DNA of 64,000 bases from Nesterenkonia xinjiangensis. Its GTDB lineage: Bacteria > Actinomycetota > Actinomycetes > Actinomycetales > Micrococcaceae. Shown piece by piece: positions 1 through 64,000 of the stretch (position 1 is its first letter; each line of letters opens with the position of its first letter). The stretch spans positions 682,001 through 746,000 of the forward strand of contig NZ_JACCFY010000001.1 of the NCBI RefSeq assembly GCF_013410745.1, read 5' to 3'. Made by a program: the position numbers and the translations under genes. The notes beneath the pieces were generated by a model. The model was not told the DNA's origin. It worked only from the letters and a program-made list of their open reading frames with translations, and ran no database searches.

Positions 1-1365
1 AGCCTGACGGCCGTCGGGGTGATCTTCTCCCTCGCGATCGTGATGCTGGGCCTCTCCGCGGCGATCTTCGGCACCTGGGTGGACCGCAACGGGCCTCGCC
101 GAGCGATGATCGCCGCGGCCGTGTGCTGGGCGACGGGGTTCTTCGTCGGGGCGGCCGGGATCTTCACCTCGCAGCTGTGGCTGGTCTACCTGGGCTACGG
201 GGTGATCGGTGGCATCGGGCTCGGCATCGGCTACATCTCACCGGTCTCCACCCTGATGAAATGGTTCCCCGATCGGCCGGGGCTGGCCACCGGAATGGCC
301 ATCATGGGCTTCGGCGGCGGCGCGATGATCGCCAGCCCTCTCTCCTCCACCGCTCTGGGCCTCTATGACCCGGACTTCGACCCGGCCACCGGCATCTACT
401 CCGGAGCCGCCGTCGGCGGACTGTTCCTCACCCTGGGCGCGGTATACCTGGTGGTCATGCTCTTCGGCGCCTGGTTGGTGCGCGTGCCCGCGCCAGGTTG
501 GACCCCCGAGGGCTACGATCCCTCGCAGGAGAAGAGGAAGGCGCTGGTGACCAGCGGGCATGTGAGCGCCGACCGGGCGCTGCGCACCCCGCAGTTCTGG
601 CTGCTGTGGATCATCCTCTTCTGCAACGTGACCGCCGGCATCGGCATCCTGGAGCAGGCGGCACCGATGATCCAGGACTTCTTCCGGAGCGACGGCAGCA
701 CGGCGATCGCCGGCGCCGCGGCAGCCGGGTTCGTGGGTTTCCTCAGCCTGACCAACATGGCCGGACGCTTCGTGTGGTCCTCCACCTCCGACCTCGTGGG
801 GCGCAAGAACATCTACATGCTCTACCTGGGCGGCGGACTGGTGCTCTACACGCTGCTGGCCGTCCAGGGGCCGACGTCGGTGGTCCTGTTCATCATCCTG
901 GCCGGGATCATCCTCAGCTTCTACGGCGGCGGGTTCGCCACCATCCCTGCCTATCTGCGCGATCTCTTCGGCACCCTCGAGGTCGGGGCGATCCACGGTC
1001 GCCTGCTAACCGCCTGGTCCTGCGCAGGGGTCATGGGCCCGCTGATCATCAACGGGTTCCTCGACGCCCGCGGCGAGCCAGGCAACCTCACCGCCGCAGA
1101 CTATCGGCCCGCCCTTTTCACCATGGTGGGGCTGCTGGTGATCGGCCTGATCGCCAACGTCCTGGTCCGCGCGGTGGATGAGAAGCACCACGTCAGCACC
1201 GGGACACCCGCCGCCACGGCGACGTCGGCGACTTCCTCCGTCCCGGAGGTGGAACCGGCGGGCACTCCACGCGTGCCGGTCTGGCTGGCGTGGGCCGTGG
1301 TGTCGCTTCCCTTGGCGTACGGGGTGCTGCAGACGCTGAGCAACGCACTGGGACTCTTCGCCTGA
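1..1365 (+). CDS. MFS transporter, OFA (oxalate/formate antiporter-like) family, 5' end missing
   Basis: Polytopic inner-membrane carrier, probably for a small organic anion. The frame is open from base 1, so the N-terminus lies outside the window and the GTG at 19 is most likely an internal valine. The fragment shows about eleven hydrophobic segments, an MFS loop motif close to the start (GTWVDRNGPRR) and a second such loop after the central linker (SDLVGRKN). The long cytoplasmic linker in mid-protein and the last helix following a Ser/Thr/Ala-rich stretch resemble actinobacterial OFA proteins. The next gene is convergent, so no operon partner is visible. Substrate cannot be read from the sequence. 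Confidence 0.85.
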   Translation, partial: SLTAVGVIFSLAIVMLGLSAAIFGTWVDRNGPRRAMIAAAVCWATGFFVGAAGIFTSQLWLVYLGYGVIGGIGLGIGYISPVSTLMKWFPDRPGLATGMAIMGFGGGAMIASPLSSTALGLYDPDFDPATGIYSGAAVGGLFLTLGAVYLVVMLFGAWLVRVPAPGWTPEGYDPSQEKRKALVTSGHVSADRALRTPQFWLLWIILFCNVTAGIGILEQAAPMIQDFFRSDGSTAIAGAAAAGFVGFLSLTNMAGRFVWSSTSDLVGRKNIYMLYLGGGLVLYTLLAVQGPTSVVLFIILAGIILSFYGGGFATIPAYLRDLFGTLEVGAIHGRLLTAWSCAGVMGPLIINGFLDARGEPGNLTAADYRPALFTMVGLLVIGLIANVLVRAVDEKHHVSTGTPAATATSATSSVPEVEPAGTPRVPVWLAWAVVSLPLAYGVLQTLSNALGLFA

Positions 1366-1499
1366 CCTACCCCCGGGGGGACCCTCAGAGCCGGACCACC
1401 TCCGTGGGTTCCCTCAGGAATCGTGAGCGCCATCGACATTCGCAGGGCCTGGAGATCGTCCGCGGCTGAACGTGCCCCACTCCGGCTCAGTCCCAGTCG

Positions 1500-2504
1500 T
1501 CAGCCGCGGGACAGCAGCCCCTGGCGATCCAACCACTCGAACCAGAGATCCAGCCAGGCGTCCACCGGAGTGCCGGTGGCCCGGGCGCCGAAGCCGTGCA
1601 GCGCCCCGGGGTAGATGTGCCCCTCCACCGACGCCCCAGCGGTGCGCCAGGTGCTGATCAGCTCCAGCACATGGGCGGCGCAGAGCGGGTCGTGCACATC
1701 CACCACGGTGAACAGGTCCGGCAGGTGCCCAGCGACCTCGGCCGGCGGTCCGGGCAGCCTGCCCCCGTAGATGCAGGCCAGCGACGCGGGCCGGTTCGAT
1801 CGGTCTGCGGCGCTGACGGCGGCGGAGACGGCGTAGGCGCCGGCGGAGAAGCCGATCGCCGAGACCCGTGCCGGGTCGAGCCCCCACTGCCCTGCACGGT
1901 CACGGATCAGGGCGAGGCCCGTCTCGACGTCATCCACGGCCAGCCGCTGGTGCCCGCCGCGGGTGTCGACGACGTCGTGATCCTCGCGCGGGGTGAAGGC
2001 ATTCGCCAGGTGTCGCCCGAAGTCCTCGATGGTCTCCCCGGTGTGCCCGAGCCGGTACTTCAGCACGAAGGCCGCCACGCCGCGCTCGCGCAGCAGGTGC
2101 GCGACGTCGGCCCCTTCACTGTCCATGGAGAGCTTCAGGAAGGCCCCGCCGGGGGCGATGAGCACCGCCGCGCCGGTGGCCGTCCCCGGGTCCGGAAGGA
2201 ACGGGATCAGCGTGGGGTGGGTGACGTTGCGCAGCCGGAATCCGCCGTCGGTGCGGCGCAGGGCCTGTTCCTGGTCCGGGACGTCGCCGGTGGGCCGCAG
2301 CGGGATCTCCGGGCCGCTCGCGCCCAGCGCGCTGGGGGCGGCAAGGGTGAAGGCTGCGGCGAACTCCGCGGCGAGGTCCTCCAGGCTCGGTGCGGCAGAC
2401 GCGGGTGTGGGATCCGTGGGTGCGGGATCCGTGGCGGTTCCTCCTGCGGTCCGGTCTCTCGGCTGATCAGGCACGGGTCTCCCCCACGTCGTCGGAGCTG
2501 GCAT
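1500..2504 (-). CDS. alpha/beta hydrolase, acetyl-esterase/lipase-like
   Basis: Predicted cytoplasmic carboxylesterase of 334 residues. The nucleophile elbow GFSAG places Ser at about residue 220; an oxyanion-hole motif (APGG near 117-120) lies upstream, an acidic residue occurs in the VVDVHD segment and the catalytic His is in ALHGFG near the C-terminus. This arrangement matches the acetylxylan-esterase/BD-FAE branch of the fold. The first 40 residues are Pro/Thr/Ala-rich and include a short coding repeat (GGATCCGTGG twice at 2410-2435). The ATG at 2504 has an AAAGG element about 11 bases upstream. It is convergent with the MFS gene and downstream of an iron-transport permease, separated from it by a strong hairpin, so it is probably transcribed alone. 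True substrate unknown. Confidence 0.8.
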   Translation of the reverse strand: MPAPTTWGRPVPDQPRDRTAGGTATDPAPTDPTPASAAPSLEDLAAEFAAAFTLAAPSALGASGPEIPLRPTGDVPDQEQALRRTDGGFRLRNVTHPTLIPFLPDPGTATGAAVLIAPGGAFLKLSMDSEGADVAHLLRERGVAAFVLKYRLGHTGETIEDFGRHLANAFTPREDHDVVDTRGGHQRLAVDDVETGLALIRDRAGQWGLDPARVSAIGFSAGAYAVSAAVSAADRSNRPASLACIYGGRLPGPPAEVAGHLPDLFTVVDVHDPLCAAHVLELISTWRTAGASVEGHIYPGALHGFGARATGTPVDAWLDLWFEWLDRQGLLSRG

Positions 2505-2550
2505 CGGGTGGTCGCCTTTGACCCTATCCCACCGCAGGTGACGCGCATCA

Positions 2551-2586
2551 CCCTGCAGGAGCCCTCCTCGGAGGGCTCCTGCAGGG
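2551..2586 (-). terminator. Hairpin terminator after the FhuB-like gene
   Basis: A perfect 16-bp inverted repeat (arms 2551-2566 and 2571-2586) with a CTCG loop begins 8 bases beyond the permease stop codon. No U-tract follows, which is common for GC-rich actinobacterial terminators. Confidence 0.7.
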
Positions 2587-2594
2587 CCGACCGC

Positions 2595-4751
2595 TCAGGC
2601 GCGGGCGGGGGTGGTCGCGCGCGTGGTCTTCGCGGTGGACCGCCGGAGCAGCCACAGCAGGTAGGGAGGGCCGATGACGGCGACCACCAGGCCGGCGGGC
2701 AGCTGATCCGGGGCGATGATCGTGCGTCCGAAGGTGTCGGAGAGCGAGACCAGGGCTGCGCCGAGCATCGCCGAGATCGGCAGGAACCAGCGGTGCTCGC
2801 GGCCCACCAGCATCCGCGCCAGGTGCGGGGCGGCCAGGCCCACGAAGCTGATCACACCGACGGCGATCACCGCCACCGCCGCCAGCAGCACCGCGATGAT
2901 CAGCGCGACGCCCCTGACCACCGGCAGCGCGACGCCGAGGATCCGTGGGGTGATGTCATCGATGCCGACCAGGTCCAGCTCGCGGCGCAGCACCAGCAGC
3001 ACCGGTACGGCGGCCAGCAGCACCACGAGCATCGGCCCCAGGTCGCGCCAGGCGGTGCCGAAGGTCGAGCCGCCGAGCCAGGAGATCGCCATCGCCTGGT
3101 TGTGGGGATGAGCGGTGGAGATCAGCAGCTGGGTGATCGCCTGGGCGGCGGTCATCACGCCGATGCCCACCAGCACCACCTTCTCCGGGGAGCTGGTGCG
3201 CGAACTGGCCAGGACGAAGACGATCAGCCCTGCCAGGATCGCGCCTGCCGCCGCCCCGGCGGACATCGTCCAGGCGGATCCGGAGGGAAGCACGATCAGC
3301 GCGATCACCGCCCCCGCACCGCCGGAGGCCGCCACGCCCAGGATGCCAGGTTCGGCCAGCGGGTTGCGGGTCACCGTCTGCACCAGCCCGCCGGCCACCG
3401 CGAGCACCGCGCCGGCCAACAGCGCGGCGGCGACCCGGGGCGCCCGGAAGTCCAGGGCGATCTCGATCGCCCGCGGCGCCTGTCCCTGCAGCCACAGCGT
3501 GAGGTCCCCCGCGCGCAGCCACCAGTCACCCAGCAGCATCCCGGCGGCCGCCAGCACCAGAAGCAGCGCCCCGACGACGACCGCAACCATGACACGGCGG
3601 GAGAGGCGCACCCCGCTGGGCAGCCCCAGCGCCGCGATCTCCTGACTGCCGCCGCCGCTGCGCATCCGCAGGGCGATCACCACCAGGAACACCGCTCCGA
3701 TCAACGAGGTCACCACCCCGGTGGGGATGCCGACCGCCAGGTTCAGGTCCCTGAAGCCGAAGACTCCGCCCAGGAAAATCCCTCGGACCCCGACGTCGGC
3801 ACCGATCACGATGAGCGCCCCGAGCAGCCCCGAGCCCGCCATGGCCCAGCCGAAGCGGCCGAATCGGATCACCCGGGTGGAGAGCAGCCGGATGATCGCC
3901 GGGGCGCAGAGCCCCACGAAGCCCAGCGGCCCGACCATGGTGACCGCTGAGGAGGCCAGGACCACCGAGCAGACCAGCAGCCCGGCGCGGACAAGACCGA
4001 CGTTGACGCCCATCGACTGCGCGGTGTCGCTGCCCAGGGAGAGCACGTCGGTGGCACGGGCCAGCAGCACCAGCACCACCAGGGCTGCGAGCACCACCGG
4101 CAGCAGCCCGACCACTCCGCTGATCCCGGAGAGGTTCAGGGTTCCCGCGCCCCAGAGGAACAGCCCTTGGGTGGACTGGGCATGGATCATCAGAAGTGCG
4201 GAGGTCACCGAGGCCAACCCCATGGCGACCACGGTCCCGGCCAGCACCAGACGGATCGGCGCCGACTCGGAGAATCCGGTGAGCGCCAGCACCAGGCCGG
4301 CGGCCGCGAACCCTCCGAGGAAGGCCAGCGCCGCGGAGCTCAGCAGCGGCAGGGACAGTCCGAAGGCCGCCGCCGCCGTGAGCGCCAGATGCGCCCCGGC
4401 GTTGACCGCCAGAGTGTCCGGGGAGGCGAGCGGATTGCGCGTCATGGCCTGCAGCGCGCAACCCGCGATGCCCAACACGACACCCACCACCAGGCCCCCG
4501 ATCAGCCGCGGCAGCCGGGAGTCGAGGGCGATGGCGGAGAGCTGGGCGTCCTCCCCGGTGAGGACGGCGGACAGCAGATCCCGGGCGGAGACCCCGGAGG
4601 TGCCCTGGGTGACATGCACGGCGCTGAGCACCACCAGGGTCCCCAGCCCCACCACGAGGGTGAGCACGACCAGGAGATGGGCCCTGGCCGGGGTGGTGCG
4701 CTCCACGGCTGCGCTGGTGCGCACCGTCAGGGCGTCTGTCTGCTGTGTCAT
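2595..4751 (-). CDS. Fused double FecCD-type Fe(III)-siderophore permease (FhuB-like)
   Basis: Inner-membrane channel of a type II ABC importer for ferric siderophores, 718 residues, about twice the usual FecCD length. Two homologous halves are visible: the first has the RLPRLIGGLVVGVVLGIAG and MTRNPLASPD signatures near residues 80-115, the second has APRVAAALLAGAVLAVAGG and VTRNPLAEPG near 435-470. Each half ends with the usual GLAAPH/GLCAPA coupling segment. A single chain carrying both halves would replace the usual heterodimer, as in FhuB. It lies downstream of a binding lipoprotein (54-bp gap) and an ATPase on the same strand, so these three form one importer. Confidence 0.93.
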   Translation of the reverse strand: MTQQTDALTVRTSAAVERTTPARAHLLVVLTLVVGLGTLVVLSAVHVTQGTSGVSARDLLSAVLTGEDAQLSAIALDSRLPRLIGGLVVGVVLGIAGCALQAMTRNPLASPDTLAVNAGAHLALTAAAAFGLSLPLLSSAALAFLGGFAAAGLVLALTGFSESAPIRLVLAGTVVAMGLASVTSALLMIHAQSTQGLFLWGAGTLNLSGISGVVGLLPVVLAALVVLVLLARATDVLSLGSDTAQSMGVNVGLVRAGLLVCSVVLASSAVTMVGPLGFVGLCAPAIIRLLSTRVIRFGRFGWAMAGSGLLGALIVIGADVGVRGIFLGGVFGFRDLNLAVGIPTGVVTSLIGAVFLVVIALRMRSGGGSQEIAALGLPSGVRLSRRVMVAVVVGALLLVLAAAGMLLGDWWLRAGDLTLWLQGQAPRAIEIALDFRAPRVAAALLAGAVLAVAGGLVQTVTRNPLAEPGILGVAASGGAGAVIALIVLPSGSAWTMSAGAAAGAILAGLIVFVLASSRTSSPEKVVLVGIGVMTAAQAITQLLISTAHPHNQAMAISWLGGSTFGTAWRDLGPMLVVLLAAVPVLLVLRRELDLVGIDDITPRILGVALPVVRGVALIIAVLLAAVAVIAVGVISFVGLAAPHLARMLVGREHRWFLPISAMLGAALVSLSDTFGRTIIAPDQLPAGLVVAVIGPPYLLWLLRRSTAKTTRATTPARA

Positions 4752-4805
4752 ATGCCGTCCGCCGGGGTGCGGTCCGCTCTCACGCTGCTCATCCGGTGGA
4801 GGTGA

Positions 4806-5813
4806 TCAGGCGTCGTCGGCGACGGTCTCGGAGAGCTGGTCGGTCCACTGCATGGCCGAGCCAGGGCCGCCGTAGAGCCAGGTGCGCTCGATGGCGTGCA
4901 TGCGGTCGTTCTCCACGAAGCCCAGCGAGTTCCAGGTCGAGTTGTCCTCCAGCGGTGCGAAGGGGTCCTCCGGCTCGCTGGAGGCGGTCCACCAGAAGAA
5001 CTCGGTGTCCTCGGGAAGGGCGGTCAGGCCCTCGGTGTCGGAGGAGCTGATCGCCCACCCGGCGTCGCCTTCCTCCTCCCAGGCGGGAGTCAGGCCGATC
5101 TCCTCGCCGATGGCGCTGACCATGGCGCCGGGGCCGTGCAGACGGAAGGTGGCGGTGTTGCCCTCCACCGAGGGGTACACGACCACGAAGGGGGTCCCGT
5201 CGGCGTCCGCCTCGGAGAGGCGGTTCCGGGCGTCTTCGAGGTTCTGCTCATAGTCGCCCCAGACCTGCTCAGCCTCGTCCTGGGCACCGAGCAGCTCGGC
5301 GGTCTGGAAGAAGGTGCGCTCCATGTGCCCCAGTGGGTCGGAGGCATCGGCGGACTCCTGGAGCACCACCGGGGCGATGTCCTGCAGGTCCTCGAGCAGG
5401 CCCTCGGGCACGGACTCCTCGGCACCGATGATCAGGTCCGGGTTGGCCTGGCCGATGGCCTCGATGCTGGGCTCGGTGCGCAGCCCGACGTCGACGATGT
5501 CCTCATCGACGTCTGCGGCGGAAGCCCAGGCCTCATAGCCTTCGAGGTCGGCCACGCCGACGTGGGTGCCGCCGAGCATCTCGACGTTCTCCGTCTGGAC
5601 CCATTCCAGGGTGACCACGCGCTGAGCGGGAGCGTCGAGGGTGATCTCCTCCCCGGCGTGGTCGGTGACGGTGACCGGACCGGCCTCGGAGTCGGAGTCG
5701 GAGTCGGCATCGGCGTCGTCGACCTCGGTGGTGCCGCAGGCGGTCAGCGCCAGCGAGCCGACGGCCGCCAGTGAGAGCAGCCAGCGTGTGGAGGAGGTGT
5801 CGGTGAGGGTCAT
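4806..5813 (-). CDS. Siderophore-binding lipoprotein of an Fe(III) ABC importer
   Basis: Extracytoplasmic solute receptor of 335 residues. The N-terminal signal ends in a lipobox (LALTAC), followed by an acidic linker rich in Asp, Ser and Glu that would tether the domain to the membrane. The fold looks like the TroA/FhuD helical-backbone class, starting VTVTDHAGEEITLDAPAQRVV. The start at 5813 has a good ribosome site (GGAAGGA). The protein is markedly acidic, consistent with an exposed protein in a salt-tolerant Gram-positive. It sits between its ATPase and the fused permease. Ligand type (hydroxamate or catecholate) cannot be told. Confidence 0.9.
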   Translation of the reverse strand: MTLTDTSSTRWLLSLAAVGSLALTACGTTEVDDADADSDSDSEAGPVTVTDHAGEEITLDAPAQRVVTLEWVQTENVEMLGGTHVGVADLEGYEAWASAADVDEDIVDVGLRTEPSIEAIGQANPDLIIGAEESVPEGLLEDLQDIAPVVLQESADASDPLGHMERTFFQTAELLGAQDEAEQVWGDYEQNLEDARNRLSEADADGTPFVVVYPSVEGNTATFRLHGPGAMVSAIGEEIGLTPAWEEEGDAGWAISSSDTEGLTALPEDTEFFWWTASSEPEDPFAPLEDNSTWNSLGFVENDRMHAIERTWLYGGPGSAMQWTDQLSETVADDA

Positions 5814-5915
5814 GGTGTCCTTCCGGAGTGAGGGTGAGGGGCGCTTGGGGCGACGCCCACAGCCTGTCCGGGCGTGAAGACGCAGCCCGGACGGGCGTGG
5901 GAGGTTCTGGTCGGG

Positions 5916-6791
5916 TCAGGCGGGAATCGGCAGGCGCTGCGCGGCCGGGACGTCGATCCCCGCCCGTCCCCGGCGCCCGGCACGCTGCGCACGGACAGCG
6001 AGGCCGCCGTCCGGCAGGGGCGCCACGTGGATCGGGACTCCGTAGACCTGGCTGAGCAGCTCGGAGGTCATCACCTGGGGCGGAGGGCCGGCAGCGACCA
6101 CGGCACCCTCCTGCAGCAGGACCACATGATCGGCGATGTCAGCGGCCTGCTCGAGGTCGTGGAGCACGACGCCGACGGTCAGCCGGTGGACGTCAGCCAG
6201 GTCCCGGATGAGGTCCAGCAGGCTCATCTGATGTCTGAGGTCGAGGAACGTGGTGGGTTCGTCGAGCAGCAGCACATCGGTCTGCTGGGCGAGGCAGGTG
6301 GCCAGCCAGACCCGCTGGAGCTGCCCTCCGGAGAGCTCGCTGACCGGCCGGTGCATGAGCTCCTCGAGGCCGGCGAGCGCCAGCGCCCCGTCCACGGCCG
6401 CGGTGCCGCCGGGGTCGGTCCTGCGAAAGCGCCCTCGGTGAGGGTGCCGGCCCAGTTCGACCACCTCCGCCACGGTAAGCCCGGTGGGGGTGGGGCGCTG
6501 CTGGGCGAGGATGGTGAGGCGCTTCGCGAAGCTGCGCGGCGAGAAGCTACTGATGTCCACGTCGTCGAGAGCCACCTCACCGTCGGCATCGACCAAGCGG
6601 CACATGCCGCGCAGCAGGGTGGTCTTGCCACTGCCGTTGGGGCCGATCAACGCGGTCACGCCTCCGGGGACGAGTTCGACGTCGACGCCGTGGACGACAC
6701 GCTGGGCACCGTAGGAGACGGACACGCCGCTCCCCCGGAGCGAGGTGCTGGGCTTCTGCGCGGGGTTCCGCTGCGCCGGATCATTTTCCAC
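5916..6791 (-). CDS. Fe(III)-siderophore ABC transporter ATPase (FecE/FhuC-like)
   Basis: Cytoplasmic nucleotide-binding subunit, 291 residues. Walker A GPNGSGKTT begins near residue 50, the signature is LSGGQLQRVW, and Walker B LLLDEPTTFLD follows; the D-loop and switch His (VVLHDLEQAAD) are present. The GTG at 6791 is the only good in-frame start; the ribosome site is weak. It follows the other importer's ATPase after 33 bases and precedes its own binding protein after about 100 bases, so it could be co-transcribed with the upstream operon or use its own promoter near the candidate iron box at 6810-6828. Confidence 0.92.
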   Translation of the reverse strand: MENDPAQRNPAQKPSTSLRGSGVSVSYGAQRVVHGVDVELVPGGVTALIGPNGSGKTTLLRGMCRLVDADGEVALDDVDISSFSPRSFAKRLTILAQQRPTPTGLTVAEVVELGRHPHRGRFRRTDPGGTAAVDGALALAGLEELMHRPVSELSGGQLQRVWLATCLAQQTDVLLLDEPTTFLDLRHQMSLLDLIRDLADVHRLTVGVVLHDLEQAADIADHVVLLQEGAVVAAGPPPQVMTSELLSQVYGVPIHVAPLPDGGLAVRAQRAGRRGRAGIDVPAAQRLPIPA

Positions 6792-6809
6792 ATCTGCATC
6801 TTACTCAAT

Positions 6810-6828
6810 GAAGCATAGGGTGTCCTAA
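6810..6828 (-). promoter_or_regulatory. Candidate DtxR/IdeR iron box
   Basis: Read on the minus strand, the 19-mer starting TTAGGACACCCTA matches about 12 of 19 positions of the DtxR/IdeR consensus, including the complete left TTAGG. It overlaps the stop of the upstream ATPase gene and lies about 20 bases before the next ATPase start. The position suits iron repression, but the match is imperfect and made by eye. Confidence 0.3.
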
Positions 6829-7646
6829 CACATCCGTTCGGGACTGGCCCGACGGGCGCAGGGAACCACCATGGGGCTTCCGGCCTGCGGATCCGGCACC
6901 AGCTCGGAATCCAGGGAGAACACCTCGGAGACGGTGGATGGGGTGAGGACCTCCTGCGGATCACCGGCGGCGAAGATCTCCCCCCGCCGCATCACCACCA
7001 GGTGGTCGGCGTAGCGAGCCGCCTGGTTCAGATCATGCAGGACCGCCACGACCGAGCGTCCCTGATCCCGGATGTCTTGGCACAGGTGAAGGACCTCGAC
7101 CTGGTGTGCGATATCCAGGGCCGAGGTCGGCTCGTCCAACAGCACCAGGTCGGTGTCCTGAGCCAGCACCATAGCGATCCATGCCCGCTGGCGCTGTCCG
7201 CCTGAGAGGTCTTCGGCGCGGGCCCCTCCCAGATCCGTGATCCCGGTGGCCTCCATGGCCAGCTCGATGGCCTCATCGTCCCCTGGCAGCCATTGACGCA
7301 GGGGCGAGTGGTAGGGGTGCCTCCCGCGGGCCACCAACGATCGCATCGTGATCCCGTCCGGCACCACCGGCGACTGCGGCAGCAGGCCGATGCGCCGGGC
7401 CAGCTGCCTGCTGCGCCACTGGGTCAACGGGACGTCGTCGAGCTCCACCGTGCCGCGCTGAGGCCTGAGGGTCCGGGCCAGGGCCTTGAGCAGAGTGGAT
7501 TTCCCGCAGCCGTTGGGACCGATGATCGCGGTGAACCTCTGCAGCGGCACGGTGAAGTCCAGCCTGTCGAGCACCGGCTCAGCACCGTAACCGACGGTGA
7601 CGCCTCGGGCCCGGAGCCCAGCAGCCCTGCTCGTGTGGTCACGCAC
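6825..7646 (-). CDS. Fe(III)-siderophore ABC transporter ATPase (FepC-like)
   Basis: Cytoplasmic ATPase of 273 residues driving the second importer. Walker A GPNGCGKST at residues 43-51, signature DLSGGQRQRAW, Walker B LVLLDEPTSALD and the switch region VVAVLHDLNQAARYAD are intact. The GTG at 7646 has AGGAAGG seven bases upstream and overlaps the 3' end of the preceding permease gene by 8 bases, so translation is probably coupled. It is the last gene of a binding protein-permease-permease-ATPase operon running from 10803. Confidence 0.93.
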   Translation of the reverse strand: MRDHTSRAAGLRARGVTVGYGAEPVLDRLDFTVPLQRFTAIIGPNGCGKSTLLKALARTLRPQRGTVELDDVPLTQWRSRQLARRIGLLPQSPVVPDGITMRSLVARGRHPYHSPLRQWLPGDDEAIELAMEATGITDLGGARAEDLSGGQRQRAWIAMVLAQDTDLVLLDEPTSALDIAHQVEVLHLCQDIRDQGRSVVAVLHDLNQAARYADHLVVMRRGEIFAAGDPQEVLTPSTVSEVFSLDSELVPDPQAGSPMVVPCARRASPERMC

Positions 7647-8667
7647 TGGCCTTCCTCCATTCGTGAATGAGCAGGTATCCCAGGTACACGCCGCCGAGCC
7701 CGGCGGTGACGATCCCCACAGGGAGCCCGTCGAGGACTGACAGCTGCTGGACGAGGAGGTCCGCGGAGACCACGATCAGCGCGCCGAGGGTAGCCGAGGC
7801 CGCCAGATTCGCTCCGGGGCGACGCGTCAGCCGCCGGGCGATATGCGGTGCCGTCAGGGCGACGAAGGCGATCGGACCGGCCACGGCGACGGCGACGGCG
7901 GCCAGCAGGACGGCCAGGATGATGGCCGCCGTCCTGACCCGAACCGCCCCGACCCCCAGAGAGTCGGCAAGGTCGTCCCCCAGGTCCATCAGGGTGAGCC
8001 GGTGACTCAGCAGCAGGACCAGCGGCGCGAGGACCAGCAGTGAAGCACCGATGAGCCCCGCATCCTGGAACGTGCGGGTGCCCAGCGAACCCACCAGATA
8101 GGCCGCCAGCTGATGGGCGCTGTCACGCAGACCGACCGCCACCACGTACTGGGTGATGGCATGCGCCATGGCCGAGACCGCGATGCCGGTGACGATCACC
8201 CGGGCCGGAGAGGAGAATCCACGACCGGTGGCCTGATGCACCAGCAGCGCGGCAGCCCCGGCGCCGAGCACGGCACCCATCATGGCTGGGACCTGGCCCG
8301 GCCACCACAGCGTGGCCAGTGCGACGCCGGCTCCGGCGCCCGCCCCCAGGCCGATCACGTCCGGGCTGCCGAGGGGGTTGCGGGTCACCGTCTGGAAGAG
8401 CGCGCCGGCGAGTCCCAGCGCTACGCCCACTCCCACGGCGACGATCACCCGAGGACCCCGCAGCCGCTCCAGCACGAACCCCGCCGCCGCGTCCCCTTCG
8501 ACACCACGCAGATGGCTGATCACCGCCGCGGGCCAGCTGCCCTGCGGGCCTGTCCCGAGGGTGAAGACCACCAGCGCCAGCACCAGCACCCAGATCAGCA
8601 CTGTGACCGTGGCCGCGCGGCGGTCCACGGACAGCGCGACGGCGGTCCCGATGCGCATCACCGTCAC
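7639..8667 (-). CDS. FecCD-type Fe(III)-siderophore permease (FepG-like)
   Basis: Inner-membrane permease of 342 residues with about nine to ten transmembrane segments. FecCD hallmarks are RGPRVIVAVGVGVALGLAGA, VTRNPLGSPDVIGLGAGA and VALTAPHIARRL. The GTG start at 8667 overlaps the stop of the previous permease in a GTGA arrangement, which favours equal production of two partners that form a heterodimeric channel. The ATPase gene follows with an 8-bp overlap. Confidence 0.93.
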   Translation of the reverse strand: MTVMRIGTAVALSVDRRAATVTVLIWVLVLALVVFTLGTGPQGSWPAAVISHLRGVEGDAAAGFVLERLRGPRVIVAVGVGVALGLAGALFQTVTRNPLGSPDVIGLGAGAGAGVALATLWWPGQVPAMMGAVLGAGAAALLVHQATGRGFSSPARVIVTGIAVSAMAHAITQYVVAVGLRDSAHQLAAYLVGSLGTRTFQDAGLIGASLLVLAPLVLLLSHRLTLMDLGDDLADSLGVGAVRVRTAAIILAVLLAAVAVAVAGPIAFVALTAPHIARRLTRRPGANLAASATLGALIVVSADLLVQQLSVLDGLPVGIVTAGLGGVYLGYLLIHEWRKASA

Positions 8668-9767
8668 AGTCGCACCTTCCCGCGACGCACCGCGAGGAGC
8701 AGCATCGGCGCGCCGATGAAGGCGGTGAGCATGCCTACCATCAGCTCCTCCGGACGCAGGATCACCCGCGCCACGACATCCGAGGCGACCAACAGAGCCG
8801 CGCCGACCGGCACCGAGACCGTGGCCTGCAGCCGCACGTCGCTGCCGACGATCCCGCGGACCAGATGCGGGACGGCGAGACCCACGAAGGCCACTGGTCC
8901 GATGGCGGCGGTCGCCGCCGCTGCCAGCAGCGTCACCGCTGTGACCGTGCCGAGGCGCAGCCAGCCGACCCGGACGCCCAGCGAGACGGCGACACCCTCA
9001 CCCAGCGCAAGCGTGTTCAGCCCGGAGACCAGCAGCACGGCGAGCAGCGCACCCAGCAGCAGCATCGGCGCCAGGTCACCCAGCGTCTCCGGCCGGGCCC
9101 CGGCCAGGGAGCCGACCACCCAGTGGCGGTAAGAGTCGAAAGTGTCGGGCCGCAGCAGGATCATGGCCTGGACATAGGCGCCGAGCACCGCCGAGACCAC
9201 CGCCCCGGCCAGGATCAGCGGGACGACGGAGCCAGCCCGCGCGCGGGCGCCGATCAGCTGAACGACCAGCACCGCCAGCACAGCACCGGGCACGGCGGTC
9301 CAGGCGGCGGCCACCCCTGAGACGGGGCCTGCGACGGCAACCACGGTCACCATCGAGGCCGAGGCACCCATGGTGATGCCCAGCAAGCCGGGCTCGGCCA
9401 GCGGATTACGGGTCAGCGCCTGGATCAGCACTCCGGACAGGGCCAGGGCCGCCCCGACCACGGACCCGAGGACGGTGCGCGGGATCCGCGCGTCCACCAC
9501 GGCCTGCAGGTGCTCCTCCCCGCTCCCGTGCAAGGCTTCCCACACCTCTCCCAGCGGAGCAGGGCGGGACCCGTAGGCGATACTCGCCGCGCAGACCAGG
9601 GCGAGCACCATCAGAGCCAGCAGGTGGATGAGGATGATCCTCGCTGAAGCCGACCAGCGCCGGTGCGCGGAGCCTGGACTCGGCGGCACCGTCGCAGGCA
9701 GGTCGAGGGATCTCCCTGTCGGGTCCGGAGGCGTCGTCGAGAGTCGGCTGGGCGTCTCAGTGCTCAC
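8664..9767 (-). CDS. FecCD-type Fe(III)-siderophore permease (FepD-like)
   Basis: Inner-membrane permease of 367 residues, partner of the FepG-like protein. After a Pro/Thr/Ser-rich cytoplasmic start of about 40 residues, it shows the FecCD hallmarks RIPRTVLGSVVGAALALSG, LTRNPLAEPGLLGI and GLAVPHLVRG. The GTG start at 9767 overlaps the 3' end of the binding-protein gene by 11 bases. The order receptor-permease-permease-ATPase matches catecholate siderophore importers, though the actual ligand is not evident. Confidence 0.93.
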   Translation of the reverse strand: MSTETPSRLSTTPPDPTGRSLDLPATVPPSPGSAHRRWSASARIILIHLLALMVLALVCAASIAYGSRPAPLGEVWEALHGSGEEHLQAVVDARIPRTVLGSVVGAALALSGVLIQALTRNPLAEPGLLGITMGASASMVTVVAVAGPVSGVAAAWTAVPGAVLAVLVVQLIGARARAGSVVPLILAGAVVSAVLGAYVQAMILLRPDTFDSYRHWVVGSLAGARPETLGDLAPMLLLGALLAVLLVSGLNTLALGEGVAVSLGVRVGWLRLGTVTAVTLLAAAATAAIGPVAFVGLAVPHLVRGIVGSDVRLQATVSVPVGAALLVASDVVARVILRPEELMVGMLTAFIGAPMLLLAVRRGKVRL

Positions 9768-10803
9768 TGGCGGCGACGGCCTCTTCGATCAGCGGCTCAT
9801 AGCGGTCGATGACCCAGGGCACGGTCAGCGGGCTGATGATGGAGGAGGCCGTGACCAGAGAGGCGTCCGTGGGAGCGACCACGGCGCCGTCGGCGATCGC
9901 GGGGATGGAGGCGTAGAGATCCTGAGCCTCGATCTCGGCACGGTTCTCCTCGTCGCTGTAGAAGGTGAAGATCAGCTCCGAGTCGGAGATCATGTCAGCG
10001 TTCTCCAGGCCGATCATCGCGGAATCTGTACCTTCGACCTTGTACTCGTCGAGATCGTGGACCACCGGGTCGACGGTCAGTCCCAGGTTCCGGACCATCG
10101 CGACCCGCTGCTCGTCCGGAAACATGACGCCGAGGGTTCCCGGCCCGTCGTTGTAGATGAAGGAGAAGGTGTGGTCCTCCCATTCAGGGCGGGCGGCCGC
10201 GGCGAAGGCGTCCTCGACCTCATCGATGAGCTCCTGGGCCCGCTCCTCCTGCCCGAGGGCGGTGGAGACCATCTCGATCTGCTGCTCCCAGGTGATCGTC
10301 CAGGGCTCCTCGGGGTAGGCGATCGTGGGGGCGATGTCGGAGAGGACGTCGTGCTGCTCCTCGGTGATCCCGGACCACGGTGCCAGGATCACGTCGGGGT
10401 CAAGCTCGAGAATGGCTTCGACGTCAAGCTCGGTGCCGCCGGTGAACTGCTCGGGCAGCTCTTCGCCACTCTCCTCCACAGCCTCGTGGATCCATGGCAG
10501 ATAGCCGGTCTCGTCGGCGCCCCAGGCGTACTCCTCGACACCCACCGGGATGACACCGAGGGCGATCGCCGACTCTGCCGACCCCTGCCCGAGGGTGACC
10601 ACACGTTCAGGCTGCCCCTCGATCTTCTCGATGCCAAAGGCGTGCTCCACCGAGCTGATCTCGCCCTGGTCCGCAGAGTCCGACGAGCTCTGGGAGGAGG
10701 CGGTGGCACCGTCGTCGCAGGCGGCTACCGCCAGCAGGGCGGTCAGCGCGAGGCCGGCAGAGAGGGCGCGGGAGAGTCGGGGCAGCCCGGATGGTCGGGA
10801 CAT
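9757..10803 (-). CDS. Siderophore-binding lipoprotein (FepB/FecB-like)
   Basis: Extracytoplasmic receptor of 348 residues. I chose the ATG at 10803 because it has GGAG six bases upstream and leads straight into a signal peptide with the lipobox LLAVAAC; longer in-frame starts upstream would place the signal peptide internally. The mature part is acidic and has the FecB-type opening HAFGIEKIEGQPERVVTLG. It is the first gene of the operon ending at 6825. A possible iron-box half-site lies about 70 bases upstream. Confidence 0.92.
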   Translation of the reverse strand: MSRPSGLPRLSRALSAGLALTALLAVAACDDGATASSQSSSDSADQGEISSVEHAFGIEKIEGQPERVVTLGQGSAESAIALGVIPVGVEEYAWGADETGYLPWIHEAVEESGEELPEQFTGGTELDVEAILELDPDVILAPWSGITEEQHDVLSDIAPTIAYPEEPWTITWEQQIEMVSTALGQEERAQELIDEVEDAFAAAARPEWEDHTFSFIYNDGPGTLGVMFPDEQRVAMVRNLGLTVDPVVHDLDEYKVEGTDSAMIGLENADMISDSELIFTFYSDEENRAEIEAQDLYASIPAIADGAVVAPTDASLVTASSIISPLTVPWVIDRYEPLIEEAVAASEH

Positions 10804-11149
10804 GAGGCTCCATTCGGTCAGTGGGCCAGACAGGCCACTATTTACAGCATGCCTTTGTGATGTATTCAGAGACACCTTACCTTCACACTGAAGGAGCACC
10901 AGCCTCACTCCACCATTGAGATACACCTCACGTCAGTACAACGGAGGCCGGGAAAAGTGACCCCTGAAGGCCAGGGGGCTGACGTGCCACGCCCAGGACG
11001 GGGCGAAGAGACCAATCCCGGGGCCTAGGCACAGCCCCGCTCAAGCTCTCCAGACCGCTCGCGTCGCCCACAACATGCTCCTGCCCACCGAGGCTGTGAC
11101 CCCAGGCAGATGGACGCATGAGCGACCACTCGCAACGATTCTCGCGGCC
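10804..11149. other. Intergenic region between divergent iron-import and PadR operons
   Basis: About 350 bases without a supportable gene. The half nearest the binding-protein gene is comparatively AT-rich, with GAATAC- and TAAATA-like elements on the minus strand suitable for a -10, plus the iron-box candidate at 10866-10884. The rest shows no hairpin, RNA gene or repeat that I can support. Confidence 0.5.
10866..10884 (-). promoter_or_regulatory. Possible IdeR/DtxR half-site upstream of the siderophore operon
   Basis: On the minus strand the 19-mer contains AGGTAAGG, an exact match to the conserved left half of many actinobacterial IdeR boxes, while the right half is poor (about 11 of 19 overall). 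It lies about 65-80 bases upstream of the 10803 start. Plausible, but not secure. Confidence 0.25.
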
Positions 11150-11176
11150 TATCTAGGTATATGTCATACTTAGATA
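11150..11176. promoter_or_regulatory. Palindromic PadR operator
   Basis: A near-perfect inverted repeat: TATCTAGGTAT and ATACTTAGATA (10 of 11 paired positions) separated by five bases. It ends one base before the ATG at 11178. Its AT-richness and position suggest that it overlaps the core promoter, so the encoded PadR protein is likely to repress its own two-gene operon by occlusion. Confidence 0.7.
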
Positions 11177-11177
11177 C

Positions 11178-11531
11178 ATGGGTGAAGAGATGACGGAACC
11201 GCGCTGGCCGTCGCCCTGGGTGCGGGCCGCCCTAGGCACGGCGATCCTCGCCGCTCTGGAAGGCGGCCCGCTGCATGGTTACGGCATCGCCGTCGCGCTG
11301 CAGGGCCGAGGCTTCGGTCGCCCCAAAGGCGGCTCGCTCTACCCGCTGCTGACGGCATTGGAGAATGACGGCGCTGTCACGGCGGCCTGGGAACAGGGAG
11401 CCAGCGGCCCTGGCCGAAAGACCTACGCCCTCACCCACAGCGGGCGCACACGCCTGAAGCAGGAGCGCACAGGCTGGCACGAACTTGCTGACGCGCTCCG
11501 AGATCGAGACACGGATGAAAGGCACTCATGA
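11178..11531 (+). CDS. PadR family transcriptional regulator
   Basis: Winged-helix repressor of 117 residues, the short one-domain PadR class. The typical PadR opening is visible (TAILAALEGGPLHGYGIAVAL), followed by a wing region with GSLYPLLTALENDGAV and GRKTYALTHSGRTRL. The start could be the ATG at 11178, directly after the operator and so possibly leaderless, or the ATG at 11190 preceded by GAAGAG. The stop overlaps the start of the next gene, so the two are translated together. PadR proteins of this type usually respond to membrane or drug stress; the inducer here is unknown. Confidence 0.9.
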   Translation: MGEEMTEPRWPSPWVRAALGTAILAALEGGPLHGYGIAVALQGRGFGRPKGGSLYPLLTALENDGAVTAAWEQGASGPGRKTYALTHSGRTRLKQERTGWHELADALRDRDTDERHS

Positions 11532-12604
11532 TGAAGGCTGTCCATACACCGCAGACCTTGGACGAGGTCGCCACCATGTTCCGTCAGGCACGCGGAGAGC
11601 GCGCTGATGAGGACTGGGCCCGCTCAGCTGCCGCCCGGCTCATGCTCGACGGTGTGCGCGAGCCGCTGGTCCGTGACGGGCTGGTGGCCCTGGTGCCCGT
11701 GATCGAGGAATCTCAGGAGCCCGCCACCACGTTGTTTGGTAGCCCTGTGGAGTGGGCGCAGGAACGACACGCGGCCTGGCGCTCCGACGGTGTCCACACG
11801 ACCAGGCCGAGCGGCCCGGCCTCAGTGGGTGAGTTTGTGCACGGCGTGTCTATCGGCGCCGCCATCGCCGCGCCGATCCTCGCACTCCTGCAGATGATGG
11901 CCGATGGGTGGGTCATCGACTTCACGCTGGCCCTGGTGGCGTTCCCGCTGCTCATATCCCTCGGAATCCTCGGTTTTCCGGCGGCATGGAACTGGTGTCT
12001 TCGCCGCCGAACACGTGGGGCCACCATCGCAATCGCGGTCGTCTCACTGATCGGCTACAGCTCAGTCGTTGCGGGTATCCTCTATCTCGCCCATGACGTC
12101 GTCCTGTGGAACGGCTCCGGGTTCTGGATGTTCGCCGTCGCCACGGGCTACGCCATACTCGCCAGCCTGACGCGTCGGGCATGGCCGGCATCGGACCCGA
12201 AAGCCCCGGATGAGTATGTCGAGGATGATTCCGAATGGAAGCGCAGCCTCGCCGCCTACCTTCGCGAGCGCGACGACATCCAAGAGTTCCGAATTCAGGC
12301 GATCATCGATGACGCCGAGACCCACAGCGCCGAATCGGGTAAGTCGTTGCAGGAGGAGTTCGGGGCGCCCGCCTCGTACGCCACGCGGTTCGCGCCCCGC
12401 CTGGAGGTCAGCACACGCCGGAGGGCCTGGGCGTGGACGATGCTCCTGCTCCCGCCGATCGTCGTGTTCCTGCTGTATGGCCTCGAGGACGGCTGGCACT
12501 GGCAGAACCGGTTCTTGCCCTTGGTTCTCTGGTTCCTCGCCGCCGTCTTCATGGCGGCCACAACGTGGCGCCAAGCGATCCAGCACTCACGTGACCACAC
12601 CTGA
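11528..12604 (+). CDS. PadR-partner integral membrane protein with two HAAS-like motifs
   Basis: A 358-residue protein of unknown function translationally coupled to the PadR gene. About six transmembrane segments form two groups (residues 107-205 and 290-350). Soluble parts at residues 1-95 and 215-290 carry similar FG-P-YA-type elements (TLFGSPVEWAQE and EEFGAPASYATRF), the hallmark of HAAS/DUF1700-like domains found beside PadR regulators. This suggests duplication of a sensing or regulatory domain around a membrane core. The protein could sense envelope stress or modulate an envelope process; no catalytic motif is seen. Confidence 0.65.
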   Translation: MMKAVHTPQTLDEVATMFRQARGERADEDWARSAAARLMLDGVREPLVRDGLVALVPVIEESQEPATTLFGSPVEWAQERHAAWRSDGVHTTRPSGPASVGEFVHGVSIGAAIAAPILALLQMMADGWVIDFTLALVAFPLLISLGILGFPAAWNWCLRRRTRGATIAIAVVSLIGYSSVVAGILYLAHDVVLWNGSGFWMFAVATGYAILASLTRRAWPASDPKAPDEYVEDDSEWKRSLAAYLRERDDIQEFRIQAIIDDAETHSAESGKSLQEEFGAPASYATRFAPRLEVSTRRRAWAWTMLLLPPIVVFLLYGLEDGWHWQNRFLPLVLWFLAAVFMAATTWRQAIQHSRDHT

Positions 12605-12948
12605 TGATCTCTGCACGCCTGTCCCACGCGCGGAAGTAGCCCCACGGACGGAAGCCGGTGATCGTGCCTGAGCATCCGGCTCGAGTTGCCACACTGCCCA
12701 GGGCGCACGCTGACGGTCCCCGAACGGCACATCGAGTGGGCAGTATCGGTGCGCGTGCGGATGACCGACGCGAGTCCACACGACCAGCTCATCGGCACGC
12801 ACAGCTTCATTCTCATCCACAGACACGACAGACGGTGTCGTCATCCATGGCGAGGCTGGATGCACAGCGCCTGCATGAAGGACAGAACGCGCTGGACGGA
12901 GCCGCCTGTGCGCGCCGATCTGTCCTCCCATGTGCGACGACAGGAGCG
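12605..12948. other. Intergenic stretch without a supportable gene
   Basis: About 340 bases between the PadR-linked membrane gene and the convergent creatininase gene. Open frames exist on both strands but overlap each other, lack a ribosome site and show no recognisable domain. One plus-strand frame around 12700-12830 is less biased in composition than a typical antisense shadow and might be a decayed gene. No hairpin was found. Confidence 0.4.
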
Positions 12949-13734
12949 CTACAGCGAGAGCATCGCCTCGGCGTACTCGGTCAACCGCGTGACGATCTCT
13001 TCCAGGATGACCTCCCCCTGCTCTGCGGTCACCGTTGTCGGATCCCCCAACACCCCGTTGTCGGCGTAGTGCTCGAACCGCACAGAGATCGAAGGAGGCT
13101 TGATTCTGCTCAGGCGGGCCTTGGCATTGAGCTCCTGCAACGTCCGCACCCCTGCTGTGAGAGAGGAACGGTCCACCGCAGAGGGGGCGATGGCCAGCAC
13201 CTGTGCAGTCTCCGACTCACCGGAGTGCCCGGAGACCTCCGCCGTGGGCAGCTTCGCTGAGGCTTCAGGAGCCAGAGTTCCGACAAGAGTCCAGGCGAAG
13301 TGGAGGTCAGGGTGGGTAGCCAGGAGATCCTGCTCGACCACACCGAGGGAAGCCCCGTTTCCGCCATGCCCGGAGACCACGAGAATCCGTTCCCACCCGG
13401 CTTCACCGAGGTTCCGGACGATCGAAGAGACCACGTCGATGAAGAGGCGCGCCGACAGGCTCACGGTGCCGGGGAAGCTTGCGTGGTGGGGCGAGACCCC
13501 GTAGGGAAGACCCGGAAGCACATGCGCTCTGCCTGCCAGCCTCTCCGCCACTGCTTCAGCGACATATTCTGCCCGAAGAGTGTCAGTGGAGAGGGGAAGC
13601 CCATCTCCGTGCTGCTCCAGGGCGCCCACGGGGAGGATGAGCAGCGCCCCCCTCCGCTGTGCCGCCTCGGGACTGGTGAGGTCACCGAATCGGGTGATCC
13701 GCGTGCGGTCAGGCGTCTGCATGGGGGTTATCAT
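12949..13734 (-). CDS. Creatininase-family amidohydrolase
   Basis: Metal-dependent cyclic-amide hydrolase fold, 261 residues. Family motifs are present: PVGALEQHGDGLPLSTD (metal-binding Glu, His and Asp), SGHGGNG, and GHSGESETA, which supplies the late Glu. The ATG at 13734 is preceded by GAGGAG at good spacing and lies inside the 3' end of the GntR gene, so the two overlap by 26 bases and form a unit. Family members open creatinine or act on formamide-type intermediates in riboflavin/F420-like pathways and mycofactocin; here the neighbourhood (GntR, tripartite transporter, AbgA-like amidohydrolase) favours catabolism of an amide-containing compound. Confidence 0.85.
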   Translation of the reverse strand: MITPMQTPDRTRITRFGDLTSPEAAQRRGALLILPVGALEQHGDGLPLSTDTLRAEYVAEAVAERLAGRAHVLPGLPYGVSPHHASFPGTVSLSARLFIDVVSSIVRNLGEAGWERILVVSGHGGNGASLGVVEQDLLATHPDLHFAWTLVGTLAPEASAKLPTAEVSGHSGESETAQVLAIAPSAVDRSSLTAGVRTLQELNAKARLSRIKPPSISVRFEHYADNGVLGDPTTVTAEQGEVILEEIVTRLTEYAEAMLSL

Positions 13735-14395
13735 CGTTCTCCTCAGCGCCGAGAGCGGCGTTCTTCAGGTTGATCAGGTGCCTCTTCGTCCTGTGCTCCG
13801 CCTCAAACGGGTCGCCCCTGCGGACGGCGTCGACGATCTCGCAGTGTTCTCGATGATCCTGAACACGGTCATAGCGGACCCGCGAGGTCTGATGTGCCCG
13901 TCTGTAGAGGGACAGCAGAGCCTCGAGGAGCTCACAGAGCGCCCGGTTCCCACTCGCCCGAGCCAATTCAACGTGGAAATGCCCGACGGGAACCTCGGTC
14001 TCGTGCTCCAGGGCATGGTCGGTGCCGCGCGTCAGACGGTTCAGGGCGTCGTCGTCGCGGACTTGCGCGGCAAGGGCCGCGATTCCGGGCTCGATGGCGA
14101 TGCGGGCGTCGAAGAGCTCCGCGATCGAGTCCCGGTCGGCGGGATCGTAGTAGGGGTTGTCCAGGATGCGACGGTGGATCGACGCGCCGACGTAGGTTCC
14201 GGAGCCGTGACGCAGCTCCACCAGATCGGTGGCTTCCAGCCGACGCAGCGCCTCTCGAACACTGGGCACGGTGACGCCGAAGCGGCTGGCGAGCTCGCGG
14301 GCCGGCGGAAGGGCCTGGCCGGGAACGAGACCATTGGTGCGGATAGTGCTCAGAATCTCGTGGCTGAGAGTCTCGATGAGTCGCTCGGTCTTCAA
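13709..14395 (-). CDS. GntR family regulator, FadR/FCD subfamily
   Basis: DNA-binding repressor of 228 residues with an N-terminal winged helix (LASRFGVTVPSVREALRRLE) and a C-terminal all-helical FCD ligand domain starting near FDARIAIEPGIAALAA; the metal/ligand residues of FCD (Asp near the start, later His in GHFHVEL and EHRTKRHL) are present. The start is TTG at 14395, because an ideal AAGGAGG lies five bases upstream; longer ATG starts at 14452 or 14422 lack such a site. It is divergent from tctC, with two copies of a candidate operator between them. Ligands of this subfamily are usually carboxylates. Confidence 0.88.
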   Translation of the reverse strand: MKTERLIETLSHEILSTIRTNGLVPGQALPPARELASRFGVTVPSVREALRRLEATDLVELRHGSGTYVGASIHRRILDNPYYDPADRDSIAELFDARIAIEPGIAALAAQVRDDDALNRLTRGTDHALEHETEVPVGHFHVELARASGNRALCELLEALLSLYRRAHQTSRVRYDRVQDHREHCEIVDAVRRGDPFEAEHRTKRHLINLKNAALGAEENDDNPHADA

Positions 14396-14419
14396 CGCTC
14401 CTCCTTCTGTACAGGCTAT

Positions 14420-14431
14420 AGTCATTTGATC
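14420..14431. promoter_or_regulatory. Candidate GntR operator, copy 1
   Basis: Carries AGTCATNNGATC inside a longer imperfect palindrome (TAGTCATTTGATCACTA). It lies 25 bases upstream of the GntR start, where it could mediate autoregulation. The same core recurs at 14497-14508. Confidence 0.4.
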
Positions 14432-14496
14432 ACTAGCCCGAGTCCACGTCAAGAACCTGACGTGATGACGGTTTTGAGCACTCAGTCGGCACGATA

Positions 14497-14508
14497 AGTC
14501 ATCAGATC
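14497..14508. promoter_or_regulatory. Candidate GntR operator, copy 2
   Basis: Second copy of the AGTCATNNGATC core, 77 bases from the first and same orientation, on the tctC side of the divergent region. Two copies in a roughly 270-bp regulatory gap are more than expected by chance, but protein binding is inferred. Confidence 0.38.
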
Positions 14509-14664
14509 TGTAATAGTCTTGGTTGCGACGTGCATCACATTACTCTACGATGAGCGTCGTCAGAGATGCCGGCTCGGCCTCTATCCTCAAGAGAAACCCA
14601 GGATTCACGAGGGACCGGCACTCATGGACTTCCCGCACTGTCCACTGAGCTAAGGATTGATCTA

Positions 14665-15639
14665 ATGAGTAAGACGCTCCGTCTTGGTGCCGCAACCATC
14701 GCGGTCTCCGCACTGGGACTCACAGCCTGTGGCGACGACGGCGACTACCCCTCCGAAGACATCACCTTCGTCGTGCCCTTCGGCACCGGCGGAGCGAATG
14801 ACCAGATCGCCAGGGCCTTCGCCCAGGAACTCGAGTCGGAACTCGGCGTCAACGTCAACGTGGAGAATCGCGAGGGCGGAGGGGCCACCATTGGCACTTC
14901 CCACGTCATCAATTCAGATCCGGACGGCTACACCATAGGCCTGGCCCCAGGTGCAGCACTGGCGCAGCAGCCGTTGACCAATGACGATCTGCCGTACAGC
15001 TCGCCCGAGGATTATCACGTGGTCGGCAAGATCGCCGAGATGCCAGGCATCGTCGCGGTGCCCGGCGACTCGGAATTCGACGATCTGGAGGAGTTCATGA
15101 GCTACGCCAAGGACAATCCGGGAGAGCTCCAGGCTTCCCAGGCGGGCAACGGGACGACCCAGGACCTCCTGATCCGGGAGCTCGGCCGTCTGGCCGATGC
15201 TGAGATCCAATCGATCCCCCTCGCCGGCGGAGGCCAGGAGGCAACCTTGGCGGCCGTCTCCGGACGCGTCGATGCGACGTTCGGCTTCGCACCCGCGATC
15301 AAGGGCTTCGTCGAGTCCGATGACCTGAAGGTCATCGGCGTGGTCAGCGATGAGCAGTACGAGGCCTTCCCCGAGGCCCAGCTCTCGACGGACATCGGAT
15401 ACGACACCCCCCTGCGTGCGGTGTACTACATCGTCCTGCCCCTGGAGACGCCCGAGGACGTCCGCGAACAGCTCGAGACGGCCACCGAATCCATCGTCGA
15501 CAGCGAGGCGATGGCCCAGTTCTCGGAGGAGTCCGGGTTCGTCCTGGACCACCGGGACCACGACGCCGCGGTCGAGGAGATCACGGAGTACACGGAGCTC
15601 TACGAAGAGTTCAACGCCAACTTCGACATCGAAGACTAG
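14665..15639 (+). CDS. Tripartite tricarboxylate transporter receptor, TctC/Bug family
   Basis: Extracytoplasmic solute-binding lipoprotein of 324 residues. I start at the ATG at 14665 (AAGGA upstream), which gives a short signal peptide and a lipobox (LGLTAC); a longer frame upstream adds only uncharged leader without a ribosome site. The Bug fold is shown by DITFVVPFGTGGANDQIARAF near the start and by the central ASQAGNGTTQDLLIREL segment. It delivers a carboxylate to TctB/TctA encoded immediately downstream. The protein is very acidic. Ligand not predictable. Confidence 0.9.
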   Translation: MSKTLRLGAATIAVSALGLTACGDDGDYPSEDITFVVPFGTGGANDQIARAFAQELESELGVNVNVENREGGGATIGTSHVINSDPDGYTIGLAPGAALAQQPLTNDDLPYSSPEDYHVVGKIAEMPGIVAVPGDSEFDDLEEFMSYAKDNPGELQASQAGNGTTQDLLIRELGRLADAEIQSIPLAGGGQEATLAAVSGRVDATFGFAPAIKGFVESDDLKVIGVVSDEQYEAFPEAQLSTDIGYDTPLRAVYYIVLPLETPEDVREQLETATESIVDSEAMAQFSEESGFVLDHRDHDAAVEEITEYTELYEEFNANFDIED

Positions 15640-15688
15640 GTGCGCTGTGCCATCTGTGCCTGACCTCGAGAACGCTGATGGAGCGTCC

Positions 15689-16183
15689 ATGACCACTGCC
15701 CATGAAACCCAAGAAGCCCGTGAGGTCTCCGAAGGCGGCCTGCGGATCGCCGTCGGACTGCTCGGTCTGGCAGCGTTCTGCTACTACACCTGGGACGCCG
15801 GCAGCATGCCCGTCGGCCAGATGGCGATGCCCGGTCCCGGCTTCTTCCCGCTCCTCATCGGGGCGTTCGGAGTGCTCTCCTCGATCATCGTGATCGTGGA
15901 TGCGCTGTTCAAGCTGCGCCAGGAGACGACCGTGCTCATCCCGAGCGGTGGAACCGCCCGACGGCTCGGCGGCCTCATCTTGCTGCTGACGCTCTTCGTG
16001 CTGGCGATCGACGTGATCGGCACCTACCTGGGCTCCATTCTGTTCTGCTCTCTGAGCATCAAGCTTCTGAGCTCGCACGCCTGGTGGCGATGCGTCGTCT
16101 ACGGCACCACCATGGCGGTGGTCTGTGTGTTTCTCTTCGACACCCTGCTCAACGTCTCGCTGCCCGGTTTCGGCCTCTGGTGA
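15689..16183 (+). CDS. Tripartite tricarboxylate transporter small subunit TctB
   Basis: Small membrane subunit of 164 residues with four hydrophobic segments and the TctB-typical first loop (MAMPGPGFFPLLIGAFG). The ATG at 15689 has GGAG a few bases upstream; a GTG at 15647 is an alternative that would add 14 residues. The gene lies between tctC (49-bp gap) and tctA (13-bp gap), the standard order. Confidence 0.9.
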   Translation: MTTAHETQEAREVSEGGLRIAVGLLGLAAFCYYTWDAGSMPVGQMAMPGPGFFPLLIGAFGVLSSIIVIVDALFKLRQETTVLIPSGGTARRLGGLILLLTLFVLAIDVIGTYLGSILFCSLSIKLLSSHAWWRCVVYGTTMAVVCVFLFDTLLNVSLPGFGLW

Positions 16184-16196
16184 TGGGGGATCCACG

Positions 16197-17735
16197 ATGA
16201 ATGCGTTTGAAGGTTTCCTCTACGGACTGGAGATAGCAGTCTCACCCGAGCTGTTGGTCGCCGCCTTTCTGGGGGCGTTCGCCGGCACACTCATCGGTGT
16301 GCTGCCGGGAATCGGCCCGGTGGCGGGCGCAGCGGTGGTCCTGCCGATCACCTTCATGTACGACCCCCTGGTCGGGATGGTGCTGATCTCCGCGATCTAT
16401 CTGGCGTCCCAGTTCGGCGGCTCCATCACCTCGGTACTGGTCAACATCCCCGGGGATGCTCAGTCGATCGTCGCCACCTTCGACGGCTACCCCCTCGCGC
16501 AGAAGGGCCGGGCCGGGGCCGCTGTGGGGATCATGGTCGGCGGTTCGTTCATCGCCGGCGTCCTGGGGATCCTGGTGGTGCTGCTGACGATCCCGATCAT
16601 CACGCCCGTCGCCCTGAGCTTCGGACCCGCCGAATTCTTCGCCCTGACGGCGGGAGGATTGATCGCGCTGTCTCGCATCTCAGGCGGAAGCATCGCCTCG
16701 GGTCTCTTCCCGATGGCGGTCGGCGTGGCGCTGGCGACAGTCGGCACTGACGCGATCCACAGCTACAACCGGTACACCTTCGGCGTCATTGAGCTTGCCA
16801 CCGGCATCTCTCTCGCCATGCTGGCCGTGGGCCTGTACGGCATCTCCGAGATCCTCTACATGGTGGAGAACAGGAAGCTCAGCACGAAGGGCCTGAGCAG
16901 GATCCGAGTGCGCGACCTGACGCCCACCAGAGCGGAGGTCAGGGAGGCGAGCATGCCGTGGCTGCGCGGTTCCCTGGTCGGCTACGGCTTCGGGATTCTC
17001 CCCGGACCGTCGGCCACCCTCGCCACCTTCGGCTCCTACCGCGTCGAACAGGCGCTGGGCCGGGGCAAGGGCGGATTCGGCACAGGCAGAGTCGCCGGAC
17101 TGGCGGGGCCCGAGGCGGCCAACAGCGGCGCGACGGTCGGCAGCATGGTTCCCGCCCTGCTGCTGGGCCTGCCATTCTCCGCGACCTTGGCGATGATGCT
17201 CGCCGCCATGCAGGTGCACGGGGTCGCGCCGGGGCCGCTGCTGATCGACAGGAACCCGGAGCTCTTCTGGTCGGTCATCGCTGCGCTGTTCGTCTGCAAC
17301 ATCATGCTGGTACTGATCAACGTTCCCCTCGTGGGCCTCTGGATCCGTGTGGTGCGCACACCGGTCTACCTGCTGGCCCCCTCGATCCTTCTCCTTGGTG
17401 CAATCGGCGTCTACAGCGTCAACACCAACCTGATCGATCTACGCCTGATGGTGCTCATCGGGGCGGCAGGGTACATCCTGCGGAAGGCGAACTTCAGCAT
17501 CGCATCCATGCTCATAGGCCTCGTTCTGGGTTCCTTGGTGGAGCAGTACTTCCTCGAGGGAATGGCCATGGGCGCGGGCGACCCCGGGTACTTCCTCTCC
17601 ACGCCGACGGCCATCGTGCTGTGGAGCCTCGTGCTGCTCGCCGTCGTGGCACCCGTGCTCTCTCGGGCCGCCGCTCGAATCCGCGGGGGCCGCATCCACC
17701 ACACTGAAACGGCCACGTCGAAAGGACGATCATGA
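16197..17735 (+). CDS. Tripartite tricarboxylate transporter large permease TctA
   Basis: Large membrane subunit, 512 residues and about eleven to twelve transmembrane segments, using an ion gradient to import the bound carboxylate. TctA signatures are GTLIGVLPGIGPVAGAAVVLP near residues 30-50, YLASQFGGSITSVLVNIPG near 75-95, and a second GILPGPSATLATFGSY repeat in the C-terminal half followed by GPEAANSGATVGSMVP. The ATG at 16197 follows a GGGGGA element. The stop overlaps the next gene by four bases. Confidence 0.93.
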   Translation: MNAFEGFLYGLEIAVSPELLVAAFLGAFAGTLIGVLPGIGPVAGAAVVLPITFMYDPLVGMVLISAIYLASQFGGSITSVLVNIPGDAQSIVATFDGYPLAQKGRAGAAVGIMVGGSFIAGVLGILVVLLTIPIITPVALSFGPAEFFALTAGGLIALSRISGGSIASGLFPMAVGVALATVGTDAIHSYNRYTFGVIELATGISLAMLAVGLYGISEILYMVENRKLSTKGLSRIRVRDLTPTRAEVREASMPWLRGSLVGYGFGILPGPSATLATFGSYRVEQALGRGKGGFGTGRVAGLAGPEAANSGATVGSMVPALLLGLPFSATLAMMLAAMQVHGVAPGPLLIDRNPELFWSVIAALFVCNIMLVLINVPLVGLWIRVVRTPVYLLAPSILLLGAIGVYSVNTNLIDLRLMVLIGAAGYILRKANFSIASMLIGLVLGSLVEQYFLEGMAMGAGDPGYFLSTPTAIVLWSLVLLAVVAPVLSRAAARIRGGRIHHTETATSKGRS

Positions 17736-18700
17736 ACCGTGCATTCCTGAGGCGAGCATCTCTGGGCCTCCTCGGCTTCGCAGCGGCAGGGGGCATCCTC
17801 ATGGCTTCGCCGGATGCCCCTTCCTCACAGGCAAGCGAGCAGTCACCGACGGACGCGGCGAAGGGCGTCGAATGCACCGCGCCGGTGCCGCAGGCGGTCG
17901 GAAGCAGCGCGAAGCACAGCATGGTCAGCGGAGCCCTGGAGCGCGAATACATCCTGACCCTTCCGGAGGACTATGCATCCCGATCCGACTGGCCGCTGAT
18001 CGTGGCCTTTCACGGCCGGGGCAGCACCGGGGTTGAGGTGGAGGGCTACTCCCGGCTCTCCGACCTTCCCGCGGTGGTGGCCTACCCCTTCGGTGTGTTC
18101 CCCGACAATGCTGATCCGCGGCGTGCGTGGCAGGGCGCGCCCTACTCCGATCCCGAGGTCGATGATGTGGCGTTCGCCGAGGATCTCGTCGACCACCTCG
18201 ACGCCGAGCTCTGCCTCGACGGCGAGCAGGTGTTCGCCACCGGAAAGTCCAACGGAGGAGGCCTGGCTCTCGCCCTGGCCTGCCGGATTCCGGACCGGAT
18301 CACCGCCGCGGCCGCTGCGGCACCGGCGCTGTATCCGGAGACTCGGCAAGCATGCCTGGAGCCGTCAAGATCTCCCAGCATGATCATCCACGGCACGGAC
18401 GACGTCACGATCCCCTACGGCGGAGACCCTGACCGGGACCTGCCCGACATCGAGGAGTGGGGTTTGGACCTGGCGCAGGCAAGTCGATGCCGCCCACATC
18501 CCGACAGAACGCACGTCGGGGACGACGTCGAGTACCTGAGCTGGTCCGCATGCGCGCGGGGCGGCGAGGTCACCGTGGTCTCCGTCCAGGGCGGAGGACA
18601 TGTCTGGCCGGGGGCAGCCGCCTACTCCGGAGGCGGCTTCACCACCCGTACGCTCGACGGCAACGAGGCGGTGTGGGAGTTCTTCATGAAGTCGCGGTAG
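17732..18700 (+). CDS. Secreted LpqC-like polyester/feruloyl esterase
   Basis: Exported alpha/beta hydrolase of 322 residues. A twin-Arg-like or Sec signal (NRAFLRRASLGLLGFAAAGG) precedes the mature domain. The core has an HGRGSTG oxyanion region, the nucleophile motif GKSNGGG with Ser near residue 173, HGTDD carrying the catalytic Asp, and GGGHVWPG with the catalytic His: the pattern of the LpqC/poly(3-hydroxybutyrate)-depolymerase/feruloyl-esterase family. Several Cys residues may form disulfides outside the cell. It is co-translated with tctA (ATGA overlap), suggesting it releases from an ester the acid that TctABC then imports. Confidence 0.82.
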   Translation: MNRAFLRRASLGLLGFAAAGGILMASPDAPSSQASEQSPTDAAKGVECTAPVPQAVGSSAKHSMVSGALEREYILTLPEDYASRSDWPLIVAFHGRGSTGVEVEGYSRLSDLPAVVAYPFGVFPDNADPRRAWQGAPYSDPEVDDVAFAEDLVDHLDAELCLDGEQVFATGKSNGGGLALALACRIPDRITAAAAAAPALYPETRQACLEPSRSPSMIIHGTDDVTIPYGGDPDRDLPDIEEWGLDLAQASRCRPHPDRTHVGDDVEYLSWSACARGGEVTVVSVQGGGHVWPGAAAYSGGGFTTRTLDGNEAVWEFFMKSR

Positions 18701-18763
18701 CCGACGGCGAACCGACCACCAGGGCGTCCGTGCCCCTCGGAACACCGACGAAGGAGACCATCG

Positions 18764-20038
18764 ATGACGCGCATCGCCATGCGTGAGATCAGACGGCGTC
18801 TTCACGCCCACCCCGAACCAGGCTTCCTGGAGTTCCACACCGTCGGGGTCATCACCGAGCAGCTTGATCTGCTGGGAGTGGAGTACCACACCGGCACCGC
18901 GGCCATGGACCCCACCGCCATCATGGACGGCCCGTCGCCGGCCGAGCGTGAGGATTGGGGCCGGCGGGCGCTGGAACGCGGCATGGAACCTCGGCGGGTC
19001 GAGACGCTCACACAAGAGGGGACAGCGATCGTCGCGATCATCCGGGGCAGGAGGCCAGGCCCGGTCTGGGGCCTGCGCTGCGACATCGACGCGCTGCCCA
19101 TCGCGGAAAGCCGCGAGCCGGATCACCTCCCGTGGCGTCAGGGATTCGCCTCCCGCACCCCGTATATGCATGCCTGCGGCCATGATGGGCATACGTCGAT
19201 CGGCCTGGGTGTGCTCAGCCGCCTTCAGGACGAGGACTTCGCCGGCGAGCTCAGGATCTTCTTCCAACCAGCAGAAGAGGGCACCCGTGGTGCGGCCCCG
19301 ATGCTCGCCGCCGGCGTCGCGGACGACGTCGAGCGGATGCTCGCCTTTCACCTGCGCGCCGATGTGCCATTGGGCACGGTCATCGGCGGCGTCGAGAACT
19401 ACAAGGCGACCACCAAATGGCGGGCGATCTTCACGGGCGCCCCCGCACACGCATCCGGCGCCCCCGAGAAGGGCCGGAACGCGCTGCTGGCCGCGGCGCA
19501 CGCGACGCTGGGCATCCACGGAATGCCACGATTCGCCACCACGGACACCCGTGTGAATGTCGGCACCTTCCACGCGGCAGGTGCCGCGAACATCATCCCG
19601 GCTGAGGCGACCATCACCTATGAGGTCCGCGCTGAAGACAATGACGCCGTGAACGATATGAGTCGGCGCGCGGACGCGGCCGTGGAGGGCGCGGCACGCA
19701 TGCATGATGTGCAGGTCGAGACGACCCTCTCCGGACAGGCACCCACCACGACGCCGGACGAGGAGATGCTCAGCCTCATCGAAACGGCCTCCGCCGCAGT
19801 TCCAGCGATCACCGCGTTCAGTCGCCGGGCTCGACTCACATGCGGCAGCGACGACGCTCATCTGTTCATCCGTGCAGTGCAGCGAAACGGCGGCATCGGC
19901 ACCTACCTGGGGATAGGGGCCCAGAACACCGAGGCACCCCATCACAGTGCACATTTCGACTTCGACGAGGCCGCTCTGGACGTGACCGCCGATCTGCTGG
20001 CCGCGACGGTCCGCGAGGCAGTGGGCCCCAGCGGATAG
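18764..20038 (+). CDS. M20 amidohydrolase, AbgA-like
   Basis: Cytoplasmic zinc amidohydrolase of 424 residues. It follows AbgA, the p-aminobenzoyl-glutamate hydrolase subunit, along most of its length: HPEPGFLEFHTVGVI at the start, a long insertion after it, GFASRTPYMHACGHDGHT with metal-binding His/Asp, IFFQPAEEGTRGA with catalytic Glu, and a late PHHSAHFDF metal site. AGGAG precedes the ATG. Last gene of the tct operon, about 60 bases after the esterase. It probably cleaves an N-acyl amino-acid-type or arylamide conjugate after import; the exact substrate is unproven. Confidence 0.87.
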   Translation: MTRIAMREIRRRLHAHPEPGFLEFHTVGVITEQLDLLGVEYHTGTAAMDPTAIMDGPSPAEREDWGRRALERGMEPRRVETLTQEGTAIVAIIRGRRPGPVWGLRCDIDALPIAESREPDHLPWRQGFASRTPYMHACGHDGHTSIGLGVLSRLQDEDFAGELRIFFQPAEEGTRGAAPMLAAGVADDVERMLAFHLRADVPLGTVIGGVENYKATTKWRAIFTGAPAHASGAPEKGRNALLAAAHATLGIHGMPRFATTDTRVNVGTFHAAGAANIIPAEATITYEVRAEDNDAVNDMSRRADAAVEGAARMHDVQVETTLSGQAPTTTPDEEMLSLIETASAAVPAITAFSRRARLTCGSDDAHLFIRAVQRNGGIGTYLGIGAQNTEAPHHSAHFDFDEAALDVTADLLAATVREAVGPSG

Positions 20039-20153
20039 GCGATGAACGGTTCCTCGAACCCGCACCCGGAGAAGCGCCCGGCCTCTCGGATCGTCGCCAC
20101 AGCGAGCCCCTGCGCGCCGCGGAGTGCGTGCCAGCGTACGAGGTGGACCTGAG

Positions 20154-20171
20154 ATGTAACACGGATGACAT
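20154..20171. promoter_or_regulatory. Weak palindrome upstream of the third FecCD operon
   Basis: An ATGT-N10-ACAT inverted repeat about 95-110 bases before the permease start, with partial inner symmetry. It could bind a regulator such as the Fur-family protein encoded at 24103, but it does not match the AT-rich 7-1-7 Fur/Zur consensus. Confidence 0.2.
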
Positions 20172-20264
20172 GCGAACCTCCCTAGGCTTCATGCGACACA
20201 GTTGCATGACGGGACGACGACGGCGCCCCGGGTGCCCAAGACTTCCCCGAGGGACAGGACCCAG

Positions 20265-21458
20265 ATGACCATCACCGGCGCAGGCCCTGCCGACCGGGTC
20301 CACCCTGGCCGAGTCCAGCCTGCCCCCGGAGACTGCGAGCACGGACGCACCGGCACAGACCCTTCCGACGCCGGGCTTCCTGTCCCGGGCCCCGCAGAGC
20401 CCGGCCCGGTGAGCCTCACCGCCGGTCCGCGTCGGTGGGCGGCCTGGTGGATCATCGGACTCTCGGCGGCGCTGCTGGGCTCCGTCGTCCTCTGTGTGGG
20501 CATCGGCCCCGCGCCGATCGCGCCGTCCACCGTGGCCGGGGCCATCGCGCACCAGCTCGGCCTGCCCGTGACACCCACGTGGACGGACGCGGAGCAGGCC
20601 ATCGTATGGACCATGCGCGCCCCGCGTGTGCTCCTGGGTGTCGCCGTCGGGGCGGGACTGGCCCTGTGCGGCGCCGCCCTGCAGGCCATGGTGCGCAATG
20701 TGCTCGCCGATCCCTACATCTTGGGAATCTCCGGAGGGGCCTCCACCGGGGCCGCCGGCGCCATCCTCTTCGGCCTCGGGGCGGGCGCCGGGCAACACGC
20801 CCTGCCACTGAGCGCCTTCCTGGGAGCTCTGGGCGCCTCCCTGCTGGTGTTCGTGATCTCCCGCGCGAACGGGCAGGTGACCTCCCTGCGGCTGCTCCTC
20901 GCCGGCGTCGCCGTCGGCTATGCGCTCTCGGCCACCACCAGCTTCCTGATCTTCGCCTCCGACGACGTCGAGGGTTCCCGCACCGTCATGTTCTGGCTGC
21001 TGGGCTCTCTCTCCCTGGCGCGTTGGGACCCGTTCCTGCTGCTGGTGCTGGTCCTGGTGGCGGGCAGCGCCGGGCTGCTGATGCTCTGGTCCCGCCGTCT
21101 CGACGTCCTCGCCCACGGTGATGAGACCGCCCGGAGCCTGGGGGTCCGTCCCAACCACGCCCGTATCCAGGTCCTGACAGTGGTCTCCCTGAGCACCGGC
21201 GCGATGGTGGCCGCGGCGGGAGCGATCGGCTTCGTGGGGCTGGTGGTGCCGCATCTGGGACGGCGCCTGGTGGGCGCCGCCCACGCCCGGCTGCTGCCCG
21301 TAGTCGGACTCCTCGGTGCGGTCCTGCTGATCTGGGCCGACGCCCTGTCCCGGGTCCTCATGCAGCCCCGGGAGCTGCCCATCGGCATCGTCACCGCCCT
21401 GGTGGGCGCCCCGTTCCTGCTCCTGCTGATCCGCCGAATGCACGCACAGAACTCCTGA
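20265..21458 (+). CDS. FecCD-type ABC permease of a metal-complex or cofactor importer
   Basis: Inner-membrane permease, 397 residues; the first 50 are a Pro/Gly-rich cytoplasmic extension. Hallmarks are MRAPRVLLGVAVGAGLALCGAA, MVRNVLADPYILGISGGAS and GLVVPHLGRRL. Only one permease gene is present, so a homodimer is expected, unlike the split or fused permeases at 2.6-9.8 kb. The permease-receptor-ATPase order with a methyltransferase resembles actinobacterial cassettes annotated as putative F420-0, cobalamin or metallophore importers; I cannot decide among these. The ATG at 20265 follows GAGGGACAGG. Confidence 0.88.
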   Translation: MTITGAGPADRVHPGRVQPAPGDCEHGRTGTDPSDAGLPVPGPAEPGPVSLTAGPRRWAAWWIIGLSAALLGSVVLCVGIGPAPIAPSTVAGAIAHQLGLPVTPTWTDAEQAIVWTMRAPRVLLGVAVGAGLALCGAALQAMVRNVLADPYILGISGGASTGAAGAILFGLGAGAGQHALPLSAFLGALGASLLVFVISRANGQVTSLRLLLAGVAVGYALSATTSFLIFASDDVEGSRTVMFWLLGSLSLARWDPFLLLVLVLVAGSAGLLMLWSRRLDVLAHGDETARSLGVRPNHARIQVLTVVSLSTGAMVAAAGAIGFVGLVVPHLGRRLVGAAHARLLPVVGLLGAVLLIWADALSRVLMQPRELPIGIVTALVGAPFLLLLIRRMHAQNS

Positions 21459-21485
21459 CCGGACCCGACCACCCGAAGGACCATC

Positions 21486-22532
21486 ATGAGCTCCCTCCTC
21501 GACCGGCCCGCCGGAACCGTCCACAGCGGCACCGTCCACAGCGGGGCCGTACGCGCCGGCGCCTTCGCCCTGGCCGCGCTGGTCCTCAGCGCATGCGCCG
21601 GCGGGGCGCAGGCACAGGATCCATCGGTGCGGAACTCCGAAGTGCAGGACACCGCGGTGACGGTGACCAGCTGCGGCCACCAGGTGACCCTCGAAGCCGC
21701 CCCGGAACGCGTCATCCTGCTGGAGACCGCCCCGGTGACCATTCTGGACGGCCTCGGGGTGATGGACCGCATCGTCGCCCGCGCCGGAGACTTCCCCGCG
21801 GAGTATTACTCGCCGGAGCTGGCAGAGCAGATCCAGGACATCCCTTCGCTCTCGGAGGACCTGGACGCCTCCGGGCACCTCATGCTCTCCCAGGAGGAGG
21901 TCGTCGCCCAGGAGCCGGATCTCGCCCTGGGTCTTCCCGACGGCGTCACCCGTCAGGGTCTGGGCGATGCGGGGATCGCCGTCCTGGAGCAGGACCTCTA
22001 CTGCCCGGAGCCGGACCAGGATGCGGACTTCGAGGTGCTGTGGGCCGAGATCGACCGGCTCGGCACGGTGTTCCGCACCGAGGATGAGTCGGCCGCGATG
22101 GTCGATGAGCTGCAGGATCGGATCACCGCCGTAGAGACCAGCGACGCCGCCCAGCGCGAGTCGCGCACCGCGGCGGTTCTGTACCCCTCGGTCGGCGGTG
22201 GGCCCGTCTACGCCTACGGGACCGGCTCCATGGCCCAGCCCCAGCTGGAGGCAGTCGGCCTGGAGAACGTCTTCGACGACGTCACCGACCGGGTCTTCGA
22301 GGTCCAGACCGAGGAGCTCGTGGACCGGGACCCGGAGGTGCTGATCCTGCTGCACCAGGGTGAGCCCGACGGCGTCTCAGAGGCAGTCATCTCGCTGCCC
22401 GGAGCCGGCGCGATGCGGGCGGTCGAGCAGGACCAGCTCATCGTCCAGCGGTTCAACTTCACGGAACCGGCATCCCCGCTGACCGTGGAAGGCCTGGAGC
22501 GGATCGGCCAGGAGCTGCATGACCAGGACTGA
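21486..22532 (+). CDS. Solute-binding lipoprotein of the third FecCD-type importer
   Basis: Extracytoplasmic receptor of 348 residues with a lipobox (LVLSAC) after a hydrophobic segment. The N-terminus contains a tandem coding repeat (TVHSGTVHSGAV, a 15-base DNA repeat at 21520-21550) before the signal core. The mature domain begins TVTSCGHQVTLEAAPERVILLE and has Cys residues at the start and in DLYCPEP, unlike the two siderophore receptors upstream. GAAGGA precedes the ATG. Its 3' end overlaps the ATPase gene by 14 bases. Ligand unknown. Confidence 0.87.
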   Translation: MSSLLDRPAGTVHSGTVHSGAVRAGAFALAALVLSACAGGAQAQDPSVRNSEVQDTAVTVTSCGHQVTLEAAPERVILLETAPVTILDGLGVMDRIVARAGDFPAEYYSPELAEQIQDIPSLSEDLDASGHLMLSQEEVVAQEPDLALGLPDGVTRQGLGDAGIAVLEQDLYCPEPDQDADFEVLWAEIDRLGTVFRTEDESAAMVDELQDRITAVETSDAAQRESRTAAVLYPSVGGGPVYAYGTGSMAQPQLEAVGLENVFDDVTDRVFEVQTEELVDRDPEVLILLHQGEPDGVSEAVISLPGAGAMRAVEQDQLIVQRFNFTEPASPLTVEGLERIGQELHDQD

Positions 22533-23340
22533 GACGGCCCCGGTGCTGCATGCCGACGGGCTGGACTGCGCCGTCAGGCACGGTGCCCGCAGCCGGCTGG
22601 TGCTCCACGACGTCGACCTCACGGTCGCCGCTGGTGAAGTAGTGGGGCTCATCGGCCCCAACGGCAGCGGGAAGACCACGCTGCTGCGCACACTCAGCGG
22701 GGCGCTCTCGCCGCGCCGTGGGCAGGTGCTGCTGCACGGCCGTCCTCTGGGACGGCTCACCGCGCGTCAGGTCGCCCAGAAGATCGCACTGGTGGTCCAG
22801 GAGCCGCCGAGCGAGCTCATGCTCAGCGTGGCAGAGACGGTGCTGTTGGGCCGCACCCCGCATCTGGGCATGTTCCAGAGGCGGTCCTGCCGCGATGAGT
22901 CGATCGCCGAGCGCGCGCTGACGGCGATGGGCGTCCGCCACCTGGCCCAGCGGGAGACCAGCCGGCTCTCCGGTGGCGAGCGCCAGCGGGTCCTCATCGC
23001 CCGAGCACTGGCCCAAGAGGCCACCTGCCTGCTGCTCGACGAGCCGACCAACCATCTCGACATCGGATTCCAGCATCAGGTGCTCCAGCTGCTGCGCGGG
23101 CTCGACACCACCACCGTGGTGGTGCTGCATGATCTCAACCTCGCGGCCCGCTACTGCGATCGGCTCCTCCTGCTCCACGACGGACACGTGCGCGCATCCG
23201 GGCCGCCGGCGGAGGTGCTCGGCCCCGACCTGCTGGGTGACGTCTACACGGTCGGAGTCGACCCGGTCACTTCTCCGGACGGCACGAACCAGCTGCTGTT
23301 CCGTGCCGGCACAGCGCCCGATGAGCCCCGCCGACCATGA
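22519..23340 (+). CDS. ABC transporter ATPase of the third FecCD-type importer
   Basis: Cytoplasmic ATPase of 273 residues. Walker A GPNGSGKTT at 46-54, signature RLSGGERQRVL, Walker B CLLLDEPTNHLD and the switch segment VVVLHDLNLAARYCD are complete, so it should be active. Start overlaps the receptor gene, giving translational coupling. A 13-bp gap with AGGAG leads to the methyltransferase, which is therefore part of the operon. Confidence 0.92.
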   Translation: MTRTETAPVLHADGLDCAVRHGARSRLVLHDVDLTVAAGEVVGLIGPNGSGKTTLLRTLSGALSPRRGQVLLHGRPLGRLTARQVAQKIALVVQEPPSELMLSVAETVLLGRTPHLGMFQRRSCRDESIAERALTAMGVRHLAQRETSRLSGGERQRVLIARALAQEATCLLLDEPTNHLDIGFQHQVLQLLRGLDTTTVVVLHDLNLAARYCDRLLLLHDGHVRASGPPAEVLGPDLLGDVYTVGVDPVTSPDGTNQLLFRAGTAPDEPRRP

Positions 23341-23353
23341 AGGAGCACCACAG

Positions 23354-24082
23354 ATGAACGTCCAGGACACCCTCGACGACTACTGGTCCCGGTGGGCCGC
23401 CGACTATGAGGCCCACCAGCAGCAGCGGCTTCGCGACCACGGGGAGGTCCAGGCCTGGGAGCGGGTCTGGCGCCCGGTGCTGCCACAGGCTCCGGCAGAC
23501 GTCCTCGACGTGGGCACCGGCACCGGCCACGCGGCGCTGATCATCGCCGGACTCGGCCACCGGGTCACCGGCATCGACCTGGCAGAGGGCATGCTGGCCG
23601 AGGCCCGCCGCAAGGTCCACGCCACCTCGGGTCCCCGGTTCTTGCGCGGAGACGCGGCCGATCCGCCTGTCCCACCTGGTTTCTTCGACGCGATCACCGC
23701 GCGGTATCTGCTGTGGACCCTGCGTCACCCCGACGAGGCGCTGCGTCGCTGGCATCGGCTCCTGCGCCCTGGCGGAGTCCTGGTGGCGGTGGACGCGCTG
23801 TGGTTCCCTCAGGGCCTCACCAGCCATGATGCCCACGACGGCGACGCGCCCCGATCCGGCCGGAGCGCGCACTTCCGCCGCGTCTACGGCTCCGCCCGCC
23901 AGGACCTGCCACTGGCGGAGGCAGCCGATATCTCCGTCTTCGCCGCACGCATCGAACAGGCCGGATTCTCCGAGGTCAGCGTCGACGAGCTCCCGGAGAT
24001 CATGGAAAGGGACCGGCGCCACGGCGTCGCGCCCGGCCACGAGGTCCAGCGGCAGCACCGCATCCGGGCCGTCCGCCGCTGA
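23354..24082 (+). CDS. Class I SAM-dependent methyltransferase
   Basis: Cytoplasmic methyltransferase of 242 residues. The SAM-binding motif VLDVGTGTGHAAL is near residues 51-63, motif II acid in GIDLAEGML, and a post-motif FDAITARYLLWTLRHPDEALRRW. AGGAG precedes the ATG at 23354. Being the last gene of a FecCD-type import operon, it may modify an imported ligand (a metallophore, corrinoid or heme-like compound) or methylate a metal or metalloid. Acceptor unknown. Convergent with the Fur-family gene 20 bases away. Confidence 0.85.
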   Translation: MNVQDTLDDYWSRWAADYEAHQQQRLRDHGEVQAWERVWRPVLPQAPADVLDVGTGTGHAALIIAGLGHRVTGIDLAEGMLAEARRKVHATSGPRFLRGDAADPPVPPGFFDAITARYLLWTLRHPDEALRRWHRLLRPGGVLVAVDALWFPQGLTSHDAHDGDAPRSGRSAHFRRVYGSARQDLPLAEAADISVFAARIEQAGFSEVSVDELPEIMERDRRHGVAPGHEVQRQHRIRAVRR

Positions 24083-24102
24083 ACCTGCTCAGTCGACTCG
24101 GC

Positions 24103-24573
24103 TCAGTCAACTCGACATCCGGCGCAGCGCCCCAGCAGCGTGGATCGGTCCAGGTCGAGACGAAACCCGGCGCTGCGCTCCAGCGCGGCGGCGAGCTCCT
24201 CGGCGTCCTGGCGGGGCAGAGCCTGAACAGCGTCGCAGCTGTCGCAGTGCCCGTGCAGATGTGAGGTGGAGGCGAGGTGATAGGCCGCCGCCCCTCCTGG
24301 CAGCCGCCGGACCGCGACCAGCCCCAGCGCGGAGAAGAGCTCCAGGGTCCGGTACACGGTGGTGCGGTGCACTCCGCTGGCCGCGAGCTGGACGGCCAGC
24401 TCGTCAGCGCTGAGATGCTCGTGACCTCCCGCCAACACCTGAAGCACCGCCCGCCGCGCCTCCGTGTGGCGCTCACCGGACTGACGCAGCCGGGCCAGCG
24501 CCTCCTCGATGCGACGCTGCCCGCCGCCTCCGTGCAGCGCATGGTGAGAGGAGGTGGCACCTATCCCGCTCAT
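24103..24573 (-). CDS. Fur family metal-responsive regulator (Zur-like)
   Basis: Repressor of 156 residues. The N-terminal winged helix contains RHTEARRAVLQVL and HRTTVYRTLELFSALGLV. The dimerisation domain has a His-rich metal region (HLASTSHLHGHCDSC) and two CXXC pairs (CDSC and CAGC) expected to hold structural zinc. Such proteins sense zinc, iron or peroxide; the Cys4 site and actinobacterial context make a Zur-like role the best guess. Its start overlaps the stop of the upstream TetR by four bases, so it is made as the last gene of a run that begins with urtA. Confidence 0.85.
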   Translation of the reverse strand: MSGIGATSSHHALHGGGGQRRIEEALARLRQSGERHTEARRAVLQVLAGGHEHLSADELAVQLAASGVHRTTVYRTLELFSALGLVAVRRLPGGAAAYHLASTSHLHGHCDSCDAVQALPRQDAEELAAALERSAGFRLDLDRSTLLGRCAGCRVD

Positions 24574-25178
24574 CGGGGCACCTTCCGTCCGCGCAGCGGG
24601 TCGAGGAGGATCTCAGCCGACCAGGCCGCCGCGTCGGCGACGTCGCGGGTCTCCGGCCCGACCTGCCGGTGAAGCGACACCCAGGTGCCGGCCGAGTCCA
24701 GATGGCACAGCCCGGCCACCAGGTCACGACGTTCTTGGGGGGCCAGATCCGGGATCTCCCGGGAGAGCAGACGCTCCAGTCCGGCCCGCCCCGGGGCAGG
24801 GTCGATACCGTCGGCGCCCCGTATCTCAGCCTCTGCTACCACATGGGCCAGCTCGCGGCGCCGGGCGTAGGACTCCATGGACTCCCGCACCAGCAGCGGG
24901 AAGTCGAAGATCGACTCGCAGCCGGGGCGGGGGAAGGCCACTCGCTGGAACCACGCAGCCGCCGAGGCCAAGAGCTCGGCGCGGGTTCCATAGTGGCGGA
25001 AGACCGTCCGCTCGCCGATTCCTGCTCGGCGTGCGATCAGCTTGAACGAGACGTCATCGGTCCCGAGTTCTTCGACGAGCTCGGCGAAGGCCTGGAGGAT
25101 CCTGGCCTGGCTGGGCGTGAGACCCGGATCCTCGTCGGCCTCCCGGGCCGTCATCGAGGTCTCCTCCTCGGCGCTCAC
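24570..25178 (-). CDS. TetR family regulator 1
   Basis: Repressor of 202 residues. The N-terminal helix-turn-helix is clear (VSFKLIARRAGIGERTVFRHYGTRAELLASAAAWF, residues about 43-77); the C-terminal ligand domain is not closely like a named subgroup. It overlaps by ATGA both the TetR gene before it and the Fur gene after it. A similar layout and spacing to its neighbour suggests a tandem duplication, and the two could act as a pair. Target and inducer unknown; the operon context points to nitrogen-compound uptake. Confidence 0.87.
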   Translation of the reverse strand: MSAEEETSMTAREADEDPGLTPSQARILQAFAELVEELGTDDVSFKLIARRAGIGERTVFRHYGTRAELLASAAAWFQRVAFPRPGCESIFDFPLLVRESMESYARRRELAHVVAEAEIRGADGIDPAPGRAGLERLLSREIPDLAPQERRDLVAGLCHLDSAGTWVSLHRQVGPETRDVADAAAWSAEILLDPLRGRKVPR

Positions 25179-25777
25179 GGGGCCGCCTCCGCGGCCCGGT
25201 GCGACGCGAAGGCCGTCTCCGGGAAGCTGGCCCTGAGCTGCTCCGCGATGCGCCGGAAGGCCGCTGACGTGCCCTCGACGTCCATGTCCAGCCCTGTGCG
25301 GCAGCGCGCCCAGAACTGCGCCGAGGCGACGTTCACCAGCCCGGCGCAGAGCCGCCCGGCGTCGCGCCTGGCGAGCCCTGGAGCGACTGTGCTCACCAGG
25401 GCGCGTACCGCCTCGGCGAAGAAGCTCGAGTGGTCAGGCCCCACGGGCGAGATCGCCTCGGCCCGCGCCATCAGGTGGGCGTAGGAAGGTGCACGGTCGA
25501 AATCGGAGAAGCGTGTCTCCACCACATGCAGGAAGCTCTCCCAGTCGGTGAACGTCGGAGGCGGGAGGACCTGGTCCTCCAGCCAGCGCGCCAGCGCAGA
25601 GAGCAAGTGGGGGCGGGTCGGGAAGTGCCGATAAACCGTCCGCTCGGACACACCGACCGACTCCCCCAGGGAGCGGTAGGCGATGTCGTCGAACGGCATC
25701 TCGCGCAACAGGGTCGCGGCGCTGGTGAGGATCGCCTCCGGCGTCGCCAGGTGTTCGCCCATGCTGTTCACCCTCAT
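25175..25777 (-). CDS. TetR family regulator 2
   Basis: Repressor of 200 residues with helix-turn-helix IAYRSLGESVGVSERTVYRHFPTRPHLLSALARWL. I start at the ATG at 25777 because it overlaps the permease stop as ATGA, the same junction used by the following genes; an ATG at 25762 is the alternative. A longer upstream frame runs antisense-like through the permease tail and is unlikely. Paralogous in organisation to TetR 1, with which it is translationally coupled. Confidence 0.86.
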   Translation of the reverse strand: MRVNSMGEHLATPEAILTSAATLLREMPFDDIAYRSLGESVGVSERTVYRHFPTRPHLLSALARWLEDQVLPPPTFTDWESFLHVVETRFSDFDRAPSYAHLMARAEAISPVGPDHSSFFAEAVRALVSTVAPGLARRDAGRLCAGLVNVASAQFWARCRTGLDMDVEGTSAAFRRIAEQLRASFPETAFASHRAAEAAP

Positions 25778-27501
25778 GTCTTCGACGGGCTCCGCGACGG
25801 GGCCACGGGCCCACCGTCCATGTCCTCGAGTCCGAGCGGCCACGGCGGGCCGGCCGTGCGGAGCTGATCCTCCGGCGGGAGCACGTACCGGTCCGAACCA
25901 TCCAGGGTGAGCGCCAGCGAGGAGATGTGCTGGGTCTCGCCGAACGGCCCTGGCTCCGCGGAGGCCAGCATATCCGGCCGCTCGAACGTATAACCAGTGA
26001 CGTGGCATCTCAGCCGCACCGCGGAGGGACTGCCCTGCTCATCGACCATCGGCAGGGTGATCCCGTCCCAGCTGCGCCGCAGATACCACCGTCCACGGGT
26101 CAGCACCGCGGTCAGCGGGGTCACGACCGCGGCGGCCACGATCGCGACCCCGACGGCGAAGGGCCGCAGGACCTCGCCGAACACTCCGGCGAAGGTCAGC
26201 AGCGAGAGCACCGTGGCGACGCCGACGGAGACCAGTCCCACCGGATTCCAGTCATGGAGCATCCCTCTCCGGTGCTCCGGCCTCAGCGGAGAGATCCGCA
26301 GCAGGCACTTGTTGACCGCGATGTCCACCGCCACGGTGACCAGCCAGGCCATCACCACATTGGCGTAGAGGCTCAGCACGAAGTACATCAGCGCGAAGAC
26401 GTCCAGCATCATCAGCGCGCACGCCACCGAGAGGTTCAGGACCACGAAGACCGTCCGGCCCGGATAGCGACGGGTCAGCCGGGTGCAGGCGTTCAGACAG
26501 GCCAGGGAGCCTGAATAGCCGTTGGTGACGTTGATCTTCACCTGGGCCACCACGATCAGCGCCAGAGCCAGGGTGACAGCCAGCCAGTCCGGCATCAGCT
26601 CCTGGTAGATCCCCAGGAACTGGACGACCGGTTCGGCAGCACGGTCCCCCAGGGTGGGATCGACTCGTGCCAGCACATAGACAGCGAGGAAGACTCCCAG
26701 CACCTGCTTGGCCCCGCTGAAGATCACCCAACCCGGGCCGGCCAGCAGCAGGGCCGTCCACCAGCGTCGACGGTTGGCCGCCGAGCGCGGGGGCATGAAC
26801 CGGATGTAGTCCAGCTGCTCCGCCAGCTGCGGGGTCAGCGCGAAGCAGACTGCGGCGCAGGCCACCACGGCACCGACGTCGACCGCTCCACCATGGGCTC
26901 CGTCGAAGGCCACGAAGGCCGCCACGATCTCCCCGTCGACGAGCACCACCCAGACCAGGGGCAGGAGCGCCAGGACCAGCCACAGGGGCGTCGTCCAGAA
27001 CTGCAGACGTTCCAGGGCGCGCATCCCCAGGACCACGATCGGGATGACCACCACGGTGGAGACCAGGTATCCCGCCGGAAGCGGAAGTCCGATGCCCACA
27101 TGGAGCGCCTGAGCCATGATCGCTCCCTCGAGGGCGAAGAAGATGCAGGTGAACCCGGCGAAGATCAGCGTGGTGATGACCGAGCCCTGGTAGCCGAAGC
27201 CGGAGCCTCTGGCGATGAGGTCGATGTCCAGGTTGTAGCGGGCGGCGTAGATGCTGATCGGCAGCCCCACCAGGAAGATCGTCACCGAGGCCAGCAGGAT
27301 CCCGAGCACCGCGTTCGCCGTGCCATGTTCGAGACCGATGCTCGCCCCGATGGAGAAGTCCGCCAGGAACGCGATGGAACCCAGCGCCGTCCCTCCCACG
27401 GCCAAGGTGCTCCACCGGCGGAAGCTGCGCGGCACGTACCTGAAGGCGTAGTCCTCCAGGCTGTCCTCTGCGGCGCGGCGCGCCCGGTCCCCCTCCGTCA
27501 C
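25774..27501 (-). CDS. NCS1 nucleobase/allantoin-type permease with C-terminal extension
   Basis: Inner-membrane symporter of 575 residues for a nitrogen-rich heterocycle. Twelve or so transmembrane helices span residues 35-480, with the NCS1 opening (GGTALGSIAFLADFSIGASIG), GFGYQGSVITTLIFAGF and VKINVTNGYSGSLACLNACTRL. About 95 residues after the last helix form a soluble tail (VRLRCHVTGYTFERPDMLAS onward), longer than in CodB-type proteins. The GTG at 27501 lies 18 bases after urtE. Placement in the urea operon suggests import of a urea precursor such as allantoin, purine, hydantoin or creatinine. Confidence 0.87.
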   Translation of the reverse strand: MTEGDRARRAAEDSLEDYAFRYVPRSFRRWSTLAVGGTALGSIAFLADFSIGASIGLEHGTANAVLGILLASVTIFLVGLPISIYAARYNLDIDLIARGSGFGYQGSVITTLIFAGFTCIFFALEGAIMAQALHVGIGLPLPAGYLVSTVVVIPIVVLGMRALERLQFWTTPLWLVLALLPLVWVVLVDGEIVAAFVAFDGAHGGAVDVGAVVACAAVCFALTPQLAEQLDYIRFMPPRSAANRRRWWTALLLAGPGWVIFSGAKQVLGVFLAVYVLARVDPTLGDRAAEPVVQFLGIYQELMPDWLAVTLALALIVVAQVKINVTNGYSGSLACLNACTRLTRRYPGRTVFVVLNLSVACALMMLDVFALMYFVLSLYANVVMAWLVTVAVDIAVNKCLLRISPLRPEHRRGMLHDWNPVGLVSVGVATVLSLLTFAGVFGEVLRPFAVGVAIVAAAVVTPLTAVLTRGRWYLRRSWDGITLPMVDEQGSPSAVRLRCHVTGYTFERPDMLASAEPGPFGETQHISSLALTLDGSDRYVLPPEDQLRTAGPPWPLGLEDMDGGPVAPSRSPSKT

Positions 27502-27519
27502 GTGGTCAGCGCCTCCAAC

Positions 27520-28218
27520 TCAGATCGCCATCGCTTCGCGCACGTCACGCTGGGCCTCGGCTCCGCCGGCGCCTGCACGGGTCACCCGGCCGGCGGCCAG
27601 CACCGCATAGCGCTCCGCCGCATGCAGGGCGAAATCGATGTGCTGGACCGCGAGCAGCACGCTGAGCCCCTCATCCCGGGAGAGCCCGATGATCGTCTGT
27701 TCGATCTCCGCGACGACCGAGGGCTGGATCCCCTCCGTGGGCTCGTCCAGGATCAGCAGCTTCGGCTCGGTGATCAGCGCTCGGGCGATGGCCAGCTGCT
27801 GACGCTGGCCCCCGGAGAGCAGCCCCGCCCGGCGGTCGATGACCTCGGTCAGCGCAGGGAACCTCCCCAGCGCGTCGTCCACCAGCTGCGCACGGCGCGG
27901 ACCGCGCCGCCGGTCCGCCACCACCTGGAGGTTCTCCCGTGTGGTGAGCTGCTCGAAGGACTGCTGCCCCTGGGGCACGTAGGCCATGCCACGGCGCACG
28001 CGGGCACTGGGAGACAGCGCCGTCACGTCCTCCCCTTCGAAGAGCACCGTCCCCCGGGAGGGCCTGATCAGACCGATCGCGGCGCGGAGCATCGTGGTCT
28101 TGCCGGCACCGTTGTGACCCAGGATCGCGGCGATGCCGTGCGGGGACCCGTGCATGCTCACGGAATGCAGGACCCGGGTGCTGTCGTAGCCGGCGTCGAG
28201 GTGCTGGAGCTCAAGCAT
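27520..28218 (-). CDS. urtE: Urea ABC transporter ATPase UrtE
   Basis: Cytoplasmic LivF-type ATPase, 232 residues. Walker A GHNGAGKTT at about 34-42 (His replaces the usual Pro/Glu, normal for UrtE), signature LSGGQRQQLA, Walker B LLILDEPTEGIQPS. It pairs with UrtD to power UrtBC. Overlaps urtD by eight bases. Confidence 0.93.
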   Translation of the reverse strand: MLELQHLDAGYDSTRVLHSVSMHGSPHGIAAILGHNGAGKTTMLRAAIGLIRPSRGTVLFEGEDVTALSPSARVRRGMAYVPQGQQSFEQLTTRENLQVVADRRRGPRRAQLVDDALGRFPALTEVIDRRAGLLSGGQRQQLAIARALITEPKLLILDEPTEGIQPSVVAEIEQTIIGLSRDEGLSVLLAVQHIDFALHAAERYAVLAAGRVTRAGAGGAEAQRDVREAMAI

Positions 28219-28966
28219 GGGCCAGCTCCTCCTCCGGCATCGCGGCCGTCCCCAGGTAGACCTGCTGGACCCGAGGATCCTCCTGGACCTCGGCGACGGA
28301 GCCCTGGGCGAGGACCGTCCCCTGGTGGAGCACGGTCACCTGCGAGGCGAAGCTGCGCATGAACTCCATGTCATGCTCCACCACCAGCACAGCACGCCCC
28401 TCCTTGACCCGGTGGAGGAGCTCGCCGGTGGCCGCCCGCTCGTCATGGCTCATGCCCGCGACGGGCTCGTCGAGCATGAGCGCCTGCGCGTCCTGGACGA
28501 TCAGCATCCCGATCTCCAGCCATTGCTTCTGACCATGGGAGAGCGTCCCGGCCCGGCTGTCCTGCAGATCACCGAGCCCGGTCTGCTCCAGGGCCTCCTC
28601 CACTCGCCCCCCGAGATGCCGGCGAGCGCCGAGCAGAGAGAACCAGCGGCGGTGGATGCCCGCGGCGATGTCCAGGTTCTGCGCCACGGTGAGCTGTTCG
28701 AAGACGCTCGCCGTCTGGAAGGTCCGGCCGATCCCCAGCTTCGCGATGGACTGCACCGGCCGGCCCAGCAGCTCCGTCTCGCCCATGCGCACCGACCCGG
28801 ACCCCGACACGAGCCCGGTGATGGCGTCCACGCAGGTGGTCTTGCCGGCGCCGTTGGGTCCGATGAGGAAGTGCACCTCGCCGTCGACGGCGTCGAAGGA
28901 GGCGCCTCCGACCGCGGTGAAGGCTCCGAACCGGACCTCCAGGTCTCGGATGTTCAGCGACGTCAT
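28211..28966 (-). CDS. urtD: Urea ABC transporter ATPase UrtD
   Basis: Cytoplasmic LivG-type ATPase, 251 residues from the ATG at 28966. That start is chosen because GGGAG lies at good spacing and its A is shared with the urtC stop (TGATG); a TTG further upstream would only add residues encoded within urtC. Walker A GPNGAGKTT near 36-44; the signature LSHGQKQWLEIGM is diagnostic of UrtD; Walker B LMLDEPVAGMS. Confidence 0.93.
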   Translation of the reverse strand: MTSLNIRDLEVRFGAFTAVGGASFDAVDGEVHFLIGPNGAGKTTCVDAITGLVSGSGSVRMGETELLGRPVQSIAKLGIGRTFQTASVFEQLTVAQNLDIAAGIHRRWFSLLGARRHLGGRVEEALEQTGLGDLQDSRAGTLSHGQKQWLEIGMLIVQDAQALMLDEPVAGMSHDERAATGELLHRVKEGRAVLVVEHDMEFMRSFASQVTVLHQGTVLAQGSVAEVQEDPRVQQVYLGTAAMPEEELAHA

Positions 28967-30219
28967 CACTGCTCTCCCTTCTGCTCCCAACCGAGGACCG
29001 CCGCGACCGGCGGTCCGGCGGGGGAATCCCCTGGTGCTGTCTCCGGGCCGTCGGCGGAGCCGCCTCCGGCCCCGTCGTCGTGAAGGCCGCCGCTGCCGCC
29101 GTCGTCCTCAGCGTCACGACGGCGCCGGCGGACCTGGGTGACACGCAGCACGGAGGCGACCCCGCCCGGCAGCAGCGCGATGACCAGGATCAGCAGGAGC
29201 CCCTGGAAATAGCTCCAGGCCGAGGGGAAGCTCTCGGCCAGCGAGGACTCCACCCAGGCCACGGCCAGAGCACCGATCACAGGGCCGAACAGGGTGGCCC
29301 GGCCTCCGATGGCCACCCCGATCACGAAGGCGATCGACGGCACGACGCCGATCTCCGCAGGCGAGATGATGCCCACCAGCGGGACGAACAGTGCCCCGCC
29401 GATGCTCGCCATCACCGCTGCGACGACGAAGGCGGTCGTCTTGATCAGGGCGGGGTCATAGCCGAGGAACCGGACCCGCTCCTCCGCATCGCGGGTCGCC
29501 ACGAGCAGCTCGCCGAATCGGCTGCGCATCAGCCAGTAGGCGATCACCACCATGAGGATCAGCACTCCGGCCGCCAGCAGGTACAGGGTCCTCCGGTTCA
29601 CCGGGTCATAGAGGGAGAACCCCAGGAAGGACTGGAATCCGGAGAGCCCGTTCGACCCGTTGAGGGTTCCCTGCTGCCCGACCAGCAGCACGGCGAAGGC
29701 GAACACCAGCGCCTGGTTCAGGATGGCGAAGTAGGCGCCTTTGACGCGCCGCGTGAACACGGACCAGCCGAGCACGAACGCGACCACCGCGGGCAGCAGC
29801 AGGACCGCCCCGAGTGTGAACAGCTCGCTGCGGAACGGCTCCCACCACCAGGGCAGCTCCGTGCCGAAGGTGGACATGAACCCCGGAGCCTGCTCCCCCT
29901 GGAGCTGCGCGTCGGCCAGCTGCATGTGCATGGCCATCGCATAGGCGCCGAGACCGAAGAAGACTCCCTGCCCCAGGGTCAGCATGCCGCCGCGCCCCCA
30001 GGCCAGGCCGATCCCGACGGCGACGATCGCGTAGCAGATGAAGCGTCCGAGCTGGTTCAGCCGGAAGTCGGTCAGCAGCATCGGGGCGAGGACCATCAGG
30101 CCCACTGCCAGGAGGCCGATCCCCAGGAACGCCCGCGAGGGTCTGGGCAGATCGGGGCCCGCGCCGACACGACGGATCCGAGCCAGGGTCCCGCGCTCCG
30201 CGGGGGTGATGGTCGTCAT
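28966..30219 (-). CDS. urtC: Urea ABC transporter permease UrtC
   Basis: LivM-type inner-membrane permease, 417 residues with about nine to ten helices. Typical UrtC features are GRGGMLTLGQGVFFGLGAYAMAMHMQL and the GLSGFQSFLG loop. The C-terminal 55 residues are hydrophilic and rich in Arg, Asp and Gly, longer than usual. Start overlaps the urtB stop (ATGA). Confidence 0.93.
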   Translation of the reverse strand: MTTITPAERGTLARIRRVGAGPDLPRPSRAFLGIGLLAVGLMVLAPMLLTDFRLNQLGRFICYAIVAVGIGLAWGRGGMLTLGQGVFFGLGAYAMAMHMQLADAQLQGEQAPGFMSTFGTELPWWWEPFRSELFTLGAVLLLPAVVAFVLGWSVFTRRVKGAYFAILNQALVFAFAVLLVGQQGTLNGSNGLSGFQSFLGFSLYDPVNRRTLYLLAAGVLILMVVIAYWLMRSRFGELLVATRDAEERVRFLGYDPALIKTTAFVVAAVMASIGGALFVPLVGIISPAEIGVVPSIAFVIGVAIGGRATLFGPVIGALAVAWVESSLAESFPSAWSYFQGLLLILVIALLPGGVASVLRVTQVRRRRRDAEDDGGSGGLHDDGAGGGSADGPETAPGDSPAGPPVAAVLGWEQKGEQ

Positions 30220-31100
30220 GCGAGGCTCCTTGTCCGCACGGAGAACAGGCCCTGGGGCCGGATCTGGAGGAACGCCACCACGATCACCAGCACGAGGAAC
30301 TTCGCGATGCTCGCAGTGGTGCTGAACTCGATGAAGGCCTGGAGGATCCCGAGGCTGAAGGCCGCGATGACGGCGCCCTTGATCTTCCCGATGCCCCCGG
30401 CCACGACCACCAGGAAGGCGTCGACGATGTAGCTCATGCCCAGCGTCGGGCTGGTGGAGCCGATGAGGGTGATCGTCACACCGGCCACGCCCGCCAGTCC
30501 GGAGCCGATGAAGAAGGTGAGCCGATCGGTGCTGCGTGTGGAGATCCCTGAGGTCTCGGCCAGGCTCCTGTTGAGGACCACCGCACGGATCCGTCGTCCC
30601 AGGCTGGTCCAGGTCATCATCGCGGAGAGCCCCGCGACGACGGCGATGACCAGCCCGAGGATGAAGATGCGGCTGACCGGCACCGCCGTGCCCAACAGCT
30701 CCACGCTGCCCTGCAGCCAGGACGGGGTCCGCACGTCGACGGCGGGCGCTCCGAAGAGGTCCCGGGCCAGCTGCTGGAGGATGATGCCGACGCCGAACGT
30801 GGCCAGCAGGGTGTCGAGCGGCCGATGGTACATGTGCCGGATGAGGACCTGCTCCAGCAGCACACCCAGCAGTCCGCCGACCAAGAAGGCGAGCGGCAGC
30901 GCCACGATCAGCGAGATCCCGGCGTGCCCGAAGATCCCCTGCAGCACGAACGCGGTGTAGGCGCCGACCATGATGAATTCGCCGTGGGCCATGTTGATGA
31001 CGCCCATCTGGCCGAAGGTCAGAGCCAGCCCGACCGCCGCGAGCAGCAGGATCGACCCGACGCTCACCCCGGCGACGAGCTGGGAGAGGATCATGTCCAT
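30216..31100 (-). CDS. urtB: Urea ABC transporter permease UrtB
   Basis: LivH-type inner-membrane permease, 294 residues with about eight helices (GLALTFGQMGVINMAHGEFIMVGAYTAF near the start). Forms the channel with UrtC. The ATG at 31100 has GAGGAG upstream; a second in-frame ATG two codons later is possible. About 40 bases separate it from urtA. Confidence 0.93.
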   Translation of the reverse strand: MDMILSQLVAGVSVGSILLLAAVGLALTFGQMGVINMAHGEFIMVGAYTAFVLQGIFGHAGISLIVALPLAFLVGGLLGVLLEQVLIRHMYHRPLDTLLATFGVGIILQQLARDLFGAPAVDVRTPSWLQGSVELLGTAVPVSRIFILGLVIAVVAGLSAMMTWTSLGRRIRAVVLNRSLAETSGISTRSTDRLTFFIGSGLAGVAGVTITLIGSTSPTLGMSYIVDAFLVVVAGGIGKIKGAVIAAFSLGILQAFIEFSTTASIAKFLVLVIVVAFLQIRPQGLFSVRTRSLA

Positions 31101-31139
31101 GTCGAAAGGCTCCTCATCATCGATCGCGAGCCGTGCCGG

Positions 31140-32468
31140 TCAGTCCTCATCAGAGTCTTCATCGGAGTCCTCGTCAGCCTCGTCCGCCTCCTGGGCGTAC
31201 TCCTCGGCCTCCTCCTCGTCAGCCCAGGAGTACGTCTCGAGGAAGGGATCGGGCTCGGTGAGCTCACCCTCCCAGATGGTGTCGATCAGGCCGTCGGCGG
31301 TGATGCGGCCGATGCGCGGCGTCTTGGTGACGTGCTGGTTCTCGCCGTCGATCGTCACGGTCCCCTCCGGAGCGGCGAAGGAGGTGGCGTCGGCGGCGTC
31401 ACGGACGGCGTCGACGTCGAAGGACTCCGCCTCCTCGACCATGGCGGCCCAGAGGTGGAGGCTGTTGTATGCCGACTGCATGACGTCCGAGGTCACCCGG
31501 CCCTCCCCGTACTTCTCCTGGAAGGCCGCCACGAAGTCCTCGTTCTCCTGATTCTCGAGGGTCTGGTAGTAGTTCCAGGAGGTGAGCTGCCCTTCGATGT
31601 TCGAGGCGCCGATGCCCTCGATCTCCTCCTCCGCGATCGAGACGGAGAGCACCGGCGTCGTCTCGGCGTCGAGGCCCAGCGAGTTGTACTGGCGGAAGAA
31701 CGCGACGTTGGAATCGCCGTTGAGCGTGTTGAACACGGCATCGGCACCGGAGGAGGCCAGCTGATTGGCGATCGTGGTGAAGTCGGTGGAGCCCAGCGGG
31801 GTGTAGTCCTCTCCGAGGATCTCGACACCGTTCTCCTCCGCCCACTGGCGGATGATCATGTTCGCGGTCCGCGGGAAGACATAGTCGGAACCGACCAGGT
31901 ACAGCGACTCCGCGCCCTCCTCCTCCAGGAGGTAGTCGAGGGCAGGGACGATCTGCTGGTTGGTGGTCGCCCCGGTGTAGATGATGTTCTCGGAGGCTTC
32001 GAGCCCTTCGTACTGAGTCGGGTAGAACAGCAGCGCGTCGTGCCCTTCGAACACCGGCAGCATCGCCTTCCGCGAGGCGGAGGTCCACCCGCCGAAGACG
32101 GCGGCCGTGCATTCCTGCACGATCAGACGCTCCGACCGCTCGGCGAAGGTGGCCGGCTCGGAGGCTCCGTCCTCCTCGACGATCTCGAGCTGCTTGCCCA
32201 GCACGCCGCCGGCGTCGTTGATCTCCTCCGCCGCCAGGTGCAGGACGTCGTTGACCGTGGTCTCGCTGATGGCCATGGTTCCGGACAGCGAGTTGATGAA
32301 TCCGATCTTGATCGAATCGCCGTCGACGTCGACGCAGGACTCTGTGCCGCCGCCGACGGCCTCCTCCCCGGCTCGAGCGCCGCATGCGGTGAGCAGCAGG
32401 GCCCCGGCCGCGATGAGGGCGGAGCAGGTCCGCAGGCTCCGGGTACGACGCTGGTGGAGTTCGCCCAT
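31140..32468 (-). CDS. urtA: Urea-binding lipoprotein UrtA
   Basis: Extracytoplasmic urea receptor, 442 residues, first gene of the transport operon. Signal peptide with lipobox LLLTAC, then IKIGFINSLSGTMAISETTV and the UrtA core (FPRTANMIIRQWAEENG, WNYYQTLENQENEDFVAAF). The C-terminus ends in an acidic repeat of Asp, Glu and Ser after residue 415 that other receptors do not need; it may reflect salt adaptation. Divergent from ureA, so urea import and hydrolysis share a control region. Confidence 0.93.
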   Translation of the reverse strand: MGELHQRRTRSLRTCSALIAAGALLLTACGARAGEEAVGGGTESCVDVDGDSIKIGFINSLSGTMAISETTVNDVLHLAAEEINDAGGVLGKQLEIVEEDGASEPATFAERSERLIVQECTAAVFGGWTSASRKAMLPVFEGHDALLFYPTQYEGLEASENIIYTGATTNQQIVPALDYLLEEEGAESLYLVGSDYVFPRTANMIIRQWAEENGVEILGEDYTPLGSTDFTTIANQLASSGADAVFNTLNGDSNVAFFRQYNSLGLDAETTPVLSVSIAEEEIEGIGASNIEGQLTSWNYYQTLENQENEDFVAAFQEKYGEGRVTSDVMQSAYNSLHLWAAMVEEAESFDVDAVRDAADATSFAAPEGTVTIDGENQHVTKTPRIGRITADGLIDTIWEGELTEPDPFLETYSWADEEEAEEYAQEADEADEDSDEDSDED

Positions 32469-32782
32469 GGGGTTCGTCTTCTCCTCAGTCAGATGAGTGT
32501 GAGTGGCCGCGCTAGGTCGCGGTGGAACCAGCCTGAGCGCATGGCATTACTCTGACGTTGCTCTCATATTTCTTGTCTGTAAAACTTCCCCTCCCCTGCG
32601 CCCCGGATGATCGAGTGCTTCTCTGCCGGAATTACGGGGAAAATGACCGATCTGAGGAGTTCCAGAGAAGAGCCCTAGGCCGACGGAAGAGAAGGACAGA
32701 CCGCGGACAGGACACATTGGTGTGGCAGAATTCTGACGCAGGGGAAGGCCTCTTCCCCGCGGGACTGATGAGAGGGACGACC
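32469..32782. promoter_or_regulatory. Divergent urtA-ureA control region
   Basis: About 310 bases with clear AT-rich patches at 32540-32590 and 32630-32660 that should hold the two promoters. A GCAAC-N6-GTAAT element on the minus strand at 32546-32561 resembles the GlnR a-site/b-site spacing (GnnAC-N6-GnAAC) but has only partial matches. I cannot assign a transcription start, and no RNA structure is evident. Confidence 0.4.
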
Positions 32783-33085
32783 GTGCACTTCACCCCTGCC
32801 GACCAGGAGAAGCTGCTGCTCGCCGTCGCCGCGATGGTCGCGCGTGACCGCCTGGGCCGGGGCGTCCGGCTGAATCACCCGGAGACGGTCGCACTGCTGT
32901 CCTCCTGGGTGATCGAGGGAGCCCGCGACGGGCGGACCGTGGCGGACCTCATGGAGGAGGGACGTCACGTGCTGACCCGCGACCAGGTCATGGAGGGCGT
33001 TCCGGAGGTCCTCACCGATGTCCAGGTCGAGGCCACCTTCCCCGACGGGCGCAAATTGGTGACCCTCCACCACCCGATCGACTGA
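32783..33085 (+). CDS. ureA: Urease gamma subunit UreA
   Basis: Structural subunit of the nickel urease, 100 residues, the exact family length when started at the GTG at 32783 ([19 protein letters not shown]); AGAGGGAC precedes it. An ATG at 32768 would add five residues and is less likely. Core motifs [22 protein letters not shown] and VTLHHPI are complete. First gene of ureABCFGD. Confidence 0.95.
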
Positions 33086-33117
33086 CACCGACCCTTTCCC
33101 GACGCGGAGGAGCCATC

Positions 33118-33489
33118 ATGGCAGGCAGCACCACATCCGGCCCGGGCGCCGTCCGCGTCCGTGCCGGCAGCATCGAGCTCAACGCGGACCGCACCGACGG
33201 TGAACGCATCCGCCTGATCTTCACCAACACCGGCGATCGCCCCGTGCAGGTGGGCTCCCATCTGCATCTGCCCGACGCCAATCCGGCCCTGGAGTTCGAC
33301 AGGGCCCGTGCCCAGGGTTTCCGTCTCGACGTCCCCGCCGGGGCGTCCCAGCGCTTCGAACCGGGCGCCTCCCGCACCCTCGATGCCGTCACACTGCGGG
33401 GCCGCCGGATCGTGGCCGGGCTTCAGGTCCGTCCGGAGCCCCTCGACCTGGACGCCCCTGCCGGAAACTCCCGGGAGGGTGAGGACTGA
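33118..33489 (+). CDS. ureB: Urease beta subunit UreB
   Basis: Structural subunit, 123 residues. The UreB core is [34 protein letters not shown] followed by [18 protein letters not shown]. Short N- and C-terminal extensions of about ten residues. GAGGAG precedes the ATG; its stop overlaps the ureC start (TGATG). Confidence 0.95.
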
Positions 33490-35192
33490 TGGTCAGCATC
33501 GACCGCGAGACCTATGCCGCCATGTTCGGTCCCACTGCGGGCGACCAGCTGCGGCTCGGCGACACCGACCTCTGGATCGAGGTCGAGGAGGACCGCACCG
33601 TCGGCGGCGACGAAGCGGTCTTCGGCGGGGGCAAGTCGATCCGCGAGTCCATGGCCCAGAGCACGCTCAGCCGGGCGGCAGGCGCGCTGGACACGGTGAT
33701 CACCAACGCGATCATCCTCGACTGGTGGGGAGTCGTCCGCGCCGACATCGGCATCCGCGACGGTCGGATCGTCGGCATCGGGCACGCAGGGAATCCGGAC
33801 ATCTCTGATGGCATCGACCCGGAGCTGATCATCGGCCCCTCCACCGACATCATCTCCGGGGAGGGCAAGATCGTCACCGCCGGAGCCATCGACTCCCATG
33901 TGCACCTGATCTCTCAGTCGCAGATCCACGAGGCCCTCGCCACCGGGATCACCACGGTGGTCGGCGGCGGCACGGGCCCTTCCGAGGGCTCGAAGGCCAC
34001 CACTGTGACCCCGGGTCCCTGGCACCTGCGGCAGATGCTGCGCGCCCTGGACGCCCTGCCCGTCAACGTGCTCCTGCTGGGCAAGGGCAACACGGTCTCC
34101 ACCGCCGGCCTCGAGGAGCAGGCCCTCGGCGGGGCCGCCGGATACAAGGTCCATGAGGACTGGGGATCCACCCCTGCGGCGATCGACGCCGCCCTGAGCG
34201 CCGCGGACCGCTGGGGGCTGCAGGTGGCGCTGCACTCGGACTCGCTCAATGAGGCCGGATTCGTGGAGTCCACGATCCGCGCCATCGACGGACGCTCGAT
34301 CCACGCCTTCCACATCGAGGGGGCCGGCGGCGGCCACGCCCCGGACATCCTCACCCTGGCAGGCCTGCCCCACATCATCCCCGGTTCCACGAACCCCACC
34401 CTTCCGCATACGGTCAACACCGTGGCCGAACACCTGGACATGCTGATGGTCTGCCATCATCTGAACCCGTCGGTGCCTGAGGACCTGGCCTTCGCCGAAT
34501 CCCGCATCCGAGGGACCACGATCGCCGCCGAGGACATCCTCCACGACATGGGGGCGCTGTCCATCACCTCCTCCGATGCGCAGGCCATGGGACGGATCGG
34601 GGAGGTCATCACCCGCACCTGGCAGGTCGCCCATGTGATGAAGGGCCGGCTGGGGCCGCTGGGCGGCGGGCTGGCCGCGGACAACGAACGCGCCCGACGC
34701 TACGTGGCCAAGTACACGGTGAACCCCGCGATCGCCCACGGCATCGCCCACGACGTCGGCTCCGTCGAGACCGGACGGATGGCGGACCTGGTGGTCTGGG
34801 ACCCACGGTTCTTCGGCGTGAGGCCTTCGGCTGTGGTCAAGGCCGGCAGCATCGTCTGGGGCGCCCTGGGCGACCCCAACGCCTCCATCCCGACTCCGCA
34901 GCCGGTGCTCCAGCGGCCCACCTTCGGCCACCTCGCGGGCGCCGACCATGCGGTGACCTATGTCGCCCCGGCTGCACTCGACGCCGGGTTGGAACAGACC
35001 CTCGGGCTGCGGCGCCGTCTCCGGCCGGTGACCTCCACCCGGGACATCGGGAAGGCCGAGATGAGGAACAACTCCGTCCTGCCGGAGATCACGGTGCGTC
35101 CCGACACCTTCGAGATCTCCATCGACGGCGAGGCCGTGGAACCGGCTCCGGCCGAGGAGCTCCCACTGGCGCAGTTCTACTCGATGTTCTGA
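33489..35192 (+). CDS. ureC: Urease alpha (catalytic) subunit UreC
   Basis: Catalytic subunit, 567 residues, hydrolysing urea to ammonia and carbamate. All active-site positions are visible: His137 and His139 (DSHVHL), the Lys220 to be carbamylated (GYKVHEDWG), His222, His249 (ALHSD), His275 ([13 protein letters not shown]), flap Cys322 with His323 (VCHHL) and Asp363 (SSDAQAMGR). Nothing suggests loss of activity. The stop abuts ureF directly. Confidence 0.97.
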
Positions 35193-35968
35193 TGTCGCAG
35201 CCCGATCTCGGCGCGGCGGTCCCTCCCGCCCTGGCCGCCCAGACCGTCGCCCTGCTGCTGGCCGACTCACGCCTGCCCTCGGGCGGCCACGTCAACTCCG
35301 CGGGCCTCGAACCGGCCCTGATGGCAGGGATGCCGCACAGCCAGGTGCCGTTGTTCCTGCGGACCAGAGCGCGCACCGTCTCTCTGGTCGACGCGGCGAC
35401 GGCCGTCGTCGTCCGCGGCCAGCTGATGCGGCTCGGCGGTCACGGCGCCGAAGGAGGCACCGAGCTGCGCACCGAGCTGCGCACCGAGCTGCGCATGATC
35501 GAACGGCAGTGGGCGGCTCGGACGCCGAGCCGGGCCGCGCGGAGTATCGCCCGGGAGCTGGGGCGCGGCCTGCTGCGCCTGACCCGCTCGCTGTGGCCGG
35601 AGTCCCCGGGGCTGGAGATGCTGTGCGATCTCGGAGCCCTCCAGCCCGGCGACGCCCGGGATGCGCGGGCACGCCCGCTGGTCATGGGGGCGGTGGCCGC
35701 GCACACCGGCTTGGACGCCGCCTCATTGATGCGGCTGTCCATCTACGACGACGTCGCCTCTGCCGCGGCGGCCCTGCTGAAGCTCGAACCCGGGGATCCT
35801 GTGGCCGCGATGGCGCTGGTGCTGGAGGCCTGCCGAGCGGCCGAGCCCGACGTCGCAGCCCTGGCCGACATCACCCGGGCCGAGGAGATCCCCGCGCCGA
35901 GCGCACCACAGACCGAAGAATGGACAGAACGTCACACACTCACCACCAGGAGGTTGTTCCGTGCCTGA
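35192..35968 (+). CDS. ureF: Urease accessory protein UreF
   Basis: All-helical chaperone, 258 residues, that couples UreD to UreG during nickel insertion. Family motif [21 protein letters not shown] near the start and [14 protein letters not shown] later. An internal tandem repeat of a 12-base unit gives [13 protein letters not shown] at about residues 90-102. Overlaps ureC by one base and ureG by eight bases. Confidence 0.92.
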
Positions 35969-36728
35969 GAACCCTGCACCCGCCGTCGCCCCGACCGCCG
36001 TGCCCCCCGAGTCCCCCGAGTCCCCCCGGCGTGCCCTGCGCCTGGGCATCGCCGGCCCGGTGGGCACCGGCAAGTCCTCGCTGATCGCGCTGATCTGCCG
36101 CGCCCTCGGCGACGAGCTGCGGCTGGGGGTGATCACCAATGACATCTACACCGACGAGGACGCCCGGTTCCTGCGCTCCGCCGGGGTCCTGGATCCGGCA
36201 CGTATCCGTGCCGTGGAGACCGGGGCCTGCCCCCACACCGCGATCCGCGACGATGTCACCGCCAACCTGCTGGCCACCGAGGACATGGAACGCGATTTCG
36301 CCCCGCTGGACACCGTGCTCATCGAGTCCGGCGGCGACAATCTCACCGCGACCTTCTCCCCCGCCCTGGTGGACGCCCAGATCTTCGTGCTGGACGTGGC
36401 CGGAGGCGGCGACGTCGCCCGCAAGGGCGGTCCCGGGATCGGCCGGGCCGACCTGCTCGTGGTCAACAAGACCGACCTCGCCCCCTATGTGGGCGTGGAC
36501 GTGGAGCGCATGGTCGCCGATGCCGAGGAGGCCCGGGAGGGCCGCGCCGTGCTGGCCCTCTCTCGCGAGGACGACCAGTCCGTGCAGGCGCTGCGCCGCT
36601 GGGTGCTGCAGGTGCTGGCGGCCCACCGCTCCGGGGAGCACATCCCGCAGGACCCAGGGCCCATGGCACCGCACTTCCATGCTGACGAGGAGCACCCGGA
36701 GGGCGGGTACGTGCATGCCCACGCCTGA
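35961..36728 (+). CDS. ureG: Urease accessory GTPase UreG
   Basis: Nickel-delivery GTPase, 255 residues, about 40 longer than the family norm. P-loop [10 protein letters not shown] follows a Pro/Ser-rich N-terminal extension of about 30 residues. [13 protein letters not shown] (nickel-binding region; the usual Cys-Pro-His is present), [13 protein letters not shown] and VVNKTDLA are intact. The C-terminal tail holds five His residues among acids ([18 protein letters not shown]) and might store nickel in place of the missing UreE. GTG start. Confidence 0.95.
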
Positions 36729-36769
36729 CGATCGTCGGATGCCCGCAGACGGAGGGTGGGAGCGCCCGC

Positions 36770-37501
36770 ATGCGCATCCAGCTCTGCGCCGGTGAGCCGC
36801 GGGCCAGGACCGAGCTGATCGTCGGGAAGCTGGCGCCCCGGCTCATCTCCCGGGGCCCCCGCCACGCCCACGTGGGGGTGACCGCCGCCGAGATGGTCCT
36901 GCTCGACGGGGACAGCCTCACCGCCGAGATCAGGGTCGGGGCCGGCTGCGTCCTGCGCGTCGAAGACATCGGGGGCACCGTCGCCTATCCGCGGCGTGCA
37001 TCCCAGACCGGGCTGTCTGCTTCCGCAGAACGCGTGCAGGGTCAGCAGACCGCCTCCTGGCACCTGGACATCCAGGTCGAGGACGGCGGGACCCTGCTAT
37101 GGCACGGACTGCCCTTCGTCATCGCGGAGGCCGCCGACGTCGTCCGTCGAACCTCTGTCAGGCTCGGACACGATGCCCGCGCCGTGCTGCGAGAGACCCT
37201 CGTGCTGGGACGGCACGCGGAGCGGGGCGGGCGGATCCGCTCCGCGCTCGAGGTCCAAGACCCCGACGGTCCGCTCCTGCTGGAAGAGCTGACCGTGGAC
37301 GGCGCCCGCCCTGAGCCGGGGGTCCTCGGAGGTCAGCGGGTGGCTGACACGATCCTGGCCGCCGGGTTCCGCCCCCCGGCCCGCCCGGGCGATCTCCTGC
37401 TGGAGGCCCCGGGGGCGCTCGCGCGCCATCTCGGAACGGCCACCCATGACTCCCCGCTGGACACTCGGTTCCAGGAGTGGGTGGTGGCGGCGACGCACTG
37501 A
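36770..37501 (+). CDS. ureD: Urease accessory protein UreD (UreH)
   Basis: Scaffold chaperone, 243 residues, that binds apo-urease with UreF and UreG. Recognisable by position and by LRVEDIGGTVAYP and LLWHGLPFVIAEAADVVRRTSVRLG; the family is divergent. Last gene of the urease operon, followed by a strong bidirectional hairpin. Confidence 0.88.
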   Translation: MRIQLCAGEPRARTELIVGKLAPRLISRGPRHAHVGVTAAEMVLLDGDSLTAEIRVGAGCVLRVEDIGGTVAYPRRASQTGLSASAERVQGQQTASWHLDIQVEDGGTLLWHGLPFVIAEAADVVRRTSVRLGHDARAVLRETLVLGRHAERGGRIRSALEVQDPDGPLLLEELTVDGARPEPGVLGGQRVADTILAAGFRPPARPGDLLLEAPGALARHLGTATHDSPLDTRFQEWVVAATH

Positions 37502-37512
37502 CCGCTCAGACC

Positions 37513-37545
37513 GGTGCCCCGGCGACGCGTCGTCGCCGGGGCACC
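37513..37545. terminator. Bidirectional terminator between ureD and pckG
   Basis: Perfect 15-bp inverted repeat (37513-37527 and 37531-37545) with a CGT loop, placed between two convergent genes. No clear U-tract on either strand. Confidence 0.75.
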
Positions 37546-37580
37546 TGCCGATCACCTCTCAGCCGGGAACGTGGCTCTGG

Positions 37581-39425
37581 TCAGCCGCCCATCCGATCGC
37601 GCAGCTGCTGGAGCTCGCCCTGGATGGACTGCGGCAGGGAGCCGCCGAACCGCTCGAACCACTGCTCGATGTCCGCCAGTTCGGCACGCCACTCCTGCGG
37701 ATCGACCCTCAGGGCATCGTGGAGGTCCTCGTCGGAGATGTCGAGCCCGGTGGTGTCCAGCGCCTCCGGCGTGGGAGTCAGGCCGATCGGCGTCTCGACG
37801 GCCTCTCCACGGCCCTCGATGCGCTCCACGATCCACTTCAGCACCCTGGAGTTCTCAGCGAAGCCGGGCCAGGCGAAGCCGCCGTCGCGGTTCCGGCGGA
37901 ACCAGTTGACCAGGAAGATCTTCGGCAGCTTCTCGGGGTCGGCCTGCCCGGAGACCCGCACCCAGTGGTTGAGGTAGTCCCCGGCGTCGTAGCCGATGAA
38001 GGGCAGCATCGCCATCGGGTCACGGCGCACCTTGCCCACTGCGCCCTCTGCGGCGGCGGTGGTCTCCGAGGAGAGCGTGGCACCGAAGAAGATGCCGTGG
38101 TTCCAGTCTCGGGACTCCGTGACGAGCGGGACCGTCGTCTTGCGCCGACCTCCGAAGAGGATCGCGTCCAGCTTGACGCCGTCCGCGGAGTAGTACTCCT
38201 CGGCCAGCATGTCGGTCTGGTCGATGGGGGTGCAGAACCGCGCGTTCGGGTGGGCGGCCGGCGTCTCGGAGTCCGGGGTCCACTCGTTGCCCTGCCAGTC
38301 GGTGAGGTGCGACGGCGGCTCCTCCGTCATGCCTTCCCACCAGACGCCGCCGTCGTCGGTCAGGGCACAGTTGGTGAAGACCGAGTTGCCTTTGGCGATG
38401 GCACGCATGGCGTTGGCGTTGGTGTGCCAGCCGGTGCCCGGTGCGACCCCGAAGTATCCGGCCTCGGGGTTGACCACACGGAACTCGCCGTCCTTGCCCG
38501 GGCGGATCCAGGTGATGTCATCGCCCAGGGTCTCGGCGGTCCATCCTTCGAGGGTGGGGTCGATCAGCGCCAGGTTGGTCTTCCCGCAGGCTGAGGGGAA
38601 GGCCCCGGAGATGAAGTGGCTCCGCCCCTGAGGGCTGGTGAGCTTGAGGATGAGCATGTGCTCGGCCAGCCATCCCTCGTCCCTGGCCATGGCCGAGGCG
38701 ATGCGCAGCGCGTAGCACTTCTTGCCCAGCAGGGCGTTGCCGCCGTAGCCGGAGCCGTAGGACCAGATTTCCCGGGTCTCCGGGAAGTGGACGATGTACT
38801 TCTCCTTGTTGCACGGCCAGGCGACGTCGTCCTGGCCGGGCTCCAGAGGGGCGCCCACGGAGTGCACCGCGGGCACGAAGAACGCGTCGAGCTCCTCCAT
38901 GCGGCGCACCACATCGGTGCCGATGCGGGCCATGATCCGCATCGAGGTCACCACATAGGCGGAGTCGGTGACCTCCACCCCGAACTTGGGGTCCTCAGCG
39001 TCGAGAGGACCCATCACGAACGGGATGACGTACATCGTCCGACCGCGCATGGCGCCGTCGAACACTCCTGAGAGGGTCTCGCGCATCTCGGCGGGGTCCA
39101 CCCAGTTGTTCGTGAAGCCGGCGTCGCGCTCGGCCTCCGAGCAGATGAAGGTGCGGGACTCCACGCGGGCGACATCAGCGGGGTCGGAGAATGCGGCGAA
39201 GGAGTTCGGGAAGTCGGGACTGGTCAGACGGGTGAAGGTTCCTGCCGCGACGAGCTCGTCTGTCAGGCCGGCATATTCCTCTTCGCTGCCGTCCACCCAG
39301 TGGATCCGATCCGGCGTGGTCAGTTCTGCGATGTCGCTGACGAACTGGATCAGCTTCTCGTGTGTCGTGGGGGCATCCACGTGGATGTCCTCCGCACCGG
39401 GCGTCTTTGCAACGGTGTCGACCAT
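37581..39425 (-). CDS. pckG: Phosphoenolpyruvate carboxykinase (GTP)
   Basis: Cytoplasmic gluconeogenic enzyme converting oxaloacetate and GTP to PEP, 614 residues from the ATG at 39425 (GGAGGG upstream). GTP-class motifs: [11 protein letters not shown] with active-site Cys280, [28 protein letters not shown] and [15 protein letters not shown]. The 5' region carries a nested inverted repeat. It stands alone between the urease operon and tRNA-Arg. Confidence 0.96.
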
Positions 39426-39485
39426 CGTTTCCCTCCATTGGGTTCCTGAAGTGCACGGTCCGCTCAATCGCACTCCTGTGTGCGG

Positions 39486-39548
39486 CCACGACGATGGACA
39501 TCGCACGTCGACGGTGACGTGCGCCGGCTGGCGTCCACATCGTCGTGG
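39486..39548. repeat. Nested inverted repeat upstream of pckG
   Basis: Outer arms CCACGACGATG (39486-39496) and CATCGTCGTGG (39538-39548) enclose inner arms GCACGTC (39503-39509) and GACGTGC (39516-39522). The structure ends about 60 bases before the pckG start. It could be an operator array or an RNA leader structure. The rest of the 39426-39770 gap holds no gene that I can support, apart from the tRNA promoter. Confidence 0.55.
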
Positions 39549-39694
39549 ACACCGAGCGCGTCGGAGCCTTGAGCAACCGGTCCTTCAACTGTACTTCCCC
39601 GCGCGCACGGTGGCCCCACGGAAGTCCACATAATGGGAGGCGGATGCAGGTTGAAGCGATTTTCGTGAGGAACACCACTTTCTCAAGGGGGATT

Positions 39695-39723
39695 TTGCCC
39701 TCGCTCCGCAGCGCGTGTATAGT
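39695..39723 (+). promoter_or_regulatory. Sigma-70-type promoter of tRNA-Arg
   Basis: TTGCCC and TATAGT separated by exactly 17 bases, 47 bases upstream of the mature tRNA 5' end. One of the clearest promoters in the window. Confidence 0.7.
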
Positions 39724-39770
39724 CTTCTAGGTCGAGATCGCGAGGGCGTGATCGGCGGACAACAGAACAT

Positions 39771-39844
<74 letters not shown>

Positions 39845-39851
39845 CCGAAGA

Positions 39852-39885
39852 GAAGCCCCGCGGCGATGATTCGCCGCGGGGCTTC
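39852..39885 (+). terminator. Terminator after tRNA-Arg
   Basis: Perfect 15-bp inverted repeat (39852-39866 and 39871-39885) with a TGAT loop, beginning eight bases after the tRNA. Confidence 0.8.
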
Positions 39886-40004
39886 GTCGTGCCCGTGGAG
39901 TCATGTCCGCATCCCCGACACCTCTCACCTACCCGCCCTCGATCTGCGCCGGTGCTGACCAAACATCCTCCTCTCGGAGGATCCGGCTCCGCGGGGCCGC
40001 GACC

Positions 40005-40010
40005 TAGGCT
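40005..40010 (+). promoter_or_regulatory. -10 element for a probable leaderless DUF2207 transcript
   Basis: TAGGCT lies seven bases upstream of the ATG at 40018, the spacing of leaderless actinobacterial mRNAs. No ribosome site is visible between them. Confidence 0.4.
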
Positions 40011-40017
40011 GTTCGCC

Positions 40018-41919
40018 ATGCACGCTCTGCTCCGCGCACATGCCGCTCCTGCCGCCGTCGCCGCCCTCTCCCTGGGGACGCTGGGCCTGACCGCCTCTCC
40101 AGCAGCGGCCTCCGGTGACCCCGACGACGACGTGGTCCGCGACCTGAGCATCAGCATCGACCTCGACGAGGACGGCGTGATGCATGTCCAGGAGACCTAT
40201 GACTGGGACTTCGGCGAGCGCGAGGGGCTGGGCTTCTTCCGCACCCTAAGCACCGAGCTGCGCACCGACGAAGGACGTCGCCTCTACGACGTCGACGACT
40301 TCGAGCTCAGCAGCCCCAGCGGCGCGCCGGCCGAGGTCGCCGATGTCGAAGAGACCAGCGACGGCCTGCGACTCAGCCTCGGCGCACCGGACGGCTCAGA
40401 GGAGACACGCACCGGCCTGCAGACCTACGAGCTGCGGTACACCGTCCACGGGGCCGTCGATCCGGCCTCCTGGGAGTGGATCACCGCCGGACCGGACCAG
40501 GACGTCCCCATCGAGCGCGTCACCACCGAGGTCACGGCCCCCGCGGAGATCCTCGACGCCGCCTGCTGGCAGGGCGCCGACTCCGACCTGGACGACGGCG
40601 TCGCCTGCACCGCCGAGATCGACGACGACACCATCACGGCCACCGCCACAGGGCTGGCCCCGGGCGGCTGGCAGGGGGTGCAGATCGACGTCCCCGAGGG
40701 CACCTTCTCCGAGGCCACCCCGATCTATGCCGAGCCCACCGCGCTGGAGCGTCTCGGCGACGACCTCGCCCCCACCACCGACCGCATCAGCCAGACCCTG
40801 CTCGATGCCTGGTGGGCGGTGTCCGCCGCGGTCGTGGCCGCCGTCGCCGGGCTGGTGGCCCTCCGCCGACGCTCCGGCCGCGATGAGCACTTCCCCGGAC
40901 TTGTCCCCGGCGTGCTCCCGGAGCCCGGAACCACTCTGGAGACCGCGCGCCTGGAACGGGAGCAGCCGCCGACGGCGCGTCACACCGTGCCTGATGACCT
41001 GCGTCCGTACGAGGCGGCCCTGCTCTGGCGCAAGTCCACCCTGTTCCTTCCGGCCGACTTCACCACACTCACGCTGGTGGACCTGGCCGCCCGAGGGCAC
41101 CTTCGCCTGGAGGAGACCACCGGCTCAGACGAGGACGACACGGGCACGGATTGGATCGTGTCCGCCACCGGTGCCGACGGCACGGGACTGGCCGGGTGGG
41201 AGAAGGACCTGCTCGCAGCGGTCGTCGCGGCAGGGGACGGAGACCCGATCCGGCTCTCCGACCTGGACGGAGACTTCTCCTCGGCGGCGCAGAAGGCCCA
41301 GTCGAAAGCCGTGGAGGCCTTCGATTCCCGGCATCTGCTGGCCCGGCGCCTCGGCGGTGCCGGCAGCCTGTGGGGTTGGGCCGCCGCGGCCGTGACCCTT
41401 CTGCTGCTCATCCTCACCATCGTCGGCTGGGCCACGCAGATGCCGACGTCGCTGAATCTGCTACTGACCGGGGCCACCGTGATCCTCATCCTCCTGGGGC
41501 TGACCTGGATGGCGACCTCCAGCAGGAGTAATCCGCGCACCGCCCTCGGCCGAGCCCACCTGGAGCAGCTGCGCGGGCTGCGCCGGGGCCAGGCCGCCGT
41601 CGTCGACCTCTCGCCGAGTCCCGCGGACACCCCGGAGGAGCTCACGCCGGAGGAGATCACCGCCCAGCTGCCCTATGCCATGGCGCTGGGCGACGACGAA
41701 CGCTGGGCCGCCCTGGCCGATGCGCGCTCCCGCAGGGACCCGTCGTCCTGGGAGCGCCATCAGGGTCTCTCGACCGTGAGCTGGGTGGTGCTGGCCACGA
41801 GTCTGCAGAGCACGATCGGCGCATCCCACAGCTCCTCCGGGACGGGTTCCGGAGGAGCCGGCTCATCAGGATTCTCCGCCGGGTCCTTCGGCGGAGGTGG
41901 AGGAGTCGCCGGCCGGTGA
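40018..41919 (+). CDS. DUF2207 domain membrane protein
   Basis: Predicted membrane protein of 633 residues, function unknown. Layout: signal peptide (1-32), acidic extracellular DUF2207 beta domain (about 40-255), transmembrane helix near 265-285, a soluble cytoplasmic domain with YEAALLWRKSTLFLPADFTTLTLVDLAARGHL, two adjacent helices near 455-505, and a Gly/Ser-rich tail ending SFGGGGGVAGR. This layout is standard for the family. The ATG at 40018 fits the signal peptide; longer upstream frames run through tRNA-flanking DNA. Convergent with the next gene, 12 bases away. Confidence 0.85.
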   Translation: MHALLRAHAAPAAVAALSLGTLGLTASPAAASGDPDDDVVRDLSISIDLDEDGVMHVQETYDWDFGEREGLGFFRTLSTELRTDEGRRLYDVDDFELSSPSGAPAEVADVEETSDGLRLSLGAPDGSEETRTGLQTYELRYTVHGAVDPASWEWITAGPDQDVPIERVTTEVTAPAEILDAACWQGADSDLDDGVACTAEIDDDTITATATGLAPGGWQGVQIDVPEGTFSEATPIYAEPTALERLGDDLAPTTDRISQTLLDAWWAVSAAVVAAVAGLVALRRRSGRDEHFPGLVPGVLPEPGTTLETARLEREQPPTARHTVPDDLRPYEAALLWRKSTLFLPADFTTLTLVDLAARGHLRLEETTGSDEDDTGTDWIVSATGADGTGLAGWEKDLLAAVVAAGDGDPIRLSDLDGDFSSAAQKAQSKAVEAFDSRHLLARRLGGAGSLWGWAAAAVTLLLLILTIVGWATQMPTSLNLLLTGATVILILLGLTWMATSSRSNPRTALGRAHLEQLRGLRRGQAAVVDLSPSPADTPEELTPEEITAQLPYAMALGDDERWAALADARSRRDPSSWERHQGLSTVSWVVLATSLQSTIGASHSSSGTGSGGAGSSGFSAGSFGGGGGVAGR

Positions 41920-41931
41920 CGGGCGCCGTCG

Positions 41932-43014
41932 TCAGCCCAGCTGGGCCTGCATGGCCTCCACGATGCTCCGCTCACCCTCGGTGATGCGCTCCGAGGCCAT
42001 GTCCGCCTGGTGCCAGAACGGGTAGGCGATCCCCGGCCGGGCAGCCTCCTCGATGCGGGCGTGCTCCTCCTCGCCGAGCTCCAGGTGCAGGGAACCCAGC
42101 AGGTCCTCCCACTGCTCCATGCTGCGGGCGGCCACGGCCAGATTCGTCACCCCCGGACGCTGCAGCAGCCAGGCGAGCACCACCTGCGGGATCGTCGCAC
42201 CCAGGCCGGCGGCCACCTCGTCGAGGGCTTCCACGACGTCGTACAGCGTCCCCCAGTCGGCGACCCGCAGATCGGAACCGTCGCCGTCGGTCATCCGGGT
42301 CCCGCCCTCAGGCGAGGTTCCGCGGCGGTGCTTACCGGTGAGCAGGCCCATGCCCAGCGGACTCCAGGCCTGAGTGCCGATGCCCTGGTCGCTGGCGGCG
42401 GGGATCATCTCGTATTCGGCCTCCCGCGCACTGGGACTGTAGTGGATCTGCTGGACCACGGGCTTGATGAATCCGTGCCGCTCGCAGACCATGAGGGCCT
42501 TCATCAACTGCCAGCCGGTGTAGTTGGAGACGCCGTAGTAGCGGATCTTCCCGCTGCGGACCAGGCCGTCCATGGTCTGCAGGGTCTCCTCCAGCGGCGT
42601 CTCGCCGTCCCAGTGGTGCAGGTAGAACAGGTCGATGTGATCCCGGCCGATGCGGCGCAGCGACTGCTCGACCTGCTGCAGCAGGTGCCAGCGTGAGGCG
42701 CCGGCGTCGTTGGGACCCTCCCCCACGGCGAGCCGGGCCTTGGTGGTGACCAGCCAAGAGTCGCCGTGGTCGCTGATACGCAGCGCTTCGCCCAGGATCT
42801 CCTCGGCCACTCCCAGGGAGTAGAAGTTGGCGGTGTCGACCAGATTGATGCCGGCCTCTGCACCGCGATCCAGCAGGGCGGCCGCCCCCCTGGCGTCCAG
42901 ATCTCCCATGTGCTCCATGCCGTGGGCGCCGCCGAAGGGCAGGGTGCCCAGAGCGAGCGGGCTGACACGCAGCCCGCAGGTGGCCGAGAGCGGGCGGTGG
43001 AACGCAGTGTCCAT
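41932..43014 (-). CDS. Aldo/keto reductase
   Basis: NADPH-dependent oxidoreductase with a TIM barrel, 360 residues from the ATG at 43014 (AAGGAG upstream). The catalytic tetrad is visible: Asp and Tyr in NLVDTANFYSLG, Lys in VTTKARLA and His in LFYLHHWD. Cofactor-binding segments QAWSPLGMGLLTGKHRRG and AVAARSMEQWEDLLG are of the AKR sugar/aldehyde-reductase type close to YajO and IolS. Substrate unknown. No operon partner. Confidence 0.9.
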   Translation of the reverse strand: MDTAFHRPLSATCGLRVSPLALGTLPFGGAHGMEHMGDLDARGAAALLDRGAEAGINLVDTANFYSLGVAEEILGEALRISDHGDSWLVTTKARLAVGEGPNDAGASRWHLLQQVEQSLRRIGRDHIDLFYLHHWDGETPLEETLQTMDGLVRSGKIRYYGVSNYTGWQLMKALMVCERHGFIKPVVQQIHYSPSAREAEYEMIPAASDQGIGTQAWSPLGMGLLTGKHRRGTSPEGGTRMTDGDGSDLRVADWGTLYDVVEALDEVAAGLGATIPQVVLAWLLQRPGVTNLAVAARSMEQWEDLLGSLHLELGEEEHARIEEAARPGIAYPFWHQADMASERITEGERSIVEAMQAQLG

Positions 43015-43175
43015 GGAGTTCTCCTTCACAGTGCGGATGTGCTCTGTGCCGGCGACGCCATCGGCGCGCGACCACCGCCACGGTAGAACCTGCCCCACGC
43101 GCCGGACAAGAGCTGAGGAGCCCGGAGGAGGGCCCCGAAGCTCGACGGCGGCGGACCCCGGAAAACGCGCGGGGG

Positions 43176-43700
43176 TCAGAGGCAGCGCCTCAAGCGCACT
43201 CCGCTGCCGCCCTCCCAGCTGGTCGCGCCGGCCTCCTGGAAGCCATTGTGCTCCAACACACGCCGGGAGGCGGGGTTCTCGTGAGAGACGTCCGCGGTGA
43301 TGACTCGGAGCTCGTAGGACCGGACCGCGAGCTCACAGATCTTCGCCACCGCCCACGTGGCCACGCCTCGGCCGCTCACAGACTCCGCGACCCGATACCC
43401 GAGCGTGGCCTGGCCGGCGTCGACGTCGATCAGATTGATCCGACCGATGATCTCCTCCGCGCATGCCGTCGGCTCCCTCGCCGGCTCGGGCGTCTCAGGG
43501 GCGTGGGTGACGATCACGTGGAACAGATCGGTGCCCGCGGACTGCGCGTCCAGCAGCGCGTGCATGCGCTGGTCGAACTCTTCGAAGAAGGCGTCTCCAC
43601 GGTCAGGGATGAAGTGGGCGAAGTACTCACGGTTGCGTTCCTCGAAGTGCAGCAGCCGGTCCCGATGCGCTGCGGACAGCGGTTCGATCCTCCAAGCCAT
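43176..43700 (-). CDS. GNAT family N-acetyltransferase (RimJ-like)
   Basis: Acetyl-CoA transferase of 174 residues. Starts at the ATG at 43700 with MAWRIEPLSAAHRDRLLHFEERNREYF; motif A (VSGRGVATWAVAKICELA) binds CoA and motif B (NPASRRVLEHNGF) follows, the RimJ/RimL pattern used for ribosomal protein or antibiotic-like amines. GGAGGGAG precedes the start. Monocistronic. Confidence 0.87.
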   Translation of the reverse strand: MAWRIEPLSAAHRDRLLHFEERNREYFAHFIPDRGDAFFEEFDQRMHALLDAQSAGTDLFHVIVTHAPETPEPAREPTACAEEIIGRINLIDVDAGQATLGYRVAESVSGRGVATWAVAKICELAVRSYELRVITADVSHENPASRRVLEHNGFQEAGATSWEGGSGVRLRRCL

Positions 43701-43788
43701 GGGCGGCTCCCTCCAGCTCTGCACGGCAGGTCATGTCTCCGGCACTGTAGCGGAATCCGGACTGGGCACCCCTGCACGGCGTTGCATC

Positions 43789-43840
43789 CACAGAAAAACA
43801 CAGATAAAGTCTGGTAAATCCCACCGAACGTGGGTAGAAT
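43789..43840 (+). promoter_or_regulatory. fru operon promoter with FruR operator repeats
   Basis: Three degenerate direct repeats in 10-base steps (CACAGAAAAA, CACAGATAAA, GTCTGGTAAA; 43789-43818) are typical of DeoR-family targets on one DNA face. They overlap a weak -35 (TGGTAA) spaced 17 bases from -10 TAGAAT (43835-43840), and a CCCAC-N5-GTGGG palindrome lies between them. FruR would block polymerase until fructose-1-phosphate accumulates. Confidence 0.5.
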
Positions 43841-43960
43841 CACACTCACAGCGTCCTTCGGTCCGCCCACGCTCCGTGGCCCAGCCCACGGAACCGAGCA
43901 GCCGGAGGCGCCCCGGAACCAGAACCCCTGCACTCTCACCGCCGAGGACCGGAGGACGCG

Positions 43961-44767
43961 ATGGCCCTGCTCGCCCCCGAGCGCCACGAACGCATCCTGG
44001 CCCACCTGCGCACCCACGGCACAGTGACCGTCCAGCAGATCGCCGAGGATCTCTTCGTCACCCGCGAGACCGTCCGGCGCGACCTGGACCAGCTGGAGTC
44101 CGCGGGCTCCCTGCGGCGCGTGCACGGCGGCGCGGTCTCCTCCTCCCCCTCCTCCCGCACGGAGACCTCCTGGCGGGACCGCCGCTCCAGCCGGGCCGAG
44201 CAGAAGCAGACCATCGCCCGCGCCGCACTGGAGTTCCTCCCCCCTGCCGGCACCGGCTCCCTGCTGATGGACGCCGGCACCTCTACCGAAGCCCTCGCCG
44301 ACCTCATCGCCGAGGAGGTCCGTGATGCCGACCCGGCCGGTTCCCGGATGCTGATCACCAACGCCGTGCCCATCGCCCAGAAGCTCAGCGACGTCGGCGC
44401 CGTCGACGTCGAGATCCTCGGCGGCCAGGTGCGCGGCCTCACCGGCGCGGTGGTCGGGGAGCAGGCCCTGGCGACCCTGGCCCGCCGTCAGGCCGACGTC
44501 GCATTCCTGGGCACCAACGGTGTCGACGCCGCCTTCGGCCTCTCCACTCCGGATGCCGCAGAAGCCGCCATGAAGTCCGCGCTCCTCCGTGCCGCCCGCA
44601 CCTCGGTGCTGCTGGCCGACTCCTCCAAGCTCGGCCGCTCCACCCTCATCCGCTTTGCCGAGCTGAAAGAGATCTCCGTGCTCATCACTGATGCCGAGCC
44701 CGAAGCCGAACTCGCCGAGGCCCTCGAGGCCGCCGAGGTGACTGTCGTCGTGGCGGTGCCACGATGA
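43961..44767 (+). CDS. fruR: DeoR family regulator of fructose utilisation
   Basis: Repressor of 268 residues. N-terminal helix-turn-helix (VQQIAEDLFVTRETVRRDLDQLESAGSLRRVHGGAV) and a C-terminal sugar-phosphate isomerase-like domain (LMDAGTSTEAL, LITNAVPIAQKL, LLADSSKLG). First gene of fruR-fruK-fruA, overlapping fruK by four bases; fructose-1-phosphate is the expected inducer. Confidence 0.9.
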   Translation: MALLAPERHERILAHLRTHGTVTVQQIAEDLFVTRETVRRDLDQLESAGSLRRVHGGAVSSSPSSRTETSWRDRRSSRAEQKQTIARAALEFLPPAGTGSLLMDAGTSTEALADLIAEEVRDADPAGSRMLITNAVPIAQKLSDVGAVDVEILGGQVRGLTGAVVGEQALATLARRQADVAFLGTNGVDAAFGLSTPDAAEAAMKSALLRAARTSVLLADSSKLGRSTLIRFAELKEISVLITDAEPEAELAEALEAAEVTVVVAVPR

Positions 44768-45762
44768 TCATCACCCTCACCCCCAACCCCAGTCTCGACA
44801 AGACCGTCGAGCTGGACGCCCCGCTGGCCCCCGGCGCCGTCCAGCGCGCGGTGCGCGCCTCAGCAGAACCCGGCGGCAAGGGCGTGAACATCTCGCGCGC
44901 CCTGGTCGCCGCCGGCCAGGAGACCCTGGCGGTGCTCCCCGGCGACGCCGCCGACCCGGTCCTCGCCGCACTGCGCGAGATTCATGTGCCCCACCGAGGA
45001 CTCGCCCTCGGCGAAGCAGTGCGCACGAACATCACCGTGACCGACCCAGCCGGAACCACCACCAAGATCAACGAGCCCGGCCCCGCCTTCGACACCGTGC
45101 GCACCCAGGCCCTGCTCTCCCTGACCCTCAGCAGCGCAGACGGCGCCTCCTGGGCCGCGCTGGCCGGGTCACTGCCCCCCGGCGTGCCCACCGACTTCTA
45201 TGCGCAGGTCATCACCGGGCTGCGCACCACCTGCGACGGCCGCGCCCCGAAGATCGCCCTGGATTCCTCCGGGCCCGCGCTGGCCGCCGCCGTCGCCGCG
45301 GAGCCGGAACTGATCAAGCCCAACGGTGAGGAGCTGTTGGAGCTGGTCACGTTGCTGACCGGTCAGGCGCCGCTCTTCCCCGACGGCACCTCGATCCGGG
45401 CCGAGGAACTGGAGCGCCGCCCCGACGACGTGCTCCGCCTCGTGCGCACCACCCAGGACCACGGCGTCCGCGCCGCCCTGGTCACCCTCGGCGCCCACGG
45501 GGCGCTGTTCGTCCCGGCCGAGCCCGAGGACCAGGTGCTGCGCGCCTGGGGCCCCGAGCTCGTGGCACGCTCCACCGTCGGCGCCGGTGACGCCTCCCTG
45601 GCCGGCTTCCTGCTGGCCGACCAGCTGGGTCGGAGCACCGCCGGCCGTCTCCGCCAGGCCGCGGCGCAAGGTCGTGCGGCCGCCGCTCTCCCCGGATCGG
45701 TCATGCCGAGCCCGGAAGATCTCGACCTCGACGTCGTCGTCGTGGAACCCCATCCCGCCTGA
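44764..45762 (+). CDS. fruK: 1-phosphofructokinase
   Basis: PfkB-family kinase, 332 residues, converting fructose-1-phosphate from FruA to fructose-1,6-bisphosphate. Opening MIITLTPNPSLDKTVELDAP, glycine motif GGKGVNISRAL, TTTKINEPGP, and the catalytic STVGAGDASLAGFL near the C-terminus with the base Asp. About 75 bases separate it from fruA. Confidence 0.94.
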   Translation: MIITLTPNPSLDKTVELDAPLAPGAVQRAVRASAEPGGKGVNISRALVAAGQETLAVLPGDAADPVLAALREIHVPHRGLALGEAVRTNITVTDPAGTTTKINEPGPAFDTVRTQALLSLTLSSADGASWAALAGSLPPGVPTDFYAQVITGLRTTCDGRAPKIALDSSGPALAAAVAAEPELIKPNGEELLELVTLLTGQAPLFPDGTSIRAEELERRPDDVLRLVRTTQDHGVRAALVTLGAHGALFVPAEPEDQVLRAWGPELVARSTVGAGDASLAGFLLADQLGRSTAGRLRQAAAQGRAAAALPGSVMPSPEDLDLDVVVVEPHPA

Positions 45763-45836
45763 TCCACCGGCCCTTCAGCCGGGCGCATCTGCCGGACCGC
45801 CACGAAACACCGCACCAGAACTGCGAGGCCCACGCC

Positions 45837-47873
45837 ATGAACAGCATCATCACTCCGGAGCTCGTCAGCCTTGACGAGATCCGCCCCAGCGACAAGCGGG
45901 AGGTCATCGTCTCCCTGGCCTCCCGCGTCCAGCAGGCGGGCCGCACCACGGCCGCCGACTCCCTCGTCGCCGACGCCTGGGCACGTGAGGAGAAGTCCGC
46001 CACCGGCATGCCCGGCGGTGTGGCCATCCCACACTGCCGCACCTCGGCCGTCCACGAGGCTACGCTGGCCTTCGCCCGGCTGAACGAGCCGGTGGACTTC
46101 GGCGCCAAGGACGGCCCCGCCGACCTGGTGTTCTTCATCGCCGCGCCCGACGGCGCCGACAAGGCCCACCTGAAGATCCTCGCCGCCCTGGCCCGTTCGC
46201 TCGTGCGGAAGGACTTCGTCGCCGCCCTGCGCGAGGCCGCCGACGAGCAGCAAGTGGTGGACCTTGTCACCGAAGCGGTGGCCCCGGCGGTGGCCGAGCT
46301 TGAGGGCACCGCCGCCTCCCGGCCCGCCGACGCGGCACCCGCTGCGTCCGCGGCACCGGCCGCGCCCGCGCCGGGCACTCGGCGGCTGGTCGCCGTCACC
46401 GCCTGCCCCACCGGCATCGCCCACACCTACATGGCCGCCGACGCGATCAAGCAGGCCGCCGAGGAGAAGGGCGTGGAGATCCACGTCGAGACGCAGGGCT
46501 CGGCAGGCGCCACCGCGCTGCCCGCCGACGTCGTCTCGGCCGCCGACGCAGTGATCTTCGCCGTGGACGTCGACGTCCGGGACAAGGCCCGGTTCGCCGG
46601 CAAGCCCGTGATCCATGTGCCCGTCAAGCGCGGCATCGATGAGCCCCACGCGCTGGTCGACCGGGCGCTGGCCGCCGTGGACGACCCGAACGCCCCGCGC
46701 GTCTCCGCCGAGGAGTCCGGCGAGGAGTCCCACGCCGGCCCCGACGAGAGCTTCGGCAAGAAGACCCAGCGCGTGCTGATGACCGGTGTCTCCTACATGA
46801 TCCCGTTCGTCGCCGCCGGTGGCCTGCTCATCGCGCTGGGCTTCCTGCTCGGCGGATATGACATCACCGAGGTCGCGGACGACGTCGCACTCGGCAACAC
46901 TCTCTTCAACCTTCCCGACGGGGGGCTTCTCACCTACCTGGGCGCAGTGGCCTTCACGATCGGGGCGACCTCGATGGGATTCCTGGTGCCCGCCCTGGCC
47001 GGCTACATCGCCTACGGCATGGCCGACCGGCCCGGCATCGCCCCCGGCTTCACCGCCGGCATGGTCGCCGTGACCATGGACGCCGGATTCATCGGCGGCA
47101 TCGTCGGAGGTATCCTCGCCGGTGCCGTGGCAGCAGGCTTCCGCCGTCTGGAGGTGCCCCGCTGGCTGGCCGGCCTGATGCCGGTGGTCATCATCCCGCT
47201 GATCGCCACCGCCGTCTCCTCCGGTCTCATGTTCCTGCTGCTGGGCGGACCCATCGCCCAGCTGACCACAGCGCTGGAGTCCTGGCTGTCCGGAATGACC
47301 GGCACCGCCGCGGTCGTGCTGGGCATCGTGCTGGGGCTGATGATGTGCATCGACCTGGGCGGTCCGATCAACAAGGTGGCGTACTCCTTCGCCGTGGCCG
47401 GTCTCGCCGCCGGCTCCATCACGGACAACCCGGGCCCGCTGATGATCATGGCCGCGGTCATGGCCGCCGGCATGGTGCCGCCGCTGGGAATGGCGCTGGC
47501 CACCTTCCTGGACCGGAGCCTGTTCACCGTCGCAGAGCGGGAGAACGGCAAGACCGCGGTGCTGCTCGGTGCCGCGTTCATCTCCGAGGGGGCGATCCCG
47601 TTCGCCGCGGCCGACCCGCTGCGTGTGCTCCCCTCAGCGATGGCCGGCGGTGCATTGACCGGAGCCCTGACGATGGCCATGGGAGTCACCTCCCAGGCGC
47701 CGCACGGCGGCGCGTTCGTGTTCTTCGCGATCGACTCCTTCGTCCTCTTCACTCTGGCCGTTCTCGCCGGATCCGTGGTGACCGCCCTTGTGGTCATCGC
47801 TCTGAAGCGGTGGACCCGCAGCACCCCACCAGCAGTTCCGGCCGCCGCCCAGCCCGCGGCGGCGACCGCCTGA
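45837..47873 (+). CDS. fruA: PTS fructose transporter subunit IIABC
   Basis: One chain of 678 residues that imports and phosphorylates fructose. IIA domain (1-145) with phospho-His66 (GGVAIPHCRTS); an Ala/Pro linker (155-180); IIB domain with phospho-Cys190 (VTACPTGIAHTYMAADAI); then IIC, eight to ten helices from about residue 315, with the conserved MCIDLGGPINKVAY and SEGAIPFAAADPLRVLP. Domain order A-B-C is the actinobacterial form. Phosphate comes from PtsI through HPr, both encoded nearby. Confidence 0.95.
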   Translation: MNSIITPELVSLDEIRPSDKREVIVSLASRVQQAGRTTAADSLVADAWAREEKSATGMPGGVAIPHCRTSAVHEATLAFARLNEPVDFGAKDGPADLVFFIAAPDGADKAHLKILAALARSLVRKDFVAALREAADEQQVVDLVTEAVAPAVAELEGTAASRPADAAPAASAAPAAPAPGTRRLVAVTACPTGIAHTYMAADAIKQAAEEKGVEIHVETQGSAGATALPADVVSAADAVIFAVDVDVRDKARFAGKPVIHVPVKRGIDEPHALVDRALAAVDDPNAPRVSAEESGEESHAGPDESFGKKTQRVLMTGVSYMIPFVAAGGLLIALGFLLGGYDITEVADDVALGNTLFNLPDGGLLTYLGAVAFTIGATSMGFLVPALAGYIAYGMADRPGIAPGFTAGMVAVTMDAGFIGGIVGGILAGAVAAGFRRLEVPRWLAGLMPVVIIPLIATAVSSGLMFLLLGGPIAQLTTALESWLSGMTGTAAVVLGIVLGLMMCIDLGGPINKVAYSFAVAGLAAGSITDNPGPLMIMAAVMAAGMVPPLGMALATFLDRSLFTVAERENGKTAVLLGAAFISEGAIPFAAADPLRVLPSAMAGGALTGALTMAMGVTSQAPHGGAFVFFAIDSFVLFTLAVLAGSVVTALVVIALKRWTRSTPPAVPAAAQPAAATA

Positions 47874-47930
47874 CCGGAGCAGCTCCGCCGCCCCTCGGCC
47901 ACCCCCGGTGACCGGCCCCTGACCCCGCGA

Positions 47931-47970
47931 CGATGCGGCGGCCCCGGCAGACCCCGGGCCCGCCGCATCG
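47931..47970 (+). terminator. Terminator between fruA and ptsI
   Basis: An 11-bp perfect outer stem (47931-47941 and 47960-47970) with further pairing possible inside the C/G-rich loop. No U-tract. Confidence 0.6.
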
Positions 47971-48033
47971 GCGTGCTCCCGCGCGGTCCGCGTCACAGGC
48001 CGTCCCGCGTGCCCAGATCCGCACCGCACCACC

Positions 48034-48039
48034 TAGGAT
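48034..48039 (+). promoter_or_regulatory. -10 element for a probable leaderless ptsI transcript
   Basis: TAGGAT is six bases upstream of the ATG at 48046, and no ribosome site is seen, so transcription probably begins at or next to the start codon. Confidence 0.45.
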
Positions 48040-48045
48040 TCATCC

Positions 48046-49800
48046 ATGAGCTCCCCCGAGAACATCAGCACAGCCCCCGCTCAGCCTGCGAGCACCCTTC
48101 CGGGCACCCGGTTCACCGGAGTGGGGGTCTGCCCCGGACGCGCCGTCGGACCAGTGCTGTCCATGCCGGAGCCGGTCGCCGAACCGGAGAACGCCCCACG
48201 CGACTCGGGCCTCAGCGAGGCCAGCGCCGTCGAGTCCCTGGAGTCGGCCACGGCCGCCGTCGCCGAGCAGCTGCGCGCCCGCGCCGCGGAGGCCAGCGGG
48301 GACGCCAAGGGGGTGCTGGAGGCCACTGCCATGATGGCCACCGACTCCATGCTGAAGAAGGCGGCGCTCAAACGGATCTCTGGGGGCAAGACCGAAGAGC
48401 GGTCCTTCTACGAGGCTGCCGCCGAGGTCACCTCGATGCTCGCCTCCCTGGGCGGGAAGATGGCCGAGCGCCAGCGCGATGTCCGCGACGTGCGGGACCG
48501 CGTCATCGCACAGCTGCGCGGCATCACCCCACCGGGCATCCCGCACAGCGACACCCCGTTCATCCTGCTGGCTGAGGACCTCGCCCCGGCCGACACCGCC
48601 ACGCTGGACCCGCAGAAGGTCCTGGCGCTCGTCACCCAGGACGGCGGACCGCAGTCGCACACCGCGATCATCGCCCGCTCCCTGGACCTGCCTGCGGTGG
48701 TCGCCGCGCCCGGAGTGCTGCAGATCGCCGACGGCACCGAGGTCCACGTCGACGGCGCCGCCGGCGTCATCGACACCGGGATCACCGAGGAGCTCCGCGC
48801 CGAGGTGGAGGCCCACCGTGTACGCCGCGCGCAGATCTCCGCATTCGACGGCGACGGCCGGCTCGCCGACGGCGCCGCACTGCCGCTGCTGGCCAATGTG
48901 GGCAACGGCGCTGACGCGCGTGCCGCCGCGGCGGCGGGCGCCCAGGGCGTGGGGTTGTTCCGCACCGAGTTCCTCTTCTTCGACCGCGACTCCGAGCCGA
49001 GCCATGAGGAGCAGGTCTCCGCCTACCGCGAGGTCTTCGAGGCATTCACCTCCCGGGGCACCGCCGAGGCTCCGGCGAAGGTCGTGCTGCGCACCCTCGA
49101 CGCCGGCGCCGACAAGCCGCTGCCCTTCCTCACCGACTCCCAGGAGCCCAACCCGGCACTGGGCGTGCGCGGCTTCCGCACCGAGCTCTCCTCCCCCGGA
49201 GTGCTGGCCCGCCAGCTGGCCGCCGTCGCGGAGGCGGAGAAGGCTGCCGGGGAGGGCGTCGACGTCTGGGTGATGGCCCCGATGATCTCCACCGCCGAGG
49301 AGGCCGCCCAGTTCCGCACGATGGCCGAGCACGCAGGGCTGAAGACCCCAGGCGTGATGATCGAGGTGCCGGCGGCCGCGCTGACCGCCGGCCCGATCAC
49401 CGAAGAGGTCGAGTTCGTCTCCATCGGCACCAACGACCTCACCCAGTACACGATGGCCTCGGACCGTCAGCTGGGTTCGCTGGCCGCCCTCAACGACGCC
49501 TGGCAGCCTGCGGTGCTGCAGCTCATCGGCGCCACCGGCTCCGCCTCCCACGGCCCAGTGGGCGTCTGCGGCGAGGCGGCCGCGGACCCCGCACTGGCTC
49601 CGGTGCTGGTGGGACTCGGCGCGACCTCTCTGTCGATGAGTGCCGCGGCCCTGCCTTCGGTGGCCGCCGTGCTGCGCACCGTCAGTCCCGCCCAGGCCGA
49701 GGAGCTCGCCGCGGCCGCGACCGCCGCACGCTCCTCGTCCGAGGCCCGCGCCGCCGTCGTCGCCCAGCTGCCGGCGCTGCAGGAGCTGGGCCTCGCCTGA
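48046..49800 (+). CDS. ptsI: PTS enzyme I
   Basis: Cytoplasmic PEP-protein phosphotransferase, 584 residues, first enzyme of the PTS. Phospho-His205 lies in GGPQSHTAII (most family members have Thr-Ser-His; Gln-Ser-His is a mild variant). The PEP-binding barrel is shown by LFRTEFLFFDR, VLRTLDAGADKPLPF, GVMIEVPAAAL, SIGTNDLTQYTMASDR and the catalytic Cys in GVCGEAAADP. Shorter than the E. coli enzyme only by linker residues. Confidence 0.95.
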   Translation: MSSPENISTAPAQPASTLPGTRFTGVGVCPGRAVGPVLSMPEPVAEPENAPRDSGLSEASAVESLESATAAVAEQLRARAAEASGDAKGVLEATAMMATDSMLKKAALKRISGGKTEERSFYEAAAEVTSMLASLGGKMAERQRDVRDVRDRVIAQLRGITPPGIPHSDTPFILLAEDLAPADTATLDPQKVLALVTQDGGPQSHTAIIARSLDLPAVVAAPGVLQIADGTEVHVDGAAGVIDTGITEELRAEVEAHRVRRAQISAFDGDGRLADGAALPLLANVGNGADARAAAAAGAQGVGLFRTEFLFFDRDSEPSHEEQVSAYREVFEAFTSRGTAEAPAKVVLRTLDAGADKPLPFLTDSQEPNPALGVRGFRTELSSPGVLARQLAAVAEAEKAAGEGVDVWVMAPMISTAEEAAQFRTMAEHAGLKTPGVMIEVPAAALTAGPITEEVEFVSIGTNDLTQYTMASDRQLGSLAALNDAWQPAVLQLIGATGSASHGPVGVCGEAAADPALAPVLVGLGATSLSMSAAALPSVAAVLRTVSPAQAEELAAAATAARSSSEARAAVVAQLPALQELGLA

Positions 49801-49829
49801 GGCCCGGCACACCATAAGATGTGTACAGA

Positions 49830-49851
49830 CCTGCGGCGGAGACGCCGCAGG
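49830..49851 (+). terminator. Hairpin between ptsI and ptsH
   Basis: Perfect 9-bp stem (49830-49838 and 49843-49851) with a GAGA loop. A TAAGAT at 49815-49820 could be a -10 for ptsH, in which case the hairpin is at the 5' end of its transcript; otherwise it is a partial terminator after ptsI. Confidence 0.5.
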
Positions 49852-49899
49852 GCACCACGCTCACCCGAGCACGACTCCAGACCAGCAGGAGGAGAACCC

Positions 49900-50172
49900 A
49901 TGGCCCAGAGGACCGCAACCATCGGCTCCAAGGCAGGACTGCACGCGCGTCCTGCGGCCGTCTTCGCAGAAGCCGCAAGCGCACAGCCCGTGGAGGTGAG
50001 CATCGCGAAGGCGGACAGCCCCGAGGAGACCTTCGACGCAGGCAGCATCCTGGGCCTGATGGGCATCGGTGCCGAGTTCGGCGACCAGGTCGTGCTCACT
50101 GCTGAGGGCGACGGCGCCGATTCCGCTCTCGACGAGCTGGTACGCATCCTGGAGACCGAACAGGACGACTGA
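49900..50172 (+). CDS. ptsH: PTS phosphocarrier protein HPr
   Basis: Small phosphocarrier, 90 residues, passing phosphate from PtsI to FruA and other EIIs. The active site is His15 (GLHARPAAVF); a Ser near position 49 (DAGSILGLMG) corresponds to the regulatory Ser46. AGGAGGAG precedes the ATG. Confidence 0.96.
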   Translation: MAQRTATIGSKAGLHARPAAVFAEAASAQPVEVSIAKADSPEETFDAGSILGLMGIGAEFGDQVVLTAEGDGADSALDELVRILETEQDD

Positions 50173-50200
50173 CTCTCATCCTGCGAGGCCACGCAGCCCG

Positions 50201-50255
50201 ACGCACGGAGGCCGGTGCGCGGATCCTGAGGATCTGCGCACCGGCCTCCGTGCGT
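50201..50255. terminator. Bidirectional terminator between ptsH and the SixA-like gene
   Basis: Perfect 20-bp stem (50201-50220 and 50236-50255) whose 15-base apical part folds again as GATCC/GGATC. It separates two convergent genes. Confidence 0.85.
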
Positions 50256-50290
50256 CTGGGGTCCTGCTCAGCTCCGACGGTGCGCCGGCA

Positions 50291-50800
50291 TCAGTCCCAG
50301 AAGTCCACAAGCCGAGAGTCCCGCCCGTCCAGCTCGGCCCAGGGCTTGTCGATGACGAAACGGGCCAGGCCCGCCGTCGGGTAGCGGGAGGCCAGGCGCA
50401 GCACCGGATCTTCCTGTGAGTCCACGGAGGCCAGCTCCATGCAGAGGTCCTGCACCGTGGGCAGGTGGCCGATGACCAGCAGCCGTCGCACGGTCTCCGG
50501 AGTCTCGTTGATGATGGCGAGCATGTGCCGGGACGAGGCCCCGTAGAGACGGCCGTCGAGGTACGGGGTGGGAGCCTTCTCGCCGAGCTCATGGTTGATC
50601 CAGAGGCAGGTCTGCCGGGTGCGCATGGCATCGGAGCAGACGGTGGCGTCCGGCATCACCTGCTGCTGCACCATCCGCTGCCCGACGGCGCGAGCCTGCT
50701 CCGCGCCATGGATGGTGAGAGTGCGGCCATGGTCGTCCTCGGAGAAGGCGTGCCCGGCCTGGGCGTGGCGGAGGACGAGCAGTTCGACGGAGTCGGTCAT
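50291..50800 (-). CDS. Histidine phosphatase family protein (SixA-like)
   Basis: Phosphoglycerate-mutase-fold phosphatase, 169 residues. Catalytic RHAQAGH (His12) at the start, SDAMRTRQT and the second His in LLVIGHLPTV. SixA removes phosphate from phosphohistidine proteins; its place beside ptsI and ptsH makes a role in PTS tuning possible. GGGAGGAG precedes the ATG at 50800. Downstream of the winged-helix gene, so possibly co-transcribed with it. Confidence 0.87.
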   Translation of the reverse strand: MTDSVELLVLRHAQAGHAFSEDDHGRTLTIHGAEQARAVGQRMVQQQVMPDATVCSDAMRTRQTCLWINHELGEKAPTPYLDGRLYGASSRHMLAIINETPETVRRLLVIGHLPTVQDLCMELASVDSQEDPVLRLASRYPTAGLARFVIDKPWAELDGRDSRLVDFWD

Positions 50801-50828
50801 GATCTCCTCCCGGGGCGCGTGGCGCCGA

Positions 50829-51641
50829 TCAGATGCTGTATTCGGGGGCGGCCCAGACGGTGACCTCGGGGTGCTCGTAGAACCGGTAGCCCTGGCCGCG
50901 CACGGTGCGCACCGTGTTCGCGAGCCGACCCAGCTTGGAGCGCAGCCGACGGATGTGCACGTCGATGGTGCGCTCGTTGGGCATCTGGTCCGCATCGATG
51001 TTGCGCCACAGGGCCTGCAGGAGCTCCTCACGGCCCACGGTGCGGGTGCCGTTCTCCACGAGGTAGTTCAGCAGCTCGAACTCCTTGTAGGTGAGATTGA
51101 GGCTCTCCCCGTCAAGCTTCACCTCACGCCGGGAGAGGTCGATCAGCACTCCGGAGTTCGTCGGGGCCTGCGGCGCGGCGATGGGCGCCTCCATGGTGCG
51201 GTGCCTGACGGTCGGATCACCGAGCGCCTGCCTCACGACGTCGAGATCGCTGCCCTCTGCGGCGGCCGATGCCATGGCCATCGCGATGTGGACCTGCGAC
51301 TCCGGGGCGATGGACTCGACGTAGTCGCGCAGCTCACTGGCGATCTTGTGCAGCGAGGTGCCGGCGGCGGTGGCGGTGTCCTCGTCGAGGCCCACGTAGA
51401 CGACGAACCCGCGGGCGACGACGTCGGGCTGCACCAGCTGGGGCCCTCCCCCGTTCTGGGCCACCACGGGGACCGGGCCGGTTCGGGGCTGGTCGGAGGA
51501 CCTGGTGCGGCTGGACCTGCCCCGGGCTGCCTGCTCACCCCCGTCGCGCATTCGACGCGCGATCTCCGCACGACGTGCCGCGTTGCGCACGGACACGTGG
51601 ACATACCCGGGGTTGGGGACCTGACTCGGACGTGCGGACAT
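50829..51641 (-). CDS. Winged-helix regulator with OmpR/PhoB-type domain but no receiver
   Basis: DNA-binding protein of 270 residues. The C-terminal third is a clear OmpR/PhoB winged helix (LTYKEFELLNYLVENGTRTVGREELLQALW, ERTIDVHIRRLRSKLG, IRTVRGQGYRF-like). The N-terminal part is not a phosphoreceiver: residues 1-70 are Arg/Pro-rich and probably disordered, and 75-135 form a small alpha/beta segment (GFVVYVGLDEDTATAAGTSLHKIASELRDYV). It probably acts without a histidine kinase. A CRP-like box and a 12-bp palindrome lie upstream. Confidence 0.85.
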   Translation of the reverse strand: MSARPSQVPNPGYVHVSVRNAARRAEIARRMRDGGEQAARGRSSRTRSSDQPRTGPVPVVAQNGGGPQLVQPDVVARGFVVYVGLDEDTATAAGTSLHKIASELRDYVESIAPESQVHIAMAMASAAAEGSDLDVVRQALGDPTVRHRTMEAPIAAPQAPTNSGVLIDLSRREVKLDGESLNLTYKEFELLNYLVENGTRTVGREELLQALWRNIDADQMPNERTIDVHIRRLRSKLGRLANTVRTVRGQGYRFYEHPEVTVWAAPEYSI

Positions 51642-51723
51642 GTGCTGGTTCTCCCTGGCTACGGGCCGGTGGATTCGACCTCAAGACTCCACGTCATAAA
51701 AGAAAAAAGCAAGTAACAAAGCC

Positions 51724-51735
51724 TGGAATATTCCA
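51724..51735. promoter_or_regulatory. 12-bp perfect palindrome, candidate operator
   Basis: TGGAATATTCCA, 83 bases upstream of the winged-helix start. It could be an autoregulatory site. Confidence 0.4.
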
Positions 51736-51759
51736 CATGCTGAGACCATGCGGCATGTT

Positions 51760-51775
51760 TGTGAGCAGGCTCACG
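51760..51775. promoter_or_regulatory. CRP/GlxR-like box
   Basis: TGTGAGCAGGCTCACG matches 9 of 10 defined positions of the TGTGA-N6-TCACA consensus used by CRP and actinobacterial GlxR. Inner bases are also symmetric (GTGAGC/GCTCAC). Located 119 bases upstream of the winged-helix gene. Confidence 0.5.
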
Positions 51776-52001
51776 TTTTCAGCGGGCGAACGAGGGCTCG
51801 CCAGACCGCGGAGGAAGACTGCAAGCGGCCTCGAGGAACGCCACAGAACCACCGTCGCAGGCGCCCCGGCGCTGTGGTGGACCGGAGGACAGCAGCGCCG
51901 AGCTCCGCCACCCGGACGTCGCCGGGCCTCCAGGCAAGGCGCGAATCATAGCGGCTGCAGCCGGGCGGCGCCTGACCAGGTCCTCCCAGGAGGGCCTGGA
52001 C

Positions 52002-52637
52002 TCACTCCGCCAGCCCGTAGAGGCGGTCTCCGGCATCACCGAGGCCAGGCACGATGTAGGCGTTCTCATCGAGCCTCTCGTCGATGGCGGCCAGGTACAG
52101 GTCCACATCGAGATCGCCGACCTCCTCCTCAAGCCGGGCGATGCCCTCCGGGGCGGCCAGCAGGCAGATGCAGGTGACCTCGGCGGCGTTGCGGCGCTTG
52201 AGGAATCCGATGGCCTCCGCCAGGGTGCCGCCGGTGGCCAGCATCGGGTCGAGCACGAAGACGTGACGGCCGGTGAGGTCGTCGGGCAGACGTTCGGCGT
52301 AGGTGATGATGTCGAGGGTCTCCTCATTGCGCGCCATCCCGAGGAAACCGACCTCCGCGGTGGGGATCATCGACGTCATCCCGTCGAGCATGCCGAGGCC
52401 GGCGCGCAGGATCGGGACCACCAGAGGGGTGGGTCCGGACAGCTGGGTGCCCTCGGTCTCGGTGACAGGAGTGGTGATGGTGATCGGCTCGGTCGCGATC
52501 GAATCGCTGGCCTCATAGGAGAGCAGCATCACCAGCTCCTTGGTGAGCTGCCGGAAGTGGTTCGAGCTGGTCTCCACCCTCCGGAGCTGGGTGAGCTTGT
52601 GGGCGATGAGGGGGTGTTCCACGACCTGTACACGCAT
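52002..52637 (-). CDS. upp: Uracil phosphoribosyltransferase
   Basis: Salvage enzyme converting uracil and PRPP to UMP, 211 residues. Opening [31 protein letters not shown], and the PRPP loop [17 protein letters not shown]. On the minus strand TAGTTT (52644-52649) is six bases before the ATG and no ribosome site exists, so it is probably leaderless. Divergent from tadA with only 43 bases between the starts. Confidence 0.96.
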
Positions 52638-52643
52638 GCGACC

Positions 52644-52649
52644 AAACTA
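52644..52649 (-). promoter_or_regulatory. -10 element for a probable leaderless upp transcript
   Basis: Minus-strand TAGTTT six bases upstream of the upp ATG. Confidence 0.4.
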
Positions 52650-52668
52650 CCAGGGCGTCGAGCGCCAG

Positions 52669-52674
52669 TACGCT
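52669..52674 (+). promoter_or_regulatory. -10 element for a probable leaderless tadA transcript
   Basis: TACGCT six bases upstream of the ATG at 52681. The two divergent -10 elements of upp and tadA are only 19 bases apart. Confidence 0.4.
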
Positions 52675-52680
52675 GGTCCC

Positions 52681-53223
52681 ATGCCCCCTGCCCCGCACCA
52701 CGATCCGCGTCGCGGCCCGCCCTCCGTGCCCTCCCGGGACCCTCGGGATGCCGCCGTGCAGGCGGAGCTGGTCGGACGCTGCCTCGCCCTGGCCGAGCAG
52801 GCCGCCGCCGCCGGGGATGTGCCGGTGGGCGCCGTCGTCGTCTCCCCGGAGGGTGAGATCATCGGCGAGGGCCACAACACCCGCGAGGCCGACGGCGACC
52901 CGACCGGCCATGCGGAGATCATCGCGCTGCGCGAGGCCGCACGCCGGCGCGGCACCTGGCGGCTGAAGGACTGCACCCTGGCGGTGACCCTGGAGCCCTG
53001 CCCCATGTGTGCCGGGGCCATCGTGCTCTCCCGCATCCGACGGGTGATCTTCGGTGCCTGGGACGAGAAGGCCGGAGGGGCCGGCTCGGTGTTCGACATC
53101 CTGCGAGAACCGAGGCTCAACCATTGGGTAGAGGTCCACCCGGAGGTGCGGGCCGAGGAGTGTGCCGCCCAACTGAGCAGGTTCTTCGCGCAGCGTCTGC
53201 GGTCGAACCCAGGTGCGGAATGA
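52681..53223 (+). CDS. tadA: tRNA-specific adenosine deaminase
   Basis: Zinc deaminase, 180 residues, that edits A34 to inosine in tRNA-Arg(ACG), the tRNA encoded at 39771. Zinc and catalytic residues are His77 and Glu79 (TGHAEI) with Cys107 and Cys110 (EPCPMCAGAI). N-terminal 25 residues are Pro/Arg-rich. The ATG at 52681 suits a leaderless transcript; longer frames would run through the upp promoter. Confidence 0.94.
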   Translation: MPPAPHHDPRRGPPSVPSRDPRDAAVQAELVGRCLALAEQAAAAGDVPVGAVVVSPEGEIIGEGHNTREADGDPTGHAEIIALREAARRRGTWRLKDCTLAVTLEPCPMCAGAIVLSRIRRVIFGAWDEKAGGAGSVFDILREPRLNHWVEVHPEVRAEECAAQLSRFFAQRLRSNPGAE

Positions 53224-53287
53224 GCCGGGCAGCTGGTGCGCACGAGATCCCTGCCACGGGAGCCGCCCGGAGGCCCTCACGGGTTGT

Positions 53288-53293
53288 TAGAGT
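53288..53293 (+). promoter_or_regulatory. -10 element for a probable leaderless apt transcript
   Basis: TAGAGT six bases upstream of the GTG at 53300, with no ribosome site. Confidence 0.4.
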
Positions 53294-53299
53294 TGCGCG

Positions 53300-53887
53300 G
53301 TGCCCTCCGCCCCATCTCCCTCCCCCGCACCCGGGTCCCGCGAACCGGCCCGCCACGACGCCGAGCTGACCGACTCTCTGGCCCGCGCCGAGGCGCTGAT
53401 CACCCTGACCCCTGACTACCCGGAGCCGGGAGTGCTCTTCCGTGACATCTCGGCGCTGCTGGTGGACGCCGAGGCACTGCGCACGGTCACCGAGGCGCTG
53501 ATCGCCCCCTTCGCCGGGACCTTCGACGTCGTCGCCGGGATCGAGGCCCGCGGCTTCCTCCTGGCCGGCACGATCGCCGCCACCTCAGGGGTCGGCATGC
53601 TGCCCATCCGCAAGGCCGGGAAGCTGCCGAACCCTGCCGCGAGCGTCGAATACCACCTGGAGTACGGCTCCGCGGTGATCGAGGCCCCCGGGGTGCTCGA
53701 GCCCGGAGCGCGGGTGCTGCTGGTGGATGATGTGCTCGCTACCGGAGGCACCCTGGCCGCCTCCCGGCAGATCGTCGCCGCGCTCGGTGGCGAGGTGGCC
53801 GGAGCCGCCGTCGTGCTCGAGCTCGAGGCACTGGGCGGCAGACGCACCGCCGGTGACGTGCACGCGCTGTTCCACGCCGCAGACTGA
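53300..53887 (+). CDS. apt: Adenine phosphoribosyltransferase
   Basis: Purine-salvage enzyme making AMP from adenine and PRPP, 195 residues. Motifs: TPDYPEPGVLFRDI, GIEARGFLLAG, PIRKAGKLP and the PRPP loop VLLVDDVLATGGT. GTG start; the first 20 residues are Pro/Ser-rich and not conserved, so a slightly later start is possible. Confidence 0.94.
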   Translation: MPSAPSPSPAPGSREPARHDAELTDSLARAEALITLTPDYPEPGVLFRDISALLVDAEALRTVTEALIAPFAGTFDVVAGIEARGFLLAGTIAATSGVGMLPIRKAGKLPNPAASVEYHLEYGSAVIEAPGVLEPGARVLLVDDVLATGGTLAASRQIVAALGGEVAGAAVVLELEALGGRRTAGDVHALFHAAD

Positions 53888-53897
53888 GGGGCCCCGA

Positions 53898-53927
53898 TTG
53901 GAACCGGACGCGCTTCTTCGGTAGCAT
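53898..53927 (+). promoter_or_regulatory. Probable promoter of tRNA-Ser
   Basis: TTGGAA and TAGCAT separated by 18 bases, ending 12 bases before the tRNA 5' end. Confidence 0.45.
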
Positions 53928-53939
53928 CTTCAGGTCTGA

Positions 53940-54030
53940 GGTGACGTGTCCGAGCGGCCGAAGGTGCGACACTCGAAATGTCGTGTACGGTAACCCCGTA
54001 CCGTGGGTTCAAATCCCACCGTCACCGCCA
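53940..54030 (+). tRNA. tRNA-Ser (anticodon CGA), CCA encoded
   Basis: Class II tRNA with acceptor GGTGACG/CGTCACC, anticodon stem CGACA/TGTCG around loop CTCGAAA, a long variable arm (GTACGG...CCGTAC) and a T arm with TTCAAAT. Discriminator G is followed by genomic CCA (54028-54030), unlike tRNA-Arg above. It borders the catabolic island. Confidence 0.96.
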
Positions 54031-54035
54031 GTTTC

Positions 54036-54073
54036 GAAGGCCCCTGACCAGGAGTTTCTGGTCGGGGGCCTTC
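54036..54073. terminator. Terminator after tRNA-Ser
   Basis: 16-bp stem (54036-54051 and 54058-54073) with a single G-T pair, GAGTTT loop and CTTTG after it. It can also end the convergent LacI gene. Confidence 0.85.
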
Positions 54074-54132
54074 GCTTTGTCCGGGTAGGCTTCGCGTGGC
54101 CTCCCCGTGTCCATGCGCAGCGTCGTCGAGGG

Positions 54133-55146
54133 TCACTCGGTCCGAAGGTCGCGCAGGGTCCCTCGCTCGATGAGCTCCGGTCGCAGGACGACACGCTGGG
54201 CAGGCTTCTCCCGCCCTTCCGGGCTCAGCCGTTGCACCAGCAGCCGTGCGGCGCTGGCTGCCATAGCGTCCAAGTCGTGCCCGATGGTCGAGAGCTGGAA
54301 CGCCTCCCAGGAGGCGAGGGGGATGTCGTCGAAGCCCAGCACGCTGAGATCGCTCGGCACCTGAATCCCTGCGGTCATCGCCGCGTTGATGACTCCCATC
54401 GCGATCACGTCATTGCCGCAGAAGACCGCCGTCGGCCACTGGTCCGACGGCCGATCGACCAGCTGGCGCAGGCCCCGCTCCCCCGTCTCAGATTCGAACG
54501 GACCCTCGAGGGTGTTCTCCTCAGCCAGCCCGACGCCGGCATCGGCCAGTCCCATGATGAATCCGAGCTTCCGCTCCCGCCCGGTGCTCGTCTGGTCGGG
54601 ACCGAATATCCCGGCGATGCGCCGATGACCCAGCTGGGTCAGGCGATGCGCGGCCATCCGCCCGCCCGCGACATTGTCCACCACGGCGGCATCCCCGCTG
54701 CCGTCTCCGGCCTCGCGGTTGAGGAAGACGAAAGGAAGGCCCCTCCGCCGGAGCTCCGCCGGCAGCGGCGAGCCGATGACCGTGGTCAGCAGCACCGCCC
54801 CGTCGATGGAGCCCGTCAGGAGCTGAGACGCGGCCATCCTCTGGTCCGACCGCTCCGTGAACACCATCATCCGGTACCCACGGGATTCCAGCTCATCGTG
54901 CAGCGGGGCGATGAGGTACGGATAGAACGGGTTGGTCAGGTCGCTGACGACGACGCCGATCCTGCGACTCTGCCGGGTGACCAGGCTGCGCCCGGCCTCG
55001 CTCGGGACGTAGCCGAGGGCCTCGGCAGCGTCGAGCACGGCCTGTCGGGTGCGGTCCGAGACCTTGGAATCCCCGCGGAGCGCGCGGGACACCGTCGGCT
55101 GCGAGACTCCTGCCAGCTTCGCGACGTCACGACTGGTGACTGCCAT
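54133..55146 (-). CDS. LacI family regulator of the catabolic island
   Basis: Repressor of 337 residues. N-terminal HTH and hinge (VTSRDVAKLAGVSQPTVSRALRGDSKV) followed by a periplasmic-binding-protein-like effector domain (IGVVVSDLTNPFYPYLIAPLHDEL, AVFCGNDVIAMGVINA, LSVLGFDDIPLASW). AGGAGG precedes the ATG. The matching TGNATNCGTATNCA-like sites at 58303 and 58414 are its likely targets. The effector is probably the imported compound or its first product. Confidence 0.92.
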   Translation of the reverse strand: MAVTSRDVAKLAGVSQPTVSRALRGDSKVSDRTRQAVLDAAEALGYVPSEAGRSLVTRQSRRIGVVVSDLTNPFYPYLIAPLHDELESRGYRMMVFTERSDQRMAASQLLTGSIDGAVLLTTVIGSPLPAELRRRGLPFVFLNREAGDGSGDAAVVDNVAGGRMAAHRLTQLGHRRIAGIFGPDQTSTGRERKLGFIMGLADAGVGLAEENTLEGPFESETGERGLRQLVDRPSDQWPTAVFCGNDVIAMGVINAAMTAGIQVPSDLSVLGFDDIPLASWEAFQLSTIGHDLDAMAASAARLLVQRLSPEGREKPAQRVVLRPELIERGTLRDLRTE

Positions 55147-55212
55147 TCCCCTCCTCCTCCCGCAGACGGCCGGGGACTGACCGGCGCCTCATACCCTCCG
55201 TCAGGCTGACCT

Positions 55213-56046
55213 TCATGGACAGCCTATCCAGTAGAGCTCCGGACGACGGTCGTCCCACACGCCATTGCGGGGGCCCAGCGATTTGTTCCTGGAGCTGGCG
55301 GGATCCAGGTCCGCGGTGAGCACCACAGGACGCGCCGGACCGTCGTCGCCGGTGGCAGGGCCGGCCGCCGGATACCCGGTGTTCTCACAGATCACGCTTC
55401 CCCCGATCCAGTCGACGCCTCTCTCGTGTCCGCAGCGGTCGGCCACCACGATATGCACCTTGAACGCTCCGGCCACGGCCTGAGCCTTCACGACTTCGAG
55501 AGGCCGCTCGCCGGCCGGCCGCTCCAGCAGGGGCCAGTTGCACGGAGCCGCGATGATCTCAGCACCGGCCGCTGCCGCGGTCCCCACCCAGTCGGACATC
55601 TCCAGGTCATAGCAGATCAGCACGGCCAACCTGCCCACCGCGGTGTCGATGACGAGCGGGGCGGCATCCCCCGGGGTGAAGAAGTCGGACTCCCGATCCC
55701 AGAGGTGGGCCTTCCTGTAGCACCCCAGGAGCTCACCGTCCTGGACGACCATCGCACTGTTGTGGACGGCGCCGCCCTCGCCCAGCTCGCAGAATCCGGC
55801 CACGATGACGCTTCCGGTTTCCTGCGACAGGCGTCGGATGCCGGTGACGTACGGTCCGTCCAGCGGTTGGGCGGCGAGCCGGGCCTCCTCGATCGACTCG
55901 AACACGTACCCGCTGAAGGCCAGCTCGGGGAGCACGATCAGCTGGGCTCCCGCCGACGCCGCCTCCCTCACTGCGGCGTCGACGGCCTCCGCACCGGGAT
56001 CGTCCACGTCCACGTCCACCTGACATGCGGCTACTCGGATCGTCAC
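55213..56046 (-). CDS. Nitrilase-superfamily C-N hydrolase
   Basis: Amidase-type hydrolase, 277 residues. The Glu-Lys-Cys triad is complete: Glu41 (LPELAFSGY), Lys112 (YRKAHLWD) and Cys145 (VLICYDLEM). Family members hydrolyse amides, carbamoyl groups or nitriles. It follows the bicupin gene after seven bases and so belongs to the minus-strand arm of the island, suggesting that the catabolised compound or an intermediate carries an amide or carbamoyl group. GTG start. Confidence 0.88.
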   Translation of the reverse strand: MTIRVAACQVDVDVDDPGAEAVDAAVREAASAGAQLIVLPELAFSGYVFESIEEARLAAQPLDGPYVTGIRRLSQETGSVIVAGFCELGEGGAVHNSAMVVQDGELLGCYRKAHLWDRESDFFTPGDAAPLVIDTAVGRLAVLICYDLEMSDWVGTAAAAGAEIIAAPCNWPLLERPAGERPLEVVKAQAVAGAFKVHIVVADRCGHERGVDWIGGSVICENTGYPAAGPATGDDGPARPVVLTADLDPASSRNKSLGPRNGVWDDRRPELYWIGCP

Positions 56047-56053
56047 CGCGGGC

Positions 56054-57220
56054 TCAGTCGTCCTCCGTCGCCGTCCGCAGGACGGAGGCGGGGGCGCGGT
56101 AGTGGTTGGGGTCCAGGACCACGCCGGCCTCGGAGGCCGCGCGCACCGTCTCGTCCGACCATTCGATCAGCACTCGTCCGTCACCGCCGGTGACCACGAG
56201 CAGCTCGCCGGCGCCCACCTCGGCGGACCGCCCAGGCTCAGCATCGATGAGCTCCATGGATCGCCACGTGCCCTCAGGGATGGACAGGGTGTCCATGGGA
56301 CCGAGTTCCACGGCTCTCTCATCAGTGCCGTCACGGAGCGTGATCCGCCAGCGTCCGGCCTTGGCGGTGACCACCGAGACCTGATCATGACGGTGCGTGA
56401 GGACGCCCTCGCCCGGGACCGCGCGCAGCCAGGCCAGGTTGAAGCTGTGCGGCTCCGTCAGACGAGGCGCGGCACGGCGGTCCTCGCTCAGGCCATAGCC
56501 GATCACGAGGCTCAGCTCAGCACCGCCTCCGGGCAGCTCTGAACACAGGAACGGCCGCGTGACCCACTGTCGGTCGCCCTCCTGCGTAACGCGCGCCCGC
56601 ATTTGGTCGACCGAGTAGCTGTCGAGCGCATCGATCTCGGACTGGTCCATGGGGGTGATGAGGTCCGCGTCCTCCGGCACGACGTCTCCGGCCAGCGTGT
56701 CGATCAGCTGATTGGACGCGGTGAGGTGCAGCCCGTGGGACTCCGCCTCGCGCAAGACCGAGGGCCCCCAGATGATGCCGCCGGTGTCACTCTGCCCGAG
56801 CACCGTCAGGAGGATCCCGTCGTCGGGTCCGATGTTGGTGAAGCCCCGGAAGATCCACGACGGGACGGAGATGACGTCGCCGTCGGTGGAGACGTACTCC
56901 CCCTGCTGACCGTCGGCACCCCAGCGGACGCGGAACTCCCCGCCGAAGTTGATGAACACCTCAGCGGTGAAGTGCAGGTGCAGGCTGTTCGTCAGGCCAT
57001 TGGGCATTCCCGCCGCCCCCAGGTTGAATCCGTGATCCTCCTGGAGATTGATGAACTGCTCGGAGCTCTGGGAGACCCCCACGCCGATGAACGAGTAGTT
57101 GTCCTTCTTGTCCGACCCCGGTGTGCGGCAGTCGATGAACGCCGCCTTGCACGGCACCCAGTCCTGACGCAGGATCGTCCGCTTCTCGAGCTCCTGGTCG
57201 AAGGTGATGGTCTCTGTCAT
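56054..57220 (-). CDS. Bicupin protein, possible ring-cleaving dioxygenase or isomerase
   Basis: A 388-residue protein with two cupin barrels. The N-terminal cupin has a full metal motif (SLHLHFTAEVFINFGGEF: His-X-His-X4-Glu). The C-terminal cupin has THRHDQVSVV, in which Gln takes the usual Glu position, so it may not bind metal. Bicupins include gentisate-type dioxygenases, quercetinases and isomerases; the overall sequence does not let me choose. AAGGAGAG precedes the ATG. Second gene of the minus-strand arm. Confidence 0.72.
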   Translation of the reverse strand: MTETITFDQELEKRTILRQDWVPCKAAFIDCRTPGSDKKDNYSFIGVGVSQSSEQFINLQEDHGFNLGAAGMPNGLTNSLHLHFTAEVFINFGGEFRVRWGADGQQGEYVSTDGDVISVPSWIFRGFTNIGPDDGILLTVLGQSDTGGIIWGPSVLREAESHGLHLTASNQLIDTLAGDVVPEDADLITPMDQSEIDALDSYSVDQMRARVTQEGDRQWVTRPFLCSELPGGGAELSLVIGYGLSEDRRAAPRLTEPHSFNLAWLRAVPGEGVLTHRHDQVSVVTAKAGRWRITLRDGTDERAVELGPMDTLSIPEGTWRSMELIDAEPGRSAEVGAGELLVVTGGDGRVLIEWSDETVRAASEAGVVLDPNHYRAPASVLRTATEDD

Positions 57221-57250
57221 GATGTCTCTCCTTGTTGCTGCCTGCAGACG

Positions 57251-58246
57251 TCAGTAGATGTTGGTGAAGGGCACGTCGCCGTCACCGCGGGTGCTGTTGA
57301 TCTGGGAGCGGAGGGCGATCTCGTCGTAGACCCGAACCTCCCTCTCGATGCGCCCGTCCCGGATGAGGAACTGCGAGATGCCCAGCACGTCCACAGGCTT
57401 CCCCGTCAGCGGGCCGAAATGGTCCATGCCGCTGTAGGTGCCGGTCATCTTCCAGGTCACCGCGACGCGCAGCCCGGCATAGCGCTCCGCGTGGTTGGTC
57501 TGGACGTCCCGGACTTCGAACTGTGCGTCGGGGAACGGCGAGAGCATCCGGAGGAGTTCCCGCTGGTATCCGTCAGGACGGAGCACGGTCCGGTCACCAA
57601 TGGTGTGGAGGAAGAGGTCGCGCACCATGAAATCGGGCAGTCGGCTCAGATCCCGGCGGTTCCACACGGTCTCGATGAACTCCAGGACCATCTCGCACTC
57701 AGAGCGGAAGTCGTCCGGGCGCGGCCCGCTGTCGCCGACGCTCAGGACGTCTTCCGGAGCCGGCTCGAGGAAGGACCCCACGTAGCCCTGGAACGTCCTG
57801 CTGCGCGCCACCTCGTCGGGGTCCTGGCCCAACTGGAGCACATGGGCGAGATCATCACGCGCGACCCACTCCTCGACCATGCGACCGCGACGGTAGAGGC
57901 AGTTCGCGATCGTCCGGTGTCGGATCTCCTGGGGCGACGCACCGATGGACAGCGCGTCGGAGGAGAAGACCAGGTGGGAGCTCAGAAACGCGTCGTCTCC
58001 ACGAGCCTCCCAGATGACGTCCTCCGCCTGGCCAACATGCTGAGGAGTCTCCGCGATCCGCATCAGGGAGCCTTCGACGACGCCGTCGCGACCGACCACC
58101 GTGCCGAGCGAACCGTGGACGATCGAGTCCGGCTGATAGTTCTCCTCGATGAATCCGATGTTTCGTTGCACCCAGATCAGATCAGTCACCTCGCGGATGA
58201 AATCGTCCGGGTCCTGCCACGGCTCATAGGCCACCTTGTCCAGCAT
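57251..58246 (-). CDS. Tandem NTF2-like (SnoaL-type) domain protein
   Basis: A 331-residue protein with two SnoaL/NTF2-like alpha-beta cones, about residues 10-150 (IEENYQPDSIVHGSLGTVVGRDGV) and 190-325 (NRRDLSRLPDFMVRDLFLHTIGDRTVLRPDGYQ). Such domains act as polyketide cyclases, dehydratases, isomerases or ligand carriers. I start at the ATG at 58246 after an AGGAGGAG element; a longer frame would cross the operator region. First gene of the minus-strand arm, next to the bicupin. Confidence 0.75.
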   Translation of the reverse strand: MLDKVAYEPWQDPDDFIREVTDLIWVQRNIGFIEENYQPDSIVHGSLGTVVGRDGVVEGSLMRIAETPQHVGQAEDVIWEARGDDAFLSSHLVFSSDALSIGASPQEIRHRTIANCLYRRGRMVEEWVARDDLAHVLQLGQDPDEVARSRTFQGYVGSFLEPAPEDVLSVGDSGPRPDDFRSECEMVLEFIETVWNRRDLSRLPDFMVRDLFLHTIGDRTVLRPDGYQRELLRMLSPFPDAQFEVRDVQTNHAERYAGLRVAVTWKMTGTYSGMDHFGPLTGKPVDVLGISQFLIRDGRIEREVRVYDEIALRSQINSTRGDGDVPFTNIY

Positions 58247-58302
58247 GCTCTCGCTCTCCTCCTCGTCGTCGACTCGCCCCGACCCTTCTGCGGATGACGG
58301 GG

Positions 58303-58316
58303 TGCATTCGTATGCA
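58303..58316. promoter_or_regulatory. LacI-type operator O1
   Basis: TGCATTCGTATGCA, a palindrome with one mismatched pair and the central CG of LacI/GalR sites. It directly follows the minus-strand -10 at 58316-58321. Confidence 0.65.
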
Positions 58317-58344
58317 TCGTAGGTGAGTGTCATTCCTCACGCAA
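58316..58344 (-). promoter_or_regulatory. Promoter of the minus-strand arm of the island
   Basis: Minus-strand TTGCGT (58339-58344) and TACGAT (58316-58321) with a 17-base spacer, about 70 bases upstream of the NTF2-like gene. Operator O1 covers the expected transcription start. Confidence 0.6.
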
Positions 58345-58382
58345 GAGGGATTCAGCGACTTTTCTACACTTTTTCCAAGCTC

Positions 58383-58412
58383 TTGACGCACACAGGGCGG
58401 GCATGCTTGATT
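58383..58412 (+). promoter_or_regulatory. Promoter of the plus-strand arm of the island
   Basis: TTGACG (58383-58388) and TTGATT (58407-58412) with an 18-base spacer, just before operator O2. Confidence 0.5.
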
Positions 58413-58413
58413 G

Positions 58414-58427
58414 TGTATACGTATTCA
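58414..58427. promoter_or_regulatory. LacI-type operator O2
   Basis: TGTATACGTATTCA, a palindrome with one mismatched pair, of the same pattern as O1 and 111 bases from it. It covers the expected start of transcription of the dehydrogenase operon. Confidence 0.65.
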
Positions 58428-58439
58428 GAAAGGTCATCC

Positions 58440-59765
58440 ATGGCGTATCACCTCAAATCAGCCACCACCTCCTCGTTCACGGACCGCACCCATGAGGACA
58501 CCTCGCAGCGCGTCCGCGCCATCGTGGAGGAGATCCGCAGGGACGGATCCGCCGCCGTCCGGCGGTACTCCGAGACATTCGACAGCTGGAACCCCGAGAC
58601 CTTCCGCCTCGATGAGGCCACGATCGACCGCGTCATCCGTTCCCTACCCCGGCAGGTCATCGATGACATCGTCTTCGTCCAGGACCAGGTCCGGAACTTC
58701 GCCCAGGCACAGCGGCAGTCCCTGCAGGACGTCGAGGTCGAGACGCTGCCCGGCGTGACCCTCGGTCACCGCCACATCCCCATCGACGCCGTGGGCGCGT
58801 ATATCCCCGGCGGCCGCTACCCCCTCACCGCATCAGCCCACATGACCATCGTGACCGCCAAGGTCGCAGGGGTTCCCCGAGTGGTGGCCTGCACCCCTCC
58901 GATTCGGGGCCAGGTCCCCGCGGCCACGATCGCAGCGATGCACCTGGCCGGAGCCGATGAGATCCACGTCCTCGGAGGGGTCCAGGCCGTCGCCTCGATG
59001 GCCGTCGGCACCGAGGAGATGGATCCCGTCAACCTGATCGCCGGCCCCGGCAATGCGTACGTGGCCGAGGCCAAACGCCAGCTGTTCGGCGAGGTGGGCA
59101 TCGACCTGTTCGCCGGTCCGACGGAGATCCTCATCGTCGCCGACGAGACGGCAGACCCGTTCACCGTCGCCGTCGACCTGCTGTCCCAGGCAGAGCACGG
59201 CCCGGATTCCCCGGCCGTCCTGGTGACGACGTCGGACAGCCTCGGTCGCAAGGTCATGGAGCTGGTCGAGAAGATCCTGCCCGGTATGTCGACGGAGGAC
59301 TTCGCCGCCCCTGCCTGGCGCGACCATGGCCAGGTCGTGGTCTGCGACGATCTCGACGAGGCTTGGTCGGTCGCAGACTCCATGGCCTTCGAACACGTCC
59401 AGGTGTTCACCGCAGAGCCCCGGGAGGCGCTTGACCGCATGTCGAACTACGGTGCGCTGTTCCTCGGCGAGGAGACGTGCGTCTCCTACGGGGACAAGGT
59501 CATCGGGACCAACCACGTCCTGCCGACCCTCGGCGCGTCCCGCTACACGGGAGGCCTCTGGGTCGGCAAGTATCTGAAGACGGCCACCTATCAGAGGATC
59601 ACCGACACCGGCAGCAGCGCAGAACTGGGCAGAGTGTGCGGCCGCGCGGCGCGCGTCGAGCTGTTCGAAGGTCATGCACGATCCGGTGACGTGCGGGCCT
59701 GGCGCTACGCCGGCGAGACCTTCGACTGGATCGACGAGGTCCTGGACAAGGAGGTCACCGCATGA
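58440..59765 (+). CDS. HisD-superfamily dehydrogenase, sulfopropanediol 3-dehydrogenase-like
   Basis: NAD-dependent zinc dehydrogenase, 441 residues. It keeps the histidinol-dehydrogenase fold residues: Gln and His zinc ligands in LLSQAEHGPDSPAVLV, Asp in SYGDKVIGTNHVLPT, His in FEGHARSGDV and the catalytic Glu-His in AFEHVQVF. However, GHRHIPIDAVGAYIPGGRYPLTASAHM and ASRYTGGLWVGKYLKTATYQR are signatures of the HpsN-like branch, which oxidises a terminal alcohol such as 2,3-dihydroxypropane-1-sulfonate. It is outside any his operon. AAAGG precedes the ATG at 58440. Substrate here unknown. Confidence 0.82.
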   Translation: MAYHLKSATTSSFTDRTHEDTSQRVRAIVEEIRRDGSAAVRRYSETFDSWNPETFRLDEATIDRVIRSLPRQVIDDIVFVQDQVRNFAQAQRQSLQDVEVETLPGVTLGHRHIPIDAVGAYIPGGRYPLTASAHMTIVTAKVAGVPRVVACTPPIRGQVPAATIAAMHLAGADEIHVLGGVQAVASMAVGTEEMDPVNLIAGPGNAYVAEAKRQLFGEVGIDLFAGPTEILIVADETADPFTVAVDLLSQAEHGPDSPAVLVTTSDSLGRKVMELVEKILPGMSTEDFAAPAWRDHGQVVVCDDLDEAWSVADSMAFEHVQVFTAEPREALDRMSNYGALFLGEETCVSYGDKVIGTNHVLPTLGASRYTGGLWVGKYLKTATYQRITDTGSSAELGRVCGRAARVELFEGHARSGDVRAWRYAGETFDWIDEVLDKEVTA

Positions 59766-60520
59766 GCGCGCTGACGGGCCGCACAGCCCTGGTGACCGGC
59801 GGCGGCACCGGCCTCGGAGCCGCCATCGCGACGGCACTGGTCCAGGAGGGCTGCCGCGTGGTGGTCGTCGGCCGACGCGAGGCTCCGCTGCGGGCCCTCA
59901 CCGACGAGCTCGGAGCACCGGCGCATGCAGAGACCTGCGACGTCAGCGATCCCGACAGCGTGACGAGTCTGGCTGCACGTCTCAGCGACGAGGACATCTC
60001 CATCGTCATCAACAACGCCGGCGTCGCAGGCCCGGTCTCCCCGCTGGTCGATGTCTCCCCCGAGGAGTGGGATGACGTCTTCGGAGTCAATGTCCGCGGC
60101 ACGTTCCTGATCTGCCGCGCCTTCCTGCCGGGGATGATCCGCCGCGGTTCGGGGGACATCATCAACATCGCCTCGGTCTCCGGCAAGCGGCCGCTGACCG
60201 CTCGGACTCCCTATTGCGCCTCCAAGATGGCGGTCATCGGGCTGACCTCGACGCTGGCGTTCGAAGTCGGTGAGCATGGCATCTCGGTCAACTCCCTCTC
60301 ACCGGGCCCGGTGGAGAGCGCACGCATGGAACGCAACTTCCGCCTGGAGGCCGAACGGACAGGCACCGACCCGGAGACGGCGCGCGTCGCCTTCGCGGGT
60401 CGCTCCGCGCTGGGCCGGCTCGTCGACCCTGACGAAGTGGCCCGATCCGTCGTGGCGATGCTGGGGATGCCCGGGATGACCGGGGCAGACGTCGACCTCT
60501 CTGCTGGGATGGTGGCATGA
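59762..60520 (+). CDS. Short-chain dehydrogenase/reductase
   Basis: NAD(P)-dependent oxidoreductase, 252 residues, classical SDR. Cofactor motif TGGGTGLGAAIA, NNAGVAGP, catalytic Ser in NIASVSGKRP and YCASK. Start overlaps the stop of the dehydrogenase and the stop overlaps the aldolase, both by ATGA, so the three enzymes are produced together and probably work in sequence. Confidence 0.92.
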   Translation: MSALTGRTALVTGGGTGLGAAIATALVQEGCRVVVVGRREAPLRALTDELGAPAHAETCDVSDPDSVTSLAARLSDEDISIVINNAGVAGPVSPLVDVSPEEWDDVFGVNVRGTFLICRAFLPGMIRRGSGDIINIASVSGKRPLTARTPYCASKMAVIGLTSTLAFEVGEHGISVNSLSPGPVESARMERNFRLEAERTGTDPETARVAFAGRSALGRLVDPDEVARSVVAMLGMPGMTGADVDLSAGMVA

Positions 60521-61266
60521 TGTCCGCACCGAAGCGTCAGCTCAGACGACGGCTCTCCGACGGCGAGCAGGTGACCGGGTGCCTGCTGAGGATGCCGGCC
60601 GAGGAGACGGTGGAGATGCTCGGCGTCGCCGGATTCGACTTTGTGCTCATCGACTGTGAGCACGGCCCGGCCGACGTCACCGCGCTGCGACAGCACATCG
60701 CCCTGGCTCAGCTGCACGGCATGGCACCTCTGGTGCGGGTCGGGCTCCATGAGCATCAGCTCATCCTGCGTGCCCTGGACCAGGGTGCCGAAGGCATCGT
60801 GGCCCCGCACATCGACACAGCCTCCGATGCGGATGAGCTCGTCGACGCCGTGCACTACCCCCCGCTGGGCCACCGAGGCTTCGCGACCTACTCACGGGCG
60901 GGCCGATTCGGCACCGTCTCGGCCGACGAACACCACGCACGATCACGGCAGGAGACCTTGGTCATCGCGATGCTGGAGTCCCCGGAAGCCGCGGGGAACG
61001 CGGGAGAGATCCTCAGGCGCCCCGGGGTGGACGGCTGCCTGATCGGCACCGCGGATCTGCGGGCGTCCCTCGACTCCGGCAGCCTCACCTTCGCCGAGGC
61101 CTTGGCGCTGATCCGGCGTCAGTCCTGGGATGCAGGAAGCTTCAGAGCCGATCTGGCCTCCTCGCGCACGGATGCGGAGAAGGCACTGGACGACGGCGCC
61201 CAGCTCGTCGTCTACAACCTGGCCCACATCATGATGGACCTCTTCGGCACGCTCAGGGGATCCTGA
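60517..61266 (+). CDS. HpcH/HpaI-family aldolase
   Basis: Class II 2-oxo-acid-type aldolase, 249 residues. Catalytic His and acid in VLIDCEHGPADV, Arg in PLVRVGLHEH, metal Glu in MLESPEAAGN and metal Asp in GTADL. Family members split 4-hydroxy-2-oxo acids into pyruvate and an aldehyde. As last gene of the dehydrogenase-SDR-aldolase unit it probably performs the C-C cleavage that feeds central metabolism. ATGATG offers two adjacent starts. Confidence 0.88.
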   Translation: MMSAPKRQLRRRLSDGEQVTGCLLRMPAEETVEMLGVAGFDFVLIDCEHGPADVTALRQHIALAQLHGMAPLVRVGLHEHQLILRALDQGAEGIVAPHIDTASDADELVDAVHYPPLGHRGFATYSRAGRFGTVSADEHHARSRQETLVIAMLESPEAAGNAGEILRRPGVDGCLIGTADLRASLDSGSLTFAEALALIRRQSWDAGSFRADLASSRTDAEKALDDGAQLVVYNLAHIMMDLFGTLRGS

Positions 61267-61270
61267 CCTC

Positions 61271-61335
61271 CTGAGCACAGACGTGGACGGTGGCCGGACC
61301 TCATGGGTCTGACCACCGTCCACGTCTGTGTTCAG
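61271..61335. terminator. Long bidirectional terminator hairpin
   Basis: A 23-bp stem (61271-61293 and 61313-61335) with a single G-T pair and a 19-base loop that can pair further. It lies between the convergent aldolase and hydrolase genes and overlaps the hydrolase stop codon. Confidence 0.9.
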
Positions 61336-62048
61336 GTCCGCAACCAGCTCTCGACGCCGGCGACGACCCCCTGCGGATCCTCCAGGGTCAACAGGTGCCC
61401 TCTCTCCGGCAGCACGGTCAGGCGCGAGCCAGGCACCAGCGACTCCATCTCCCGGTGCGTGGCGACGGGACACAGCGCGTCCCTGCCCCCGGCGACGATC
61501 ATCGTCGGGACGCTGACCTTGGCAAGGGCGGCGCGCTCATCGACGCGAGTGGACTGCATCATCAGCTGGCTGGCCAGATCGGCGTCCCCGACCTCGTCCG
61601 CCATGTCCAGGACCATCGCCTCCAGAGCGTCGCGCGTGTCCGGAGCCAGGAGCGCCGGCAGCAGCTCCTCCTGGAGCTGCCGCGACGACGCGCCTGCCGT
61701 CAGCCGCTCCCTCAGTGCCTGCCAGCTCCTGAGCTGGCCCGGCGTCGGTGCACAGGGATTGGTCGCCATCAGACACAGACGCGACACGCGCCAGGGCGCG
61801 GTGCGAACCATGGCCATCGCCACGATCCCGCCGAGACTCAGCCCCGCGGGAGCGAATCGATCGGGCAGCCTCTCCAGCAGGCCGTCCACACAGTCCTCGA
61901 TGCTGGAACCGGTCAGCGACTCGCTGCGAAGCTCTCTCGTGACTCCCTGCGCTTCGAGTCTGGCGATGACCGGTTCCCACATCCGGGATGAGCAGTTCAT
62001 CCCCGGCAGGAACACCACCGGCCCCTCGGACGGCTGCACATCCCTCAC
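61332..62048 (-). CDS. Alpha/beta hydrolase of the catabolic island
   Basis: Cytoplasmic hydrolase, 238 residues, like enol-lactonases and small carboxylesterases. Opening VVFLPGMNCSSRMWEPV, nucleophile AGLSLGGIVA, catalytic Asp in VAGGRDALCPV and His in ERGHLLTLEDP. I start at the GTG at 62048, whose G is shared with the permease stop (TAGTG); the longer ATG frame lies inside the permease gene in another frame. Its role may be lactone or ester opening. Confidence 0.83.
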   Translation of the reverse strand: MRDVQPSEGPVVFLPGMNCSSRMWEPVIARLEAQGVTRELRSESLTGSSIEDCVDGLLERLPDRFAPAGLSLGGIVAMAMVRTAPWRVSRLCLMATNPCAPTPGQLRSWQALRERLTAGASSRQLQEELLPALLAPDTRDALEAMVLDMADEVGDADLASQLMMQSTRVDERAALAKVSVPTMIVAGGRDALCPVATHREMESLVPGSRLTVLPERGHLLTLEDPQGVVAGVESWLRT

Positions 62049-62932
62049 TACTTGCCAGCCCCTTCTGAGAGGCCTGCCACCAGGTACTTCTGGGCGACGA
62101 ACGCGAACAGGACGACCAGCAGGGTCAGAAGGATGGACGCCGCTCCGACCTGCTGCAGCATGGGCAGGGTCTGGCCCAGCTGCGAGGCGATGAACAGCGG
62201 AACCGTCATGGCCTGGGAATCCGTCAGGATCAGCGGTGTCAGGTACTCCTGGAAAGCGAAGAGGAACATGAAGACCCCTGCCGTGAGGATTCCCGGTCCC
62301 ATCATGGGGATGATGACCCTCCGCAGGGCTTGGAAGCGGGTGCACCCATCGATCATGGCGGCCTCATCCACCTCCTCCGGAAGCCTCACGAAGAAGTTTC
62401 TCAGCAGCCAGATGCTGAATGGCTGGTTGATCGCCACCAGGGCCGCCGAGAGCGCCAAGGTCGTGTCGTGGATGCCGAACTATCGGGACAGCTCGTACAT
62501 GGGCAGGACCACGGCCAGACGAGGCAGAGCCCGGAAGACGAGCGCGATGATGAGCAGGATCGCCGAGACGTACCCGGGCGCTCTCGCCAGGGCGTAGGCT
62601 GCCGGCAGCCCGATGACCAGGGCCACGATCGTGCTGATCACCGCGACGCCGAAGGTGTTGAGCAGGTACTGATAGAAGTTGGTCGCCTGCCACAGATCGA
62701 CGAACGCTTCCAGCGTCGGTTCGTAGGTCATGACAGGCGGGCTGACGAAAGCGACGTTCGTCGGCTTCGTCACTGACAGGATCGTCCAGATGAACGGCGC
62801 CAACATCGCCAGACAGACGCCGGCGAGGAAGAGTCCGCTCATCATCGGCGTCGCGCTGCGTCGGTGCCCGGCACTCCGCTGCCTGGAGACTCTGGACTTC
62901 CCCCTGACGATCATCTCTGCTGTGCCCGTCAT
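62048..62932 (-). pseudogene. MalG-type ABC sugar permease interrupted by an in-frame amber codon
   Basis: Reading frame of 294 codons for a carbohydrate ABC permease with six helices. The first 150 codons (to PMYELSR) are followed by TAG at 62480-62482, after which the same frame continues FGIHDTTLALSAALVAINQPFS, an EAA loop (EEVDEAAMIDGCTRFQALRRVIIPMMGPG) and the C-terminal helices to 62048. No bases are lost or gained. A CAG to TAG change would explain it, as Gln fits well there. Either the permease is lost, the stop is read through, or this is a sequencing error. ATGA overlap with the MalF-type gene. Confidence 0.85.
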
Positions 62933-63798
62933 AGGCTCCTCGCCTCCTTGATCGTGTTGCGAAGGAAGGGGATGAGCATGATGAGCATGATCACGATCGT
63001 CAGCACATTGATGACGCTCCCCAGTCCCAGCTGCTGGCCACCGTCTTGGAAAGCCATGTTGTAGGTGTACAGGGCAATTGATTCATTGCCGTTGAGAATG
63101 GCGTTCGGAGCCAGCGGTATCAGATTGTCGAAGACTCTCAGGACATCCATGATGGAAATGATGGCGACGAACCCGACCATCCCTCTGATGCTGGGCAGAA
63201 TCACGTGGAAATGCTTTCCGAGGGTGCCTGCCCCGTCGATCTTCGCCGCCTCGATGATCTCCTGTGGGACACCTTGGAGACCCGCCAGAAGGATCAGCAT
63301 GGAGAAGGGAAGCATCGCCCAGATGACGTTCAGAGCGATCATGATCCGGTTGGGCCACCTGTCCGTGAACCACAGGAGATCGTCCTGGCCGAACCATCCG
63401 AGGATCAGGTTCGCCACACCTCCGAAGTTGGTGTCGAAGAGCCACGAGAACATCGTGGCGCCCACGACGTTGGGAATCACGTAGGAGATGAGGAGGATCC
63501 CCAGGACCAGGGGCCTCATGCGACCGAGGTTGTTCACGAGCACAGCCAGGATGTAGCCGAGGACGATGACGACGAGCATGACGATCAGCGTGAGACCCAC
63601 GGTGAACACCACAGATGCCGCGAATCGCGGATCCGTGAGTGCCAGCATGTAGTTGTCCAGACCGACGAACGTCCCAGGCTCCCCGTAGTTGACGTCTTTC
63701 AGGCTCCACTCGACCGTCCGATACATCGGTACGAGCAGGAGACCGAACATCACCAACAGGCTCGGCAAGATCAGAATCCAGTATTCGCGTCTACTCAT
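62929..63798 (-). CDS. MalF-type ABC sugar permease
   Basis: Inner-membrane permease, 289 residues with six helices, for a carbohydrate or polyol importer. The EAA loop (VPQEIIEAAKIDGAGTLGKHFHVILPSIRG) that contacts the ATPase is intact. I use the ATG at 63798, preceded by GAAGGG; a GTG one codon earlier is possible. It partners with the interrupted MalG-type protein. No ATPase gene is seen in the window, so a shared MsmK/UgpC-type ATPase is likely. Confidence 0.92.
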   Translation of the reverse strand: MSRREYWILILPSLLVMFGLLLVPMYRTVEWSLKDVNYGEPGTFVGLDNYMLALTDPRFAASVVFTVGLTLIVMLVVIVLGYILAVLVNNLGRMRPLVLGILLISYVIPNVVGATMFSWLFDTNFGGVANLILGWFGQDDLLWFTDRWPNRIMIALNVIWAMLPFSMLILLAGLQGVPQEIIEAAKIDGAGTLGKHFHVILPSIRGMVGFVAIISIMDVLRVFDNLIPLAPNAILNGNESIALYTYNMAFQDGGQQLGLGSVINVLTIVIMLIMLIPFLRNTIKEARSL

Positions 63799-63840
63799 CA
63801 CGGCCCTTCACAGATCGCCCCGAAAGCTCTTGGGGACCCT

Positions 63841-64000
63841 TCACTCGGCATCCAGCACGTCCTGAGCATCGTCCTGCATCCGCTCCGCACCATCCTCAGG
63901 AGTGAGGTCGCCGTTGAACACCTGCGCGATGATCGGCAGGATGGCGTTGCCGACGCGGGGGATGTACGGGTGCGGCTCCACTGGCGGCGCAGAGCCGATC
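63841..64000 (-). CDS. Sugar-type ABC solute-binding protein, C-terminal fragment
   Basis: The frame runs from the window edge to a TGA at 63841-63843 and encodes about 53 residues ending in a pattern typical of family 1 receptors (VGNAILPIIAQVFNGDLTPEDGAERMQDDAQDVLDAE in part). It precedes the two permease genes after about 40 bases. The rest is outside the window. Confidence 0.8.
   Translation of the reverse strand, partial: IGSAPPVEPHPYIPRVGNAILPIIAQVFNGDLTPEDGAERMQDDAQDVLDAE

Follow-up and report, generated by a model that had tools for sequence, protein, structure and literature searches.

Parts of the locus analysed here recall described systems. In the DHPS operon of Cupriavidus pinatubonensis, a LacI gene, the HisD-family dehydrogenase HpsN and the short-chain dehydrogenase (SDR) HpsO stand in the same order as the corresponding genes in our island. 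HpsN carries the motif G-R-Y-A/S-H, the His of which binds the sulfonate, as described in a passage of its report (PMC11382572). Unlike the island, the HpsN locus has no bicupin, double-NTF2, nitrilase or HpaI gene within 3 kb. A second system is formed by OtnI, OtnK and OtnC, a route that leads to DHAP according to an excerpt of PMC12540250. The Otn genes adjoin the same bicupin, HpaI and hydrolase genes in Salinivibrio, Vibrio and Thioclava, and likewise in Ensifer, there without an annotated OtnI; none was seen in the island of this genome, where a HisD-family dehydrogenase (HisD1) and an SDR are present instead. The features of the island are as follows, in the numbering of the window, that is, the whole 64-kb stretch of DNA that was analysed.

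54133..55146, minus strand: LacI-family regulator (PF00356 and Peripla_BP_3), present in 56 of 59 related rows
55213..56046, minus strand: nitrilase-superfamily C-N hydrolase (PF00795)
56054..57220, minus strand: bicupin (PF07883; predicted model with bicupin fold, mean pLDDT 85.8)
57251..58246, minus strand: tandem SnoaL/NTF2-like (double-NTF2) protein (PF07366 in the second half; model pLDDT 86.7)
58303..58316, no strand: putative operator copy TGCATTCGTATGCA (one mismatch)
58414..58427, no strand: putative operator copy TGTATACGTATTCA
58440..59765, plus strand: HisD1, HisD-family dehydrogenase (PF00815), started at the ATG at which orthologue matches begin
59762..60520, plus strand: SDR (PF00106), with a 4-base overlap with HisD1
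60517..61266, plus strand: HpcH/HpaI-type aldolase (PF03328, above cut-off)
61332..~62051, minus strand: alpha/beta hydrolase (PF12697; start approximate, as the listed frame from 62345 would overlap the permease gene)
62046..62932, minus strand: sugar-type ABC permease 2, with one in-frame TAG at 62480-62482
62929..63801, minus strand: sugar-type ABC permease 1 (open frame; 52 of 59 related rows have one)
63841..65151, minus strand: solute-binding protein, only its 3' end (63841..64000) inside the window
65182 and 65291, outside the window: further putative operator copies
65408..66730, minus strand, outside the window: HisD2, second HisD-family gene
66926..67843, plus strand, outside the window: LysR gene

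Extent, linkage and putative operator of the island

The island of about a dozen genes is larger than the window and extends beyond its right edge, past which lie the solute-binding protein gene, the second HisD-family gene and the LysR gene. All genes named in the first-pass annotation are present (LacI, nitrilase-type, bicupin, double NTF2, HisD family, SDR, HpcH/HpaI, alpha/beta hydrolase and permeases), but where it had counted one HisD-family dehydrogenase there are two different ones. No direct repeats of at least 14 bases were found between 53850-54150 and 66500-76000, and a tRNA adjoining the island is not a general feature (none in the 20 related loci that were scanned out of 55). Both permeases were recognised by sequence and conserved position, with no Pfam call; a match to permease 2 at 45% identity or more occurs in 52 of the 59 rows, 51 of them open over at least 240 residues and one broken. 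No ATPase gene was seen within the island; UgpC-type ATPases are encoded elsewhere in the genome, the best being 54% identical.

The linkage of the island genes is real. Within the class, the bicupin and the double-NTF2 protein co-occur in the same 4 of 296 genomes, and given that most of the 55 bicupin relatives in GTDB contigs carry most of the gene set, the set represents more than chance. Each of 11 island genes is present in 47 to 58 of the 59 locus rows, while the nitrilase is missing from 16 of the 59 at the threshold used, with some rows cut by contig ends. The conserved linkage across Actinobacteria that the first-pass annotation had proposed looking for is thus borne out by the counts over the 59 locus rows and extends beyond that phylum: related blocks occur in Actinomycetota, Deinococcota, Bacillota and Pseudomonadota, and plasmids often carry them. 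The plasmid records annotate the HisD relatives as 'histidinol dehydrogenase', a label that misleads. In rough ORF clustering of the rows, no extra gene recurred convincingly, and most clusters resemble antisense frames of genes in the island.

The palindrome TGNATACGTATNCA, read off the divergent promoter, stands at both promoter regions of the island. Allowing up to one mismatch, the 3.57-Mb genome has four occurrences of it, each one in an island promoter, so that at the sequence level the operator lies at the regulated promoters and nowhere else in the genome, as a LacI regulon would have it. Of the 59 locus rows, 54 have its core upstream of genes of the island, and the palindrome was found again in 10 of 20 plasmid loci from three other phyla, while the generic LacI consensus TGNNANCGNTNNCA had no match in the window or in related locus L004. 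LacI would bind TGNATACGTATNCA and release it when the substrate or an intermediate is present; a candidate LacI target is TGCATACGTATGCA. Sequence, then, establishes which genes form the set, that their linkage is conserved and that both promoter regions share an operator-like palindrome; this supports the earlier view of a dedicated catabolic unit under one LacI. No assigned pathway for this gene set came up in the literature, as far as titles, the starts of abstracts and a few passages show.

Active sites of the HisD-family enzymes and their partners

In a HisD tree of 44 rows that included three true HisD rows, a fourth such row, L029, being left out, HisD1 and HisD2 fall into two separate clades. 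The central HisD genes that other clusters carry also belong to the HisD1 clade (24 rows, support 100/99), and the three true HisD rows separate from both island enzymes with support of 100/100; a third PF00815 gene of the genome (2114851-2116095) groups with these true HisD rows. Biosynthetic histidinol dehydrogenase has PF00815, the Glu-His pair and the metal-loop Asp in common with the island HisDs. Both island enzymes have the Glu-His pair and an Asp-Lys, the counterparts of Glu318-His319, Asp352 and Lys353 of HpsN, whereas in the three true HisD rows Asp-Tyr takes the place of Asp-Lys.

HisD2 groups with HpsN (97/96), which lies on a long branch, and HpsN (8v35) is the best PDB match of HisD1 and of HisD2. 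This closeness of both enzymes to HpsN, their nearest solved relative, would favour DHPS or another C3 sulfonate as the substrate. However, the GRYAH motif of HpsN becomes G[RK][YF]P[LMI] in the island HisDs: the sulfonate-recognising His126 is replaced by L, M or I in 66/66 HisD1-assigned and 36/36 readable HisD2 sequences, a further 10 HisD2 sequences being gapped at this position. Because the motif is missing in both groups, the 'HpsN-type' label of the first-pass annotation is not supported. A sulfonate substrate is therefore extremely improbable, and no recurring extra gene resembling a sulfonate lyase appeared in the rows by rough ORF clustering. HisD1 may instead be a cousin of the DHPS dehydrogenase that handles carboxylates. 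The SDR, its neighbour in most rows, keeps Ser138 (76/76 aligned), Tyr151 (75/76) and Lys155 (76/76).

The nitrilase-type triad, which we take to be the catalytic residues, is kept in the aligned sequences (Glu41 in 43/45, Lys112 in 44/45, Cys145 in 44/45). Pfam detects only one cupin domain and one SnoaL domain in the two tandem proteins; the second copies come from predicted models and their structural matches. Both halves of the double-NTF2 model align to two-domain NTF2 proteins, and the first 28 residues of its longer frame are disordered. Structure searches with both models returned fold matches that singled out no one function and, for the bicupin, did not separate gentisate or quercetin dioxygenases from other cupins, and a PDB sequence search with a four-row bicupin alignment gave weak matches, the best at E 0.068. 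In cupins the fourth metal ligand is usually a His in the motif P-x-G-x2-H-x3-N. The bicupin keeps HxHxxxE (His81, His83 and Glu87, each in 73/74 sequences), but the later His position is Arg125 in 73/74, which leaves the four-ligand metal site incomplete and makes an oxygenase role doubtful. The alpha/beta hydrolase keeps Ser170 (62/63), Asp289 (62/63) and His317 (63/63). The HpaI-type protein keeps the metal and acid-base residues (His49, Glu154 and Asp180 in 66/68 each, Arg74 in 67/68) of its closest solved relative, GarL (1dxe), and reached none of the NCBIfam equivalog cut-offs of HpaI, GarL and YfaU-type enzymes.

Gene swaps and a proposed pathway

The C-N hydrolase slot is occupied by CN_hydrolase in this genome and Deinococcus, by Amidase PF01425 in Pantoea and Priestia (tested) and in Martelella and Novosphingobium (annotated), and by an M20 peptidase (PF01546) in A. 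crusticola. Given that unrelated C-N hydrolases fill the same slot, a C-N bond step is likely. HpaI is replaced in some clusters by an RraA-like protein (PF03737), and HpaI-type genes are also found without HisD and SDR. In some relatives Otn enzymes replace HisD1 and SDR; those of Salinivibrio score above NCBIfam cut-offs. The operator was absent, at up to one mismatch, from the Otn clusters L087, L089, L090 and L095, and the regulators in three of the four are DeoR, DeoR and GntR, so their end product may differ from that of the island. Among other related clusters, one in Klebsiella has no C-N hydrolase and no NTF2 protein, two marine clusters encode a MetE-like protein, one has a SolA-like oxidase, and L074 encodes a member of the tartronate-semialdehyde reductase / L-threonate dehydrogenase family that stays below the cut-offs.

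These swaps suggest three modules: entry, core and disposal. Quite possibly, though we propose it tentatively, the island is one self-contained LacI regulon that imports and degrades a nitrogen-containing, polyhydroxylated acid. The sugar-type ABC importer would bring the compound into the cell, and the entry module would combine C-N hydrolysis with alcohol oxidation: the nitrilase-type enzyme would cleave the C-N bond, HisD2 would oxidise a CH2OH group to the carboxylate, and the double-NTF2 protein may provide an acid-base step (isomerisation, hydrolysis or elimination). The core, comprising bicupin, alpha/beta serine hydrolase and HpaI (or RraA) aldolase, would convert the carbon skeleton to pyruvate and a hydroxylated C4 oxo-acid. 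For disposal, HisD1 and SDR would act on the CH(OH)-CH2OH end of the C4 acid or its precursor, with OtnK/OtnC/OtnI standing in for them in some relatives. Weighing against this model are the Otn clusters without the operator, the atypical bicupin site, the rows that lack a nitrilase, the Klebsiella cluster, the failure of the HpaI-type protein to reach an equivalog cut-off and the interrupted permease.

The first-pass annotation had pictured an imported compound that is deamidated, oxidised twice and then cleaved. The C-N step of that scheme stands as likely; as to its order, the swaps also fit HisD1 and SDR acting after the aldolase. In its full form, a polyol- or sugar-like amide would be cut first, HisD1 and SDR would then make a 2-oxo acid by oxidising CH2OH and CHOH, and HpaI would split that acid. 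This scheme agrees with the overlap of the HisD1 and SDR genes, their adjacency in most rows and the same HisD-SDR order in the DHPS operon; yet it gives no role to the bicupin, the hydrolase, the double-NTF2 protein or HisD2, and HpaI-type genes occur without HisD and SDR, so we consider it unlikely. Pantothenate degradation was set aside because it leaves the bicupin, the double-NTF2 protein, the hydrolase and one HisD idle. An ascorbate-like or tetronate-lactone pathway, in which an enol-lactone would be the target of the hydrolase and tetronate metabolism would take up the C4 acid, could draw on the weak resemblance of the hydrolase to enol-lactonases, the Otn genes of some clusters and the L074 protein, but would not need the C-N hydrolase, the double-NTF2 protein or HisD2, and appears very improbable.

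Candidate substrate and biological meaning

Fungi, lichens and algae have mycosporines and gadusols as sunscreens. These compounds are C7 cyclohexenones bearing C(OH)(CH2OH) and an enol methyl ether, together with an amino acid or an amino alcohol; mycosporine-glutaminol also has an amide. Their catabolism, a specific form of the LacI-regulon model, is our leading but weak substrate candidate. As a long shot, oxidation of the amino-alcohol CH2OH would fall to HisD2, opening of the amide to the nitrilase, release of the amine to the double-NTF2 protein and ring opening to the core; HpaI or RraA might then, equally speculatively, split a tertiary-alcohol 4-hydroxy-2-oxo acid into pyruvate and a C4 product (oxaloacetate, or 3-oxo-tetronate for gadusol). 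The fit is chemical only: C7 equals pyruvate plus C4, a retro-aldol step giving 3-oxo-tetronate requires a tertiary alcohol with CH2OH, and among the members of the RraA family is an aldolase that acts on a tertiary-alcohol acid (ligK_PcmE, a weak match). The MetE-like protein of the two marine clusters could deal with a methyl group, and one cluster holds the SolA-like oxidase. Against it, nothing ties the island directly to a mycosporine gene or compound, the SDR has no clear role for the deoxy form, the bicupin site is atypical for an oxygenase, and no paper on catabolic genes for mycosporines or gadusols was found by title and abstract start.

For the broader LacI-regulon model, a regulon kept in four phyla, in part down to the operator, and often plasmid-borne would point to a widely available natural substrate. 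At least four island proteins (HisD1, HisD2, the bicupin and the double-NTF2 protein) are without an assigned reaction, and with the operator and the pattern of swaps as guides, searching for the substrate becomes practical. Given that related blocks occur in four phyla, some with the same switch sequence, this substrate is worth finding. It is improbable, at present, that this island, together with its relatives, forms the missing pathway by which bacteria mineralise mycosporines and gadusols. If that reading were true, both HisD-family enzymes would have new specificities, the bicupin would catalyse a new reaction and the double-NTF2 enzyme would set the amino acid free.

Extent and conservation of the island

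All genes listed for the window in the first-pass annotation were recovered, and the linked catabolic island that it described was confirmed. The island continues past the right edge with a solute-binding protein, a second HisD-family gene (HisD2) and a LysR gene, giving a length of ~13.7 kb (54133–67843). Its main features are, in window numbering:

53940–54030, tRNA-Ser (cga) gene, directly adjoining the left end of the island
57251–58246 (−), double-NTF2 (tandem SnoaL/NTF2) protein
58303 and 58414, palindrome places in the divergent double-NTF2/HisD1 promoter
58440–59765 (+), HisD1, the HisD-family gene next to the SDR
62046–62932 (−), permease 2
63841–65151, solute-binding protein, sequence read beyond the window edge
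65182 and 65291, palindrome places upstream of the solute-binding protein
65408–66730, HisD2, outside the window, from family match and start placement
66926–67843, LysR gene, divergent, outside the window, from family match and start placement

The genome has three PF00815 genes, one at 2114851–2116095 and two in the island region, the second of these just outside the window edge. Island G+C (54133–66754) was 0.659, compared to 0.692 and 0.695 in the flanks. Given that no flanking repeat was found around the island and that a tRNA was absent at 20/20 other related loci scanned, integration at tRNA-Ser is only a possibility. Left of the island, DeoR-type regulator, sugar kinase, fructose-type PTS and enzyme I genes (43961–49800) form what we judged by eye to be an ordinary PTS region. 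The permease 2 gene is open apart from one in-frame TAG (62480–62482); of the 52 related rows in which it has a match, 51 are open. The stop represents either recent loss of this uptake route in the strain or an assembly error.

Bicupin and double-NTF2 were each present in the same 4 of 296 genomes of the class; one of these four (G168) also has a lone second double-NTF2 gene apart from its island (L021:9011–10087). Scanning GTDB contigs with the bicupin alignment retrieved 55 relatives, which together with L018, L019, L020 and L022 made up 59 locus rows. Scored by preset identity thresholds in these rows, which are not independent and some of which stop short at a contig end or at the limit of the 10-kb flank, the genes present were bicupin (58), LacI (56), double-NTF2 (55), HpaI (54), hydrolase (53), SDR, permease 1 and permease 2 (52 each), HisD1 (51), solute-binding protein (48), HisD2 (47), nitrilase (43), and LysR (29). 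Exceptions were A. crusticola L052, in which the importer is divergent, double-NTF2 is distant and an M20 peptidase is present, and Arthrobacter L073 and L074, which retained bicupin with distant hydrolase and HpaI, and in L074 a distant double-NTF2. The L073 variant (12916–17364) may be carried by a transposon, since it adjoins genes for resolvase, TniQ, TniB, and a transposase of Mu type.

A shared palindrome and related plasmid clusters

The palindrome TGTATACGTATTCA lies in the promoter region that separates the divergent genes for double-NTF2 and HisD1. At up to three mismatches, locus L004 (20 kb) had eight strand-matches at four places, a count reached by 0/200 shuffles. At up to one mismatch, TGNATACGTATNCA occurred at four places in the whole 3.57-Mb genome, all within the island, and its backward-read control at none. 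Across the 59 rows (1.144 Mb), ATACGTAT occurred 119 times. Upstream windows totalling 57 kb held 85 of these occurrences, and 54/59 rows had one or more there; among 63 other palindromes of equal A+T content, the best reached 6.

We also searched 20 plasmid loci, of which 17 have a whole or partial bicupin-type cluster and three (L006, L007, L008) a HisD relative. Allowing one mismatch at most, we found 19 matches in ten of these loci (Deinococcus, Martelella, Sinorhizobium, Roseomonas, Pantoea, Ruegeria, Priestia, Paracoccus, Octadecabacter, and Geobacillus), against 0 for the backward pattern and a mean of 0.81 (largest count 8) for 58 permuted palindromes. The other ten, including Klebsiella, Novosphingobium, Roseibium, and four clusters with Otn-type tetronate enzymes, had no match at this threshold. 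We infer that LacI binds the palindrome. The small Geobacillus plasmid (L007:1279–2636) has LacI and a HisD1-clade gene, with two operator-like copies just upstream, and its gene table held no other catabolic gene.

According to the gene tables of the plasmid records, these clusters, those of Novosphingobium and Priestia among them, contain the island parts in rearranged form. Deinococcus has two HisD, SDR, LacI, HpaI, hydrolase, a short cupin, importer, three NTF2 proteins, and a C-N hydrolase; Pantoea has amidase, HisD, two NTF2 proteins, LacI, MFS, HisD, SDR, hydrolase, HpaI, and cupin. An RraA-family protein replaces HpaI in Martelella, and RraA is also found in Roseibium, Ruegeria, Paracoccus, and Octadecabacter. 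Roseomonas has a SolA-like oxidase; Klebsiella has, beside LacI, only HisD, SDR, MFS, hydrolase, HpaI, and cupin; and in the unannotated Sinorhizobium K101 record, parts were located by tblastn. The marine Rhodobacterales clusters of Ruegeria and Octadecabacter include a MetE-like protein (PF01717; L100:12948–14685, L104:12985–14106), in one case beside a SAM methyltransferase, a hint that the substrate of these clusters carries a methyl group. The match in Rhodococcus koreensis is a distantly related cupin, and no cluster of this kind surrounds it.

HisD enzymes and proposed pathway

In a tree of 44 rows (one intended row was left out), HisD1 fell into a clade of 24 rows (100/99) together with the central HisD genes from the other clusters, and HisD2 grouped with the DHPS-3-dehydrogenase HpsN (97/96), whose branch is long. 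HpsN is distinguished by a G-R-Y-A/S-H motif with a sulfonate-binding His, according to its structure paper (PMC11382572). At this place, HisD1-assigned sequences had G[RK][YF]P[LMI] in 66/66, where assignment was by best match and included a few plasmid rows outside the HisD1 clade, and HisD2 had GRFP[LI] in 36/36 readable rows, another 10 being gapped there. Since the His is replaced in both, neither is HpsN by this test, and the earlier label "HpsN-type" was rejected. Both island HisDs retain the Asp-Lys of HpsN, in contrast to Asp-Tyr in the three true HisD rows, which may point to an acidic substrate.

Gene swaps between clusters suggest a pathway of three modules, a reading that we hold tentatively, at somewhat under even chances. 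An entry module would comprise a C-N hydrolase, HisD2, and double-NTF2. The initial proposal that an imported amide is deamidated is kept as likely, with C-N hydrolases of three families now seen in the entry slot across clusters. Bicupin and hydrolase would form the core together with an aldolase, which belongs to either of two families, and disposal would fall to HisD1 and SDR, or to Otn enzymes instead. In Arthrobacter L074 (2890–5060), hydrolase, bicupin, and HpaI have two further genes beside them, a possible third disposal module: one for an aldo-keto reductase and one for a 6-phosphogluconate-dehydrogenase-like protein whose nearest match, below cut-off, is tartronate-semialdehyde reductase.

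The Otn clusters (Salinivibrio, Vibrio, Thioclava, and Ensifer) share cupin, HpaI, and hydrolase with the island, but have OtnK and an aldolase, with OtnI in Salinivibrio and Vibrio and a TIM-barrel protein in Thioclava; no HisD or SDR was found in these stretches. All three Salinivibrio Otn proteins scored above NCBIfam equivalog cut-offs. Should the core products be pyruvate and an oxo-tetronate-like acid, the skeleton would have about seven carbons. For retro-aldol cleavage to give 3-oxo-tetronate, the substrate would need a tertiary alcohol that bears CH2OH. Exactly this group is present in mycosporines and gadusols, which could on that ground be the island substrate, a reading that we hold to be of low probability. 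A weak point is that the Otn clusters lack the shared operator and mostly have other regulator types, so that their product may differ from that of the island. The catabolic island is real and conserved, and probably a single regulon.
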